Shown here: positions 1 to 64,000 of the stretch, piece by piece
Layout of the letters: each line of letters starts with the position of its first letter
How positions within the stretch are numbered: position 1 is the stretch's first letter
Assembly: GCA_963971425.1 (NCBI GenBank)
Contig: OZ020517.1
Span: 26,430,668-26,494,667, forward strand
Source: Bryoerythrophyllum caledonicum
Lineage: Eukaryota; Streptophyta; Bryopsida; Pottiales; Pottiaceae
Direction of reading: 5' to 3'
Length of the DNA: 64,000 nucleotides
Position numbers and translations under genes: made by a program
The notes under the pieces: model-generated
Database searches by the model: none
What the model was told of the DNA's origin: nothing
What the model saw: only the letters and a program-made list of their open reading frames with translations

Positions 1-1372
1 TTTATGTCGCTTTGGTTTTGCAAGTATTGTTCTTCTGTCTTATTTATATATTTTGTATTTCACTCATTGGCTTCATATACGGTATCGAGATTCTTTAGCC
101 AAGATTTTAATTTATGACAAAGATATATCCCATACATAAGTTTTTATTGGTGATTGGTTGTAAACATGAACTAAATTATCCTTCAATACTGGGAGTTTGT
201 ATTTATCTTGGTGTGTTTGACATAGTTCAATGTTCCATATCGTTGGTCTAGGATAACTAAGTCATGTACGTAGAGCAAAAATAGACACAGCTTAACAAGA
301 ACTATAATTATTCTAATAACCTAGGGGTAACAAGTAACAACCCATTACCGTTTGGGAGTGTGAAACTCCAAAACAATCAAAAGGTGTTCACCATAGAGTA
401 GCTAAAATATATAAAGTAACATAAATAGACTCACACATAAAAAATACTTACTTTCATTCCTATCAACATATAGTAAAGGGTGTTGGTGAATGAAAATAAG
501 AGTGTGGGTGTGAGCCGCAAAACCGGCCCACGAGGTTGAATGGACCGCGCATCGCGTCCATAAGGGTTAACTAGTAGTGAAAATGGGTTATCCCATTGGT
601 TAGTTCTTGGTTTTCGATTGGATTGACCAATTAAGCCTTCCGTGCACTAAATCATCAGTGGGAGCCACATTGTGGTAACCGGAAGTTTTAGGAAGATAAC
701 CAAAAAATAAAGAAAAAATTAAAAGAATAGAAGAAAACAAAAAGAAAAAAAATAAGAAAAGATGGAGAAAACCAAAACAATAGGAAGGAGGGAAAAATGG
801 TGAGAAGGAGAAAAGAAGGAAGAAGGAAAAAATCAAAGAGCCTCAAAGAAAAGGGAAGAGGAAAAAATAGTTTAAGGGACCCAAAGGCTTGGGGAAAAAA
901 CCCTCACCATCATTTGGCGAATTAGCCATAACCCAAAACAAAGGGAATTCAATCTAGGCTAATTAGGTAGTATTTGCATCGTTGAAATTAGCTAGTAGCT
1001 CACTTATTGAGATCATGCACACACATGTGGCATGGAGTCAAAGTTTAGATTTAGATATTCCTTGGTTAGTGGGACACCCACTTGTGTTAAATGCAAGGGT
1101 GGCTAGTGAATTATTGCTTTTTAGTTACTAGTTGTTTAGTGTGACCATTAATGTGCCCACCCAAAATTGGCGGCTGTGAACGACGAAGGGAACGACCTTG
1201 GGAACAAGAAGGGAGCAAGGGCTTTGGGGTTACCCCCCTTGGAGGTGCTCATTCGAAGTGTGTGAGATAGGAGTTAGAGAGGCGTGTGTGTAGAGAGAGA
1301 GAGAGAGGTAGGGTCCAGATTTCCCCCTCTTGTGGGCTGGAATTTAACTCAATCGTTACGAAAATTAGCGAG
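1..1372. other. No gene seen; AT-rich DNA with a purine-rich tract
   Basis: I see no supportable coding sequence here. Positions about 690-900 are very rich in A and G, and a short GA run lies near 1295-1307. Open frames on either strand are short and low in complexity. Confidence 0.5.
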
Positions 1373-2360
1373 TAGATAGATCAGAGCGTGGGCTTCCCAA
1401 CAAGCTCAAGAGCGCGCGGTTTGGAGCTGTGACGACGAAGATACGAGCTGCGGAGTGAGGACGACCAGCTGGAGGATCAGCGGCGGATCTCACTTGTCCT
1501 CAGATTTCCCCTTGTCACTCGCACAGTTCTTGTCCGATGAAGCTTAGATTTTAGGCGTAGATAGATCAGCGCGTTGGCTTTCCAACAAGCTCAAGAGCAC
1601 GCGGTTTGAAGCTGTGACGACGAAGATACGAGCTATGGAGTGAAGGCGACCAGCTGGAGGATCAGCGGCGCACCACACACGGCCTCGGGTTTTCCCTCGT
1701 CAGTCACGGAGTTCCGGTCCAATCGAGTTGGTCTTTTAGGTGTAGATAGATCGAAGCGTTGGCTTTCCAACAAGCCCAAGAGCGTGCGGTTTGGAGCTGC
1801 AAAGACGAAGATACGAGCCGCGGAGCAAGGGCAACCAGCGGATCTCAAACGGCCTCGGTTTTTTCCTTGTCAGTCACGGAGTTTTGCTCCAATCGAGTTG
1901 AGCTTTAAGGTGTAGATAGATTAGAGCGTTGGCTTTCCAACAAGATCAAGAACGTGCGATTTGGGACTGCGACGACGAAGATACAAGCCGTGGAGCGAGG
2001 GCGACCAGCTGGAAGATCGGCGGCGGATCCCATAGGTCCTCGGTCTTTCCCTCGTCAGTCACGGAGTATTGCTCCAATCAAGTTGATTTTTCGGGTGGAG
2101 AGAGATCAGAGCGTTGGCTTTCCAACAAGCCCAAGAGCGTGCGGTTTGGAGCTGCGAAGACGAAGATACGAGCCGCGGAGCAAGGACGACCAGCTGGAGC
2201 AACCGGCGGCGGATCCCACGCGGCCTCAGTTTTTCCCTCGTCAGTCACGGAGTTCTAGTTGTATTAAGCTAAGATTTTAGGAATAGATAGATTAGGAAGT
2301 TGGCTTTCCAACAAGATCAAGAACGTGCGGATCGGAGTTGTGACGACGAAGATATCGGCT
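1373..2360. repeat. Tandem array of about 185-bp units, 5 full plus a partial copy
   Basis: The landmark TAGATAGATCAG (with variants) starts units near 1373, 1558, 1743, 1913, 2097 and 2284, giving spacings of about 185, 185, 170, 184 and 187 bp. Each unit has the same order of blocks: GTTGGCTTTCCAACAAG, then GCGGTTTGGAGCTG, GACGAAGATACGAGC, CGACCAGCTGGA and CGTCAGTCACGGAGTT. The units are more GC-rich than their surroundings. Overlapping open frames run through the array, but they only repeat the units and I do not call them genes. Confidence 0.9.
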
Positions 2361-4260
2361 GCAGAGTGAAGAGCACCAAGAAGAGGAAGACGACCACAAT
2401 CACAAGAACGAACACAAACACGGCAGAGGGTGAATTGAGCGGGATCAGGGAGCCTTCTTCCTTTCCCAATTGATTCATTATTCTCTTGATTGCATGTGGA
2501 GAAGGAACCCTAAATTGTCTAGTTAAAAACACTACGCGGAAGCGCTGCCAAATTTTCACTAGGATTAGGGTTTTGTTATAAATTCAACCAATTGGTGGTT
2601 TAATTGTCATTAGTAAGGTTGGAATGGGATTACTTGTGTGAATGCATGTGAATGTGTAGTGCATGATATTAAATGAATGCATATGTTAAGTGAACACTGC
2701 TGGTCGTTGGCTGTGGGTCTAGGATTGAATCAAATGGTTAATTGAAGGCTGCCATCGTGTTAAGCAAGAAAAACTAATAAGAATACAAAAAAAAAACATA
2801 GAAAACGGAGCCATAAGGCAAAAGATAAAGAGGTTCAAAGTCCGGCAATAAGTCAAAGATATAATTCATCCCTAATGCACTCATGATAGATAAAACATTG
2901 CGTTAAACACATCATGAACCGCTGCGATCTAAATGGGAGGTATGCATGTATGTCTTGATTGTTGATTGAACAAGGGGCTGAATCCCTCAAAGTAGGATCT
3001 TGTGTTCAAGATAAGCTTCCCACTAGGGGGGGTTTATTTGGCTCACAATGGGATAATTAAAAAATGTCCAAATAATATGAGTTAAACCACCTTCCAAAGG
3101 GTTTTGGTAACAGCGACCCTACTGTGGCATCTCGTCACAAAATATCTAAACATGTCAATGTCTCGTATCATTTGTCAAAGCAAAGTAAGCAATGCACTCC
3201 CTATTCAACTTCACCCATATGTATATATCCACGGTATAAGGGGCGGTTTACACTACAGACCAAGAGCCATGACGAAGAAAAATGGATTAATTCCATGGTC
3301 ACACTTCAAAAAAATGTAATTTTTAAAGCCCTTGGGCCGCTCACTAAGTGTAAACCGAACTTGGACCGGGAGGAATGACCATGTACTAAAAAGTGAGCGT
3401 GATGGTTTCATAATGAATGTCTAAAAAGGGCAATTTTGCCTAAAAAACGAAGAAAAAAACAAGCCAAAACGACAAAATACAGCAAGAATCAAGGCACATA
3501 AGACAAATGAAGGAATGACACAAGGAAAGTGATGACCATTTCTACTTTGAGTTCAAAGTGTAACAATATGAGGTAATAAAGAGTGGCCACCATTGCATCT
3601 ACAGTAATGTTGGGCCCCTTAAAAAAAATTAAAATAATAATAATAATAATAATACAACATTTCAGCCCATGGTCTCCTTGTTCAACAATGAGAGAACCCT
3701 TTCTGCCTCTCTCGCCGCAAAATCCGGGGAATCCTTCAACATTATCCACTAGGCTTGTTTCTAGGCCTTTTCAGGACCTCAAATCCTTTGGTCACTTTTC
3801 GTTTTTCCTTGTAGTGTAAACCCAAGTCATCCCGGGACGAGTTGATGGAGCCAATCACAGATTTTAGAAGTGCATGGGACGAGTCTTGGTCTGTAGTGTA
3901 AATTGCCCCTTAGGCATCCTTTGTCACCCTCTCTTATTGTACTTATCATTGTAAAGATTTTTTATTGCACGTATCAATCTTTCATGACGTTTAATTCCAC
4001 GGAAATAGAATAGTATAGTCCACTACCAATATTTGTAATTCCTTCATTATGTATATATCGTCCGCCGGTTATAGGATTACAAAATAATAATCAACTACCG
4101 TACTTGAAAAAATTCCTCGACTTTAGGCCCTAATAGTTAATCATTCCAAAAATAAAACTAAACACCTGCATGTATTTCTCTACTTACCGCTCACCTTGAC
4201 TGCTCTCCGACCACTCACACGGTCAAGTTTCCCACCATCAGTTTGTTCCTCCCATTAGAT
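2361..4260. other. No gene seen; one short AAT microsatellite
   Basis: No recognisable gene. A short (AAT)n run sits at about 3631-3654. Short open frames near 3104-3378 and 3489-3819 show no conserved motif. Confidence 0.5.
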
Positions 4261-4289
4261 ACTATATTAAATTAGGGCATGTGGTGAAT

Positions 4290-4900
4290 TTATGGTTCCA
4301 TGTGGTGATGATATTGGTTATGATAAGGTCATTGAATCATGGCTAATTGATTGGAAAGTCATCCCCCTTCAGATTTGGAGGCTCCTTATGCAAGCCAACC
4401 CTATGGGATTTTAATCTAATGCCACTCCAATAACTAAACATGTCCTTGAGAATCAATGTATGAAAATGAATATTATTGGTGAAACGGATGATATCAAAAT
4501 TATTCATATTAATTGTAAACTATCTAATTTGGAATAAAGGGTTGGAAGGATTTTCTTAGGGAACATTCCTCTAATTTTTCTTGGAGTTATAAGCTTTGAA
4601 GCAGATCTCAAGGTATGCCAAAATTTCATTAATTTAGAGGAAGGATGTAAATCAATAAGACAAAAGTAGCATAGCTTAATCCTAGAATATTTTTTGATGG
4701 TCAAAGATGAAATCAATAAACTATTGAAAATTTGTTTTATTTATCCTGTCTCTATTAGGAAGTGGGTAAGTCCCATAGTAGATGCACCAAATCAAAATGG
4801 CAAAATTAAAATTTGTCAGAGAATTAAGGTTGACTTCACCATGGACTACACCAATGTATACTATAAATTTCATAATCATCTAAACTTGTCGTGTAGGTGA
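4290..4900 (+). pseudogene. Decayed Ty3/gypsy-type reverse transcriptase fragment
   Basis: Conceptual translation in more than one frame gives VKDEINKLLKICFIYPV followed by WVSPIVDAPNQNGKIKICQ at about 4697-4822. This is the familiar start of the Ty3/gypsy reverse transcriptase domain, where family members read close to 'lLkaGfIyPv...WVSPIV.vpKKnGkiRiCqDfR'. Upstream (about 4290-4690) broken pieces such as IWRLLMQAN and LEEGCKSIRQ fit the region just before that domain. Stops and frame changes occur throughout and no LTRs were recognised, so this is an old remnant and not an active element. Confidence 0.7.
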
Positions 4901-6061
4901 TAAAATTCAAAGTATGTGCTCAGAACTCAAACATGTCATTATATGAAAAATAGTTCATCCTTGTAGGGGTTAATAAATATAGACCACCAATTTTTATACA
5001 TATGAAATACCTATTAATAGTAATTAAATACTCATAGTATAAATATAAAGACCAATATCTTTTGAAACTTTGCTGCCCTTTCAAATAACTCCAATGTTGT
5101 ATAATTTTCTAGATTAATCCCTAAAGTTTTATGACCATGTTTCACCAAAAAACACCCAAAAATTGACATTTCTGGATAAGTGTTATAAATTACAACAAAT
5201 CTAATTCCTTTATTATTTTTATTCTTGTAGACTCTAAAGTGTTATAAATTGAAATTTAAAAATCCAACTTTCAATTTGAAATGCAACTTATCTACGAATT
5301 TGATAATGCAATATGAAACTAAATTAAAAAATTTACGATTATATTTTGTAGTCTCTATAATTATAAAAAGGGTTAATTAAACCATAAAGGAAAATTGACC
5401 TACAATGGGCAATCTTGTTTCTGTTATGTTTTCTGAATCATAAATTGTAATAAACGGAATCTATGGTTTTTCTTGGTTTTTTTAAATTATAATTTAGGAA
5501 CTGCAATAAATTGTATATTTGTAATACATTAATAAATTGTTATAAATGGTGTGAACAACATTTGAACTCATATTAAATAGATTGGACAATCACATGGTTT
5601 TAGTATGAAAGTTTTGTCTTCTTTTTCATTGTTGGTAGTTTAAATTATTGAATGTTTTCAAATAAAATAACATTTATTGACAAGAATGTAACACACCATC
5701 GTAAGAGGAAAACCTCAATACCCATTTTTATTACCACTAATACCCATTCACATTTCCTCGGGGGATTGAGGGGCAAGAAAAATTTACTAAAAATAGAGCA
5801 TATTTAATCAAATTCCTAAAGAAAAATGCTATTTGAGGCCACTCAAAGAAAAAAAAGGACAAAAAAATCAGGGAAACACAATGTTATAATATATTTCAAT
5901 AAATTAGAGTGAACCTAAATAGTTTAAGTTCCTACACTAATTGGAAAAATTGGACGTCTTTAGAAAAATGACCCACCGTGGAAAAACAAGATGAACAAGA
6001 ATGCCAATACTCAAGAAAATCAAGAGAGCCAACCAAAGAAAAAAAAACATGAGAGAGCGGG
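4901..6061. other. No gene seen; AT-rich intergenic DNA
   Basis: Strongly AT-rich with no open frame of interest and no recognised repeat. Confidence 0.5.
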
Positions 6062-6312
6062 CTTGCACCCTCTCATCCCATAAGTGCCCGCCTCCCTCCA
6101 GACGTGCGCACCTCCCCTCTCTAGGCACTCGCGTCCTTCCCTCTAGAGCACGCCTCCCTTCCCAAACGTGCGTGCCTTCCGCAAAGACGCGCGTCCCCCG
6201 AAGATGTGCGCGCCCCCTCTCTAGACACGTGCGGTCCCCCTTCTAGAAGCGCGTCCCCCCTCCCAGACGCGCGCACCTCCCCTCTCCATGCACTCGCGTC
6301 CCTCCTTCCAAA
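6062..6312. repeat. GC-rich degenerate minisatellite
   Basis: A sharply GC-rich island in AT-rich surroundings. It is built from degenerate repeats of about 20-25 bp containing CTCCCCTCTCTAG, GACGCGCGTCCCCC and GCACTCGCGTCC variants. It is probably a diverged minisatellite. No coding signal. Confidence 0.65.
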
Positions 6313-8533
6313 GCATGGCCCCCTTTACGCATGGCCTATCCATGTCATCTTTATTCTTCAGAATATTTGGTGACATGTTGGACATGTGGCATCTTAGGTG
6401 GACAAGGTAATTCCCTTTTAACCATTCGGACCGTCAATCCTAAGTTTGACCAATAATGGACTGGACATGACCCTTAACGGATGGACGTGCGGACCGAACG
6501 GGTGGACGTGTTCTCAGGTCTAGTGAACAACCCTGGTTGTCCCTAATTTGGTTGGATCTACTATGGATTGATAAACGGTTGTACTTGTCAAAGATTGATT
6601 ATCACATGAATGCCATGAAGAAGGAGGTACTTGAATTAAAGTTTGAATAGGCATTAAAAATCATAGAGTAGGCTATATCCTCAAAAATCAATTGATACCA
6701 ATTGAATGAGAGAAACTAGCTAGTTATGGATAGGGTAGAAGTGACCTATTTCATTATCCAATACATGTAACTCAGTTTCACTATCTCAATTTTCAGTCAA
6801 TTCTATTGGATTGGCAACGTGATTGGGAGGTGTATCGAATTAGTAACAAATTTCCTCAAAGAACAAATGTGCACTATGAGGATCCAAATTGCATGATGAA
6901 GATTCAGATGATCTTTCAATTTTCATAGGTACATTCAATGGGGTTGTGTCAGTGGCAAATTGAAAATTATCAACCATATTGGTAGCCAATCTAGTTGTAT
7001 GCCAATGTTGAACTCTAAAGGTCTATTCAACACTTAAATATGGACTAACTCCAATTGGTCTTTGGAAGGTAATCCATGGTGCCAATGGAGATATTGGTTT
7101 AGACTCCAATTGGGTGATTATCACTCTTTGTCTTATTTCTCTATCCAATTTGAATTTTAACCTTTGCTCATATCCAATAGATGTGGATGTAGGAAAACTA
7201 CTTTCATTGGTTTGACGCAAACTCTCATTTCCTGACATTAATTATTTTCAAAAATGCATAATCCAATTTATTTTCAAATAATTGGATATAAATAGAATAT
7301 AAAAGACTCAAAATCCAAAACTTCTAAAGCCTAGACAGCTACCTCCCCGGTATTGGCGGCAAATATTAAGTTGAAATTTTACTGAATTGGAAATTGAACC
7401 CAAAATATAAAATTTGTTCACTAGGGAGGTAATTTGCTTAGGAGATGTGACTAGGGTGTCACTTCCAAGATTTCAATCCCAATTTAGTTGATTCAAAGGT
7501 TCAAAGCTTCCAAGAACCTCCTTGTTATGCAATTCACCTCATTACTTATCATACTTAACTCCAATTGCTAACCTCAAATTGGTGTAATTGAGTATCACTT
7601 CAATAATCCTCATTTCAATCGCCTTCATAATATTCATCTATTGGCTACATCATAGCAACTTCCAATGGACATACCTTCTTAATTACTCTTGCCCTTTGGC
7701 CGCCAAACTCATTCTTTATTTTATTGGTTTTCTTCCTTTGCTAGTCTTGCTCTGATTGGTGTATTTTGACTGGTCTCGAACAAGATGTAAACATCAATTT
7801 GTCTCTAAACTCGTAGTTCCAACTATTTTTTCCATAACGTGTAATCAATGATATTTGTGCTTCAATAATTATCTCAACTTGTCATTCAATTGTCAATTGG
7901 TTTATCTCATTCTAAGCATGTTGCTCGGCTATTGGTAGTCACTACCATTGCTTCCTCATGGGCAATTTCCATCTACAACAACATTCTTTTGTCAGTTCTC
8001 CAATTGTTCTTATTTCTTATATTCCATTCTTCTTCTACTCTTTTAGATTCTTTTCAAGGTCACCTTTGGCTTCTATTATCTCAAAAAATACTATATATGA
8101 ATTATATGAATTGCCAATTGGATGGATTTAGGCAGTATAAACATACCTTTAGTTGATGGTTAATTCCCGATAAGTAAGTAGTTTGTGGAGTTCATGAACC
8201 AATTGGGAGTTAGGCGGTCAAGACCAACTATCTCAACCAATTGGTGTAGTACAAAGACATGAAAGAAGCTGATTGGAAGTTTACTTACCAAGTGTGTAGT
8301 GTTGGACCTTCTTCTTAGAGAATAGGAAGTATTTTGAGATTTATTTTTGGAGACAAAAGAAGAATGTGTGATGTGATACGATTGAAGTAATAAAAGTATA
8401 GTTTTGTACTTGGTTGTTAACTATTTGAGAGTGTGACATTTGAAAATGAGTGATTGTCATTGAGGTTTGTGCCTAATTACAACATGTAAAGTCAATTGGA
8501 AAAACAAGCACGCATGGAGCATACCTTCACCTC
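6313..8533. other. No gene seen; DNA dense in CAATTGG/CCAATTG motifs
   Basis: No supportable gene. From about 6,700 to 8,300 the short words CCAATTG and CAATTGG occur unusually often on both strands, suggesting an old repeat that I cannot classify. A minus-strand frame near 6,780-7,238 is fairly open but has no motif I recognise. Confidence 0.4.
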
Positions 8534-9236
8534 ATTTTCACCATGGGATAGTTGTGAGAAAAGTTTCACAGCTGCCAACTTTGACACCCTCCCAAGGATT
8601 GAGGAAATTTTTTTGCCCATGGAATTTTTGGAGTGAAAATAACTTTATGTTGATTACATGTGTGGAAATTTTCAAGTCCAAAAAATGCACGAAAAAAATA
8701 CGTCCCAAACCTACCAACATGTGTAGTTGTGAGAAACAAAGAGAAAAACCATTTTACTATTTCCAACTTTGACACCCTCCCTAGGGCTGAGAGTTTGTTA
8801 TTTCAACATGAAATTTTTGACACACGGTTGTCTTTATGTTGATGACATGTGGGGAAAATTTCAAGGCCAGAAAATGTATTCAAAAGAAGATATTCAAAAT
8901 ATACTAACATGGGGGTTAGCTATGAGAAAAGTTTCAGAGCTGCCCCTTTTGACACCCTCCCAAGAATTAAAAAAATTTATTTGTCCATGAAATTTTGGGT
9001 TTGAAGTCACCTTCACGTCAAATACGAGTGTGGAAAATTTCAAATCCAAAAGATCTACACAAAAAAACATATACCAAGTCTACCAACATGTGTTGTTGTG
9101 AGAAACAAAGGGGAAAGCTTACCACTACTTCCAACTTCAACACCCTTCCTAGAATTGAGTTTTTCTTGATACATAATGAAATTTTGGTCACAAGATCACC
9201 TCTATGTTGGCAACATGTGAGATAGATTTCAATTGG
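8534..9236 (+). mobile_element. Truncated Tc1-like terminal repeat arm
   Basis: This stretch is homologous to 32345-33038, the inner three quarters of the left 948-bp terminal inverted repeat of the Tc1-like element. It keeps the internal units marked by CCAACTTTGACACCCTCCC and relatives. The outer end, with the CAGTAGGG terminus, is missing. At the inner end it runs directly into transposase-derived sequence (see the pseudogene at 9225-9535), so this is a deleted relative of the element at 32.1 kb. Confidence 0.85.
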
Positions 9237-9535
9237 ATTGAGATCGGGAGAATTTGCAGTTCATTTGAACTTTTTGAGTTGGTGGGTTTCTCTCCATTGT
9301 CCACATGTTTTGCTGCAATGGACAAGTGCGCCATCTTCCATAAGCACTCCTTTTCGAACTCTATCCAAGAAATGAATCAATTTGCCATTGTAGACCACTT
9401 CCACAAAATCATTAGTAGAACGTCAACTTTTTGGCATAAAGACAAGTTGTGGCTTCTATCCTCTAGCAAATGCACCCCAAATCATCAAAAAATCTTTGCA
9501 AGGACCATTTTTAAGAAGAAATTATTTTTAATTTT
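9225..9535 (-). pseudogene. Tc1-like transposase fragment, C-terminal catalytic half
   Basis: Read on the minus strand this gives LMIWGAFA, FVEVVYNGKLIHFL, VLMEDGALVH and NSPDLNPIE, matching residues about 180-273 of the intact 336-aa transposase at 33874-34884. Two or more in-frame stops are present; for example a Trp codon has become TGA before TANSPDLNPIE. The match ends at the catalytic Glu codon and passes straight into the terminal-repeat arm, so the last roughly 60 codons are deleted. Homology fades beyond about 9535. Confidence 0.85.
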
Positions 9536-9844
9536 TTAAAAGAAATTTCTTTTGTATTCTATTTTTCAATGGCTAGTCATGTTTTCTTTCTAATATAGTA
9601 GGTTTTGTAAATATTTCAAGTTTTATGCGTCAACAAGTTGCTTTAATTCAATACAAATTTGCGCCATTCATTAAATACTCTATAGTTCATCATAGTCGAT
9701 GCATTTCCAACTAAAAAAAAGGTCGATGTGATCTTGCATACTAAAATTGATGTTACTCCCTTGGACTAAAATGAGAAATTACAAATGAAACTTATTGATT
9801 TGCTTTTGTGTTGTTTTAATGATTGTAGATTGTTGTTTCAACAA

Positions 9845-10375
9845 GGTAGAAGCACGCAATTCCAATTAGCCACCCAATTCTGATCAATAGAGTATGCATG
9901 GCATGGTGCATGAAAATGGCAAATGCATGAAATGGTGTATGAAGTGACCCAAAATCGATAACTCAAAAATTTCTGAAAACACAAGTCATCATCGGCATTG
10001 GCTCATGAAGTGTGCAATTTTGGGTTGCTCCACCTCAATTGAGCTCTCATACGTGGCCTTACCTCGAAAGTCGAACACATTGATCGGCATTGAGGACCCT
10101 CCATGAGTTAGATATCCATGGCATGTCTTCTCTCTTTTTACCCACTCTCACTTATTGGCATTGGGCAAAGGAGGGCACCAAATCTCACCTACTCCACAGC
10201 TCCGATGGTTATTGGGCTTTTAAAGTCTACAAATTCCAAATCTTCGTGATTAAATTTGAAAAAATATTTGTTGAGTTTCATTCCTAATTCCGCATCTTTT
10301 TACATAAATGTTTTTGGCATACAATATCATTTGAGTCGCGAACTGGCTTAAGTGATCGGAATTGGGTGCCTCGTA
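9845..10375 (-). mobile_element. TTAA-type MITE, copy A (inverted relative to copy B)
   Basis: About 530 bp homologous to 15537-16078 in reverse orientation, including GTATGCATGGCATGGTGCAT, TTTTGGGTTGCTCCACC and GATATCCATGGCATG. The ends resemble GGTAGAGGCACCCAATT and its complement but carry more changes than copy B, and a TTAA duplication is no longer clear. No coding capacity. It is a non-autonomous element related to copy B. Confidence 0.8.
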
Positions 10376-11275
10376 GAACTTGTAGTCTCTGTTGAAACAA
10401 ATGTACATTAGATGATGAATACTACAATTAGTTGAACCTTTGCAGGTTTTTTCTCGCTTCATTTGCTCCTTGACCACATGAATCAAACCTCAATAATCGG
10501 AGTGTCCTTGCAATTGTTGGAGAATCTTGAACACATCTGTCTTCATTTTTTTATACATTGACCACCATCACCTCTTCCTTCTTCATTGAATAGAGTTATT
10601 TCCAATAGAGCTGTCTCTAATATGAACTGAATGAAGAACTCTTGCAAACAGCAACTGATTGAACACAACTCATTTAGAAGGGAGTGCAATAAGAATAATA
10701 TCAGCCAACTCATCATCTAAAAATTACATTCACAGAGTTTCCACCTTAAGTTTCAGGTGGTGTGAGCATAAGATATTGAGATGAAGATTGAAGTTCAATA
10801 GTGGTCAATGATTCTCCGTTGTTTCCTTGTAGTTTCAACCCCCTTCTTAACCACCTTCTTCTTCACTTTGAAAGGTGTAGCTTCAACCACCTTCTTAACC
10901 TTCTCCTTTTTAAGTATTTGTTTCATCTTGTACTTTACTTCATGCTCTCACAATTGTATCAATGATGTAAAATTTAGAGCATATAATTATGTGAACTTTT
11001 ATTGCCTGAATCTGGAGCATCCAACAATTCTACACACTCTGCAGTTCTATCTGAGAAGTTATCCACCAGTTCTGATATCAACCTCCAACCTTGCACAAAC
11101 GACTCCTGTCATCGAACTTACACAGAATCTAGTAATCTTCTCACATGCGAACACTGTATAGTAACACTTCTGTAGTGACATAATACATCATAGGTGACCA
11201 TATTTACGACGTCGGAGTAGCATACTATACAACAAGTTAATGGCAATCAACTGCCAGGATCTGGAACATACGAGA
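10376..11275. other. Region downstream of the NAC gene; no separate gene seen
   Basis: AT-rich. It must contain the 3' untranslated region of the minus-strand NAC gene, but I did not find a convincing polyadenylation signal. The plus-strand open frame at 10808-11161 has no conserved motif. Confidence 0.4.
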
Positions 11276-13562
11276 TCAGTTGTAACCATCTGCATGGGCT
11301 TTTCCTCGGAGGACGCCGGCGAAGCCCAGCTCGTTGCGACCATAGGATGGTCCCATGGGCACCGGAAGCAGCGCGTTGATGGTGGACCGCGGCGGATCGT
11401 AGCTGAAGGAGAACACGGACTCCAGCTGCCCGTCGACGTTGCTGCAGCTGGGGTGCGGGAAGGACGACGTCGACGACCTGAGCGTGCTTTCGACCTCCGA
11501 GTCACCCGGTTTCACGAACTCGGAGTAGGTGCTGACTCGAGGAGGGATGTCCACCGGTGGGTGCATCTCGAACGCAGGTCGAAGAGTGAGAGCGGTGGGC
11601 CTCGGGGCGGACGACGACGACCCGAGCTCCAGCATCTGCCCGTTCATGTACTGCGCGTCGTAGACGCCGTCCATCTTCCAAGCTGGCAGCTTCCCGTACG
11701 AGTAGCTCGGGCCAGGTGCTGCTGCTGCTGCTGCTGCTCCTGCGGCGGCGGCGGCGTCGGCGGCGGCTGGATGCGGACGCTGCTGCTGGTGCATGATCCC
11801 CTTCTGAAGAGTGTTGGATCTCCGCCTGGGTGGGGGTGGGAGCGGCGCGGGCTGTATCTCGTTCGAGTTTTTCTCTCCCGTCAGCAAACTCTCCAGAAAT
11901 TGCTGCTCGGGTTCGGGGATGGTCTGGAGTGAGCCCAGTCGGGGGATCAGACCTCCTTGCTCTTCAATCTCAGGTAATGAGGCTAGCACCTGCAAAAATC
12001 AGTTAGCTGAATATTATAATCACATCTACACGGTCATGTGTTGCATTGCCAGACTTTTGCCTTTTCTTGAGAGTTGTCACGAGAAGTTGCCTTGAAGAGT
12101 TACTAACTTACCTGACCATGGCCGTGGGTTACTCTCGTGAACAGCTTTGGGACCACAAACATTGAGCGACAACAACATGCTCCGGCTAAAGGTCATAGCT
12201 GGTACGGATGCAATGCACAGCAGAGCAACATGAAACGTTGGAGACGGGGGACCACTCAAGATTCATGTGCTTTGTGTGGATTGAAGATCTTGGTGAAATT
12301 ACTAAAGATCAAGTTTCAGTGCAAAGACCGAGGTTCTTTCGTTGCAGTAGTAGTAGCGGTTTTCCTATAAGGATTTGTTGGTGAAATTTGTCGGCCATGG
12401 AAGCCAGATGACCGGAGAAGAGGACCAAATTTCTTCAACCTCATCACATCCAAACTAGACCTAGAAACGACGACCAAACATGATCCACAAACCGAAAATC
12501 ATGCATGCTCACGGAGTCATCTACGTACAGAATTAGTAAGCTTTGGAGCTTGAAAAGAGGACGGAAACAAACTTCAAAGACAGGCATGCTCAACATAATG
12601 ATGGTACTTTACCTCTTCCACGCATGAAGGACTTTCACGCTCCTTGCCCGCCCGCTGGGCGTGTGTACTCTTCTTGTAGATGCGGCACAATACCCAGTCA
12701 TCCAACTGGAAACGGAAGTAAGTTTACATCAGAAATGGATGTAGATATCAGAACCAGACCGTTTTGTTATCAGAAAACTCAAGCAAGGTGACCCAGTCCC
12801 AACCCCGGCACTATCATCCAGAAAAGCAAGTTTTATGATAGATCATGTTACTAGGCACCACAAAATTAGCGAAGAGCCGGTGAGAAGTAACATACACGAA
12901 GCGAGCCCTTTCTGTGGCACTGGACGGAAGCTGTGCACAATCCTTCGGCCATGCGATACTCGTGCATGATCCAGTTGGTCTTCATGCCTTTGGGAGCGCG
13001 GCCTTTGTAGAACACCAGCGCCTTCTTCACTCCGATCTTTTGGACCCCGCCCATGGTCGTGTGGATGGGCTTGTCTGTGCCGGTGGCTTTCCAGTAGCCC
13101 GAAGCGGCCGCCCTGTTCGGCCTCGCTCCATTCGGGTACTTCCTGTCCCGCGGGCTGAAGAAGTACCACTCCCTCTCTCCAAATATTGCTTGTCCTGAAA
13201 ATCAATCATGTCAAACCTGGTTCAAAATCTAATCCACGCAAAAACTATTCATTAACGGTGAGTTTGTTACAATTCGAATTGAGTTCATGACTTGGGCAAA
13301 GTACCAATGCAGTGGCGCACTGAGTGTAGATGAGTAGAAGGTACAATTGAAATTAAGGTGCAAATTGACAGAATGGCTTACCAGGAAGGTCCCAGGGGTC
13401 GAATTTGTACAGGTCGATTTCAGCAATGACCGGAATTGCGAACACCTGAGCCTGGGCCTTGCGACACAGGTAATGGAGCACCAGCTCTTCGTCCGTAGGA
13501 TGGAAGCGGAATCCTGGCGGCAGCTGCAGTTGGGCCAGGACCGATCCGGAAGATGACGCCAT
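11276..13562 (-). CDS. NAC-domain transcription factor, ATAF/SNAC-like, four exons
   Basis: A nuclear plant transcription factor. I assembled the exons from splice signals: exon 1 13562-13382, exon 2 13194-12896, exon 3 12705-12613, exon 4 11989-11276, giving 1287 nt and about 428 aa. All introns start GT and end AG (GTAAGC, GTATGT, GTAAAG donors; TTTTCAG, TTTCCAG, TTTGCAG acceptors). The NAC domain spans about residues 14-172. Exon 1 holds [19 protein letters not shown] and [16 protein letters not shown]. Exon 2 holds [46 protein letters not shown] and TNWIMHEYR. The small exon 3 holds [12 protein letters not shown]. This motif set is closest to the ATAF/SNAC stress and development group (family knowledge). 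Exon 4 is a low-complexity activation-type tail with QQQ and long Ala runs. The start is the ATG before ASSSGS; an in-frame ATG nine codons upstream is less likely. The reading frame is intact across all junctions. Confidence 0.93.
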
Positions 13563-14373
13563 GTTTATCACCATCCCTCTACCGCACAAACGGCAGGCTG
13601 AATATTCGTTGCTTTAATTCAATCCTAGTTGTAGAGCCAAAAACCTCCAATGGAAAAACAGTACTACAATGTAAAGGACACTTCTTTTATGAATCTAAAT
13701 TACTTTGTGCTGGCCACTTTACAGGTGCTACGTAACGGCAGAACTGGAAAAGAAAAAAATCTCAACAACGAAATTGCATCCCACTGGCTTCGAACTATGA
13801 TGACCAGGCACCTATCACTTGTTCCATGAGAAGTCTAACTGCCAAGTCACCTAGATTGGGTGGTTTTGGCAGCACCGAGCCTGGTTGGACGAACTGAGCT
13901 TGGACGAGCACAAGCGCGGCACTGGATATAAGAATTCAGTGACCATCGGTTTCGCAAGCTTCTGCATTTGTCGATCTCAGAAACAAGAAAACTGCTACTT
14001 CACAGTATAGTTTCTACTGTCACATCTCCACAACCAACGCACACACCGAGACTGCAACTACCGATTCCCTTCAAGATAGAAGAAGAAAAAAAAACTCCAC
14101 AGCGTCAATCAGACAGGTAGAAAGCACTAGAATGAATTTCACAAGCCGAGCCTGAGCCTTCTGTATAGTAAATTCCACCGACACGCTACAGATCTGCGTA
14201 CCAGCCAAGTGCAAAGATAGTAGTCCTAGAGCGAATATTCACCGAAACAAAACCCCAATTGAGCGCCTGGATATCTCCATGAGTTCGGAGCAGACTGAGT
14301 CCACAGCCACAAGGCTAGTAGAGCGTGTGATCCTGGGGAAGTAACTGGCAAATGGCTCGTGGGTGGGAAGCGC

Positions 14374-14379
14374 TATATA
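14374..14379 (-). promoter_or_regulatory. Possible TATA box for the NAC gene
   Basis: Read on the minus strand the context is AGCTATATAGCG, about 810 bp upstream of the NAC start codon. That would imply a long 5' leader, perhaps with an intron. It is a weak call because only the motif and its position support it. Confidence 0.3.
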
Positions 14380-14524
14380 GCTGCAGCTGCGATCACAATT
14401 CTTCCCCAGAAGTTGAGGATATTTCACACATGCTCTTTGACTCGTAACAGCTGGAAGCGTAAACCTTTTTCTAAGGTTTAATAGTTAAGCTTGTGGCTAA
14501 GTTGATGAATTGGTCTGAAAAGGA

Positions 14525-15030
14525 CGTCCCAACCAGAATAGTTGCCCGGGCGAACCCGCGGGGGCCACCGCGCGGACTACGCAAATCCCGTGGGAGGGTG
14601 GGGCTACTACTTGCGATGCATCACGCAAGCAAACGGTCTGCCAGTTCGTACAGTAATCCCTCTCAGAACTAGCCCAAGCGCAGGCGACACTCCCTCTCGG
14701 AAGACGGCTACACAGCCAGGACCCGATCCGTTGCGCTCATGCACGTCCACGACGTCGCCGAACGACGAGCTCGCTCGCACTGACTCAGCGACGGAGCCGC
14801 ACTCACTCGTGGATTCATTCTCGCAGCGAACCTCGACCACTTCACTGCTACCTGTTTGATACTGGCGCGATACCATGGCGATATCTGGGCTATAACCGCT
14901 GGTAGTGTGGTGATACTGAGGCGCTGAGGCTGTCTGCGTGACGAACGATGCGGAGCATCACCGCTGGCGGATGCTTCCTCCGGCGGCCATGTCATCAGAT
15001 ACTCAGGCTGAGAACCTGCGGCCTCGGGAG
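14525..15030. other. GC-rich, CpG-rich island upstream of the NAC gene; no gene seen
   Basis: Distinctly GC-rich compared with its flanks, with many CG dinucleotides. Open frames occur on both strands (14542-14859, 14708-15091, 14938-15327), but none shows a conserved motif and they overlap each other. It may be a promoter or leader region of an unidentified transcript. Confidence 0.35.
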
Positions 15031-15532
15031 CTGGATAAGGGGTCCGACAACGTAATTTGTTTATTGACGAACATTCTTGACGAACATGCAACGAATGCCG
15101 ACTCCGCCTTTAGCAGCATGCGACGAATTGTTGGGCTGTGGCGCTCTTGGTGCATATCACCCAACAAACCCATCCGTGGCCTATTACCGTCCACTTCTAT
15201 GCCACTTAGATTTTTAACCCGTAAACGCCGGAGCAGCCAGAAATTGGCTTCAAGGATGACTTTGTTGGATGATAATCAATGTAAACAACCATTTCTCATC
15301 CAATTTTTTTTGGGGAGAGTTCGTTGAATGCATAAAAACTAGATGATGATGAAACTTGCCTCATTGAGGTGATCATGTTTTATCTATAGAAGAAAATGTT
15401 TTTGACACGGATCTCAATAACCGTGGTTCTAATTTTAGCTCCATTGAAAAGTCACATATCATGCAACCAAAGCGGATGTTTTTCTTAGAATCAGCCATCA
15501 AGGATTTGCAGTGCTCATTTCATTCACGTGGA

Positions 15533-15536
15533 TTAA
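15533..15536. repeat. TTAA target-site duplication, left copy of MITE B
   Basis: TTAA immediately before GGTAGAGGCACCC. The partner TTAA is at 16079-16082. Confidence 0.7.
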
Positions 15537-16078
15537 GGTAGAGGCACCCAATTTTGATCACTTAAGCCAGTTGGGGACTCAAATGACATTGTATGTCAAG
15601 AACATTTATGTAGAAAGATGCAGAATCAGGAATGAAACTCAACAAATATTTTTCAAATTTAATCTCAAAGATTTGTAATTGATACTGAACTTAGAAGCCC
15701 GAAAACCACCGGAGCCCATAATCAATCTGTAGAGTAGGTGAGACTTTGTGCCCTCCTTTGCCCAATGCCATTAAGTGAGAGTGAGTAAAAAGAGAGAAGA
15801 CATGCCATGGATACCCAACTCATGGAGGGTATCCAATGCCGGTGGGCCTTGTTCGACTTTCGAGGTAATGCCACCAATGAGAGCTCGATTGAGGTGGAGC
15901 AACCCAAAATTGCACACTTTGTGACCCAATGCCGATAATGACTGGTGTTTTCAAATTTTGAGTTGTCGGTTATGGGTCACTTCATGCACCATTTATGCAT
16001 TTGCCATTTTCATGCACCATGCCATGCATACTCTACTGATCGGAATTGGGTGGCCGATCGGAATTGGGTGCCTCTACC
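15537..16078 (+). mobile_element. TTAA-type MITE, copy B (542 bp)
   Basis: The termini are near-perfect inverted repeats: GGTAGAGGCACCCAATT at the left and AATTGGGTGCCTCTACC at the right, flanked on both sides by TTAA. TTAA duplications are typical of the piggyBac and Kolobok groups (family knowledge); which one cannot be told because no transposase is present. The right end contains a doubled GATCGGAATTGGGTG unit. An inverted, more diverged copy lies at 9845-10375. Confidence 0.85.
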
Positions 16079-16082
16079 TTAA
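16079..16082. repeat. TTAA target-site duplication, right copy of MITE B
   Basis: TTAA directly following ...GCCTCTACC, matching 15533-15536. Confidence 0.7.
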
Positions 16083-18657
16083 TACTAATCCATGGCATAC
16101 ATAATTAACCTCCAAAGTACACAAACATAGGCCGGGAAGAACTATCCATGCTAGGGGTGAGGCTTTCATTGGTATTGAATGTGAACTGTCCAGATCACTG
16201 CACAAAGCATGCATAGAAGTGCTGCACATGAATGAGTGCGGACTCTGAGCTTACTCACTAAAAAATTGACACGTAGGAGCGTTTTCTTCACCAAAATAGT
16301 GCATTCATGGTACTAGAAAATTACTTGACACATCCCCATTGCAACGTTTTTGCATGTCTGTGGTCCTGGAGAATATAAAATAACCATAAATGTTGTGAAA
16401 CTGGCCATGCATGTAGGTACGGGAGGGAAGAATTGGGTAAGTTTACAATATAAGGTATACTCTCCTTCAAACCGACAAGTTGAACAATGTGCATACATGG
16501 ACAGAGCAAATAATAGTACATGTATTTTCCAATAATAGCCAATGAAATTATAATTTCAAATCAAGTCAATATAAAAAGTGGCCACCAATAGGTACCCCCA
16601 TAAGCACCAACCAAAAAGTAAGGGGTCTTGGCTTTATAAAGAACCTCCTTTTGGATGGGTGAGTGGGTGGTAATGGGATGGAAGCGGGTTGAATATACCT
16701 CAATTTTATAGGTGTAGGTTATGGGTTTTGATCCGTTACCAAGGGAGTTACTTTAGTCATATAAGGGTGCCTAGAAATGTGGATATATGGCACTCCCGCA
16801 TCCTTCACAACACTTCTTGCATGTTCTTGCTTTTTGTGATGGGTGGTCGAAAGACCTACTTGGATGTTGCCTGCCTGCTCGGCTCTACTCTCCACATATG
16901 AGTAGAGGAAGGCACGTTGGAAGCACTCCGTAATGTGGGGTCCAATTATTATGAATTGCTTCCCACCTCGTTCAAAAGACGGCAAAGAATGAGTTTGTGA
17001 TTTATTTACGTACAGATATACTTGACACATTATAGGTTTGGTGAATCTTAGGTACTTAAAATTACTCTAGTCAAATAAGATCCGACAATTGAAACTTGTC
17101 AAAATTTGAGATAATTGAATAGTAGTGTAAAGACATGTGAATTAGTCAAATGAGTGGTTTGTTTGAAAATAATCAGAATATTCTTGTTTGCGTATAAAAT
17201 ACGACAGAATAGTGTGCTGCCATTCGACATGGTCCATTGTGTTAAATTTGGTCAGGCCTATCTTCTGAATTCAATGCACCATAAATGGATTGTGACTCTT
17301 TTCTACTTTGTACACTTTGGACCACCATCTTTGCCGGATGATCTAGCTGTCACAGTTGTGAATCATATCTTCCTGAAGTAGCCCAGCTCGTCAAATGCTT
17401 ACGGTTCAAATGTTCTCACCTTTATGGATATGAAGTGTTGAAGCAACAAACGTTTCATTCGTGTTGGTCCCATAAGACAAAGTAGTACTTACGGCATATC
17501 TTTATGCATGTTCTTATTGACGGAGTCATATGTGGTATTATCACACTTATACAAGTAATTCATGAGTCAATATACAGACATGCAGCAAAACCAAACACAA
17601 ATCATTAGTCTAGGCCTTCTCAAAAGCCATAGACTAGATACGTTGAGCAACTTTAAAAGAGGGGTTTGCATTGAATAGAAGTATTGGACATCCGATCACA
17701 AGTTTCAATGTCTGATTTTGGTGCCTAATATGCATTCTAAAATTAGAAGGCTATTGTAAATACACATTCTTGATAGTTTTTCCCAGCATTGACTAATAAT
17801 GCATGATGACATAAAATTCATAGTTTTATCAAACAAATTCAATTTTTGTCTAATCCCATTAACACCTTCACAATCAAGTTATACTTTCACCATCATAGCC
17901 TTTCATATTATTTCATGATTCTTTTCAAAAAAAAACTTTTTTAATATTACTTCGTTTCACTATTACTGACTTTTTATTTTATAGATTTGATAACTCCTCT
18001 AAACCAATATTTTAAATTTAAAATTAAATCAACTTTGCCCCCTTGTATCTTCTAAAATATATCACTTTTGCATTTTTTGATGGAGGGTCAACAACATTTA
18101 ACATATACTATGGTTATTCTAAATCCTAAACTAAACCAATAACATTTGTGGAAATATTTTCATCAGATTCCGAAAATGTATACCAGATTACAAAAAACAA
18201 ATATGATTTGTACACAATAAACTTCATTAAATTTGAATTCAAGTTTATTTTTGAGCAATAAATTGGTTTTTACTTAATAATTCTAATTACATTAATTACT
18301 AAATAGTTGATAAAAACTTTTAGTTGAACTTGCATTGTTTAGATTTTTATAAGTAATGTTATATATTTTTATTTTTTAAATTATTTGTTGCTTCATTATT
18401 ATTCAAATCTTCACACAAAAACAATAAAACTTAGTTGAATAAAACGCAAACATTTAATATCTAATTCCAAAAGAAATAAGCATGTCAAACTTTATGTAAT
18501 TAAATTATATTTTAGCTATGAATACATATTATATGAAAAATGGATGAAACATAAAATGACAACAAGGTCAAGTTATTTGACAATGATTCTTATTACATCT
18601 ATGGAATATAATAATATAGAAGTACACACAACAACCATATAATATTGCATTTAAACT
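16083..18657. other. No gene seen; AT-rich intergenic DNA
   Basis: Very AT-rich, especially 17,700-18,600. Several 60-100 codon open frames (for example 16689-16901 and 17154-17381) have no recognisable motif. Confidence 0.5.
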
Positions 18658-18762
18658 TTAACCCTTGAACGCCGGGCTGGCCATAGTAGATAATACATTT
18701 GAGACTCTATAACACTTGTAGATGATGGTTGTGCCATAGCCAATCCGGTGTTAAAGGGTTAA
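18658..18762. mobile_element. Small fold-back MITE-like element, 105 bp
   Basis: The ends form imperfect inverted repeats of about 29 bp, starting TTAACCCTT.AACGCCGG at the left and, read from the other side, TTAACCCTTTAACACCGG at the right. The element is short and non-coding. The target duplication is unclear because the ends are AT-rich. Confidence 0.55.
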
Positions 18763-20660
18763 TACAAAAGGCACACAATGTGTTTATCTAATAATAATAA
18801 TTCAAAAATTACTCTTTCAACAATTATATCTGTAAAGAATATGTAGTAATATTCATATAAGAATAGTATTAAACACCTTGTTCTCAATTGTAATAAAAGG
18901 TATCAATTATTTGCTTAGAAGGTGGTCATGAACAATCTTGTGGTGCTAAAGTCAAGATCTTTATCATATATCTATCATACTTGTATACATTACATAATAA
19001 GTACCATAGACTACACACCATCTCCTCTTTTTAACCCCTAAAGGATAAAATGTACCTGTAGGATGCAATTCTTTTTTCACTTTGGGTATAATTATCCTCC
19101 TATCTGAATGGTTAAACTTTACAAAATTTTCACCACATTAACTCGTGTAAGATTAGATGAAGATCCTACAGTTACATTTACAAAAATAAATGTTGGCACT
19201 TTTTAATCAATGGAGTAAATATCCTTCCAATATACCTTGGTCCTTTAGATGTTAACCCCCAAATTTTTTTGACATATTAGCACCCAAACTCATTGAAAAC
19301 CGCCAATCTCAATGCATAGAACACAGAAGAAAATAAACTCATTTTATTCATATCTAACCGTAGGATCTTGTACTATAATTGTACTCCTTTGTGTGATAAA
19401 AGTTTTGATTGGTCTCACCACACGGATTGAAAGATATTAGCCTTTGAAATGAGACTTAAACTTTCTATAAGGTCATATTAAACACCTTCAACAAACTTTG
19501 GCCACCTTCTAAGACAAATTTTTGCACTATGGGCCGTGATTTTGACTCAAATAAGATCATGTTAGGCACATGTGCACCAAATTTTAGAAGTAGAAGAGGG
19601 GTAGAAGATGTCCTTTAAAAATCTTGCAATGAAATATGTGGTGAGAATTTGCATATGACATATCCTTCTCATAATTTTGAAACAGAAAAATCGTTGTTGT
19701 AGATGCAAAGATTTCCATTTTCTTTCCAAGAGGAATTTTTTAATTTATAAATTGAACCAAATCTCTAATTTCTATTGTATTTAGAATCAATATGCCATAA
19801 GTCACTCTAAGGTGTTGCACTATTTGTATATATCACTAAAAATTGTTTGTAGCTTTTGCATAATAAGTCGGATTTTTACAAAAGATATGTCAATCGAAAG
19901 CTAATAAAAAGTTGCCCATTCGTCAGAAATTCTCAAAAAACCATGCCAACATTTGAGATTGAGGGACTCAATTGAACTCAATTTGTCACCTAAAAAACAA
20001 TTGTCCTTTAGTAACCCTTAAACGTTGGGGTGACCAACTTTTGGTTGATGTATGAATGTAAAATGCCCCCACATGATGAAAAATCATTATTTTCATCCAA
20101 GTTTTTGTGAAGATGCTGTCAATGAGTGTGTGTACCACATACACTTTAAAAACCCTTCATAGAGGTGTGCAATTTTTGACTACAGTCAAGATTGTAATAA
20201 AAATGGGTGCGGCGGCTTTAGGCTCTAGATGCCCAATAATAATATTTTTTTGCATGAGCAACATTTTTTTTAGTGAACCGTGTATTGGAAAGACGAACAG
20301 ATTGACTCCAAAAACACTGTAATTGGATCATGGGCATGCAGCCCTGTCAAAAGAGGGCACTTCCCCATGGTGGGAAAGCTTAGCGGTTAGCCATTCAACT
20401 AGAGATAATGTAAAACTACACTCTACCTAAAATAATCATGGCAACATATATTGAAGTGGCAGCCACACACGCTAGGGTTTGTAGTATGTTGTACATCAAT
20501 CATAAAAAAATTCATTGCAACAATTGTGAACGAGTGAACAAGTGAACTAGTGAACCAATGAAAAAATTGTGAATGAATGATTAGTATGTAGTACAACAAT
20601 ATAAACTTTTATTGCAAGAACCATGGCATCAAACCCTAGCACCTGATTTATTCCGTGTAA
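18763..20660. other. No gene seen; contains a diverged dispersed repeat
   Basis: AT-rich. Positions about 19,330-19,650 resemble the dispersed repeat at 39110-39670 and 41930-43000 (shared phrases include GTAGGATCT, ATTTTAGAAGTAGAAGAGGGG and ATTTTTGCACTA), but with many changes. Confidence 0.4.
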
Positions 20661-20890
20661 CATTCAGAACTTGAGAAGGCATGGAGAGTAACCTTCATAA
20701 CTTGAGAAGGCAGGGAGAGTAACCTTCATAACTTGAGAAGGCAGGGAGAGTAACCTTCATAACTTGAGAAGCCAGGGCGAATAACCTTCATAACTTGAGA
20801 AGGCAATGAGAGTACTAACCTTCATAACTTGAGAAGACACAACATTCATAACATTGAAGACATGGAGAGTAACATTCATAACATTGAAAT
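20661..20890. repeat. 31-bp minisatellite, about seven units
   Basis: The unit CCTTCATAACTTGAGAAGGC followed by AGGGAGAGTAA is repeated in tandem. The first few copies are nearly identical and the last are shortened to the ACATTCATAACATTGAA form. Confidence 0.9.
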
Positions 20891-23041
20891 TTCATGGTAT
20901 GAGCCAAGTTTCAAATAAAAGATCTGAGAGAATTGTAGAAGCTAGAATGGACACTGGAGTCAATTCTCATAGATATTCATAGAAAAAGTAAGTGCTTGTG
21001 GTGACATTTCAAACCTTTAAGAAGTACTGCGCACGACTCGACACGGCAATGCCTCTCCTTTGGGGCTCCGTTCACCATCGCAATCTCGGTGTCGCTCCCT
21101 TGTATTGCCACCACCTTTCTCTACAGTGGCAGCATTGATAATCAATATTGGAGACGCTTACGATCATCCTAGGGTTCAAGCAAGAGGGACAACAAGCCCA
21201 CCAAAACAAGGCCTGGAAGAAAGTAACCGAATTGAGGATGTGGCACAGACAAGAGAGAGAGACAAAGCCGTAGATCCACACCCTACGGAGTCCTCCATCA
21301 ATTACACAACAGTCTCGGAGATCCAACTTCATCGAATTGGAGAAGACTACTGCAAAGGAAAGGTTGGGCACAAACTAAGAAAGCATCCGAATGGTAGAAT
21401 ATGCTGATGAATAGTGTGACGATGATGATGAACAATGACTAATTATGTCAGGCCATGAAGGCAGCACATGGCGAGCTGCGGGCTCCTAGGTGGTTTCTCA
21501 CTCGTGAACAATCACACCTTGGGCATTTCACTGCCCTTCCTGATCTCCACGGACACCTCTTTGGCACATTCACCAAGCTTTCTCCCTTCATTTCTTGTTA
21601 TTTCCTTCTCATGATCTGAGCTCTTCTATCTATTTCTAAGTATGCTTTGTGATGATGCCTTTTCCTAATCCGTGTCACCATTTGTGAGATTGTTTTCCCC
21701 TTTATTTCACCAACTACCCATGTATGCAAAATGTAGGGCCTTGACTAAAATCATCAACTTCCTCCTCTTGAATCAATTCTTTCCTACATAAGCACCACTT
21801 TGGCATTCCATACTACCCCTCATGCCAAGACAATCCTTGTTTCAACTCTACATTTTCTACGTGTCTACAAATCTTTACAAAAACACCAACGGTTATAGGT
21901 CCATCCTTCTCATTTCATACATGGGTTTAGGTCCAACACTTAAGGGTTAAAGTGGAAAAAAAAAACTCAGTTTCTTAGCTGCCAATGCTCCATTTGAACG
22001 GCAGAGATAGTATAAAATCTTTGATAGAAGCACACAACCAGCAAAAACAAGACCACTTCTCGGCAAGTTCGCCTTGGAAGATGTACCTATGCCTAGACTT
22101 TGCAACCTACTTCGGCAGCTCCCAATAAACAGCACAGAACCAACATCAATGGTGCGCGACACACTTTCATTCAGTGCTACTAAACAGAAACCATGCCTCT
22201 TTTTAGTACTAAAACACACCAATGTCACAACCTACCTATCCATCACTAAACCTACAACCAGAGCCAGGTATTAGAATTGCCAATTGACCACAAACATATG
22301 CATGACATTGCAATTAGTAACCACTAACTTAAAACGCCTATCATTTATTTGGTAGGTTAAGACAAAGTAGAATGACAGGATACCAATAGATACAATACCT
22401 CAGGACGTTGCAAACCCCTAAACCCTAAACTCAAACGCTAGATGCAGTGCTTCAAAAGACGCATGACAGTCAGAAACCTTAAGTCTGAAGAAAATATGTC
22501 CGGTGTGTTCTAAGAACTGTGACATAAACACCCTAGATATTCTCGCTAAAATCGAAAGCAGAGCATATCACTCCTTCATATTTGTAACATCTCGTACTAA
22601 TAAAACTTTAACGGACCTATAGAACTAAGCGCCAGCTCCTTTCAGTGAAGACTCCCAGGAACAACATAAGTCATAAATTCATGCTACCCACTGCATTTCC
22701 ATAATCACAATCATAAGCGCAAAAACCTAGTATCTAGAATCTCAAGCTGCCGTAGTATGGTGTGCGAAGGGTTTAGCATCGAGTACAGGCAGATTCCTCC
22801 ATACTCAAGAAACGAGAAACGATTCATAGAGCAACATGGAGAGATTTTAGTGAATGACCTGAATCGAATCAGTACTCCACCTAACCCTAATAGTTCACAC
22901 TACGAATTGACTAGGCACTTCCCTTAGAACGGCGAAACAGCTTAGATAAATACTGCACACATTCCACAGAAAAATCTCGTATAAATGTATTGACAATGCC
23001 CGGAACATGAATCAAAACCTGTATTCTCGGCAACGGCATTC
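20891..23041. other. No supported gene; region downstream of eL24
   Basis: The plus-strand frame 21060-21407 is moderately GC-rich, but I recognise nothing in it. A CCTAAACCCTAAACTC tract at about 22418-22433 resembles a telo-box cluster. The 3' end of the eL24 transcript probably lies here; TTTATT at 22344-22349 (AATAAA on the minus strand) is one candidate signal. Confidence 0.4.
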
Positions 23042-23527
23042 TTAACGCTTGCCGCCAGCGCCACTCTTGGCGGCCTTGGGCTGAGGAGCCCTGGTGGCCT
23101 GCTTCCCGGCGCCCTTGGTCACCTTGACGGTATCGGCCTTCTTGGCCTTCTTCTCATCCTTGGTCTTCTTGATGCGCTCCTTGATCTCTCGCAGCGCCGC
23201 CTCGCGGGCCGCGGCGCGCACCTCCGTCTTCTCCGTGCGCTTTTTCTGGATGACCTCCAGCGACGCGCCCACGATGGAGCGCGAGTAGGGCTTGTTGGTG
23301 GCGCGACGCTTCTTCTTGATGGCGGTGTCGTGCTGGTCCTTCTTGTGCTGCTTGCGGAAGAGCGCGGTCCACGACAGCTTGGCAGGCCTGAGGCGGTTGT
23401 GGAAGTAGCGCTTGCACTTGGAGTTGAGGAACAGGAACACCTGCGAGTCGCTGCGGATGAAGCGGATGCCGCGCCCCGGGTAGATCTTGGAGCCGGAGAA
23501 GCGGCACACCTCCGTCTTGAGCACCAT
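23042..23527 (-). CDS. RPL24: 60S ribosomal protein L24 (eL24), single exon
   Basis: A structural protein of the cytosolic large ribosomal subunit. The 161-aa product begins [20 protein letters not shown] and continues through [32 protein letters not shown] and [17 protein letters not shown], which is the eL24 core at residues 1-90. It ends in a Lys/Ala-rich tail. The length matches plant family members (about 160-165 aa), and both ends are intact. The ATG was chosen because it gives the conserved MVLKTE start. There is no intron, although plant eL24 genes generally have several (family knowledge), so it may be an expressed retrocopy or a lineage with intron loss. It is GC-rich, unlike its surroundings, and a telo-box upstream fits a ribosomal-protein gene. 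Confidence 0.95.
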
Positions 23528-23660
23528 GGTGCTGGCGTTGGCGAGGGCTGCGCAGGCGCGGTGACGACGGTGGAGAGCCCCTCCTTCGGGGATGCGAGCT
23601 GGTGCAGCTACAAAGAGGAAGCTCTTCTGTGCTCTGCGATCTCAAAACCAATCCTCCCCC

Positions 23661-23669
23661 AAACCCTAA
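23661..23669 (-). promoter_or_regulatory. Telo-box (AAACCCTAA) upstream of eL24
   Basis: AAACCCTAA on the plus strand, read as TTAGGGTTT toward the gene, about 135 bp upstream of the eL24 start codon. Telo-boxes near the transcription start are characteristic of plant ribosomal-protein promoters (established knowledge). Its role here is inferred from motif and position. Confidence 0.6.
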
Positions 23670-23869
23670 TTTCTCCGGAAGTAGGACCCACTTCTGGTCA
23701 AACTTGTTCTCAAAGAATTCCGACCAAATAGAGTTTTCCTGAAAGTAAGGAAGGTGACCCCGCATGTCACCCTGAATTTTATGAATCCTGTGTGTTACTG
23801 GGACCACATGTACATGGTGACTTGGTTTCGGAAAGGTGTGGGAACCATTAGTCAACTTTTTGGAAACTT

Positions 23870-24157
23870 GAGGTGTACGCTACACAATGGTCACTTTTGT
23901 ACATAATTAATTCAATATGGAGAGTGTCCAAATTTTTTGGAAAATATCAGGGTGCTACCCGAATGATGCTTAGGTGATACCCATGTATTACTGAGGTGAT
24001 ACCCATTGTGCCCAAATCACTGCTTCAAATAAAAAATCTTTTGAGATAGAGGGGGCAAAAGTGACCATTGGGTATAGTACTATGGAAGAGTTTTAGCCTG
24101 CATTTAGTAGGGCCCAAGAGCATTGATTGCCATTAGTACTTATGCATTTCAATGGTG

Positions 24158-24212
<55 letters not shown>

Positions 24213-26331
24213 ATCTTAACAATTTATTTTGGTACATTAAAAAATCTAACCTTGTTTGTCTCCTCCCTTTCTTCTTTGAAAAGCACTTTAAAAGTAGGTT
24301 TTTCTAGAAAGTCATTCCTGAAGCGGAAAGAAATGTATAAGGCAAGGTAAGATTTCAATTAGCGGAAAGAAATGTTTAAGGCAAGGTGAGATTTCAATTA
24401 ACAGAAACAAAGAGAGCATGAGGAATTTCATGCTTCCCTTTTCTACACAAATGAAATGTATGCCAATCAATGCACGCTCTTGGGCCCTACACATTGCACA
24501 CTAAAGCTCCTCCATGGTACCCTACGTTCTCAAAAATTCAACCAATAGTTCACCCACACCTTTCCGAAGTTAAGTTACCCTATCTATGTTTCCAGTTGGT
24601 AACATAAGACCATAAAACGGTTTCCGGAGACTTTTGGGCCTTTAGGGATTAAACATTTTGAGTTGTCATTTCCTTGTGGTTTGTCAATTTAAGAATAGAC
24701 TTTTCTTACTAGTATACCTAAACTTGCTATTGATTCGTACATTTCAAGGCGATGACAACTCGTTGTGTCTCATTCTAAAAATGATCTCTTCAAAGCTCCT
24801 ACTTGAGTATGGCAGATTGTGTAGAAATTGTACAGGTTTCAAATGTGAATTTGTTGTTTGATAAATTACCAAATACAAGCTTTACTTTTGACCATGTAGC
24901 ATGGTGAAATTGGCCCTCATGTTTGCCTACCCAAGAGGCTAGAACCTTCTTGGAGCGTTTTGGATGGGAATGAAGTGGAATTGAACATGATGGGCTAGAA
25001 CCCATCGTCCATCATAGTCTTTGATTGAATTGTGCTCAATGGAGTACTTGCCTCCAAGGACTAGGGATTGTAAAGCTACCCTTGCAATTTGTATGCCTAT
25101 TTCGATGAAGAGGTTGTTTGACGTTGTAGGTTTGTGCGTGGTGGAGAATTGCTTGGCCAATTGCCACAACTACATGTTTGTGTATTTCTAGGTTGAGCAC
25201 AATTTTAGAACAAACAATGCCATTCATTTAGTGAGTTGCAATGAATATTAAGGCACCTTGTTGTTAGATTATTAGTCCTCCGTTTTACTAGCACGATATG
25301 CTTTAGCAACTTGGCTCCTTGCATGTTGGAGCATCTTCCTTAAAGAATCGAATTGGTAAGCCACCTTGAGAGAGTATAGAGTTGTTTCATCATGAAAATA
25401 TGTTGAAGCATTGGTAAGCTATTGGGGTTGAACAAGGATGCAGTGGGCATAGAATGTGGTTTTGGAGGAATGAGATCTTAGGTTGTGGTGTTTGTTGGAT
25501 TGTGTTGGATAGTGGAAGAACAAAAACTTGAGCTTTTGAATAAAGTGCTAGTTCCTTGAGGCCTACCACATGCTCTTGTAGGGTTGGAGAGGAAAGCACA
25601 TCTTGAACTAAAATTCATGGTTAAAGTTGCAACTTAACAAGGTCTAGAAGAACACTCCTACCTAGGTTTCTTAAGCAACAACTAATTCTTATTTATATCC
25701 TACGCAAGGACACATACATTTTGAACCTTGGCGTTAATTCCATGCACACAAAATTTGGAGCAAGCCCTTGAAAAGAGTTGCTTGCGACCCATACAAATCC
25801 CGCTTGCAACTCCTTGACATATTACGCATACGCATGCGCATGACGCTCATCACAACACCAAACACCCCGTTGCCCACATCTTGTCGTGTAAAAAACCAAA
25901 CCCTAACAATGAACAAACCTTCACTTCAAACCCACCAAATCCCTCACTCGAAGTTGGTCAACAACCCCACGTTGGCATTCTTCCAGTAAAAATGGTGAGG
26001 AATTAGCACCTCACAACCCAACATAAAAACACCAAACCCTAAGGTAGGAAAAAGAAAACTCGTCAATCATTGCCTACACATCTCAGCCATATATTAAGAG
26101 CATTCACATCACCAAAGAAACATACCTTAGGGTTTCTAGCCACTTAGTCGCCCAATGTGTATGCAATCGCTTGATGTCCAAAGTTGATTCCGACGACCAT
26201 GAGCAATGGCGGAGCAGTGATAAGTGGATATAAAATCACAGACTTTTGCAAAAGAAATGGAGGCGGACATCCACGTCTTGGAGTTGCAAAGGGCAAAGTT
26301 TGAATGCAAGACGGAGAAGTTGTGGATGGAC
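23870..26331. other. No gene seen; contains a (TA)n microsatellite
   Basis: No recognisable coding sequence. A (TA)24 run occupies about 24161-24208. Several minus-strand frames between 24,800 and 25,600 have no motif I can name. Confidence 0.45.
24161..24208. repeat. (AT)n microsatellite
   Basis: Perfect AT dinucleotide repeat of about 24 units. Confidence 0.97.
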
Positions 26332-26505
26332 TTGTAGATAGATCGATGGATTTGTAGATAGATCGATGGATAGATGGATAGATGGATAGATGGATAGATG
26401 GATAGATGGATAGATGAATAGATGGATGGATTGAAAGGTGAATGATAGATGGATCAATAGATTGATATATAGATAGATCAATAGATAGATCGATAGATAG
26501 TGCGA
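26332..26505. repeat. GATA/GATGGATA microsatellite
   Basis: A run of GATAGATG-type tetranucleotide repeats (GATA, GATG, GATC variants) about 170 bp long. The open frames rich in Ile, Ser, Tyr and Pro on the opposite strand are artefacts of this repeat. Confidence 0.93.
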
Positions 26506-26949
26506 AGTGTAGAGAAAATTTTGAAATTTTGAAATTCTTGCCGTATGCTAGAGATATCTGCAAAGTAGCTCAAAACTTGGTTGTGAATTCAATTAAGGTA
26601 AACTACCCCATAAGTGACAAGTCAAGCAATGTGCATATTGTATATGGAGAGAACACATAATTATGATATGATCAAAATTATAACGAATGGCAATACGATT
26701 AAAAAAAACGTTTGAACTCTAGAACAATGATTAGGGAAGGAAACAAAAACTTTTAATTCTATTTTCAATCATAGGATCTCAATTAAGACTTGTTATGTAA
26801 CATGCTCACAAAATTTCATAGACTTTGACAGCACAGATTGAAAGTTATAGAGCTTGGAGTAGTGAAAATAGTTCAAGTTCTTTCCTGCGTAAAGTGGATT
26901 AGCAAAGACACCATCACATCTTCAATTAGTCAATACTTTCAAAATTATG

Positions 26950-27850
26950 AAAACATTGTGAAAAATTGGAAGAGATGTGTAATGAAGCATAACTTGATAA
27001 GAACACTTACTTGATGGCGTATATTTATGCTTGGATGTTGTCAACTACAAACGCCTTTGGCTCCCAATCAAATTTTACAATCTTTGCACATGCATTAAGC
27101 TTTTGGAGCCAACAACGTATGTCCTTTTTGTTAACTTTCCCAACAATGATAAATGCCACATGGATTTCATTTTTCCATTCATCAAATGCTAAAATGGTAT
27201 ACAATGGATATTGTTATAGGAGCACAGAAAACAATGTCAATGCACAATAATAAAGGGAAATAAATTTGAAGTTATAGAATCAATATTTTAAAACCAAGGC
27301 ACTTATCCTAGGTGCATTTATTTCAAATTGTAGAGTCTAGAGATAGGGCCCTATTGTGTCCATGTTGATCCATCATCTGTGGTTGCCATGGACTTTGTAT
27401 TCCAATACTAAAATGAGCCTCTTCTTTAGTCTTTGGTAATTCATTCAATTCAAAAATGCCAAATTCTTGGTAGTGGAAGACAATATCAAAATCCCTTCAA
27501 TCCATAATCAAACGCTATGTTCATCCTTTGCATGCATTGCCATATATCAGAAGCCCTATTGTTGGCAATATTATACACATCATAGGGCATGATGAAAGTG
27601 TTTCGTGTACATTTTCTACCTTTTATAGCAACATCTATAACCTCCTGCTTATGCCTTGCCATTTCTTCAGAAGGAGTCAAACCTTGTCCTAGGCAATTAC
27701 AAATCCATACCTTTGTATGACATGACAATCTTGCATCAATAGAATGTTTAAAACCTACAAATGAGCTTCCATGGCAAAGTTTTCCTTCCTTGTTGACATG
27801 GTCAATATAATAAAATTGTTTAGTACACAAGGTACTATTCAAATACAACT
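26950..27850 (-). pseudogene. Decayed Mutator-like (MULE) transposase
   Basis: Minus-strand translation, pieced across frames, gives GQGLTPSEEMARHKQEV and NTFIMPYDVYNIANN (27850-27486). It then gives VFHYQEFGIFELN and FSIGIQSPWQPQMMDQHGH (about 27470-27345), and then LAFDEWKNEIHVAFII, DIRCWLQKLNA and PKAFVVDN (about 27210-27030). That order, ending in the FDEW and DN blocks, is the layout of the N-terminal region and start of the MULE DDE domain in plants (family knowledge). Frames change and stops interrupt the reading, so it is not functional. Terminal repeats were not identified. The minus-strand fragment at 30160-30612 may be the start of the same gene. Confidence 0.75.
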
Positions 27851-29059
27851 GTTTGGAGTGAAATTAACAAAGACAACCTCTTTTCGTTGACTTATCCGCT
27901 TGCACAAGTGAAGCTCTGCATGCCTTGATAGATGGCTTTGGTCAAGATGTAGGTACAATAGGGGCCGCCTTGATCTCAATTGTTTTTTTAGGAATGATAT
28001 TCTCTTAAGCTTTTGAAGCCTTAGTTTTTTTTTTGCTGCCTCTACAGCCTACTTGGCCGCACTCTTAGCTACATTCTTTTGGTTTGTAGATAATTTCTTT
28101 TTAAAGTGTCCAGAAAAATCATTTCAACATCATCCTTCATCTTCTATGTATTGTCTTCAAGTCCAAATTCACATTGGAACCTATACAATTTTTAAAAACC
28201 AATAAGTGGAAGTGTGAGGTAAACACATGATATATTGGACAAATCAAGCATACGGAGACAAAAAAGGTGTCTAAGTTTGAATGAATTGCAACAACAATGA
28301 ATCAAAGGACAATCACTTGATATTTTGTACTACACTGGATTCTTGGGGTTTTTCAACTTGTCCAAGCTTTTGCACACACTTTAGAACATGTTCAGGGAAT
28401 GTACAATAGCAGCTAAGATATGGACATAACAATTTTAGCCTCAACCATGTGAAAACTCTGAAATTCAAATTGTTGTAAATCATTAAAAAATGCATGAAAT
28501 TGAGAACCATAAGGTGCAATGAAAATTGTAGAGAGACTACTTTCAAGTTGTAGAATATGTCATGTTTAAAAGTACAAAATATACCAAATTTTTATTTTGG
28601 ACGTCGCATCAAGGGCCTCTCCACATCGTAGTGTTTTAGCGTAGATTAGTTTGTTACTAATCTACAGATTTAAGGGTGTATGGCGGCGCACCACATTCAT
28701 TTGTGGATGATTTCCATCCACTTAAGGTTGTGTGTGTGTGCATATAGCGTCGCATATGTCATTGACTTGATGTCTTTGTCAAGTCAAGCTTTGTGAGTGA
28801 GTTCGAGCGTGTTTAGTGATTACCTTTGCTTGTAAGTGATTGTTTATCATTAGTAAAGGCTCCGCATTCTTTTATACTACTTGCACTTGTTGATTCTCTC
28901 TTTATAGAGTGCAAGATGCTTGACTACTCTTGTGATTCACTAGTTATTCCTTGAGGGTGTACTACGTATATTTATTTTAGTGTATGTTTTTTGTTTATTT
29001 GATGTTGGTTAAGACTCTCGATTTGATGTGGTTATTGATCTTTCTTTACACGACAATGA

Positions 29060-29828
29060 GTTTTTCTCTACCTACGAGATAAAGAATTGCAATGCACTGG
29101 AGCACCATCCTTCATGAGAATCATATAATTTGGATGATCATGGACGGAATAAAAGGTAGATAGTACTCCCTCGTATATAATGTTCACAAAGTCAATTCTT
29201 GTTCTTCCTCCAAGGATCATGACTATACGAGATTTATAGTAGCCATTAAAAGCGCCCCGTATTATAATAGAAACACAACCAAACTTAAGGGTTGGACATA
29301 AGCAATCCTTTGAGTACCTTTTATAAACTTGACACCAAACTCGTATCGACTGTGAAAGTTTGTCAACTTCAAGCAATGATTTGTCCTTTCATATGACATT
29401 CTTTCACCTCTTTTCACTCCAATGTGCACGAGTTTCAGCAAAAGCAAACATTCGTGCCTTGTGTGCATTATTAAGAAAAAACTTTTTGATTGCAACACGA
29501 TTGTTGAAACCAAGAGTCCAAATGTATTGCCTCAATGTACGAATGCAAACTTTTGTTGTCATTTGGGCTTGAATAGTAGCAATGGGTGCATGACGATTAC
29601 CAAGCACAAGTCGTTTGAGTTGTTGTTTGTCACGGAAATCTAGCTTACATCATTTACCTCTAACTTTGGGGAAACAATAGTACCACGAAGCTAATACCGC
29701 TTCAAAAGTGTAGAAATAATTTGACAGACTATGCCTAATGCTAGTCTGATTTGAGCACAAGAGACTCCTGCTTCATGCATACCAATTGTGCAATCCTTTT
29801 CTTCTGTTGTGAGATTCCTCAACTTCAT
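29060..29828 (-). pseudogene. Decayed Tc1-like transposase
   Basis: A diverged relative of the intact transposase at 33874-34884. In order on the minus strand: an N-terminal helix-turn-helix-like stretch starting MKLRNLTTEEKDCTIGM and VSCAQIRLALGI; a middle part RVAIKKFFLNNAHKARMFAF (compare RIAIKKPFLTSHHMSQRLAF); then IRVWCQVYKRYS, LKFGCVSIIIRGAF and LMKDGAPVH (compare VLMEDGAPVH). Stops and frame changes are common, and the part carrying the third catalytic acid is missing below about 29,060. Much older than the copy at 33.9 kb. Confidence 0.8.
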
Positions 29829-30159
29829 TGCAAACATAGAGCTAGTTATTAACTCTCTTTAAAATGACAAAATTCTACTTGAAAGAGGACACTCAACTAA
29901 CCTTCCAATCTCACCTTACTTCGCTTTCGATTTACCTTCGAGATATGTCATGGTGCATAAATATAAGAAGGTTGTGCATATCTAAGTTGAAATGCACACA
30001 TGTATGTTGACTGTGTGTTTCATATTAAAGAACAACCAAAATTTCACATGAACACCAAAACAATACATGTTAAATTAATCCTTGATTGATTATAGAGCCC
30101 GGTGCAATTTTATGAAAAATATTATTTTGGCATTCACCTGAAGTTCACCATGTTTTTTG

Positions 30160-30612
30160 CCTTGTTAAGGTTGTTCATATCATTGTTGCCGGGTACTACA
30201 CATGGAAGTCACGGTTCATATTCTCACCCTCTATAAAGTCTCGTGACATATTCCAAGGTATAATAGCTTCAACAATATTCTTTTTTCATCCATCCTCGTT
30301 GATCAACGCGCCTTCCCATTTCAAATCATTCATGTCAATTGTTCTTTCATTGGAGACTTGTACTTTAGCTCTTAATGCTTGCACTTTTTCATCACAACAA
30401 TAATGTATGTAACCATTAGGGATAGGTGGTATAACTCCATCCAGGCTTGAAAAAAGAGACACACTTCTCCATCTATAGCACATCCTAGTGAGCCCGCCAT
30501 TGAAGTGGGTTTTTTGACAATCTCTGCTATCTTCCAAATCCTTAACCCCTAAGAGCCCAAGGCATTTTTCCTCATGAAACACTCCAAAACTGCCACAATC
30601 GATAAGTGGCAA
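30160..30612 (-). pseudogene. Fragment of a transposase-associated N-terminal region, possibly MULE
   Basis: A 108-codon open frame ends at an in-frame TGA after ALINEDG. Beyond it the same frame continues with AIIPWNMSRDFIEGE, so the TGA is probably a mutated Trp codon. Phrases of the type 'AI.W....DF..GE' are found near the N-terminus of some MULE-family proteins of lower plants and algae. It lies on the same strand as, and upstream of, the MULE remnant at 26950-27850, with a Tc1 relic between them. The assignment is tentative. Confidence 0.35.
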
Positions 30613-31844
30613 TAAAATCTAATTTTAAACTCTAATTTTGGACTTTCATCCATAAGATCTTAAAATAGACATTCACATAAACTTCTAGAAAAAATTTGGT
30701 TGGAATCCACCGCACAGATATGAAGATCATAAGGTTTGAAGTGCAATGAAAAGTTTTTTTCCCCCCTTGCCCGGCTAGGTCAGCCCACTTTGACTTAGCA
30801 TATCTTTAAACTTTTACACTAAAGTCTGATAAAAGTCTTATACCACTATGACCCAAATGTTGTTAGCTATTTGCGTGCAAAATTTGAGATCAATTTGAGG
30901 GATATTAGATGTAGAAATATATACTTTAGTGTAAGGGGGTTCAAAATGATGACAAAATACTACATAACTGATATGTAATTGTTTGCTTCATTCAACCTCA
31001 TGCATTTGAGAATCCAACGGTGAAAACTTTCAAGTTATGTCTTCACTAATTTTAGAAAAAAAAATTGAGTAAAAATAATAAAACCTCTAATTTTCATGAA
31101 TTTATTGATTATATGAAGCAATACGGGAGGGCAGTGCTTGAAATTGGGGACCCTTTACAATATGAAGGGCCACGTCATTCACCCACTCCTTTTGAAGTCT
31201 AGTCTTCATGTTCTCTACCTTCTCACCCATGATTTTGGCTGCCCACTCTTCTTCACCCTTTCTAACCAAATTTTCTGCCCGATTTATGTGTTTGTACTGT
31301 ATTGGTTTACTTGGTTGCCCCGGCTGCCCAGAGACCCCGTTTAAACTTTGAAGGCTTATAACTTTTTAACCGTAAGTCCGAATACATTTTTGTAAACTTC
31401 TCTACAAAGATCTCATCAAGGACTATCTAATGTTAAAAAATCGAAGAATTGAAATTGAAGACTTTTTCCAATCATAGGTACCTGCCCAAAATCCAAAACG
31501 TCCCCCGTGGGTTGAATGGGGTCTTAGAGGTTAAAGCAAAATGGCATATGGAAATTTGAAGAAAGTCTTCAAATCCTATCATAGATACCTTGAACAATGC
31601 AGGAAATGTCTTTTCTTTGTCTACTTCCTTTAGTTATACAAGAAGGAAGATTGAAATAGAAAATAAAAAGGCAACCGTTGAACCAGATTTCATTAATGTT
31701 GCAATATAACCACACCATCTTTCAAATTCCAAAAGCAAAGTAACTCTCGTCATAAATAAAAATCCAAATTCAATCTTCAATCATATCCAATACTTTTAAA
31801 TCCCTAAATTTTTTGGCCATTGTAGGCAAAAAATTATGAAAGAA
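30613..31844. other. No gene seen; AT-rich flank of the LINE insertion
   Basis: AT-rich sequence with scattered similarity to the dispersed repeat family found elsewhere in the window. It is the pre-insertion target region of the LINE. Confidence 0.45.
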
Positions 31845-31856
31845 TATAAAACATAA
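31845..31856. repeat. 12-bp target-site duplication of the LINE, left copy
   Basis: TATAAAACATAA, identical to 60754-60765 directly after the 3' TTC tail of the LINE. It lies nearly 29 kb from its partner and brackets the whole nest. Confidence 0.85.
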
Positions 31857-32133
31857 GGGTTTTTTGGATCCAGGATGGCTGAGTAGAGCTCCGCATTTTC
31901 TGGTGAGGGGAGGAAGGGACTTAGTCGCAGAACTTGGTATACAAGCAACGTGTGTAAGCTGGACCTCGTTGAGAGCCCTTGTGCATCACAGATCTGAGAC
32001 AAAGGAGGGGTTGCAAGGCAGAATGTGTTGGAAAAAGGCTCACAACTTTAGATCTGGATTAGTACTGCTAGAAGGGTGTGAAGAGACTAGATCTGTGGAG
32101 AGTTTTTACTGCAGAGCTGGGAAACATCACTAG
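31857..32133 (+). other. First segment of the LINE 5' leader
   Basis: About 277 bp between the LINE start and the Tc1 insertion site. It is more GC-balanced than its surroundings and contains an 89-codon open frame (31864-32133) that ends at a TAG just before the insertion point. No motif was recognised. The leader resumes at 48718. Confidence 0.55.
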
Positions 32134-32135
32134 TA
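32134..32135. repeat. TA target duplication of the Tc1-like element, left
   Basis: TA followed directly by CAGTAGGGTGAC. The right partner is at 48377-48378. Removing the element and the adjacent MITE restores CACTAGTACTAGTG, a palindromic site. Confidence 0.8.
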
Positions 32136-33083
32136 CAGTAGGGTGACATTCAAATTGGCGTTTGGGCAATTCCAGGGATGGTGTCCCACACTGCTGCCAA
32201 CTTTGACGCCCTCCACAGGGCTGAATAATTGTTCTTTTACCCTGAAATTTTGGGAACAGCATCACCTCTATGTTAAAAACATGCATACCAAATTTCAAGT
32301 CCAGAGGACTTATAAAACAAAAGATATCAAAAATTAACCACCATGGGGTAGCTGTGAGAAAAGTTTCTCAACCGCCAACTTTGACACCATCCCAAGGATT
32401 GAGGAAATTTTTTTTGCCCATGGAATTTTTGGAGTGAGAACACCTTTATGTTGATTACATGTGTGGAAATTTCCAAGTCCAAAAAATGCACAAAAAAAAA
32501 TCACATCCCAAATCTACCAACATGTGTAATTGTGAGAAAAAAAGGGAAAAACCATTTTACTACTTCCAACTTTGACACCCTCCCTAGGATTGAGGGTTTG
32601 TTATTTCAACATGAAATTTTTGACACATGGTAACCTTTACGTTGATAACATGTGGGAAAATTTTCAAGGCCAAAAAATGTATTCAAAAGAAGATATTCAA
32701 AATCTACTAACATGGGGGTTAGTTGTGAGAAAAGTTTCACAGCTGCCCACTTTGACACCCTCCCAAGAATTCAAAAAAATTGATTTGTCCATGAAATTTT
32801 GGGTATGAAGTCACCTTCACGTCAAATACAAGTGTGGAAAATTTCAAAATCCAAAAGATTTACACAAAAAAACATATACCAAGTCTACCAACATGTATTG
32901 TTGTGACAAACAAAGGGGAAAGTTTACCACTACTTCCAACTTCAACACCCTTCCTAGGATTGAGTTTTTGTTGATACATAATGAAATTTTGGCCACAAGA
33001 TCATCTCTATATTGGTAACATATGAGATAGATTTCAAAGCCAAAAGATGTATATACAAAAAAAAATTATTCCATATCTACCAA
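32136..33083 (+). repeat. Left terminal inverted repeat of the Tc1-like element (948 bp)
   Basis: Built from five degenerate units of about 185 bp. Each unit carries CCAACTTTGACACCCTCCC or a close variant, at about 32197, 32375, 32566, 32746 and 32936, with spacings of 178, 191, 180 and 190 bp. The alternating spacings suggest a roughly 370-bp higher-order unit. The right arm repeats the structure in inverted orientation. Confidence 0.9.
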
Positions 33084-33873
33084 TGTTTGTAGCAATGAGA
33101 AACTATATTGAAGGGGCATATTGAGAATGTCAAATTATCTTTGACACCTCGTACTCTTCATTGATTTTATTCATGTGACTAAGCTACCAAACATAAATGC
33201 ATCTTGAAAAGATCAATGAAATCTCATGTAGAATTGCAGAGTTGTTTTGTGTAGAAGAATCCACTTGTCATAAGGTTTGGTGTGCATTATGCACGTATGA
33301 CGAGTTTTCTCCTCCAAATATCTGTTGAGCACTATGTAAAGGAAATGTTGTGTGTATTTTGTCATGTGATTTGTAATAGAGTGAATGTTGAGATGGTATT
33401 GAGTGGACATATTAGATATGGGCTGAGTGTTGTTGACTGATTGAGTAGACAAATCACATATGGGCTGATCCATTGAGTGGGCATATCACATATGGGCTGA
33501 TCCATTGAGTGGGCATATCACATATGGGCTGATTTATTGAGTGGATATATATATATTTTTTGTTGAGTATTGTTGACTAGTTTACTGAGTGTTGACGAAT
33601 CACATGTGGCATGAGTATGTCCAAGAGTATTTTTTGGTTCACTCAATTGATGCACATGCCATGGTTATCATCTAATGCACATGCCATGGTTATCACCTAA
33701 TGCACATGCCAATGTGAGTGTTATGTTGTTGATTGATTTATTTAGTGCACATGCCATAAGCTGAGTCCTTTGTGTTTACTGAATTATATAATCCAATTGC
33801 CATAGGTTGAGTGTTATATTGATTACTTATTGAAGAGCATTTAGTATTGTATCAACATCATAAAAAATAGTCT
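33084..33873. other. Tc1-like element internal region upstream of the transposase
   Basis: Non-coding. It contains three 32-bp tandem units around ATCACATATGGGCTGATCCA (33451-33544) and three 25-bp units around AATGCACATGCCATGG (about 33655-33715). The transposase promoter is presumably here. Confidence 0.7.
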
Positions 33874-34884
33874 ATGATGGCAATTTCAGATGAAATCCGT
33901 GCTCGCATTATAGGTTTGAGTGAGGGAGGAAATACAGAAGTTCAAATTGCAGCCATTACTGGAGTTTCTGTTAGAACAGTTCAGAGGTTAGTAAAAACGT
34001 TTAAAGAAGATGGAACTTATAAGCGCAAACCTTGCGGTGGAAGTCACGCTAAAAAACTTAGTGAGAGAGATGTGAATAATATTGTGCGTTATGCAAAAAC
34101 TCATCGTCGTTCCTCGGTCTCAGAGATTACTAATATGTGCCGTACTCAAGTGTGTAGATGTACTATTCAAAGGGTATTACATAAAAGTAGTATTTTTAGT
34201 CGAATTGCAATCAAAAAACCTTTCTTGACATCCCATCACATGTCTCAACGGTTAGCTTTTGCTCAGAAGTACCATGGATGGAGTCCAAAAGAGTGGGAGC
34301 GTATTGTTTGGACAGATGAATCTACTTTTGAGATTGGAAAAAGTTCTCGGCAAATTCATGTTTGGAGAAGTGCATATGAGCGTTATTCATCAAGTTGTAT
34401 AGTTCCTACTTTTAAAAGTGGACGGACATCTTTGATGATTTGGGGTGCATTTGCTGGAGGACAAAAGTCACAACTTGTCTTAATGCCAAAAACTCAACGT
34501 TCTGCTAAAGATTTTGTTGAAGTGGTCTACGATGGCGAATTGATTCATTTCTTGAGTAGACTTCCAGAAGGAGTGCTAATGGAAGATGGTGCACCTGTTC
34601 ATCGTAGCAAAATATGTGAAGAATGGAGACAAACCCACCAACTCGAAAAGCTCAATTGGCCTGCAAACTCTCCCGATCTCAATCCAATCGAGAATGTCTG
34701 GAGGATGCTAAAAGATGTTGTGCAACATGGCAAGGAATGCCCTAGAAACTTAGAAGTGATGAAGGTAGTTCTTGAAAAAGACTGGAATTTGGTTAGTGGT
34801 ACAAAGCTCCTTCAACTATGTCATTTTATGCCCTCAAGGTTACAAGCGGTGATTGATGCTAATGGAGGACATACACGTTGGTAG
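33874..34884 (+). CDS. Tc1-like transposase, DD34E, intact
   Basis: A cut-and-paste transposase, 336 aa, close to the usual 340 aa for Tc1 proteins. Residues about 5-47 form a helix-turn-helix DNA-binding unit (EIRARIIGLSEGG, VQIAAITGVSVRTVQRLV), followed by a basic linker and a second helical unit to about residue 110. The catalytic core has D148 (WTDESTF), D238 (VLMEDGAPVH) and E273 (SPDLNPIENVW), with 34 residues between the last two, so it is DD34E. SLMIWGAF at about 186-193 is another family landmark. The frame is intact from ATG to TAG. The last codons lie inside the inner edge of the right inverted repeat, so repeat and gene share sequence. A start at the second Met is equally possible. 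DD34E elements are common in animals but unusual in plants, whose mariner elements are usually DD39D (family knowledge). Confidence 0.95.
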   Translation: MMAISDEIRARIIGLSEGGNTEVQIAAITGVSVRTVQRLVKTFKEDGTYKRKPCGGSHAKKLSERDVNNIVRYAKTHRRSSVSEITNMCRTQVCRCTIQRVLHKSSIFSRIAIKKPFLTSHHMSQRLAFAQKYHGWSPKEWERIVWTDESTFEIGKSSRQIHVWRSAYERYSSSCIVPTFKSGRTSLMIWGAFAGGQKSQLVLMPKTQRSAKDFVEVVYDGELIHFLSRLPEGVLMEDGAPVHRSKICEEWRQTHQLEKLNWPANSPDLNPIENVWRMLKDVVQHGKECPRNLEVMKVVLEKDWNLVSGTKLLQLCHFMPSRLQAVIDANGGHTRW

Positions 34885-35042
34885 ATATGGAATAATTTTT
34901 TTTTGTATATACATCTTTTAGCTTTGAAATCTATCTCATATGTTACCAATATAGAGATGATCTTGTGGCCAAATTTTCATTATGTATCAACAAAAACTCA
35001 ATCCTAGGAAGGGTGTTGAAGTTGGAAGTAGTGGTAAACTTT
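34878..35042 (-). repeat. Right inverted repeat of the Tc1-like element, inner part
   Basis: The reverse complement matches 32920-33083. The match stops abruptly after GGTAAACTTT, where the 12.5-kb element begins, and resumes at 47594 with CCCCTTTGTTTGTC. Confidence 0.9.
35040..35042. repeat. Probable TTT target duplication of the 12.5-kb element, left
   Basis: The undisturbed left arm reads AAACTTTCCCC at this point. Here AAACTTT is followed by CAACACG, and at the other end CGTGTT is followed by TTTCCCC. The duplication is therefore TTT, or TT if the element ends one base later; the T run makes it ambiguous. Confidence 0.7.
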
Positions 35043-35073
35043 CAACACGCAATTAAGCAATTATGCACTTGGC
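35043..35073 (+). repeat. Left terminal inverted repeat of the 12.5-kb element
   Basis: Contains AATTAAGCAATTATGCACTT, mirrored at 47560-47590. A nested GTGCACTT inverted motif follows at about 35083-35090. Confidence 0.88.
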
Positions 35074-35611
35074 CATATGAAAGTGCACTAAGGTACAACG
35101 GCGGCCATTGCGAACAAAAGTGGCAAAATTGCAAGAAAAAAAAACAAAGGAAAAAAAATGATTTCCAAAGAAAAAAAATTGAGCTTCTTCAACAATATTA
35201 CGTACAATCATGGTTGTTCATACTGGAAGCGATTTTTTGGCATTTTCAACTAATTTGTGGTGGCCCCTCGTTAATACTAGATAAATGTGTATGTAATATA
35301 GTTTCACAATATTTCAAAGATAGATTTGAAGGATTGTAGTATACAAACAGGCGTAATCACAGAAAAACATACTTTATGCAAGGGTTGGCAGTTGATTAAA
35401 AGATATTCAACGTAGTATATAATGCATATAATGGTGGAAACTAAATATAGATTCTTCTACAAATGGACTTAGAACCAATAGTAAAATTACCTTTACTCTA
35501 TAGGATTAATGACATAACGTCTTACATCACCCTTACAATATACTACTCTTACACATACACTATATATCAATTACTATACACAACTAGTATACTCTCATAA
35601 AGGCACACTAT
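35074..35611. other. Element interior downstream of the DUF7869 gene; no gene seen
   Basis: AT-rich, containing the 3' flank of the minus-strand gene. The 124-codon plus-strand open frame crossing 35,000-35,340 spans the insertion junction and is not a real gene. Confidence 0.5.
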
Positions 35612-38600
35612 CTACTCCATAGAATTTAAGGCTGCTTGCCAACGGTCATCATCGATAGCTTCGGTTTGCATTGCAATATATTGTAGGATGTGAGCCTTTG
35701 CCGATTGAAGAATGCGAATCCTGCTTTCAACCTGGACTCCAAATACATTGCGCTTTCTCCACCCACTGGCCCCTGACATGGTTCTTTCCGGAGAGTCTAC
35801 CCATGAAAAAATGCATGCATCTTTCTCTACCCAACTATGGCTCTCCCTAGATGGCTCCCAGATTGAGTCCATGCAATTTGCATACCGTTGTGCAGAAGAC
35901 CCATGTCCATCAACAACCCCCCTTTGGATGATGGGCCAATACCAACAAACCTTTATCTTAAGTCTCCATCGGTTTTTTCCTTCTTCAATCACTTTCCCCA
36001 CATAGAATGGTACACCGCCTTCTATCTCTGCTCGATCAACACTCAAGGCTACAAACTGTCCACAACGGATATCAGATTGTCGATTAAATGGTGGAAATGG
36101 GTCGTGATTACCTTCATACATTGGTCCTTCTTCGGCGCATTCCTCAACATAGTTGCGCTCTGTTTGTTGTGCCCTACGCACAACTTGATTAGAGGGTCTT
36201 CCTCTACGACGACCAAAGTATCCTCGAGCCTTGGCATTTAGAAGCATGGCCACTACCTGCTCTACGACATGTACCTCGCGATTTTCTTCACTTGCATCAT
36301 CCATTACATCCAAAGATGCACTCTCTGTAGGTCCGATGTTGGAGAACTCTGAAGGCCAAAACGGTGAGGTACGATGCTCATTGCTACGGTGTTTGTGTGG
36401 AAATTGAGCTAAATAGAGTTTCAATCTTTCAGCCTCTACTTTTGCCTCACGATTCTTGTCCTCATGCTGCAACCGTTGCATGCACCTTTGTTTATATATA
36501 ATGAAGTCATCCAACGCCTTCAACTCCCGTTCGTCCGCTGCAAATACTTCCGCAAACGACGGTCGCTCATCCCTACTTGGCAACGACCTCAAAGTTTTCA
36601 TCCCTGCCTTCGGTCCCCATGGATCCTTGCAATAATGCTTGTGTTGTACTCGAACCTCACGAGTCCCTTCTCGATTGTCTATATAGAATCGCATGTGGTG
36701 CGGAAATATTATGTCCACCAATGAATCCTGACCTGTCAATAACTGAGGAGTTATGAACATTTTCCAATCCCATACATTCTCTAGCAGCCGCGCGCTAACA
36801 AATGCCTCCGTAGGAGATATTCCTTGTTCTATAAGACTAATCATTTCCTTCAACGAGTCCACGTCCGACCTCTTCAACGTATTTGATATACAACTGAAAC
36901 GTTGATCAATATCTTTGTGTGTATGGCCTACTATAAGAAAAGATAGTTCTACCTCCTGAAAAAACCCCAATCCCACCAATGTAGCACATAGAGCAAACAT
37001 ATAAATGTTTTTGTTCTCACGTGTGCAGTTGTCCGCCTGAATTCGCAGTGTTGGTGGCAAAAAGCCCCTCCTCCGCAACACATCTCCAATCACGTACAAC
37101 AATGTACTCACGACTTGGTTGCTATCGTGTTTGTGGTGAGCCCCAAACCACACGTCGCAATATAAACCAATCCCATGTACAAGAGCACCACATAGATGGG
37201 TCTTCACAAATCGGTGTTCAATGTTCTTCACAGACTGACGCATCCTCGGTACCATGGTCGTATTTTGGTCCATGCCATCCACTATGATGCACATATACAA
37301 CTCAGGGCTAATATAACACGACCTCTTGAATATCCAATAATGCCTACGTTGTTCCATCTGCTTGCGCAGATGCAACATAAACAACTCCTTTATTTTTATC
37401 CTTGCATCCGCATTGGTGGTTCCCTCCATGGCACATTTATACTCCCAACAATGATAATATTTTGAGAATCTTGAGAATGGAGGTACCTGAACGTGGGGAT
37501 ACTTGATGCGCCACATCCTCCGGAACGAATTCATAGAAATGGTTTCTCCATTACAAATTCTCTTGACCTCCTCGTTCACGTAATTGAATACATCAAATTT
37601 GGCTGTATTCATAGGAAGGAAAATGAGAGGCACCGCTTCGTTGTCACTCTTACGGCGAATACAACGATGAGGTTGAGGACAACCAGCTTCATCGACAAAT
37701 GATTTTAAGCAAGTATCTGCTGCAGACATTCTAGTGCTGTCTCTGATTGGATCTGAAAGGGTATTGCCGTAAATCGATGTCACTCTTCCATATATTAGAC
37801 AGTCCTTCTTCAATTGCTTAGAGCGCCTCTGTGAATATCCAACCCCAAGAGCGTAGCAAACATTGCAAACTTGTTTCCCATCTAACTTTGTTACAAACTT
37901 GTCTCGACGAGTTCCTTCCGTCCTTGTGTAAAAAGAAACCAGCATCTGTCTCATCCACGTACTTCGTACTGAAAACTCAGTAGCCCATGCATTATATCGC
38001 ATGTCCAATAGATACCTTGCTGGAACGTCCCTCAAACAATTGCGTTTGCATCCTCCTTGTGCCATTGCAATTTGCACGCTTCTAAGGGATACCTTAGATG
38101 GTGCAGCTTCTGTCAATGATGTCTCCCTTGAATCTCTCCTTCTCCTATTTTGCATAGAATAGGGACGACGTGCTGGTCTCAGATAAGAAAATCCATCTAC
38201 ATGGGGCAAATCTTGGATATTTGAGGGAGTAGGCTAGGAAAACGGCGAGTTTTCATCTATGGCGTTAGAAGCTTGACTACTGCGTCGAGACCTCTGGGTG
38301 GATCCAGGTGTGTTGATGAACTCAGGGAAATTAAATTCTGGGGCCATCACTTGTGCAGGCGCTATCTGTGATCCAATGTTTCCATGGACACCTGTAATAT
38401 CAAGTTCTACAGCCACTACACGTAGCAAAGACCGATGCCAACGAATGATCAAGCCCATACACATGCCAAGGCGTTCTCCTACAATCTCTCCGGTCCAATG
38501 CAATGCATCATCTACCCTAGTGATACGCATCGCCACCTCGAATGGGAACAACTTCGACCCATTCAATTCCATGCCACTTTTGAATGCATGCTCCCTAGTT

Positions 38601-38803
38601 GCTAAGCCCACCACATCTCCTCTCTCAGAAAGTAATTCTACGGCTGTATCTATTTCAGATGTCATGATCCCAACAGATCTCTATTGAATTTGCCTTGCAC
38701 GTGCTGCTCGTCCTAAACGAGCCCCCACTGAGCTATTGGAATGCATATTATCCATTTGGATGTGTGGCCGTATCGAAGGAGTCTGAATCGTGCGGCTCTC
38801 CAT
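35612..38803 (-). CDS. DUF7869-type protein, candidate transposase, with two in-frame TAG codons
   Basis: One continuous 1,063-codon frame from ATG at 38803 to TAG at 35612, interrupted only by TAG at 38683-38681 (codon 41) and 38236-38234 (codon 190). After the second TAG, 873 codons are open. Residues about 250-313 carry paired Cys motifs (GCKRNC, VCNVCYALG) suggestive of metal binding. The core holds IIVDGMDQN (about 509-513), LRIQADNCTRENKN (about 589-592) and VGHTHKDIDQRF (about 627-633). These are hallmarks of DUF7869, a family of unknown function. The spaced acidic motifs resemble an RNase-H-like transposase core (inference). The C-terminal FVALSVDR...FYVGKV...IKVCWYWP stretch is BAH-like in feel only. 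The N-terminal 190 codons are low in complexity. Final product and activity are unproven. Confidence 0.8.
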
Positions 38804-39109
38804 TATCACTATTAAAAACATAGGAACATTATGGCTGCACATTAGTCAAAATACATGTACTAATTCTAAACCTTCAAAGCACCATTCATCTAATAAAAGA
38901 AATGTTTCTAAACACATATTTACTGTTCAAAATATGATGATGATATTGGACCTTTTGATAAAACTGCTTTGAAATGAAAAAAATAAGAATTTGTAGAGCA
39001 TGAATTCCTTGCACGGAGTCTTTAACCCTGAAGGTACAATGACAGTCTTACACAAAAAAACACTTCAAAATTGTTGGATTCTAATGCAATAAACAAAAAT
39101 GGAGACGAA

Positions 39110-39670
39110 AAATTTAATTTCTAGTTTTGACCATAGGATCTCACTTAAGGTTTATTTAAGTAATATATAAAAAAAATTTCATAAACTTTGACCGCACAGA
39201 TTGAAAGATAATAGTATTTGAGTCAAGCATATGGTTCATTTTCTTCGCTGCGTGGAGTGGATCAGTAGACTTTGACTTCACTTGGTGTCAAATTTTTGCA
39301 CTACAGAAGGTCTAAATCCATAACCATCTTGTTAAGCATGATGTTAGTTCCTTGTACACCAATTTTTAGAGGTAGAGAACGGGTGTAGCATATTCAAAAC
39401 AATTGTGCAAGGAGTGGAAGTTCGGAATTTGTTAATTCACTCTGTAGATTTTTGTGAACTTAATATGTTTTAGATTAGTACTCCAAAAGGTCAATAAGAA
39501 GGTTTACACCACATATTGTTCTGGAAAAAATAAAAACTAAAAAATAAAAAGATATCTAGGTTTTATTTGAAAAACAAGACGTTTTGTGGATACCTTGCCC
39601 AACACTGGCTGACAATGTGTGAAAATGTTTGTGTTGGTATGTTGTTTTTCACTAAAGACAAGAACCTATT
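39110..39670 (+). repeat. Dispersed repeat, copy 1 in the element spacer
   Basis: Shares with 41930-42480 the phrases AGGATCTCA, TTTGACCGCACAGATTGAAA, CAGACTTTGACTTCA, TTTTTAGAGGTAGA, GGTCAATAAGAAG and GACAATGTGTGAAAAT, all in the same order. More diverged relatives lie at about 19330-19650 and 26740-26900, so this is a genome-wide repeat and not specific to the element. Confidence 0.75.
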
Positions 39671-41054
39671 TTGACAACATCAAAGGAAATAATATTACTT
39701 GCAAGTACTGAAAATCTCACATTTAACAGAGTGTCTAAGCAAAAGTTTTTGGACGTGCCGGACTTGCCCGCTCTCCCCATTTGAAATTCAAAACCCTTAA
39801 ACTTTTTTATCAAATGTCCAATTAAGGTAAAAATTGTTTTCCCACTGAAGTCTTGGTAATGCCTTTCTATAGTAAAATTTTCAAAGAAGGAATGTTGGAA
39901 ACTGACACCATAGGAACGTGCCTAAATTTTGAAAAATCTTATTTTTGACACATGATCCTTTAGGGGCTAAATATGCTACACCTCTTTTGTATCCCTAAAC
40001 ATTGGTGTAAAATGGAACTTATATCAGTTTTGATATGATGATAATGAATCTAGATCAGGTGTGATGCAATCTTTTGAATCCAAGTGAACTGAAAACGAAG
40101 GGAATCCACTAAACCTAGGGAAGAAAATGAACCATGTTGTCTACGAGCTATTACTGAAACCATTGGAACTTGTCACAATCCCTAATAAAAGAAAGGTTTG
40201 TACATCCACATAAAGGTTATTCTACAAACAACATAGTATAGAAGATCAATCAACAATCAATCTTAAACTTGTATAAAAATAAACGTTTACCTCAAGATAC
40301 GTAGCAGGTATTAGTGGTACACGCACTGATGCTTGATGGCGTTAAACATTGAATCACCATTCTGTCGTTGTTATTGGACATGTTTTTTAACCCTTCCCAC
40401 TTTACCTGCGACACATGCATAAAATTTATATGGTAAACTATGTGATAAAAACTCCTATGTATCTTCGTATTACATATAGCCCAAAATTTTAATATATTAT
40501 GTAAAAAGTTTAAACATAAGGAAATACAAAGCAAAAGGTCCAAATTTAGAAAGTCAAATTTTGACTAGTACACTTCAGGCACAAGTTTCCAGCATGGATA
40601 TAAGGTTTCTGTGAAAATCTGGAGGTCATTTCTCTTCCCAGTACCTAAGGTAAGCTCTCTTGCAATCGAAAGCTCAAGGCCATGTGCGTTTTTACTTCAT
40701 TCACTGATTTCTGTCAACTTTGTGTGGACTGTGTAGATTGAAGGAAATTTGCACATCGAGGAGACTTCTGCAAATTTGGTAAGCTTCTAACCTTGTTTCA
40801 ATTCTGAATCCGAAGGAACTCCAGGGTTAGGTTCATGATGATAATAGGTCGGTCAGATTTACAATAGTGTAAGGTCAGCAGTACCAATATTTGAGCATAC
40901 AAACGAGGACACCTTCAGTATGTTCAAAAAATACAAATACAACAGTGAGTCAACTAGTAACATCAAATAGTGACACCAAAACCCACTGAAAACTTCAGTA
41001 ATGTGAGTAGCCCGTAGTGTGGCACTAAATCTATGGAATGGCACATCAGCACAC

Positions 41055-41200
41055 TACTTCAAACCCTAGCTGCCGCAGCCAAACCCTAACCGCCGCAACC
41101 AAACCCTAGCCGCCGGAATCAAACCCTAGCCGCCACAACTAAACCCTAGCCGCCGCAACTAGAAACCCAAACCCTAAAATCAAACCCTAGTCCCCTCGTT
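41055..41200 (+). repeat. 20-bp minisatellite of AAACCCTAGCCGCCGCAAC units
   Basis: Five to six copies of a unit close to AAACCCTAGCCGCCGCAACC, ending in further AAACCCTA motifs. The AAACCCTA core is the plant telo-box. Such arrays are often found in leaders and promoters, but a role here is only a guess. Confidence 0.85.
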
Positions 41201-41514
41201 CCCCATGGCGTTCGCGTGACGCCTCATGGGGTGTGCGCGCGCACACCCCCAACTCCTGGTGCTCCTCCATCCATCCAAAAACTTCCTGGCTCAAACCTCA
41301 TGCAAGGACCTTCGTGATTCCGTCGCGTGCCACCTCTTGACGAAAGTGAGAAAGAGCTTCGTGGGTTCCTGTACACCATTACAATCAACGCTAAAAGTTT
41401 CTGCGCCAGGAGTTTCTGTGAGCCATTCCCAAAACCATCATGATGAGTAGCATCACACTACCTGCGCGGCAGCCCGGCGCAGCAACCCGCACGGCAGCCC
41501 GCACGGCAGCCCTG

Positions 41515-41714
41515 NNNNNNNNNNNNNNNNNNNNNNNNNNNNNNNNNNNNNNNNNNNNNNNNNNNNNNNNNNNNNNNNNNNNNNNNNNNNNNNNNNNNNN
41601 NNNNNNNNNNNNNNNNNNNNNNNNNNNNNNNNNNNNNNNNNNNNNNNNNNNNNNNNNNNNNNNNNNNNNNNNNNNNNNNNNNNNNNNNNNNNNNNNNNNN
41701 NNNNNNNNNNNNNN
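41515..41714. other. Assembly gap of 200 N
   Basis: The left edge is a GC-rich 12-bp repeat (GCACGGCAGCCC), so a collapsed minisatellite is the likely cause. The gap is inside the spacer of the 12.5-kb element, so the element's true length may differ. Confidence 1.
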
Positions 41715-41929
41715 CCTCTAAACAAAACCCTAAATTTCAAACCCTAATTGATACCCTGATCCAATATATGTTGATAACCGGATGTTTGTACTCATGAATT
41801 CATACCCTGGTTGTGATACCCTCTCTATTGATACCCAAAGTACCATAGTCCATAAATGGTGTAGTGAATATCTCAACCAAAACTCCTTAAAAATGCTTGT
41901 TTTAGTGCAATTATCTTGGATGAAAAAAT

Positions 41930-42960
41930 GAAGTTTTTTTAATAGTTTAAACCGCAGGATCTCAATAAATACCTATTAAGTAATATACTCACAAAATTTC
42001 ATAAAGTTTGACCGCACGGATTGAAAGATTATAATGTTTGAAGTTGAGAAAAGGCTCATTTTCATCCCTGTGTTTTATGGACCAGCAGACTTTGACTTCA
42101 ATTGGTGTCCAATTTTTGCATTTTAAAGGGTCTCAATTAATTACCATAATGTTAATCATGATGTTAGTTTGCTATGTACCAATTTTTAGAGGTAGACAAG
42201 GAGTGGAGCATATTCAAAAAAATTGTGCAATGAGTGGAGGTTCAAAAATTCTCAAGTCACGTTATATTTTTTGGGGAACTCGATATTGTTTTAAATGAGA
42301 ATCCAAATGGTCAATAAGAAGTTTTACATCACATAATGCTGTAGGAAAAATCAAAAGTGAATAATACGAAGATCTCAAAGTTTTATGTGGGAAGGTAGTG
42401 GTTTTTTTGGTACGTTGGCCAAAAATGTGTGACAATGTGTGAAAATAATTGACTTGGATTGATATGCTATTTCACCAAAGAACTAACAACATGCTTCACG
42501 TGATGCTATTGGATTTAGATCTTGTATAGTGCAAAAGTTTTTAGAGGTAGAAAAGGAGTGTAGCATATTCTAAAAAATTGTACAATGAGTGGAGGTTCAA
42601 AAATTCTTAATTCACGTTATTTATTTATTTTTTAACTTCATTTTGTTTGAAATGAGAATCTAAATGGTCAATTAGAAGGTTTACATGACATAATGCCGTA
42701 GGAAAAATCAAAAGTGAATCATACGAAGATCTCGAAGATTTATGTAGAAAGGTAGAAGTGTTTTTGGTACTTTGGCCGAAAATGTGTGACAATGTGTGAA
42801 AATAATTGATTTGGATTAATATGCTATTTCACCAAAGAACTAACAACATGCTTAACACAATGGTATTGGATTTAGATCTTCCGTAGTGCAAAAGTTTTTA
42901 AACGTAGACAACGGGTGTTGCATGTTCAAAAAAATTGTGCAATGAGTGGTGGTTCAAAAA
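41930..42960 (+). repeat. Dispersed repeat, copy 2, with a 355-bp tandem portion
   Basis: The first roughly 550 bp match 39110-39670. The part containing 'GAGGTAGA..AGGAGTG.AGCATATTC' is then repeated at about 42189, 42544 and 42901, giving periods of 355 and 357 bp. The last partial unit ends about 65 bp before the ATG of the plus-strand gene. Confidence 0.8.
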
Positions 42961-43026
42961 TTCTTATTCCATACTAATAGTGACTATCGTTTTGTAATGA
43001 TATACAGGTTTTTTGAGTGTTGCGTT

Positions 43027-44553
43027 ATGGCACCACCAAATATTGATAGAATCTGGGAGAGCCACGGCTGGTGGATCGCGGAAGTGGATGAGTCGAACGC
43101 CTTCTTGTGGGTGACGGATTATCCCTTTGAGTTGGGAAAGCGTACATCGGCGTTGGGGAAGAGTTTTGGCAAAATCCAAGCAATCACTCTTCGACGTGAT
43201 GATATGGTATACATTACTTGCGCAGTGGGTCCAGGTCAATCGGAGGTGAAGACTTCTCTTTCGAAGAAGTTGCTTCTTGCACCTGTCCCTTTGAATCTTC
43301 TTCAAAATCCAGGTCAGGTGAAATTCCTCAAATCATTGCAGACGTTTTGGTTGAACATCTCTCTTGCGGTACGTACTGCTAGACACAACAACGTCTTAGC
43401 CTGTTTAGCGTTATCACCGGAGATGGTGCTGAAGGCTAAGAAGATTATGGAGGAACATATTAGATATGAGGCATTTCAGGAGAGGGACCCATCACGTGCG
43501 ACAACTGAAGTCCCACCAGCGGAACCAGAAGAAACAGAAATTTATCGAATTCTTGCTGAGCCGTTGCAACTGGATTGGCGACCACTGGAGGGGGGGAGAG
43601 GAAGTGGAGGCCAACATCCCGCGACAACTTCTGAGGTACAGACATTACCGAATCCTCCATTAACGAGTAGACGTCCTACGAAGAGGCCACGACGTGTTGA
43701 CAGTGATGTAGCTTCTGGTTCAAGAGAAGGCCCATCAAGTTTGGATCCAAGTGGGAGGAGGTTGATTGGGAGAAGTGCAAGATCATGTGCCAGGATTCCT
43801 AGGTCGGGGCTCAGGACGTCTGATGGTCATCGTAGGGCCCCTACATCTACACCGGGAGATTTAGCTGATTTGTCAGCCATGGCGCCGGAGGAAGAAGATT
43901 TTCACAACCTTCCAGACAGTATACCAGAGGATTTTGAAGACGATGCGGAGATACCACATGATCTTCCAACTCCAATGAATTTAAAAGCACCAGTGCCTAC
44001 AACAGAGGAGATTGCGAAAGGATCAGTGTGGAAGAATTTTGTGTTTAAGGCACACATCGACCGCATTGTCTCTGTGGAGAATCCAAAAACCAACCACCGG
44101 ATTTTATCACAGAAGAGGGTCAGAGAAGTATTTAACCGCTTAAGAGACCCAGAATCTGCGAGTCGGGTGAGTAGATTGGTACTTCGACCGATCAAATACA
44201 TCGTGCATACTACCACCGATGATGGTGTCGTTGAGAAGGAAGAGCTGCCATTTCCGTTGGTAGGAACCGCACGAGAATTTGAGCGCATGTTCATTGCACA
44301 CGGGAGTGCTTCTGCACAGGGTGCTATGGGATCCCAATATTCTTGGCTTCAAGATCATATCATTTGCGAACCGGTGGATGGGCAACACATAGTAGCAGCT
44401 TGTAAGTTTGCACAACAGCAGTGGAGAGATGGTACTATGCCTTTAAACGAGTATCTGGACACGTTTGAGCGGCGAGAGTCCTCTTTTGTGGTGTATGATG
44501 ATTGTCACTTTTACATTGAGAAGTCTGCACGGATCAATGTGGCGGAGTTCTAG
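43027..44553 (+). CDS. Large unrecognised element protein, N-terminal part, ends at in-frame TAG
   Basis: 508 aa from the ATG of MAPPNIDRIWESHGWW. The frame is open for a further 27 codons upstream, but that part matches the non-coding repeat, so I prefer this start. Residues 1-150 look folded (GWWIAEVDESN, LWVTDYPFELGK, MVYITCAVGPGQSE). About 180-330 is a disordered, basic and acidic stretch with RRPTKRPRRVDSD, a likely nuclear localisation signal. Residues 350-508 are again ordered (VWKNFVFKAHIDRIV, RLVLRPIKYIVHT, YSWLQDHIICEPVDG). After TAG at 44551 the same frame continues into the next ORF with only six codons before its ATG, so the two are probably one interrupted gene. I recognise no family. 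Confidence 0.7.
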   Translation: MAPPNIDRIWESHGWWIAEVDESNAFLWVTDYPFELGKRTSALGKSFGKIQAITLRRDDMVYITCAVGPGQSEVKTSLSKKLLLAPVPLNLLQNPGQVKFLKSLQTFWLNISLAVRTARHNNVLACLALSPEMVLKAKKIMEEHIRYEAFQERDPSRATTEVPPAEPEETEIYRILAEPLQLDWRPLEGGRGSGGQHPATTSEVQTLPNPPLTSRRPTKRPRRVDSDVASGSREGPSSLDPSGRRLIGRSARSCARIPRSGLRTSDGHRRAPTSTPGDLADLSAMAPEEEDFHNLPDSIPEDFEDDAEIPHDLPTPMNLKAPVPTTEEIAKGSVWKNFVFKAHIDRIVSVENPKTNHRILSQKRVREVFNRLRDPESASRVSRLVLRPIKYIVHTTTDDGVVEKEELPFPLVGTAREFERMFIAHGSASAQGAMGSQYSWLQDHIICEPVDGQHIVAACKFAQQQWRDGTMPLNEYLDTFERRESSFVVYDDCHFYIEKSARINVAEF

Positions 44554-44571
44554 AGACATTCATATTCTACC

Positions 44572-46377
44572 ATGGAGGAGGATTTGAGGAAGATCCGTCA
44601 GATTTGGGATCTATACGGGAGGCCTAATAGTACACTATGTGCGGACGATGCACGTAGGGCTGTTGCTTTGGTGAATGCGGCAAGTGCAATGCATAAGTTG
44701 CCCAAGGGGGATGGAGTTGTCACAGTGAAGAGGTTGGCCAAAAACATGGAGGATCTGACCAATCATGCATGGAATCCGAGCAATGACTGCTTCGAAGCTA
44801 TCATTCAAGTATGCAAGGACTACGAAGATGACATTCTTTTTTACAGTAAAGAGGAAGAGGACAAGTGGAAGGACATGGCGAGGAAGAAAGAGCTGGATCC
44901 AAATGTGGACGTACGACCAACAAGAAAGGAGATGACCCAGAATTGGTTGAGGCCGTTAGGTAGGGTTCCAAATCCATATTATCTTCGGTTGGCAAAGTCT
45001 GCTGCAGCGAAGCCGGTGACGGAGGATGGAGTAAGACCTCGTCAAGCATACTACTTCGACGGTGTAAAAGACAAGAATCCACATCCTCGTACGATTGCCG
45101 GTGTTTGTGACCGATATCAGAGACGAGAAGCTGTGATCAATTCCATCCGTTGGTTGATGGTGGAGAACAAGGAAAGTACACCTGAATCCATGGAGGAGTT
45201 CTTTCGTATCAGTGTAGGGAGGTATTTTCCGAGGAGTAACGCACAACTTGGTACCTTTGGGAAGCTTTTGAATGCTGCCACGAAAAAAACTTGGACTGCT
45301 CATGTGCGGGGGAAGGTGTCTAAGCTGGAAGACATAGGCTACCTCATCCCCCCTTCCATCAGGTTTCACTATGGTGACATTGCAGCAGGAGGCCGTGGAT
45401 ACATTGGATTGTCCGTGGATGTGGGAGGACAGGCTACTGCTAATTGGGAATGGCAGATGGAAGTCAAGAGGCCAGGCCAGAGCGACACAGAGAATTTTCT
45501 TCCGATTTGGTGTAGAAGAGGGTTATTCCGCACCGACTACATAGAGTTGGGGAAACCATGTTTGTGGGTGATTGATTGTCGACGTGGCGGTGGGAGGCAT
45601 GGAGATGGTCATTGGGGAGACGCCCAGTTATCCGCAGCTTTTGCACAGCTGTCCTTATGGATGGCAAATATTGAACGATGGAACATCATCTTCTTGTTAC
45701 CAGCGGCCGTGTATGCCAACAAAGAGTTTTTCACGAAGGTGAAGCTTCTAGAAGGATGTACTATGCGACGTGGATGTTGGGCATTTGATCCGAACTCCGT
45801 TAATCTCTATGCTCTCGGTTTTACAGAGGATGGGCGTCTGGAGCAAGTAGTACAACCGATTGGCGATGTTGTGATTTGTATGCAGCACCTTGTGGGTACA
45901 TCTCCTGGCCCGAACTATGTTTCTGGAGACGTTCCACTTCCTCTTGTTTTCTTGGATCACTGGAGTGAGACACGCCAATCCTCTGAAGTTGATTCACTTG
46001 AGAGATCTCCATCAGAGCTGGCAAGACTAGTGGGCTCATACTTGCCCCGTGGTTGGGGTTTAGTGGCGTGTAACATATCTATGGCCATTCCCACGATCCT
46101 TGAAGGAGATTTTCAGGGATCTGAGGTTTTCATCATTGACGATTGTACAGACAGAGTTTCATTTCTGTACAATGAGTTGTCTGACAATTTCCAAGGACAA
46201 CTGTTGGTCAGGACTGGTGGAACAAGTATTGGTTGCAACATTGTACCTGTGACCGAAGAAGCGATTGGTGGAGTGAGGAATGAAGACGACAATGAGGATG
46301 GAGGTGGTTTACATGAGAGATTGCCACGTTCAGGTAACACTGAAGATTTTTCAGCTCGCAGTGGTTCACTCCGATGA
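44572..46377 (+). CDS. Large unrecognised element protein, central part (601 aa)
   Basis: In frame with the preceding ORF. Distinctive well-ordered blocks include WLRPLGRVPNPYYLRLA (about 124-140), RYFPRSNAQLGTFGKLL, a Gly-rich YGDIAAGGRGYIGLSVDVGG (about 270-290), and a His/Asp-rich CLWVIDCRRGGGRHGDGHWG (about 330-350), which is followed by IIFLLPAAVYANKEFF and RGCWAFDP. The last set recalls a nucleotide or methyl-donor enzyme fold, but there is no diagnostic DPPY/DPPW motif, so I assign no function. The length and lack of repeats argue for a real, selected protein. It ends at TGA after a Ser/Gly-rich tail, while the next frame remains open (see 46280-46990). Confidence 0.75.
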   Translation: MEEDLRKIRQIWDLYGRPNSTLCADDARRAVALVNAASAMHKLPKGDGVVTVKRLAKNMEDLTNHAWNPSNDCFEAIIQVCKDYEDDILFYSKEEEDKWKDMARKKELDPNVDVRPTRKEMTQNWLRPLGRVPNPYYLRLAKSAAAKPVTEDGVRPRQAYYFDGVKDKNPHPRTIAGVCDRYQRREAVINSIRWLMVENKESTPESMEEFFRISVGRYFPRSNAQLGTFGKLLNAATKKTWTAHVRGKVSKLEDIGYLIPPSIRFHYGDIAAGGRGYIGLSVDVGGQATANWEWQMEVKRPGQSDTENFLPIWCRRGLFRTDYIELGKPCLWVIDCRRGGGRHGDGHWGDAQLSAAFAQLSLWMANIERWNIIFLLPAAVYANKEFFTKVKLLEGCTMRRGCWAFDPNSVNLYALGFTEDGRLEQVVQPIGDVVICMQHLVGTSPGPNYVSGDVPLPLVFLDHWSETRQSSEVDSLERSPSELARLVGSYLPRGWGLVACNISMAIPTILEGDFQGSEVFIIDDCTDRVSFLYNELSDNFQGQLLVRTGGTSIGCNIVPVTEEAIGGVRNEDDNEDGGGLHERLPRSGNTEDFSARSGSLR

Positions 46378-46990
46378 AGATGGAGTGAACCAGTCTCCTC
46401 CAAGAGAGGAGATTCCATCAACGCAGCAGACGGTGGGAGGTACTTCAGGGGAGACGTCTGCAACACCTACAGAGAGGATGCAAGATACCGGTGTAGTGGA
46501 TGTTGGTTTGGCGGCAAGGGCAGGAGGGGAGCGTACATTTGATGGTCCTAGGTTGGAGATGGAGGAAGAAGAATTGGATTCATTGGAATTTTTTTCGGTG
46601 CAGAGGAGGATTCCACAGCCTTCTATGCCTTCTCAATCAGAGCCTGTATCGGAGACACAAGAGACGTTCAGAGGTACTCAGAGTGATACCGGACCAGGTT
46701 TGCCTTCCGTTCTAAGATCTAGCATATCCGAAGACATCATTGCATTTCAGAGGGCCTTCTCGTTAGAGCGAGAGATGTCCTTCAATCGAGAGGATGGCTT
46801 TTTCTACAATGATGGTAGGGTAAGACATACGCGGGAGGGTCTTCCTGACAATTACCGATATGTTGAGTGTGCGTCCATTGGCATCCAAGATGTGGGAGAT
46901 CGTCCAGTGCAAGATCATGAACTGTCCGCTATGGTAGGCAGCGCCATTGGACACATGGAGGGAGTCGTTCCGCGAGAAGATGTGCTCTGA
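46280..46990 (+). CDS. Probable C-terminal extension of the unrecognised element protein, in a shifted frame
   Basis: 236 codons, overlapping the end of the previous ORF by about 100 bases in a different frame. The composition is acidic and disordered to about residue 120, then more ordered (SISEDIIAFQRAFSLEREM, FNREDGFFYNDGRVRH, GLPDNYRYVECASIGIQDVG). The junction carries splice-like signals. Removing 28 nt (46334-46361, GTAACA...CTCGCAG) or 58 nt (46304-46361) would join the frames. A 1-nt indel is an equally simple explanation. The nominal ATG at 46280 is probably not the real start. Confidence 0.55.
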   Translation: MKTTMRMEVVYMRDCHVQVTLKIFQLAVVHSDEDGVNQSPPREEIPSTQQTVGGTSGETSATPTERMQDTGVVDVGLAARAGGERTFDGPRLEMEEEELDSLEFFSVQRRIPQPSMPSQSEPVSETQETFRGTQSDTGPGLPSVLRSSISEDIIAFQRAFSLEREMSFNREDGFFYNDGRVRHTREGLPDNYRYVECASIGIQDVGDRPVQDHELSAMVGSAIGHMEGVVPREDVL

Positions 46991-47559
46991 GCCCTGGAGC
47001 TATATACTATAGTAGAGCATGCACGCAGTTTAGGTGACAAGTACGTTAGTATAATGCAGTTTGAGATGTGTCTATCGTTCGGTGGGTGGTATATATTTAT
47101 ATATTGGGTGGTCCACATGTCATAAGTTTGATTTTAGAATTCCTCAGCAATAGTGTGAAATTGCTTGATTATGTATGTTTTTGCATTATAAAATACAGTG
47201 AGGTACTTTACACTGTCTTAGGAAATTGCATATATATTTTTGTATCTCTTACACATTGTATTTGTAGTGCACTACTCTAAAATCCTATAATAACTCATAA
47301 CAAATTTATAATCTCTTTGGACACATGATTATAATTTTGTAGCAGGATTTGTAAAATAGATTTGAAATCATATATTTTCTAAAAAAAGGTAGCAAATGTA
47401 AAAAATATATTACTGATATGAACATGAAGATGCCAAGGTATGACACGACAAATACCAAAAAAATTTGACAAAAAACATTCTAAACTTTCGCCAAATTTTG
47501 ATTTAAAAAAAAGTTATGAGCAAATAACTTGGGGCTTTCTACCAGCAACCAGTGCACTT
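46991..47559. other. Element interior downstream of the plus-strand gene
   Basis: AT-rich, no gene seen. It presumably holds the 3' untranslated region. Confidence 0.55.
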
Positions 47560-47590
47560 GGCTAAGTGCATAATTGCTTAATTACGTGTT
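47560..47590 (-). repeat. Right terminal inverted repeat of the 12.5-kb element
   Basis: Reads AAGTGCATAATTGCTTAATT followed by ACGTGTT, the inverted match to 35043-35073, followed by TTT and then Tc1 arm sequence. Confidence 0.88.
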
Positions 47591-47593
47591 TTT

Positions 47594-48376
47594 CCCCTTT
47601 GTTTGTCTTAACAATACATGTTGGTAGACTTGGTATATGTTTTTTTTTGTAAATCTTTTGGATTTTGAAATTTTCCACACTTGTATTTGACGTGAAGGTG
47701 ACTTCATATCCAAAATTTCATGGACAAATCAATTTTTTTGAATTCTTGGGAGGGTGTCAAAGTGGGCAGCTGTGAAACTTTTCTCACAACTAACCCCCAT
47801 GTTAGTAGATTTTGAATATCTTCTTTTGAATACATTTTTTGGCCTTGAAAATTTTCCCACATGTTATCAACGTAAAGGTTACCATGTGTCAAAAATTTCA
47901 TGTTGAAATAACAAACCCTCAATCCTAGGGAGGGTGTCAAAGTTGGAAGTAGTAAAATGGTTTTTCCCTTTTTTTCTTTCAATTACACATGTTGGTAGAT
48001 TTGGGATGTGATTTTTTTTTGTGCATTTTTTGGACTTGGAAATTTCCACACATGTAATCAACATAAAGGTGTTCTCACTCCAAAAATTCCATGGGCAAAA
48101 AAAATTTCCTCAATCCTTGGGATGGTGTCAAAGTTGGCGGTTGAGAAACTTTTCTCACAGCTACCCCATGGTGGTTAATTTTTAATATCTTTTGTTTTAT
48201 AAGTCCTCTGGACTTGAAATTTGGTATGCATGTTTTTAACACAGAGGTGATGCTGTTCCCAAAATTTCAGGGTAAAAGAACAATTTTTCAGCCCTGTGGA
48301 GGGCGTCAAAGTTGGCAGCAGTGTGGGACACCATCCCTGGAATTGCCCAAACGCCAATTTGAATGTCACCCTACTG
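47594..48376 (-). repeat. Right inverted repeat of the Tc1-like element, outer part
   Basis: Reverse complement of 32136-32919, including the terminal GTCACCCTACTG and four of the CCAACTTTGACACCC-type units. Few differences separate the arms, so the Tc1 insertion is relatively recent. Confidence 0.93.
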
Positions 48377-48378
48377 TA

Positions 48379-48715
48379 CAAAATAGGGAAAAAAAAACCG
48401 CACTGGAACTGGAGTTACGGTTCGTTTGACCACGCTGTCGGAACAGTCAGCGCTGTTCCTATATTGGGCTGTCCTGGGTTTTTTGGCCATAACTCCCTCA
48501 TTTTTGGGAGTTTTTGGACGTGTAATATACCGTTGGAAGCGTGTTTTTAAGGCGCTTTCAACGGTATATTACACGTCCAAAATATCCCAAACATGAAAGA
48601 GTTATGGCCAAAAAACCCGGGACAACCCGATTCAGGAACAGTGCTGACTGTTCCGACATTGTGGTCAAATGAACCGCAACTCCAAATCGAATGCAGTTTT
48701 TTTTTCCCTGTTTTG
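48379..48715. mobile_element. Fold-back MITE, 337 bp, TA target
   Basis: Begins CAAAATAGGG and ends CCCTGTTTTG, and nearly the whole element is one long inverted repeat. The left side GTCGGAACAGTCAGCGCTGT, TTTTTTGGCCATAACTC and ACGTGTAATATACCGTTG all return inverted on the right. It is flanked by TA (48377-48378 and 48716-48717); the left TA is also the right duplication of the Tc1-like element. Its transcript would form a long hairpin. No coding capacity. Confidence 0.9.
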
Positions 48716-48717
48716 TA

Positions 48718-51442
48718 CTAGTGCATTGTGCTGGCACATGAATCTAGTCACTCACCCACAACCGAAACAAGATCTACTCCAGATCTGAAGACTTGGATAC
48801 GAGATCTACAACCTTGCCAAGAGTCCCTCCACCTCGCCAACCCAGAAACTCAACATACAACATTGAGGAGAAAACAAGCACACAATGGAGCCCAAGCGGC
48901 ACCCGCACTCCACATCAGGCTATCTCTTACTTACACACTGCATCTCTTTTCTTGCACATTGTCATCCTCTTCCTCCTAATTCTTGCTATGTGGACTCTTG
49001 CTTACACTAGAACCTTGTATGTCACTCATGGCGCACTCACCACTAGTAAATGCACAACTCATATTCTAACACTACCTTGTAGACAACATACATATACGAC
49101 TAGCAACCTCCGAAATGACACCAGATATCACCAAGTACTGCTATGGACTTGGAACAAAGAAGATTGCTACAGATTGAACAAGCCGGTTCACCCAAATGTC
49201 CGGACCCCGAATAAAAAAGAAGCACCCGACCAGCACACCGAAATAGAGGTCATCGCTGTTGCAGCAGCTTGCAGCTGCACAGCCACCGGAACTGTGCTGC
49301 TCCAACCACAACTGTGCTGCTCCAACTGTTTCGGAAACTCACAACTGATCCTCGTCAGTTCGCCTAGACAAATGCTCGAGCAAGCACCGACTCTCACCGG
49401 AAAGCAACACCAGACCATGCATGGAGGGCGGAAGTGTTGCCTACATCATCCACGATAAACGCACAAGCAACCTCATTTCAGATCAGCTGTAGCAGACTCG
49501 AAGACACCCCGACAGCAATACAACAGCCACCCTCAACACCAAGAGCATCAACATCGCTAGATCTCCACGACCCCAAACCCCCAACAAACAAATCCAAGGT
49601 ATATAACCCATCAGGTACGTCTTCTCACCTCCTTGTCCATTTTGTCGTTTCTGTCACTACAAGACCGCATCAATACATTGAATGACGACTAACCTAGCCG
49701 AAATCATAGTTCACAGAAAAACCAACTGTGCTGCTCCAACGACAACACCAACGAACATATACTAAAGAAGTGGAAACAACTGCGACGAAACCCTAGCCGC
49801 CACAATCACAAGAACAACAGAAGTAAGCGCCAAACGGGTCCACATCCAAGGCCAACACATCGCAACCCTCAAACTCAAATCGAACGGCCTAACGGGTCCA
49901 CATCCAAGGCCAGCACATCGCAACCCTCAAACTCAAATCGAACGGCCTAACGGACACATGGGAGGATTCAACCCTAACCTCCAACTACCTCTACAACGAA
50001 GTTCTTCATCAACGACAATAGTGAAATCCATCGAAAGCAAATCAACAAGGTATAAGAAATACCCTCATTCTCTCCTCCAGCCATCTCATCTTGTTCAACT
50101 AGTCAGAGAGCCATTACGCGGCGCCTTCACCTGGAAAAGAAACCTTACGAGGAGCTGCTTAGGACGTTGTCGAGGAGGATTGAAGGACCTCGAGCCGAGT
50201 CGAACAGCAAGGATCTCCCTTAGCAGTGAAGAAATTTCCACCCTCCTTCTTGCTGTGTTCTCTTTCTTCTCCCTGCATGTTCAATGTTTGATCAATTAGT
50301 ATATTACTAACCCAGAACTGGTGTATTCCGCACAGAGTAGACAGACCGAAGACTGCCTGGTGAAGAGATTATTCACATCTCGGTGGTGTAAGGAGGAGCC
50401 CAGGCGGAGTAGTAAAACCGAGGAGCACAGCAACTACAGCGAGACAGACCTTCTAACAAACATCTCCTGTCTATTCTCTTACTGGTCACTTAATTCTTCT
50501 TTTGAATACTAGTTATTTCACATTGAGTCAGTATCACAGACTTACACACACCCATCTCTATGGTTGCAGATACGAAGTCACGGAGAAAACCCTAGGACCA
50601 AATATTGGAAAGCTGGAGACGAGGCCTCTAGCGGGGGAAAACTCTGGCGAACGTGCCAAAAACAACATCCGCGACCTCCAAGCGCGAAGGCGGCGCTCCC
50701 TCTCTCCATCGAAACCCTGACGGTCAAGTTCGTTGACGGACAGGATCCCCACCGAAACCTCTCTGCAACCCTCGTCTCAACCTCTCGGCGCCCACCAGCT
50801 TGGCGATCAACGTCCCAAACCTCTTGGCGGCCAAGCCCTCAGCGCCCGAACTTCCGGCGCTTTGCCCCTTGGCGGTCAAGCCTCTGATCGTGCTGCTCTC
50901 CCGTTCAAATCCAAGAGACCCCACCAAAATCCGTTGATCAACCTCTCGGCGCCCAACATTCCAGAGACCAACATGTCGGAGATCAAGTCCTAGGCGATCA
51001 AACCCTCGGCGCTCAAACCCGTGGCGGCCCAGTACCAGGAGAAGTCGCTGTCACCTACGCAACTTGCTGGAGTGGCGCTAAACCTGGCTCACGACCTCGC
51101 AGCTCGGGCCCACTCCAAATCCAAAACCCGTACGGCTACATCCCAATTCAGAAGGTAAGCATAATTCTCAGTCAATGTATTGTGCATCTTTGGAATAGAA
51201 ACTTTTGCCAATAAATCTTTCTTATGACGTATGCAGTACTATATGACCATGGATATTTTGTTCTCATTTGTAATTTAGATGTATGTTATTACACAAGCTC
51301 TAGCATAGATTTCCACCTCTCCATGAGCGTATTACCTTCAGTAGGCCCACAAATCAAATTGTGGAGTGAAGGTAATCTCATGATTAAAAGAGGAAAAATA
51401 ATACACAAATCCAACACTCAAAGCTATATTTCTTAATGCAGA
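48718..51442 (+). other. LINE 5' leader, second segment, with intron-like parts
   Basis: Before ORF1. It contains a 57-bp tandem duplication (about 49837-49949, AACGGGTCCACATCCAAGGC), repeats of ACTGTGCTGCTCCAAC, and a GC-rich stretch at 50580-51153 with TCTTGGCGGCCAAGCC-type repeats. Splice-like signals are notable: AGAAG|GTAAGC at 51154 and TTTCTTAATGCAG|A ending at about 51441, bracketing AT-rich DNA, and GGTTGCAG|A near 50569. The many short open frames overlap each other and are not supported as genes. Confidence 0.5.
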
Positions 51443-53085
51443 ATGTCTCATTCAAGCAACGCTGCATCTGCTGTCAAACAACTCGTATTCAAAGGTGTTG
51501 AAGCTGTAGCAGATGCTGAGATGAATGCTGTTCAGAAATGGGACTCGGATGGTTCAAATCCCCCTAGCCAGAAAAAAACCAAGGCCACCACCATGCCTAA
51601 ACCTGAATACTGGTTAGGGTTTCGCTCTCACAATACTATTGCTAAAAGCAAAGGGCTGCCCAAAATCCTAGCTCTGAATATGGAGGACTTGAAGTTGCAA
51701 GGCATGAGCGAGGCTCATGCTAAAGCTGACATAGAAGCATTGCCCTCTTTCCCTTATGTTGCTCAGGATGAGTGGCCAACATCAAGGCCAGATGGAGTGA
51801 AAGGTAATCATTTTAACTTGACACAAGTCCCAAGTGAAGTTGTGGTTGATGAGGACGGATTTGCTAAGGATTATCAAGTGTCAATTAACTTTGAACTAGG
51901 GGATCAAATTTGTGCACGCAAAGTCATTAACACTATGGTTGTGGAAAAGCTCAAGGAGTTGGAGATACCTCTTGGCACACTTTTGGGTGAACCCATTGCC
52001 ATTTTCTGCCACCACAAATCCGAGAATTGGAGTGGGACAATCAAGCTCCACTTGAGGAACCCGAAAGTAGATGCACATGCTCTCCTACAAGGTGTGAAAC
52101 CATTCATCCTCACTCTAAATGAGGGTATCCCACACAAAGGCAAGGTATGTAAGTCTTGTGACCCATTGGCTTCATCTAACAACCTTTCGGTCAAAGTGAC
52201 GGGCCCAACACTAGGAAACAAAGAATGGTTTATCATGCATGAGGAAATAGTAAAAGAGAGTTTTGCTAGAGGATTCAACTTTGAAATTACTGGGGTAGAG
52301 AAAAAGGCAGCTAATGAGTTTGCATGGATAAAAACCACATCTCCTAAGATGGCCTCCATAGTGAAGAGCAACAAAGTGGCTTTTGCAAATGAGATTTTTG
52401 TGCCAAACTTTGTAAGCCAAGGAAGAATGAGTGAGGATGAAAAATTGAAAAAAATGCTTTGATTCTAATTGCTAAAAATCTTAGTAAAATTGAATCCATT
52501 GAGAACTTAGAAGAAGGACTAAAATCAAAGCTTGGTAGATATAACATCGTGTGCATGTATTTCAAACTTGAAAATGGAAAACATGTAGGGACATGTAATG
52601 TACAATGTCTCAATGCTGCCGTATACAAGAAGCATGTCAAACAAAATATTGAGCTTCATGGAAAGTATGTGGATCTTTCTCCACACCCTAGGAGCCTTGA
52701 TGGCACAAACCCCCCAAGTGTGGAGGAACTCAATAGACTTGGGTTGACGGACGTGAACTCAGCCGCTATGAATGCGGTCATTGCCATGGAGAACGCTCCA
52801 AACCAAATTCGTGTAGAGGACCTCAACCAAATGGTCGAAAAAATTGATAACAAGGGTACACAAAACACTATTGCAGAGCTTCGAAAAGAAATGGCAGCCA
52901 TGAAAGGTGAAATTATTGAAGAAGCAAGGAACTATGCGGACATGGTGCAAGAAACCACCAAAAAGGTCTTGAGGAGCGAAATGACATCTCTTAGGAAGAA
53001 CATCATACAAACTATCATGGAGGAAGAAGAGAGAGCGAGCCAAAGAGTACAACTAACTATCGAAGGGATGGACACATCAAACTAG
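51443..53085 (+). CDS. LINE ORF1 protein, one frame change
   Basis: About 547 aa in two overlapping frames: 51443-52462 (339 aa) and 52459-53085. They join at a run of seven A (GAAAAAAATG, about 52448-52454). One missing A, or a -1 slip on that run, restores a continuous product. The first part contains LPKILALNMEDLKLQG, a basic KKTKATTMPKPEYWLG segment and VKVTGPTLGNKEWFIM. The second contains an RRM-like segment (YNIVCMYFKLENGKHVGTC, YKKHVKQNIELHGKYVDL) and ends in a helical coiled-coil-like tail (IAELRKEMAAMKGEIIEEA). This suggests an RNA-binding ORF1p as in other LINEs (family knowledge). It is placed just upstream of ORF2 and is the best-preserved part of this LINE. Confidence 0.75.
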
Positions 53086-53238
53086 GTTTGACACACAACG
53101 CGACGGTAGTAATATATTTAACAGTATATATTTATACTAATTACGTCAAATACATACTAGTATGCTTATATACTCAAAACTATAAAAACAAAAAACACAT
53201 ATATCAAAGTATATATATATACTATATGCAAAAAATAA

Positions 53239-53898
<660 letters not shown>

Positions 53899-55797
53899 CA
53901 CAAAACATCTCTACACAATGACCTATATAACTTTATCCATAGCCAAACCCCACCCCCTTCCCCCAATGAACTACAACTAAAATTTTCCTACTTCCCGCAC
54001 AATCTTATTCTTGAAGCTCTTAGATGCTTTGAACCAATTCATGCCTACACGCACCCCACCCCGACACCCGCCTACATTTCCCCTCTACCTTGTAACCAAG
54101 ACATTATAGACAATAGAAACACATATATAACTACATGGAACGCTTCAACGTTAAACACTGCTTTGCCAAGCATCCATAATCTAACCGCCCACACCAACAC
54201 ACCACCCGCCATAATTGCCATACAAGAAACTAAACTAACCGCTATTAAATCCACCAAATACATCCAAAAAACATTCCCCAATTATAAACTTATATTTAAT
54301 AACACTCATTCTCTTACACGATGCATCCAACAACGAATACCATATACACCGGCAAGAGGAAGTTTACTCATGCTCATTCACCAATCATATGCCTTCCCCG
54401 GGAATATTACTAAAATCCCTACCCCGGCTAATATATCACCATATCTTCAAATTATTGAAATTACTAACCGACCCCTCCAACCATGGCTCATCTTTCATCT
54501 ATACATGCCCTTGCACATAGAAGACTATAGGCTTATTTCGGAGATCGAAAACTTCATCACTTCACAAATAAATACACACACTAACCACACAATAATACTT
54601 TGTGGAGACTTTAACCGAGATATAGCCCTTATCGGACGACAAAACGGAGGGGCTTTTACCCCCCCACTGGATACAGACTATCAATGGCAAAATTACACGG
54701 ATGACCTAGAATTATATTTAATCCCAACCGACACACAATACTCCCATCAAGGCGGACTTAATTACACACATACTAGCCTAATTGATGGATTTTACATTAA
54801 AACACCTAACCATACCCAATACACATCTATCACGAACACCACAACCAACTTAAACTCGGACCACTTCCCAATCCAACTCAATATACCACACAACACCCTT
54901 ATAAGTAGACCTCCAACAAACATCAACTCAAATAATATCAAAATACAAAATCCCATCCCAAAAGAAAACCTTGATAACTTTAATACAATATTCTTTGAAA
55001 AAAACTCACTACAAATAGACTCCCTTACAAAAATTCTTTCTAACCACCAACACCTCACACATGTACAATGGCAAGAAGCTTGCGCCACTCTTGACAAACT
55101 TATTAATGAAATTTCCACTACATTAGAAAAGACCTGTAAAGCACCTCCGATTCCACAACTCACACCTAGAACCTCGCAACAAGGAGGATATCTCCCGAGA
55201 AAACTAGCCAAAGTGTGGAAACAACATCTTCTCACATACCACACCATTCGTAAAACAATTTATATTGCTAAAACTAACCAAAATGGGCAAACCCACCGCA
55301 TACTCTCTGAACTACAAAACCTCCGTCACCCTCAAATCCCACAAATACCACCACCCAATACCCCTCAGGAAGACTGGCTAAAAGACATTGCTATCATTGC
55401 AAAAACCGTCAACATGGAAGCTCGGAAAATTACTACAAAATATGCAAGAGAATGTGTCAAAAAAGCCATTTCTAAGTACCGTCAATTATACGAAACCAGC
55501 CCCAAAAAGATTAATAGAAAAGTCTTTAAAAATAACACAAACCTGCCATTAGATTGCATTTTAGATCAAAACAACAACATCCTAACCAGCCTAGATGACA
55601 TCGCAAACAAAATACATTTTCAACAATCCATAAACAATAGACCAACTACCCCCCCATGTCACTTCCAACCACAACATACATCAACATGCACGTGCGGAGT
55701 TAGACAATATCCGTGGCATGATCTTGACGGATTTACCATTGATAAAAGAGGCAAACCAACAACCCCTCTTCACACATATTATAAGAGAGACACATAA
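53899..55797 (+). pseudogene. LINE ORF2, AP-endonuclease region
   Basis: In frame with the 2A segment after the TAA at 53896. The endonuclease is recognised by TTWNAST (about 54136), AIIAIQETKL (Glu of the active site), IILCGDFNRD (about 54595) and LNSDHFPI (about 54850). These are the conserved blocks of APE-type LINE endonucleases, which nick the target DNA. Downstream of about 54,900 the protein is Asn/Thr/Pro-rich and less conserved, with LPRKLAKVWKQHLL and MEARKITTKYAREC as helical stretches. A TAA at 55795 interrupts the frame just before reverse transcriptase block 1; the next codons remain in the same frame. The codon usage is strongly A/C-rich on this strand. Confidence 0.85.
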
Positions 55798-56265
55798 AAC
55801 ATGTGCCTAAAAAATTTGGGAACCAACAAAGCCCTTGGCCCAGACCACATACCCAACTCAATTCTAAAAAACATGCCCCCAAGATTCCATGACCTAATAT
55901 CATTATTTTTCCTTCATTGCTACAAACAAAAATCCATTCCCGCATCTTGGAAAACAAGTCTAACAATCTTATTATACAAAAAAGGCGGCCCATCAGTGCT
56001 ACCTAACCACCGACCTATTGCTTTAGCTAACACCATTTACAAATTGTATACTAGCACACTAACATCAATATTATCGGCCTATGGGGAAAAACACCAAATA
56101 CTACACGAAAGCCAAGAAGGGTTTAGAGCCGAGAGAAGTACCACACGGCAACTTCAAACCCTCATTGCCGCTCTTGAGGATGCAAAATTCTCTAATAAAG
56201 ACATTTACATACTCTACATTGACTTTAAAAATGCGTTTGGGTCCATCGACCACCCTAGATTGTAG
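55798..56265 (+). pseudogene. LINE ORF2, reverse transcriptase part 1
   Basis: Same frame as the endonuclease region. It contains NKALGPDHIPNSIL, LYKKGG, NHRPIALANTIYKLY, SQEGFRAERSTTRQL and YIDFKNAFGSIDH, the ordered blocks of LINE reverse transcriptase through the first catalytic Asp. The frame ends in TAG at 56263; a missing base at this point shifts the rest into another frame. Confidence 0.9.
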
Positions 56266-56897
56266 CCGTTATGAGCGATCTTGGGTACCCGGAAGATGCA
56301 GTCACATTGGTCGGCAATATATACTCCCAATCTACCACTACATACGTTGGAGAATTCTTTGGTAAAACACGGCCTATCCCCATCCAACGCGGTACCATCC
56401 AAGGCGATACATTGAGCCCATATCTCTTCATTATTTTTCTAGAACCTCTACTGAGATGGCTTCAAAGAGGAAATAATGGCTACACCTTCCGTACCTCAAA
56501 AGTCACCGTTAACTCGGCCGCATATGCCGACGATCTAGCAGCTATCTCCGGACACCTTAAATCACTCCAAACTCAATTAGACAAAATAGACAAATTTTGT
56601 TTACGGACCGGGATGGAACTTGGGGTTCAAAAATGTGCCGTAACTGGATGCCCAAACAAATCCAAAATAAATCCTACCGCCTTCAAAGCCCTTATCCAAG
56701 CTACCAATATCCACTATCGTAACCAACCAATTCCGGTTCTCAACCAAAAGCAACCCTACATATACCTTGGAATAAACCTAGTCCCATCGTTAAAATGGAA
56801 AATTCAAATTCATGCTACTACTACAAAACTTATTAAACAATGCAATGAACTCTCACTATGTTCGGCCACATTGCAACAAAAAATAAAAAATGATTGA
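56266..56897 (+). pseudogene. LINE ORF2, reverse transcriptase part 2
   Basis: Continues the polymerase in the next frame. It contains RGTIQGDTLSPYLFIIFLE and the catalytic AYADDLA (about 56520), then MELGVQKCAVTG and YLGINLVPSLKWK. It ends in TGA at 56895 within an A-rich stretch where a second frameshift occurs. Confidence 0.9.
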
Positions 56898-58122
56898 TAC
56901 CGTCATACGTCCGGGTATCTCATATAGTTTCTATGCGGTGCCTTATTCGATGCCCGCCATAAACAAACTTGATAAAAAAATCATAGCCATACAAAAGAAA
57001 GTATGCGGACTCCCTAACTGTACGCCCAATGTCATAACACAACTCCCCCACGAACTATTCGGACTAGAAGCTTTTTCTCTAAAAAATGCCTACCTACGTT
57101 GCATTGGAGAACAACTCCAAAATGCACTTAACGACAAGGGACAACTAGGACTAATTTACAATGGACTCCTTCGGCACATCCTTGCCATTTATGGAGGAGC
57201 ACAATACCTCCAAAGACTTAAAAAATCTGATTGCCTTCGGTCTCCCGTTATCCGCACACTCTTTCTACTCAAAACAGAAGGCCAAACATTTCTAAAAAGC
57301 ACACTAGAAGATTTCCTACTAGGCCCCGCGCCGCTTGAACAAAATTGGGCAAATGAAATACATAACCTCCCTAGACTTGACCGACAATTATCCGCCAAAC
57401 TCCTACGAAAACTTTTTTCCGCAAACATTACCGATCTAAAACAAATTACACTACCAAATGGAACACACCTTGTGGATGACAAGAGTTACAAAACATTCTA
57501 CGGTACCCCTCACAAATTAATAAAAAGTGCACTAAATATCGCTAAACAGTTATTTTGTCATCCTTCATGCCTCCCCATATGCCCCAACCCTTGCACCACT
57601 CACGCCCCACCTTACACACTTAAAGACCCGTACATCATTGGTCACAATGACATCCATCCCAACATCAACCTCCCATTAATCCCTCCAAACCCGCCACATT
57701 CACGACCATATGCCCCTCCACCACATATATTAAAAAATCCCTCCATGTACCCAATAAACAACATAACCGCGCACAAACATAGAAAGTACATTGACTCCAA
57801 CAACATAAGCAAACAATATACGTCATGTCTAGGCCATTGGCCCCACAATAACACCACCTACAACAAATGGCTCCCGCATAGAAATCTTTTCCCTTGGCAC
57901 AACCCAAACGCTTCCTTACATAACACTGAAATCCTCACACGATACTACCTTAGAACTCAAAACAATTATTACCTGAATATCATACAATTACACCACCCCC
58001 AAGCACAACCTCGAGATAGAAGATTTCTCACGCCACCTCTTATTATTCCCCTCCTCAACATCTTTACAACCGAATGCAACCCCGAAACTGACATCCTCGC
58101 ACAAACAAATACAACAAGATAA
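56890..58122 (+). pseudogene. LINE ORF2, region between reverse transcriptase and RNase H
   Basis: Third frame. It begins IRPGISYSFYAVPYSM and KIIAIQKKVCGLPNCTPN, which is typical of the thumb and connection region after LINE polymerases ('i.p...Yg..v....i..ld....'). The later part is Asn/Pro/His-rich and poorly conserved. It stops at 58120, where the reading must move to yet another frame. Confidence 0.8.
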
Positions 58123-60496
58123 TGCCCACATATACGAAGGTAATGGTAGACACCTAATAACCATACCACTCGCTAGACTACAATGGTTGTAGAACCAATA
58201 CCACAAGGCACTACAAACCCACATTAACATTGAACCAATACCCCAAACATTTGAAACCGAAATTGTGTGGCTATACTAAAGATATAAATACCGTATACCC
58301 AAAAATGACCCCCTTAAAAATGCACATTACGCATTACCCGATCCTATCTTAGACTACCATATTACATCTTTGAATATCACACATTCATACTTCTCATCCC
58401 CCGTTACATGCTCCACAAAAATTTCAAAATTCTACTCTCCATTTGAACGCGATAAGATTTTTGGTTCTCTTGGAAAAGCTTTTGATTATAGGTGGAGTGG
58501 AATAGGCCTTGCACACCCTCACAACGAAGAAGAAACACTACAAGCAACACATTGGGCACGCCTAGCGGCATACAATGATCCCAACCACAACATCACCATT
58601 ATTATTACTCCCGATATTCATTGGTACCACAACCCTAACCCACACTTAGGCCCATTTCCGGACTCCCACATCATAGTACTATTTGAAGCAGACTCTATGA
58701 CTTACAAAGAACCCACTATACCACCGCAAATACAGACACCCCGACTTGAACCAACAACTCTACGTATCCTATGTATACATCACCAAACTCGAGAGATAGG
58801 TACTCTTGAAAACCTCACTCATCTCACTTTGATAGCAAAAACTCTAAACATTAACAAGGTTTACACCACAATTGCCCCACCCACACCTATTCCAATCCGT
58901 GTAAACCGTAACAAAAAATGGTCAAAAACCCTCCACACAAATATCTCCGCACTACCAATCACCGAATTAAACCTCCCACTTCCCAACTACCAAACTAATA
59001 CCGACCTTAAATTTGACCCCAACTTTAGCTACTACACCGACGGCTCCTTTAAAGCACCAACCGAAGTAAGCCCGGGACATTGGCACCGAGAAAAAGCCGG
59101 TTATGGCGTATACAATTCAACCAAACAAATAAAATTAGGCAAAAGACTACATGGACTCCAAAATATTCTAAGAGCCGGAATGATGGCCATACACAAAACC
59201 CTAAAGACAATCACCACTCAATACCCAAACGAACCGGCTCATATTTTTACAGATTGCATAAATGCATTATATCTCCTTAGTACACACATAAAACACCCCA
59301 CTTTACACAATAGTCACCCGGACAAAACTACCCTCACATCTATGGTTGTTATGCTCCAAAATCGCACACAAATTATTACACTCCACAAAGTCCGAGCTCA
59401 TGTTAATATCACCGGCAATGAACAAGCCGACAAACTAGCAAAGGAACGAAGAGAAAAAACCCACAAGAATGCCGAACACCCATACGAACACGCCCATGCC
59501 ACCCCATATTACTTTCATAGATATGAATGGCCCTCTATGGGTGAAACTCCCGATAAAGGCCCCATACGATTCTTGGACAAATACCTCAAAAAACATGATT
59601 TTGTAAATAACCTGGAAAAAATTACAGAAAATTTCCCCAATATTGACAAATGGACTGGCAACCCAAACATTCACAATGAACTATCCACAAATTTTTGGAA
59701 AAACCCCATAATTACGGATCCACAAACCACATGCCTAATCAAATTCTGCACCGGACAATACATGGGAAATGCCCGCAAAGAACTCTTCTTCGGAATAGAA
59801 AGATTTCCTACAATAACATGTCCAATTTACAACACCACGGACCCGGACCCATGGCTACATGTCCTACTCAAATGCCAAAACCCTCATATACACTCACTAA
59901 TTGTCAACAGACACAACAAAGCCGTATGGGCTATTCGTAAACTACTTGTATCATCAACCAAATCCCGTTGCTTCATTCTCATGAATGCCGGAACCTTTAA
60001 TGACAACCGACAAGAAAATACGGTCCCTCCTTGGCTATTACCATGCATATGTTGCACTCAAAGATGCCACTGTAATGCAAGATTCAAACCGGACCTACTA
60101 TGTGTCAGAGGACTATCATACAAAGACCCCCCACCAAACCACATAGACCCTAGTCTCACTATTCAGTTTATTGAATTCACATATTGCAATGATAGATTCT
60201 CTCCGGACACTATTGCAAACAAAACAAATAAATACCAACCACTACTTGACGATATTCAAGCACTAGGATGGAAAGTAGATCCCCTCATTGTCATCACCGC
60301 GGGTGCTAAAGCCACCACCTTCATTCCTTCAATGACAACCCTTGAAGAAACATTTAAAATCCCCATCACTTCAATAAAAACCACTTTTTCAAATATTAAC
60401 ATTATTGCAATTCAACATGCTATGTCGATACTCCTACATAAACGAAAACTTGAAAACAACCAACCCCTTCCTAACGCTTCGGAACCCCCTCCATAG
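58123..60496 (+). pseudogene. LINE ORF2, RNase H and C-terminal region
   Basis: Frame 2, with in-frame TAG and TAA in the first 160 bases, then 708 open codons from 58370. RNase H is at about 59025-59450: YYTDGSFKAP, FTDCINALYLLS, VRAHVNITGNEQADKLAKE. The expected second acid reads RAGMMAIHK where the family has Glu in 'RAE...', so a key residue appears changed. A Cys-rich stretch (CICCTQRCHCNARF, about 60040) follows. The C-terminus is probably close to complete at 60496, before a G/T-rich 3' UTR. Confidence 0.82.
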
Positions 60497-60753
60497 ACAA
60501 ACACATGCATCCCACCATACACGGCCTCCTTTTTTTTTTGTTTTTTTGTTTTGTTTTTTTGGTGACTTTTGGGACCTTTGGTCCTTTGTCCTTGGCTACT
60601 TGTTACTGGGTACATAGTGTCTACCCTCGAAAGGGGGAAGTAGTTCCATACCACTAACCCATGCCCGGTGGGCAGGGACTTAGTGGTGGAATGAACGGAC
60701 ACTTTATTCATGCCGGCTCCCTTCGGGGACCGGCGTTCTTCTTCTTCTTCTTC
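60497..60753 (+). other. LINE 3' untranslated region and TTC tail
   Basis: Contains a T-rich stretch (60529-60560) and a G-rich stretch. It ends CTTCGGGGACCGGCGTTC followed by (TTC) repeats (about 60736-60753), directly abutting the target duplication. CCGGCTCCCTTCGGGGACCGG can form a small hairpin, a possible reverse-transcriptase recognition element. Confidence 0.65.
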
Positions 60754-60765
60754 TATAAAACATAA
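60754..60765. repeat. 12-bp target-site duplication of the LINE, right copy
   Basis: TATAAAACATAA, identical to 31845-31856. Confidence 0.85.
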
Positions 60766-63700
60766 TGATAAAACCTCCAAATCCTAAACCAAAGATTGTG
60801 ACCATTTTGTTAGACACCTCTCTTCTTTCTTCCATATGTTTGGTGAAATAACATTTTCACCAAGTCAAACATTTTCAAACATTGTTAAATAAGGTAATAT
60901 AAAAACTTATCAATTCCTATATAAAATTAGAAACTCTCATGCTCCTTATTTTATTTTTATTTTCTAAAACATGCCGTGGAGAGAATCTTTCAATCGACCA
61001 TTAAAATTTTGATTATAAAACATATAAAGTTTGATTGCAATAAAATGTCTGTTGGTAGTTTTTGAACCTCCACTCTTTCTTCACTTCAAACATAATAATC
61101 TTTCACTCTATGTGGTCAAAATATATGGAAATTCTTGTTTATAACCCTTTGATGATTCCAAAAAACCCAAATATGATAAACCACCACTTAACATACCACA
61201 CAAATTTTCAACAACCAAAAAAGCCTCAAGATTCATACCTTCAAAGTCAAGACTCCAAGACTAGATTATCGCAATCAAAAATGTATTTCAATACTTTGGA
61301 CACTTGAAGTGCTTACAAAACTAGAGAATTTAAATCCACGTAAAAATCCACCTCCTTCAACATCGACCACTTAATCACATCGTATAACAAGGAACAAAAC
61401 CCTCCACAAAAATAACACATCACAACACAATACATGATACAAAAACACTAATTCAAATTCATCACATGAAGATTCAAGAGATGAAACTCCACAAATATCT
61501 AAAACCAATTTAAGACCAAAATGAAGTCTAGCAAGTCATACAAAATTGCAACCACCATGTCATACAAATCAAGGTGTGACAAAACATGAACATAGAAAAT
61601 TGTATGTGTGAGCTTTGCATGGTTGAGCATTGTATAAAGAAAGAATATTATGAAAATTTGTGTATATGTTCTTGGCATGATTATCAAAATAAAAACTCAA
61701 AAACTAAAGCTTTGAGCAATCAATCTTCTAAAACATGCCCTTGCATTGCAACTATCCAAGAGAAATGGCTCGTGCAACAACAACTGAAATCCTAGGCTTG
61801 ATGTAAATCCTCGTTGCTCAACATTGATTTTGGCTTGTCAATAATATATTGTTGCAGATTGGAGGAGCGTCCTCTTCCTACTCCATCCAAGCTATACACA
61901 CAAGAGAAGAAACAAGCACAAAATATAGTGTACTTACCTAAACAAATTTGTGGTTGGCACACCGCAATATTGTATGAACCGACGTCAATTTTTTTTTTTT
62001 ATGTAAACAAGCTCTCTATAATCAAGGTCTTGTCACCCTCCGGAGCAGTCAGATAAACTTTTTTTTCTTGTAGGAACAAAGAAGAGCCACCTTCAGAATT
62101 AAGTACAAGTGCAACCTCGTAAACAAGATACGCTAGTGTTATAAAGAAATTCCACACTGAGAGTAAACACTGGCAACACAAAACTTGAAAGTTGGATCAA
62201 TTCCTTCCACAGGTTTTGCAATCCTCTCAGGTCTTGATCAAGATCACAGCTCCAGAAATGATACAGTGCTATATATCAGCGTACACTAGCTCCTTGACAT
62301 GATGATTGTGATCAATGTGCACTTAGAACCCTGACTCTCTTCATAACAAGTGAATCTCAAAAGTCCAATGTACTTTCACCTGTAAATTGAGCATCTAAAC
62401 AACAGCAGCACACCAATAATATCAAGCTCCACTTGTTCAAGAGAGCACCGTCACCTGTCTCCAACGAAACGTGCAAGAAACATTGTGAGAAGCGACACCA
62501 TGCATCCGTTAATTGAAGTGCGACCTTATACAATTAATAACCTCCCTAGCAATGGAAAATAAAAAGAATACCATAGACTCCTCTTGCTAGCACCGTGAAG
62601 GAATTGAAGGGTTACAACCTGGTCTAGATGATGCACTATTAAGCAGCAAAAGGAACGACTCAATAGAGCAAGTTCACCGAAGACTGAATGATTCCCTTTG
62701 CTGATTGTGGGAAGCACACGAAAGCAGATTGGAAAGAAGGGAGGACAACCCAACGCTTGTTGACTTTCCATTTCGCACCATTTGTCTACATGAAATAAAT
62801 AGATCCCACCAAGCGTGGAGTAGCGGAAGGGTGTCGTAGGCATGGAGCGGGAGGAGGGTGCTAATGAACTGGAGGGGTGGTTTGCAAAACCTCTTGACTC
62901 TGCAAAAACCTCCAATTCATTAACACTTCCTACCACACCTCCACATTCCACGTCCTCCACACCTGCCAATGATCCAACTAGTGTTGAAAATGTAAGGGGT
63001 CACCCGTGTTGAAAGCGTAGGAGAGCCTCCCTCGCCACTAAGGGCGGGTTGAAACGGGGGAGCGCCTCCTTGCCCGATAGCCTCCCCTGCCCGCCCTCCC
63101 TCCCCTGTTCCAGTAGCTCTTGCTCCCACTCCTTGGCCCAAACCTGCACCTCCTGATACCCGCCCACTGCTGACACCCACCTACTGCTAGTACCCGCCTA
63201 CCCGAGGGTCCAGGCCTCCGTAGGGACTCCAAAGGGACCAAGGACCAGACCATTGGAGCACCTCAAACAACTCTAGCCCCTAAAGACTTTGCACTTTGAC
63301 CTCAATTATCTTTTAACCTGTATGGTCACAATTCACCAAAAATTTACCACATCATCTCATACAAGTTTATAAGAAGATCCTATGGTTACATTCACAAAAA
63401 AAGTTACTCTTGATTCATAATTAATGTATTGTGTAAAGATCCCTCTAAAATGTCTTGATCCTTTCAGGGCTAGTATGCCACACACAAAGTGTTTTAGTAA
63501 TTAGTTTACCAATCTAATGAAAACTTATGTATAACATGTAAGGTTTAGAAATGAAAAAAATAAATGAAAAAAATAACTACATAATTGAAATGTATAATTA
63601 TTGCTCATGAATTTACACTCATCCCTCCAATTAGTTATAGCCAAATCTAGCCCCGGTGGATGGAGGTGGTAAGAACTTAGTAGAGGTTAAATTTAGCAGG

Positions 63701-64000
63701 AGATTTAGTAGAGGTTTGGTAAGCTCCGCTGGATTGCACCATGAGCGCTTGTACTCTTTGGCGATCTCTTGCAGCCACCCGCACCCTCCGTGAACTTGAA
63801 GCGTTGTGATGTTGATCACCTACCACCAAAACCCTAGTTTGACTTGTTGCTTCGCACAGAGTTGCCACTTCGTGCGTTCAATTCAATAAATTGAGAGGAT
63901 GGTTTCTTGGAAATTCAATCGTGGTTGGAAAATTGAGAGTTGGATTTTGAGGATTTGGTGTTGGATTTAGGAAGATTGATTGGTGGTTTTTGAGGATCTC
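60766..64000. other. No supported gene; GC-rich patch near 63.0-63.2 kb
   Basis: Mostly AT-rich. At 62841-62990 a plus-strand frame (MEREEGANELEGW...) and the GC- and Pro-rich stretch 63040-63250 look unlike their surroundings, but I recognise no family. An open frame on the minus strand at 63677-63868 follows an AAACCCTAG motif and could be a first exon. None is strong enough to call. Confidence 0.4.

Follow-up and report, generated by a model that had tools for sequence, protein, structure and literature searches.

The 64,000-nt stretch of the Bryoerythrophyllum caledonicum genome analyzed here (the window) contains, at 35044-47590, one copy of a high-copy DNA transposon family, in which both genes are now broken. 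We interpret the element as a cut-and-paste DDD transposon that is moved by its DUF7869 protein, carries a conserved second protein and is probably Sola-like (probability roughly 0.8 for this reading as a whole).

The element is 12,547 bp long and splits the right arm of a Tc1-like element, the transposase of which lies at 33874-34884 (DDE_3 and HTH_Tnp_Tc3_2 in the family scan). The joined flanks align without a gap over 234 bp, at 97.9% identity, to the opposite arm of that Tc1 element, which is uninterrupted (32798-33031, minus strand, outside the insertion), and another copy of the Tc1 arm provides a second paralogous empty site in the window (91.9%), so that the interrupted arm does mark the insertion, as the earlier note on this DNA had stated. 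The same note had placed the start at 35043 and given the target duplication as TTT; the duplication is the 4-bp sequence TTTC (35040-35043 and 47591-47594, with a single copy in the empty Tc1 arm), and the start is 35044, because the sequence common to the copies inspected begins at AACACG or a close variant. The terminal inverted repeats, anticipated at about 30 bp, measure 32 nt each and are 94% complementary (left, 35044-35075, plus strand, beginning AACACG; right, 47559-47590, minus strand, located by complementarity to the left repeat and by genome matches). The termini read AACACG...CGTGTT and the first base of the repeats is fixed; the ends of the other copies inspected begin with AACACG or near variants (e.g., AACATG, AAAACG and, once, ATCGCG), none of them with TG. 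In a search that allowed up to 3 mismatches, AATTAAGCAATTATGCACTT was found twice in the window, both times exactly (expected 0.02). Two inner repeats were read from the sequence: at the left end the inverted repeat TGCACTT...AAGTGCA (35064-35087, plus strand), which is also present in the left ends of other copies and of two copies of a related family and is possibly a transposase-binding site, and at the right end the palindrome TGCACTTAGCCAAGTGCA (minus-strand reading, 47553-47570), which lies within the 33-nt pattern used to search for right ends. An assembly gap of 200 N (41515-41714) separates the two genes.

Both ends recur throughout the host genome (437 Mb searched): the left-end pattern (39 nt, up to 3 mismatches) gave 711 matches and the right-end pattern (33 nt, up to 2 mismatches) 983, with none for the reversed pattern in either case, so that second copies with the same ends are abundant. 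Among the matches listed (C1 to C4:12.3 Mb), a correctly oriented exact right end was found for 14 of the 20 exact left ends, and the two ends lie 11.3-14.4 kb apart in 13 of these pairs and 4.3 kb apart in the remaining one; a deletion derivative of the family that has itself moved is also present. Exact 4-bp duplications flank 16 of the 18 end pairs examined and are missing from the other two (four of four pairs, then L014/L043 with and L010/L040 without a duplication, then 11 of 12; three of six retrieved stretches, L041, L042 and L044, had no left end and are outside this count). The 16 duplications vary in sequence, and the target preference is AC-N4-GT. In a related family, the DUF7869 protein of which is about 80% identical, two copies begin with the identical terminal repeat. 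Inverted repeats, duplications of fixed length, many copies and an empty site are all found, as in class II TIR transposons, and the gene for DUF7869 is part of a mobile unit that has ends of its own, as had been proposed from the window alone.

The two large genes stand back to back, as described in the earlier note, which had also named the DUF7869 family correctly. The DUF7869 gene (35612-38665, minus strand), which encodes a putative DDD transposase, is interrupted in the window, where it falls into the frames 35612-38209 and 38234-38665; many other copies have an open frame of about 1,075 codons. Its PF25273 domain (36665-37213, minus strand; residues 333-515 of the 865-aa frame) was identified by hmmscan with E=2.6e-49 and 167.9 bits against a Pfam gathering cut-off of 26 bits. 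In Pfam this family has no name beyond that of a domain of unknown function; its member in the window sits in a mobile element whose ends are defined. DGMDQ and QADN were confirmed as motifs of this domain, whereas the third, given beforehand as HTHKDID, is HTHEDID in most copies checked (GHTHxDID in general). Five aspartates (D311, D314, D393, D433 and D435) are invariant in all 13 sequences of the alignment, and the conserved spacing is D-x78-D-x39-D; QADN was not matched in L060 (frame of 1,028 codons), and L050 and L052 were left out of the clustering because their frames are too short. Judged by these motifs and their spacing, DUF7869 is probably a DDD-type transposase. A profile search against PDB sequences gave no match to a solved structure at E<=10.

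The partner gene (43027-46990, plus strand) is about 1,320 codons long from its first ATG, and 1,337-1,348 codons in other copies, rather than the 1,100 first supposed. The window copy is broken, with a stop codon at 44551-44553 and a change of frame near 46370; the longer frames are open elsewhere, and copy L075 has it as a single open frame. Two conserved blocks were recognized: the most widely conserved, around P-[VI]-D-G-Q-H (43918-44787, plus strand; alignment of 6 sequences), which is also the stretch most often matched among distant hits, and a second around W-x-x-D-C-R-x-G (45334-46383, plus strand; alignment of 5 sequences), where a sixth sequence, L083, reads DCCHG. Both genes are under purifying selection between related families, with dN/dS of 0.14-0.27 in six DUF7869 pairs from window-like families (0.62 in the close pair L047/L045, dS 0.04; most wider pairs are saturated) and 0.26-0.36 in three partner pairs. 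The partner matches no familiar family, as the first reading of the window had it: nothing exceeded the cut-offs in Pfam, PHROGs or NCBIfam, and no PDB sequence matched below E=0.4. Profile searches of PDB with the two blocks gave no match for one and two for the other (E 0.4 and 4.8). Weak matches to Dpy19 (E=0.11), TDH (0.056), phrog_14324 (0.15) and two NCBIfam models (E 0.2 and 0.16) were taken as chance.

Sola is reportedly a superfamily introduced by Bao et al. in 2009. In PMC10741241 and PMC9033089 it is described as having a DDD transposase and 4-bp duplications and as occurring in Physcomitrella; its size is given as 2-9 kb, in some cases over 15 kb, with inverted repeats of 11-1124 bp (PMC10741241), and 4-bp target duplications are given for Sola2 (PMC3627910). 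We lean slightly towards the view that the element is simply a Sola transposon, in which DUF7869 is the Sola transposase, the partner a known or incidental Sola gene and only the naming of the DUF is new. The element shares the 4-bp duplications with Sola as described there, its 32-bp repeats and 12,547-bp length lie inside the reported ranges, and its putative transposase is DDD-like by motif. It is unlike Sola as described in having a conserved divergent second gene; the passages on Sola in PMC10741241, PMC9033089 and PMC3627910 mention no second conserved protein. The AC-N4-GT preference was measured for the present element. That the element instead belongs to a distinct and still unnamed superfamily of DNA transposons with two components, sharing its duplication length with Sola by coincidence, seems rather unlikely to us: the literature search found no mention of DUF7869 or of four of its motif strings, and the partner is without a match in the family and structure databases named above, but all testable features agree with the published description of Sola.

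For the partner, a fusion of a ParB/Srx-like domain with a decayed DNA methyltransferase of the beta class, as in phage ParB-methylase fusions, with a function in DNA recognition or of a partition type, was considered and is quite improbable. By eye, PVDGQH resembles the GxHR motif of ParB, DCRxG stands at the place of DPPY, and RSPSEL lines up with the KPxxL region; the hhalign score of the methyltransferase at the DCRxG place was 20.5, compared to at most 15.9 in seven controls. The comparison drew on 10 phage ParB domains and on 10 methyltransferases of the beta class, nine of them phage proteins and one the YhdJ of E. coli; the phage stretch L091 was left out. Against this fusion, profile similarity was significant neither for the methyltransferase part (hhalign P=0.073) nor for the ParB part (P=0.13, while one of 13 controls reached 0.093; 0.85 in global alignment), the uncropped first profile run gave a probability of 0.4%, and Pfam, PHROGs, NCBIfam and PDB lent it no support.

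The partner is a regular companion of DUF7869. Among the matches listed, 60 of 150 DUF7869 matches have a divergent partner within 20 kb upstream (none downstream; random mean 0.5), two have a partner in the same direction and 88 have none within 20 kb upstream. Partner homologues (31% and 21% identity; E 7e-19 and 1e-7) adjoin a DUF7869 copy that is only 37% identical to that of the window, and the divergent arrangement is present in six of the eight DUF7869 clusters. No partner was found in three stretches examined for the L048, L053 and L058 clusters. The L053-like copy L060 has a partner match 13.6 kb upstream; for L048- and L058-type copies, two of the eight clusters, the nearest divergent match is only at 26 and 45 kb, a reservation about the obligate second protein that the earlier note suggested. 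Absence from all other DUF7869 loci, which would have spoken against the earlier note, is contradicted by at least 60 of the 150 in the host genome. It is very unlikely that the partner plays no role in transposition and is a host gene fragment or a passenger that one amplified lineage carries along: the 88 matches without a partner are a weak counterpoint because they are drawn only from the matches listed, and the divergent pairing that persists across six clusters and down to 37% DUF7869 identity, as well as the three partner dN/dS values, argues against it. Highly improbable is the combined proposal of a two-component superfamily distinct from Sola, in which the DDD transposase DUF7869 always goes with a large divergent ParB/Srx-like and catalytically changed methyltransferase-like partner that recognizes DNA for the transposition complex.

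In the DDD transposon that we favor, DUF7869 would have an RNase-H-like core with catalytic aspartates in DGMDQ, QADN and GHTHxDID; it would bind the inverted repeats, excise the element and join it to target DNA through cuts staggered by 4 bp, preferably at AC-N4-GT, the symmetry of which suggests a dimer. The partner probably works with DUF7869 as a DNA-binding or complex-assembly subunit, in a role similar to that of the Myb-like partner in PIF/Harbinger. No observation separates a cut-and-paste from a replicative route for the element.

No confirmed relative was found in viral contigs (pattern search and tblastn with the DUF7869 protein, the DUF7869 alignment, the partner and its conserved block) or in bacterial and archaeal genome contigs (pattern search and tblastn with DUF7869 and the C-terminal block of the partner), and DUF7869 had no match in 14 control genomes; this scope, viral, bacterial and archaeal, has no bearing on other eukaryotes. 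For a Pfam domain without a function, the element supplies exact ends, duplications and a target preference, and with many open gene frames at hand the role of DUF7869 as a transposase becomes directly testable. Genes annotated with DUF7869 in other genomes would then likely be transposon-derived, and the conserved partner raises the question whether such elements need two proteins. If DUF7869 is the Sola transposase, the naming corrects an annotation; if not, a further superfamily is at hand.

Among the other known systems, Tc1/mariner is set aside by the 16 varied 4-bp duplications, which are not TA. Ginger1 resembles the element in the 4-bp duplications reported for it; however, Ginger1/2 are described with 5'-TG...CA-3' ends and a Gypsy-integrase-like protein (PMC10045372, PMC10741241), whereas the element has AACACG...CGTGTT and DUF7869, and no examined end begins with TG. 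PIF/Harbinger, as described in PMC10741241, likewise has two main genes, one encoding a DDE transposase and the other a further protein, but it makes 3-bp TAA/TTA duplications and its partner is Myb-like, whereas the element makes 4-bp duplications and has a partner outside known families.

The right arm of a Tc1-like element with long inverted arms (transposase at 33874-34884, domains DDE_3 and HTH_Tnp_Tc3_2) is split by an insertion of 12,547 bp at 35044-47590, the ends of which are 32-bp inverted repeats (94% complementary) with TTTC at both flanks. When the flanks were joined with a single TTTC, the resulting 234 bp aligned without a gap to the unbroken Tc1 arm (33031-32798, minus strand) at 97.9%, which fixes the limits of the element to a single base, and to a second arm copy (9226-8994) at 91.9% with one gap position; the window itself thus supplies two matches to the empty site. 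The earlier note had defined the ends from the interrupted arm, and this reading stands, although its left end lay one base off (35043); the target duplication it had seen is present, but as TTTC instead of TTT. Tc1-like arm repeats, built of units of about 180-190 bp, lie at 8560-9226, 32189-33083 and 34871-48323; the one near 8.6-9.2 kb is an additional arm copy. Remnants of non-LTR retrotransposons lie at 54163-60496 on the plus strand, with Exo_endo_phos_2 at 54163-55797 (E=1.2e-5, under the cut-off) and RNase_H at 58370-60496 (1.5e-10), the latter together with a weak PCIF1_WW match (2e-4, under the cut-off).

The insertion at 35044-47590 is an abundant two-gene DNA transposon. In the host genome (437 Mb, 894 contigs), its first 358 bp recur at 94-96% in at least 39 further places and its last 351 bp at 96-98% in at least 39, the window itself excluded in both cases. 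Whole-genome counts gave 983 matches of a 33-nt right-end pattern (up to 2 mismatches) and 711 of a 39-nt left-end pattern (up to 3 mismatches), numbers that take in related families with common ends; neither pattern was found when reversed. Among the matches listed, 14 of the 20 exact left ends from contig C1 to C4:12.3 Mb had a correctly oriented exact right end, at a spacing of 11.3-14.4 kb in 13 pairs and of 4.3 kb in one. Duplications of exactly 4 bp were present in 16 of the 18 end pairs examined (4/4 in one set, 1/2 in another, where L014/L043 had TGGT and L010/L040 had none, and 11/12 in the third), and the earlier claim that a DUF7869 gene belongs to a mobile unit with its own ends is borne out by these pairs and by the hundreds of end matches. 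In the 4.3-kb copy (C3:37110931-37115262; L120, L121) the left and right ends are both retained and the GTAA duplication is perfect, so that a deletion derivative has also moved. At C8:4434212-4446877, right-type ends on both sides enclose two partner matches of opposite direction, possibly an inverted pair of elements.

In a related family (two copies, beside L065 and L067, with DUF7869 about 80% identical), the common sequence begins exactly at AACACGCAATTAAGCAATTATGCACTTGGCC, and the flanks outside the start are unrelated. The terminal repeat, which at each end of the window copy includes TGCACTT...AAGTGCA, is kept between the families while the DNA behind it has diverged, as would be expected of a site read by the transposase. 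Outside the duplication, 30 right flanks showed G 0.53, T 0.60 and G 0.43, and in 11 left flanks the bases, counted outward, were C 0.55, A 0.64 and C 0.45 (5 complete copies are in both sets). In 16 complete sites, pooled over both strands and symmetric by construction, A 0.66 and C 0.56 precede the duplication and G 0.56 and T 0.66 follow it; single-column tail probabilities against an assumed background were 5e-5 to 0.05, uncorrected for column choice. A symmetric AC-N4-GT target would fit two transposase subunits, one per strand.

The partner gene (43027-46990, plus strand) diverges from the DUF7869 gene on the minus strand; between them, at 39233-42921, 300-bp blocks are repeated (87% and 77% identical), some directly upstream of the partner. 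We compared 150 listed DUF7869 matches with 158 listed partner matches (73 + 85, some being pieces of one gene). Among the matches listed, the nearest upstream partner lay within 20 kb and was divergent in 60 of 150, a same-direction upstream partner was found in 2 and a downstream partner in none; the remaining 88 had no partner within 20 kb upstream among the matches listed, which carries little weight. On contigs >1 Mb, 54 pairs were observed, whereas 500 random placements averaged 0.53 and reached at most 4. Six of the eight DUF7869 clusters were paired within 20 kb (in clusters L048 and L058 the nearest divergent partner match was at 26 and 45 kb). Two DUF7869 matches on C2 (27561320-27607014, 37927589-37962243; one is L058) have their nearest divergent partner 45 and 34 kb away, possibly as very large or disrupted elements, or by chance. 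Upstream of the L053 copy (L078, C9:16375000-16380200), one 132-codon frame is repeated three times at intervals of 1,995 bp, which makes a 2-kb tandem repeat.

In L075 the partner is a single open frame (1,337 codons in the retrieved stretch, 1,348 in the genome listing), and the 1,348-codon frame is found in many other listed copies. L047, whose DUF7869 is 37% identical to that of the window, has a divergent partner homologue upstream (31%, E=7e-19; 21%, E=1e-7). Six partner sequences have P-[VI]-D-G-Q-H in common and five W-x-x-D-C-R-x-G, with DCCHG in the sixth (L083).

The window protein matches PF25273 at E=2.6e-49, and this model gave at least 150 matches over the cut-off in the host genome (3,611 first-look candidates) and none in 14 control genomes. 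Open frames roughly 1,075 codons long contain many of the matches; the window copy is broken. When the window protein was clustered greedily at 80% identity with 28 loci (of 30; L050 and L052, with short frames, left out), 8 clusters resulted, the loci being 37-92% identical to the window protein. DGMDQ, QADN, GHTH and DID are invariant in the 13-sequence alignment, with 78 residues from D314 (DGMDQ) to D393 (QADN) and 39 from D393 to D433; L060, outside the alignment, has a 1,028-codon frame without a QADN match. The residue preceding D433 varies (E, K, S), and a catalytic role therefore fits D, not E. Each motif follows a hydrophobic stretch, and from sequence the pattern would resemble a DDD-type RNase-H transposase; the profile had no match among solved structures.

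For DUF7869, six pairs among window-like families had a dN/dS of 0.14-0.27; for the partner, three pairs had 0.26-0.36 (dS was near 1.1 in two of them). Wider pairs were mostly saturated (two gave 0.10 and 0.17 at dS >2), and the close pair L047/L045 gave 0.62. We read these values as selection keeping both genes between families while single copies decay.

From this two-gene transposon, DUF7869 can be given a likely, still putative, function as a transposase; the other gene encodes a conserved partner that matches no known family. Our literature search found no paper naming DUF7869 or any of four motif strings, and titles and abstract beginnings on Sola or new superfamilies with 4-bp duplications described no such two-gene element. 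The element likely works like a cut-and-paste DDD transposon. According to reviews, Sola transposons encode DDD transposases, make 4-bp duplications, carry inverted repeats of 11-1124 bp, measure 2-9 kb (at times >15 kb) and occur in Physcomitrella (PMC10741241; PMC9033089). Amoebal Sola2 elements have AT-rich 4-bp duplications and, in one element, an 888-aa transposase (PMC3627910); other papers, such as PMC10294476 and PMC12477816, also mention Sola. The features that could be compared with these published descriptions agree, which ranks a Sola-like element first; on this comparison the element is probably a Sola variant (probability about 0.55).
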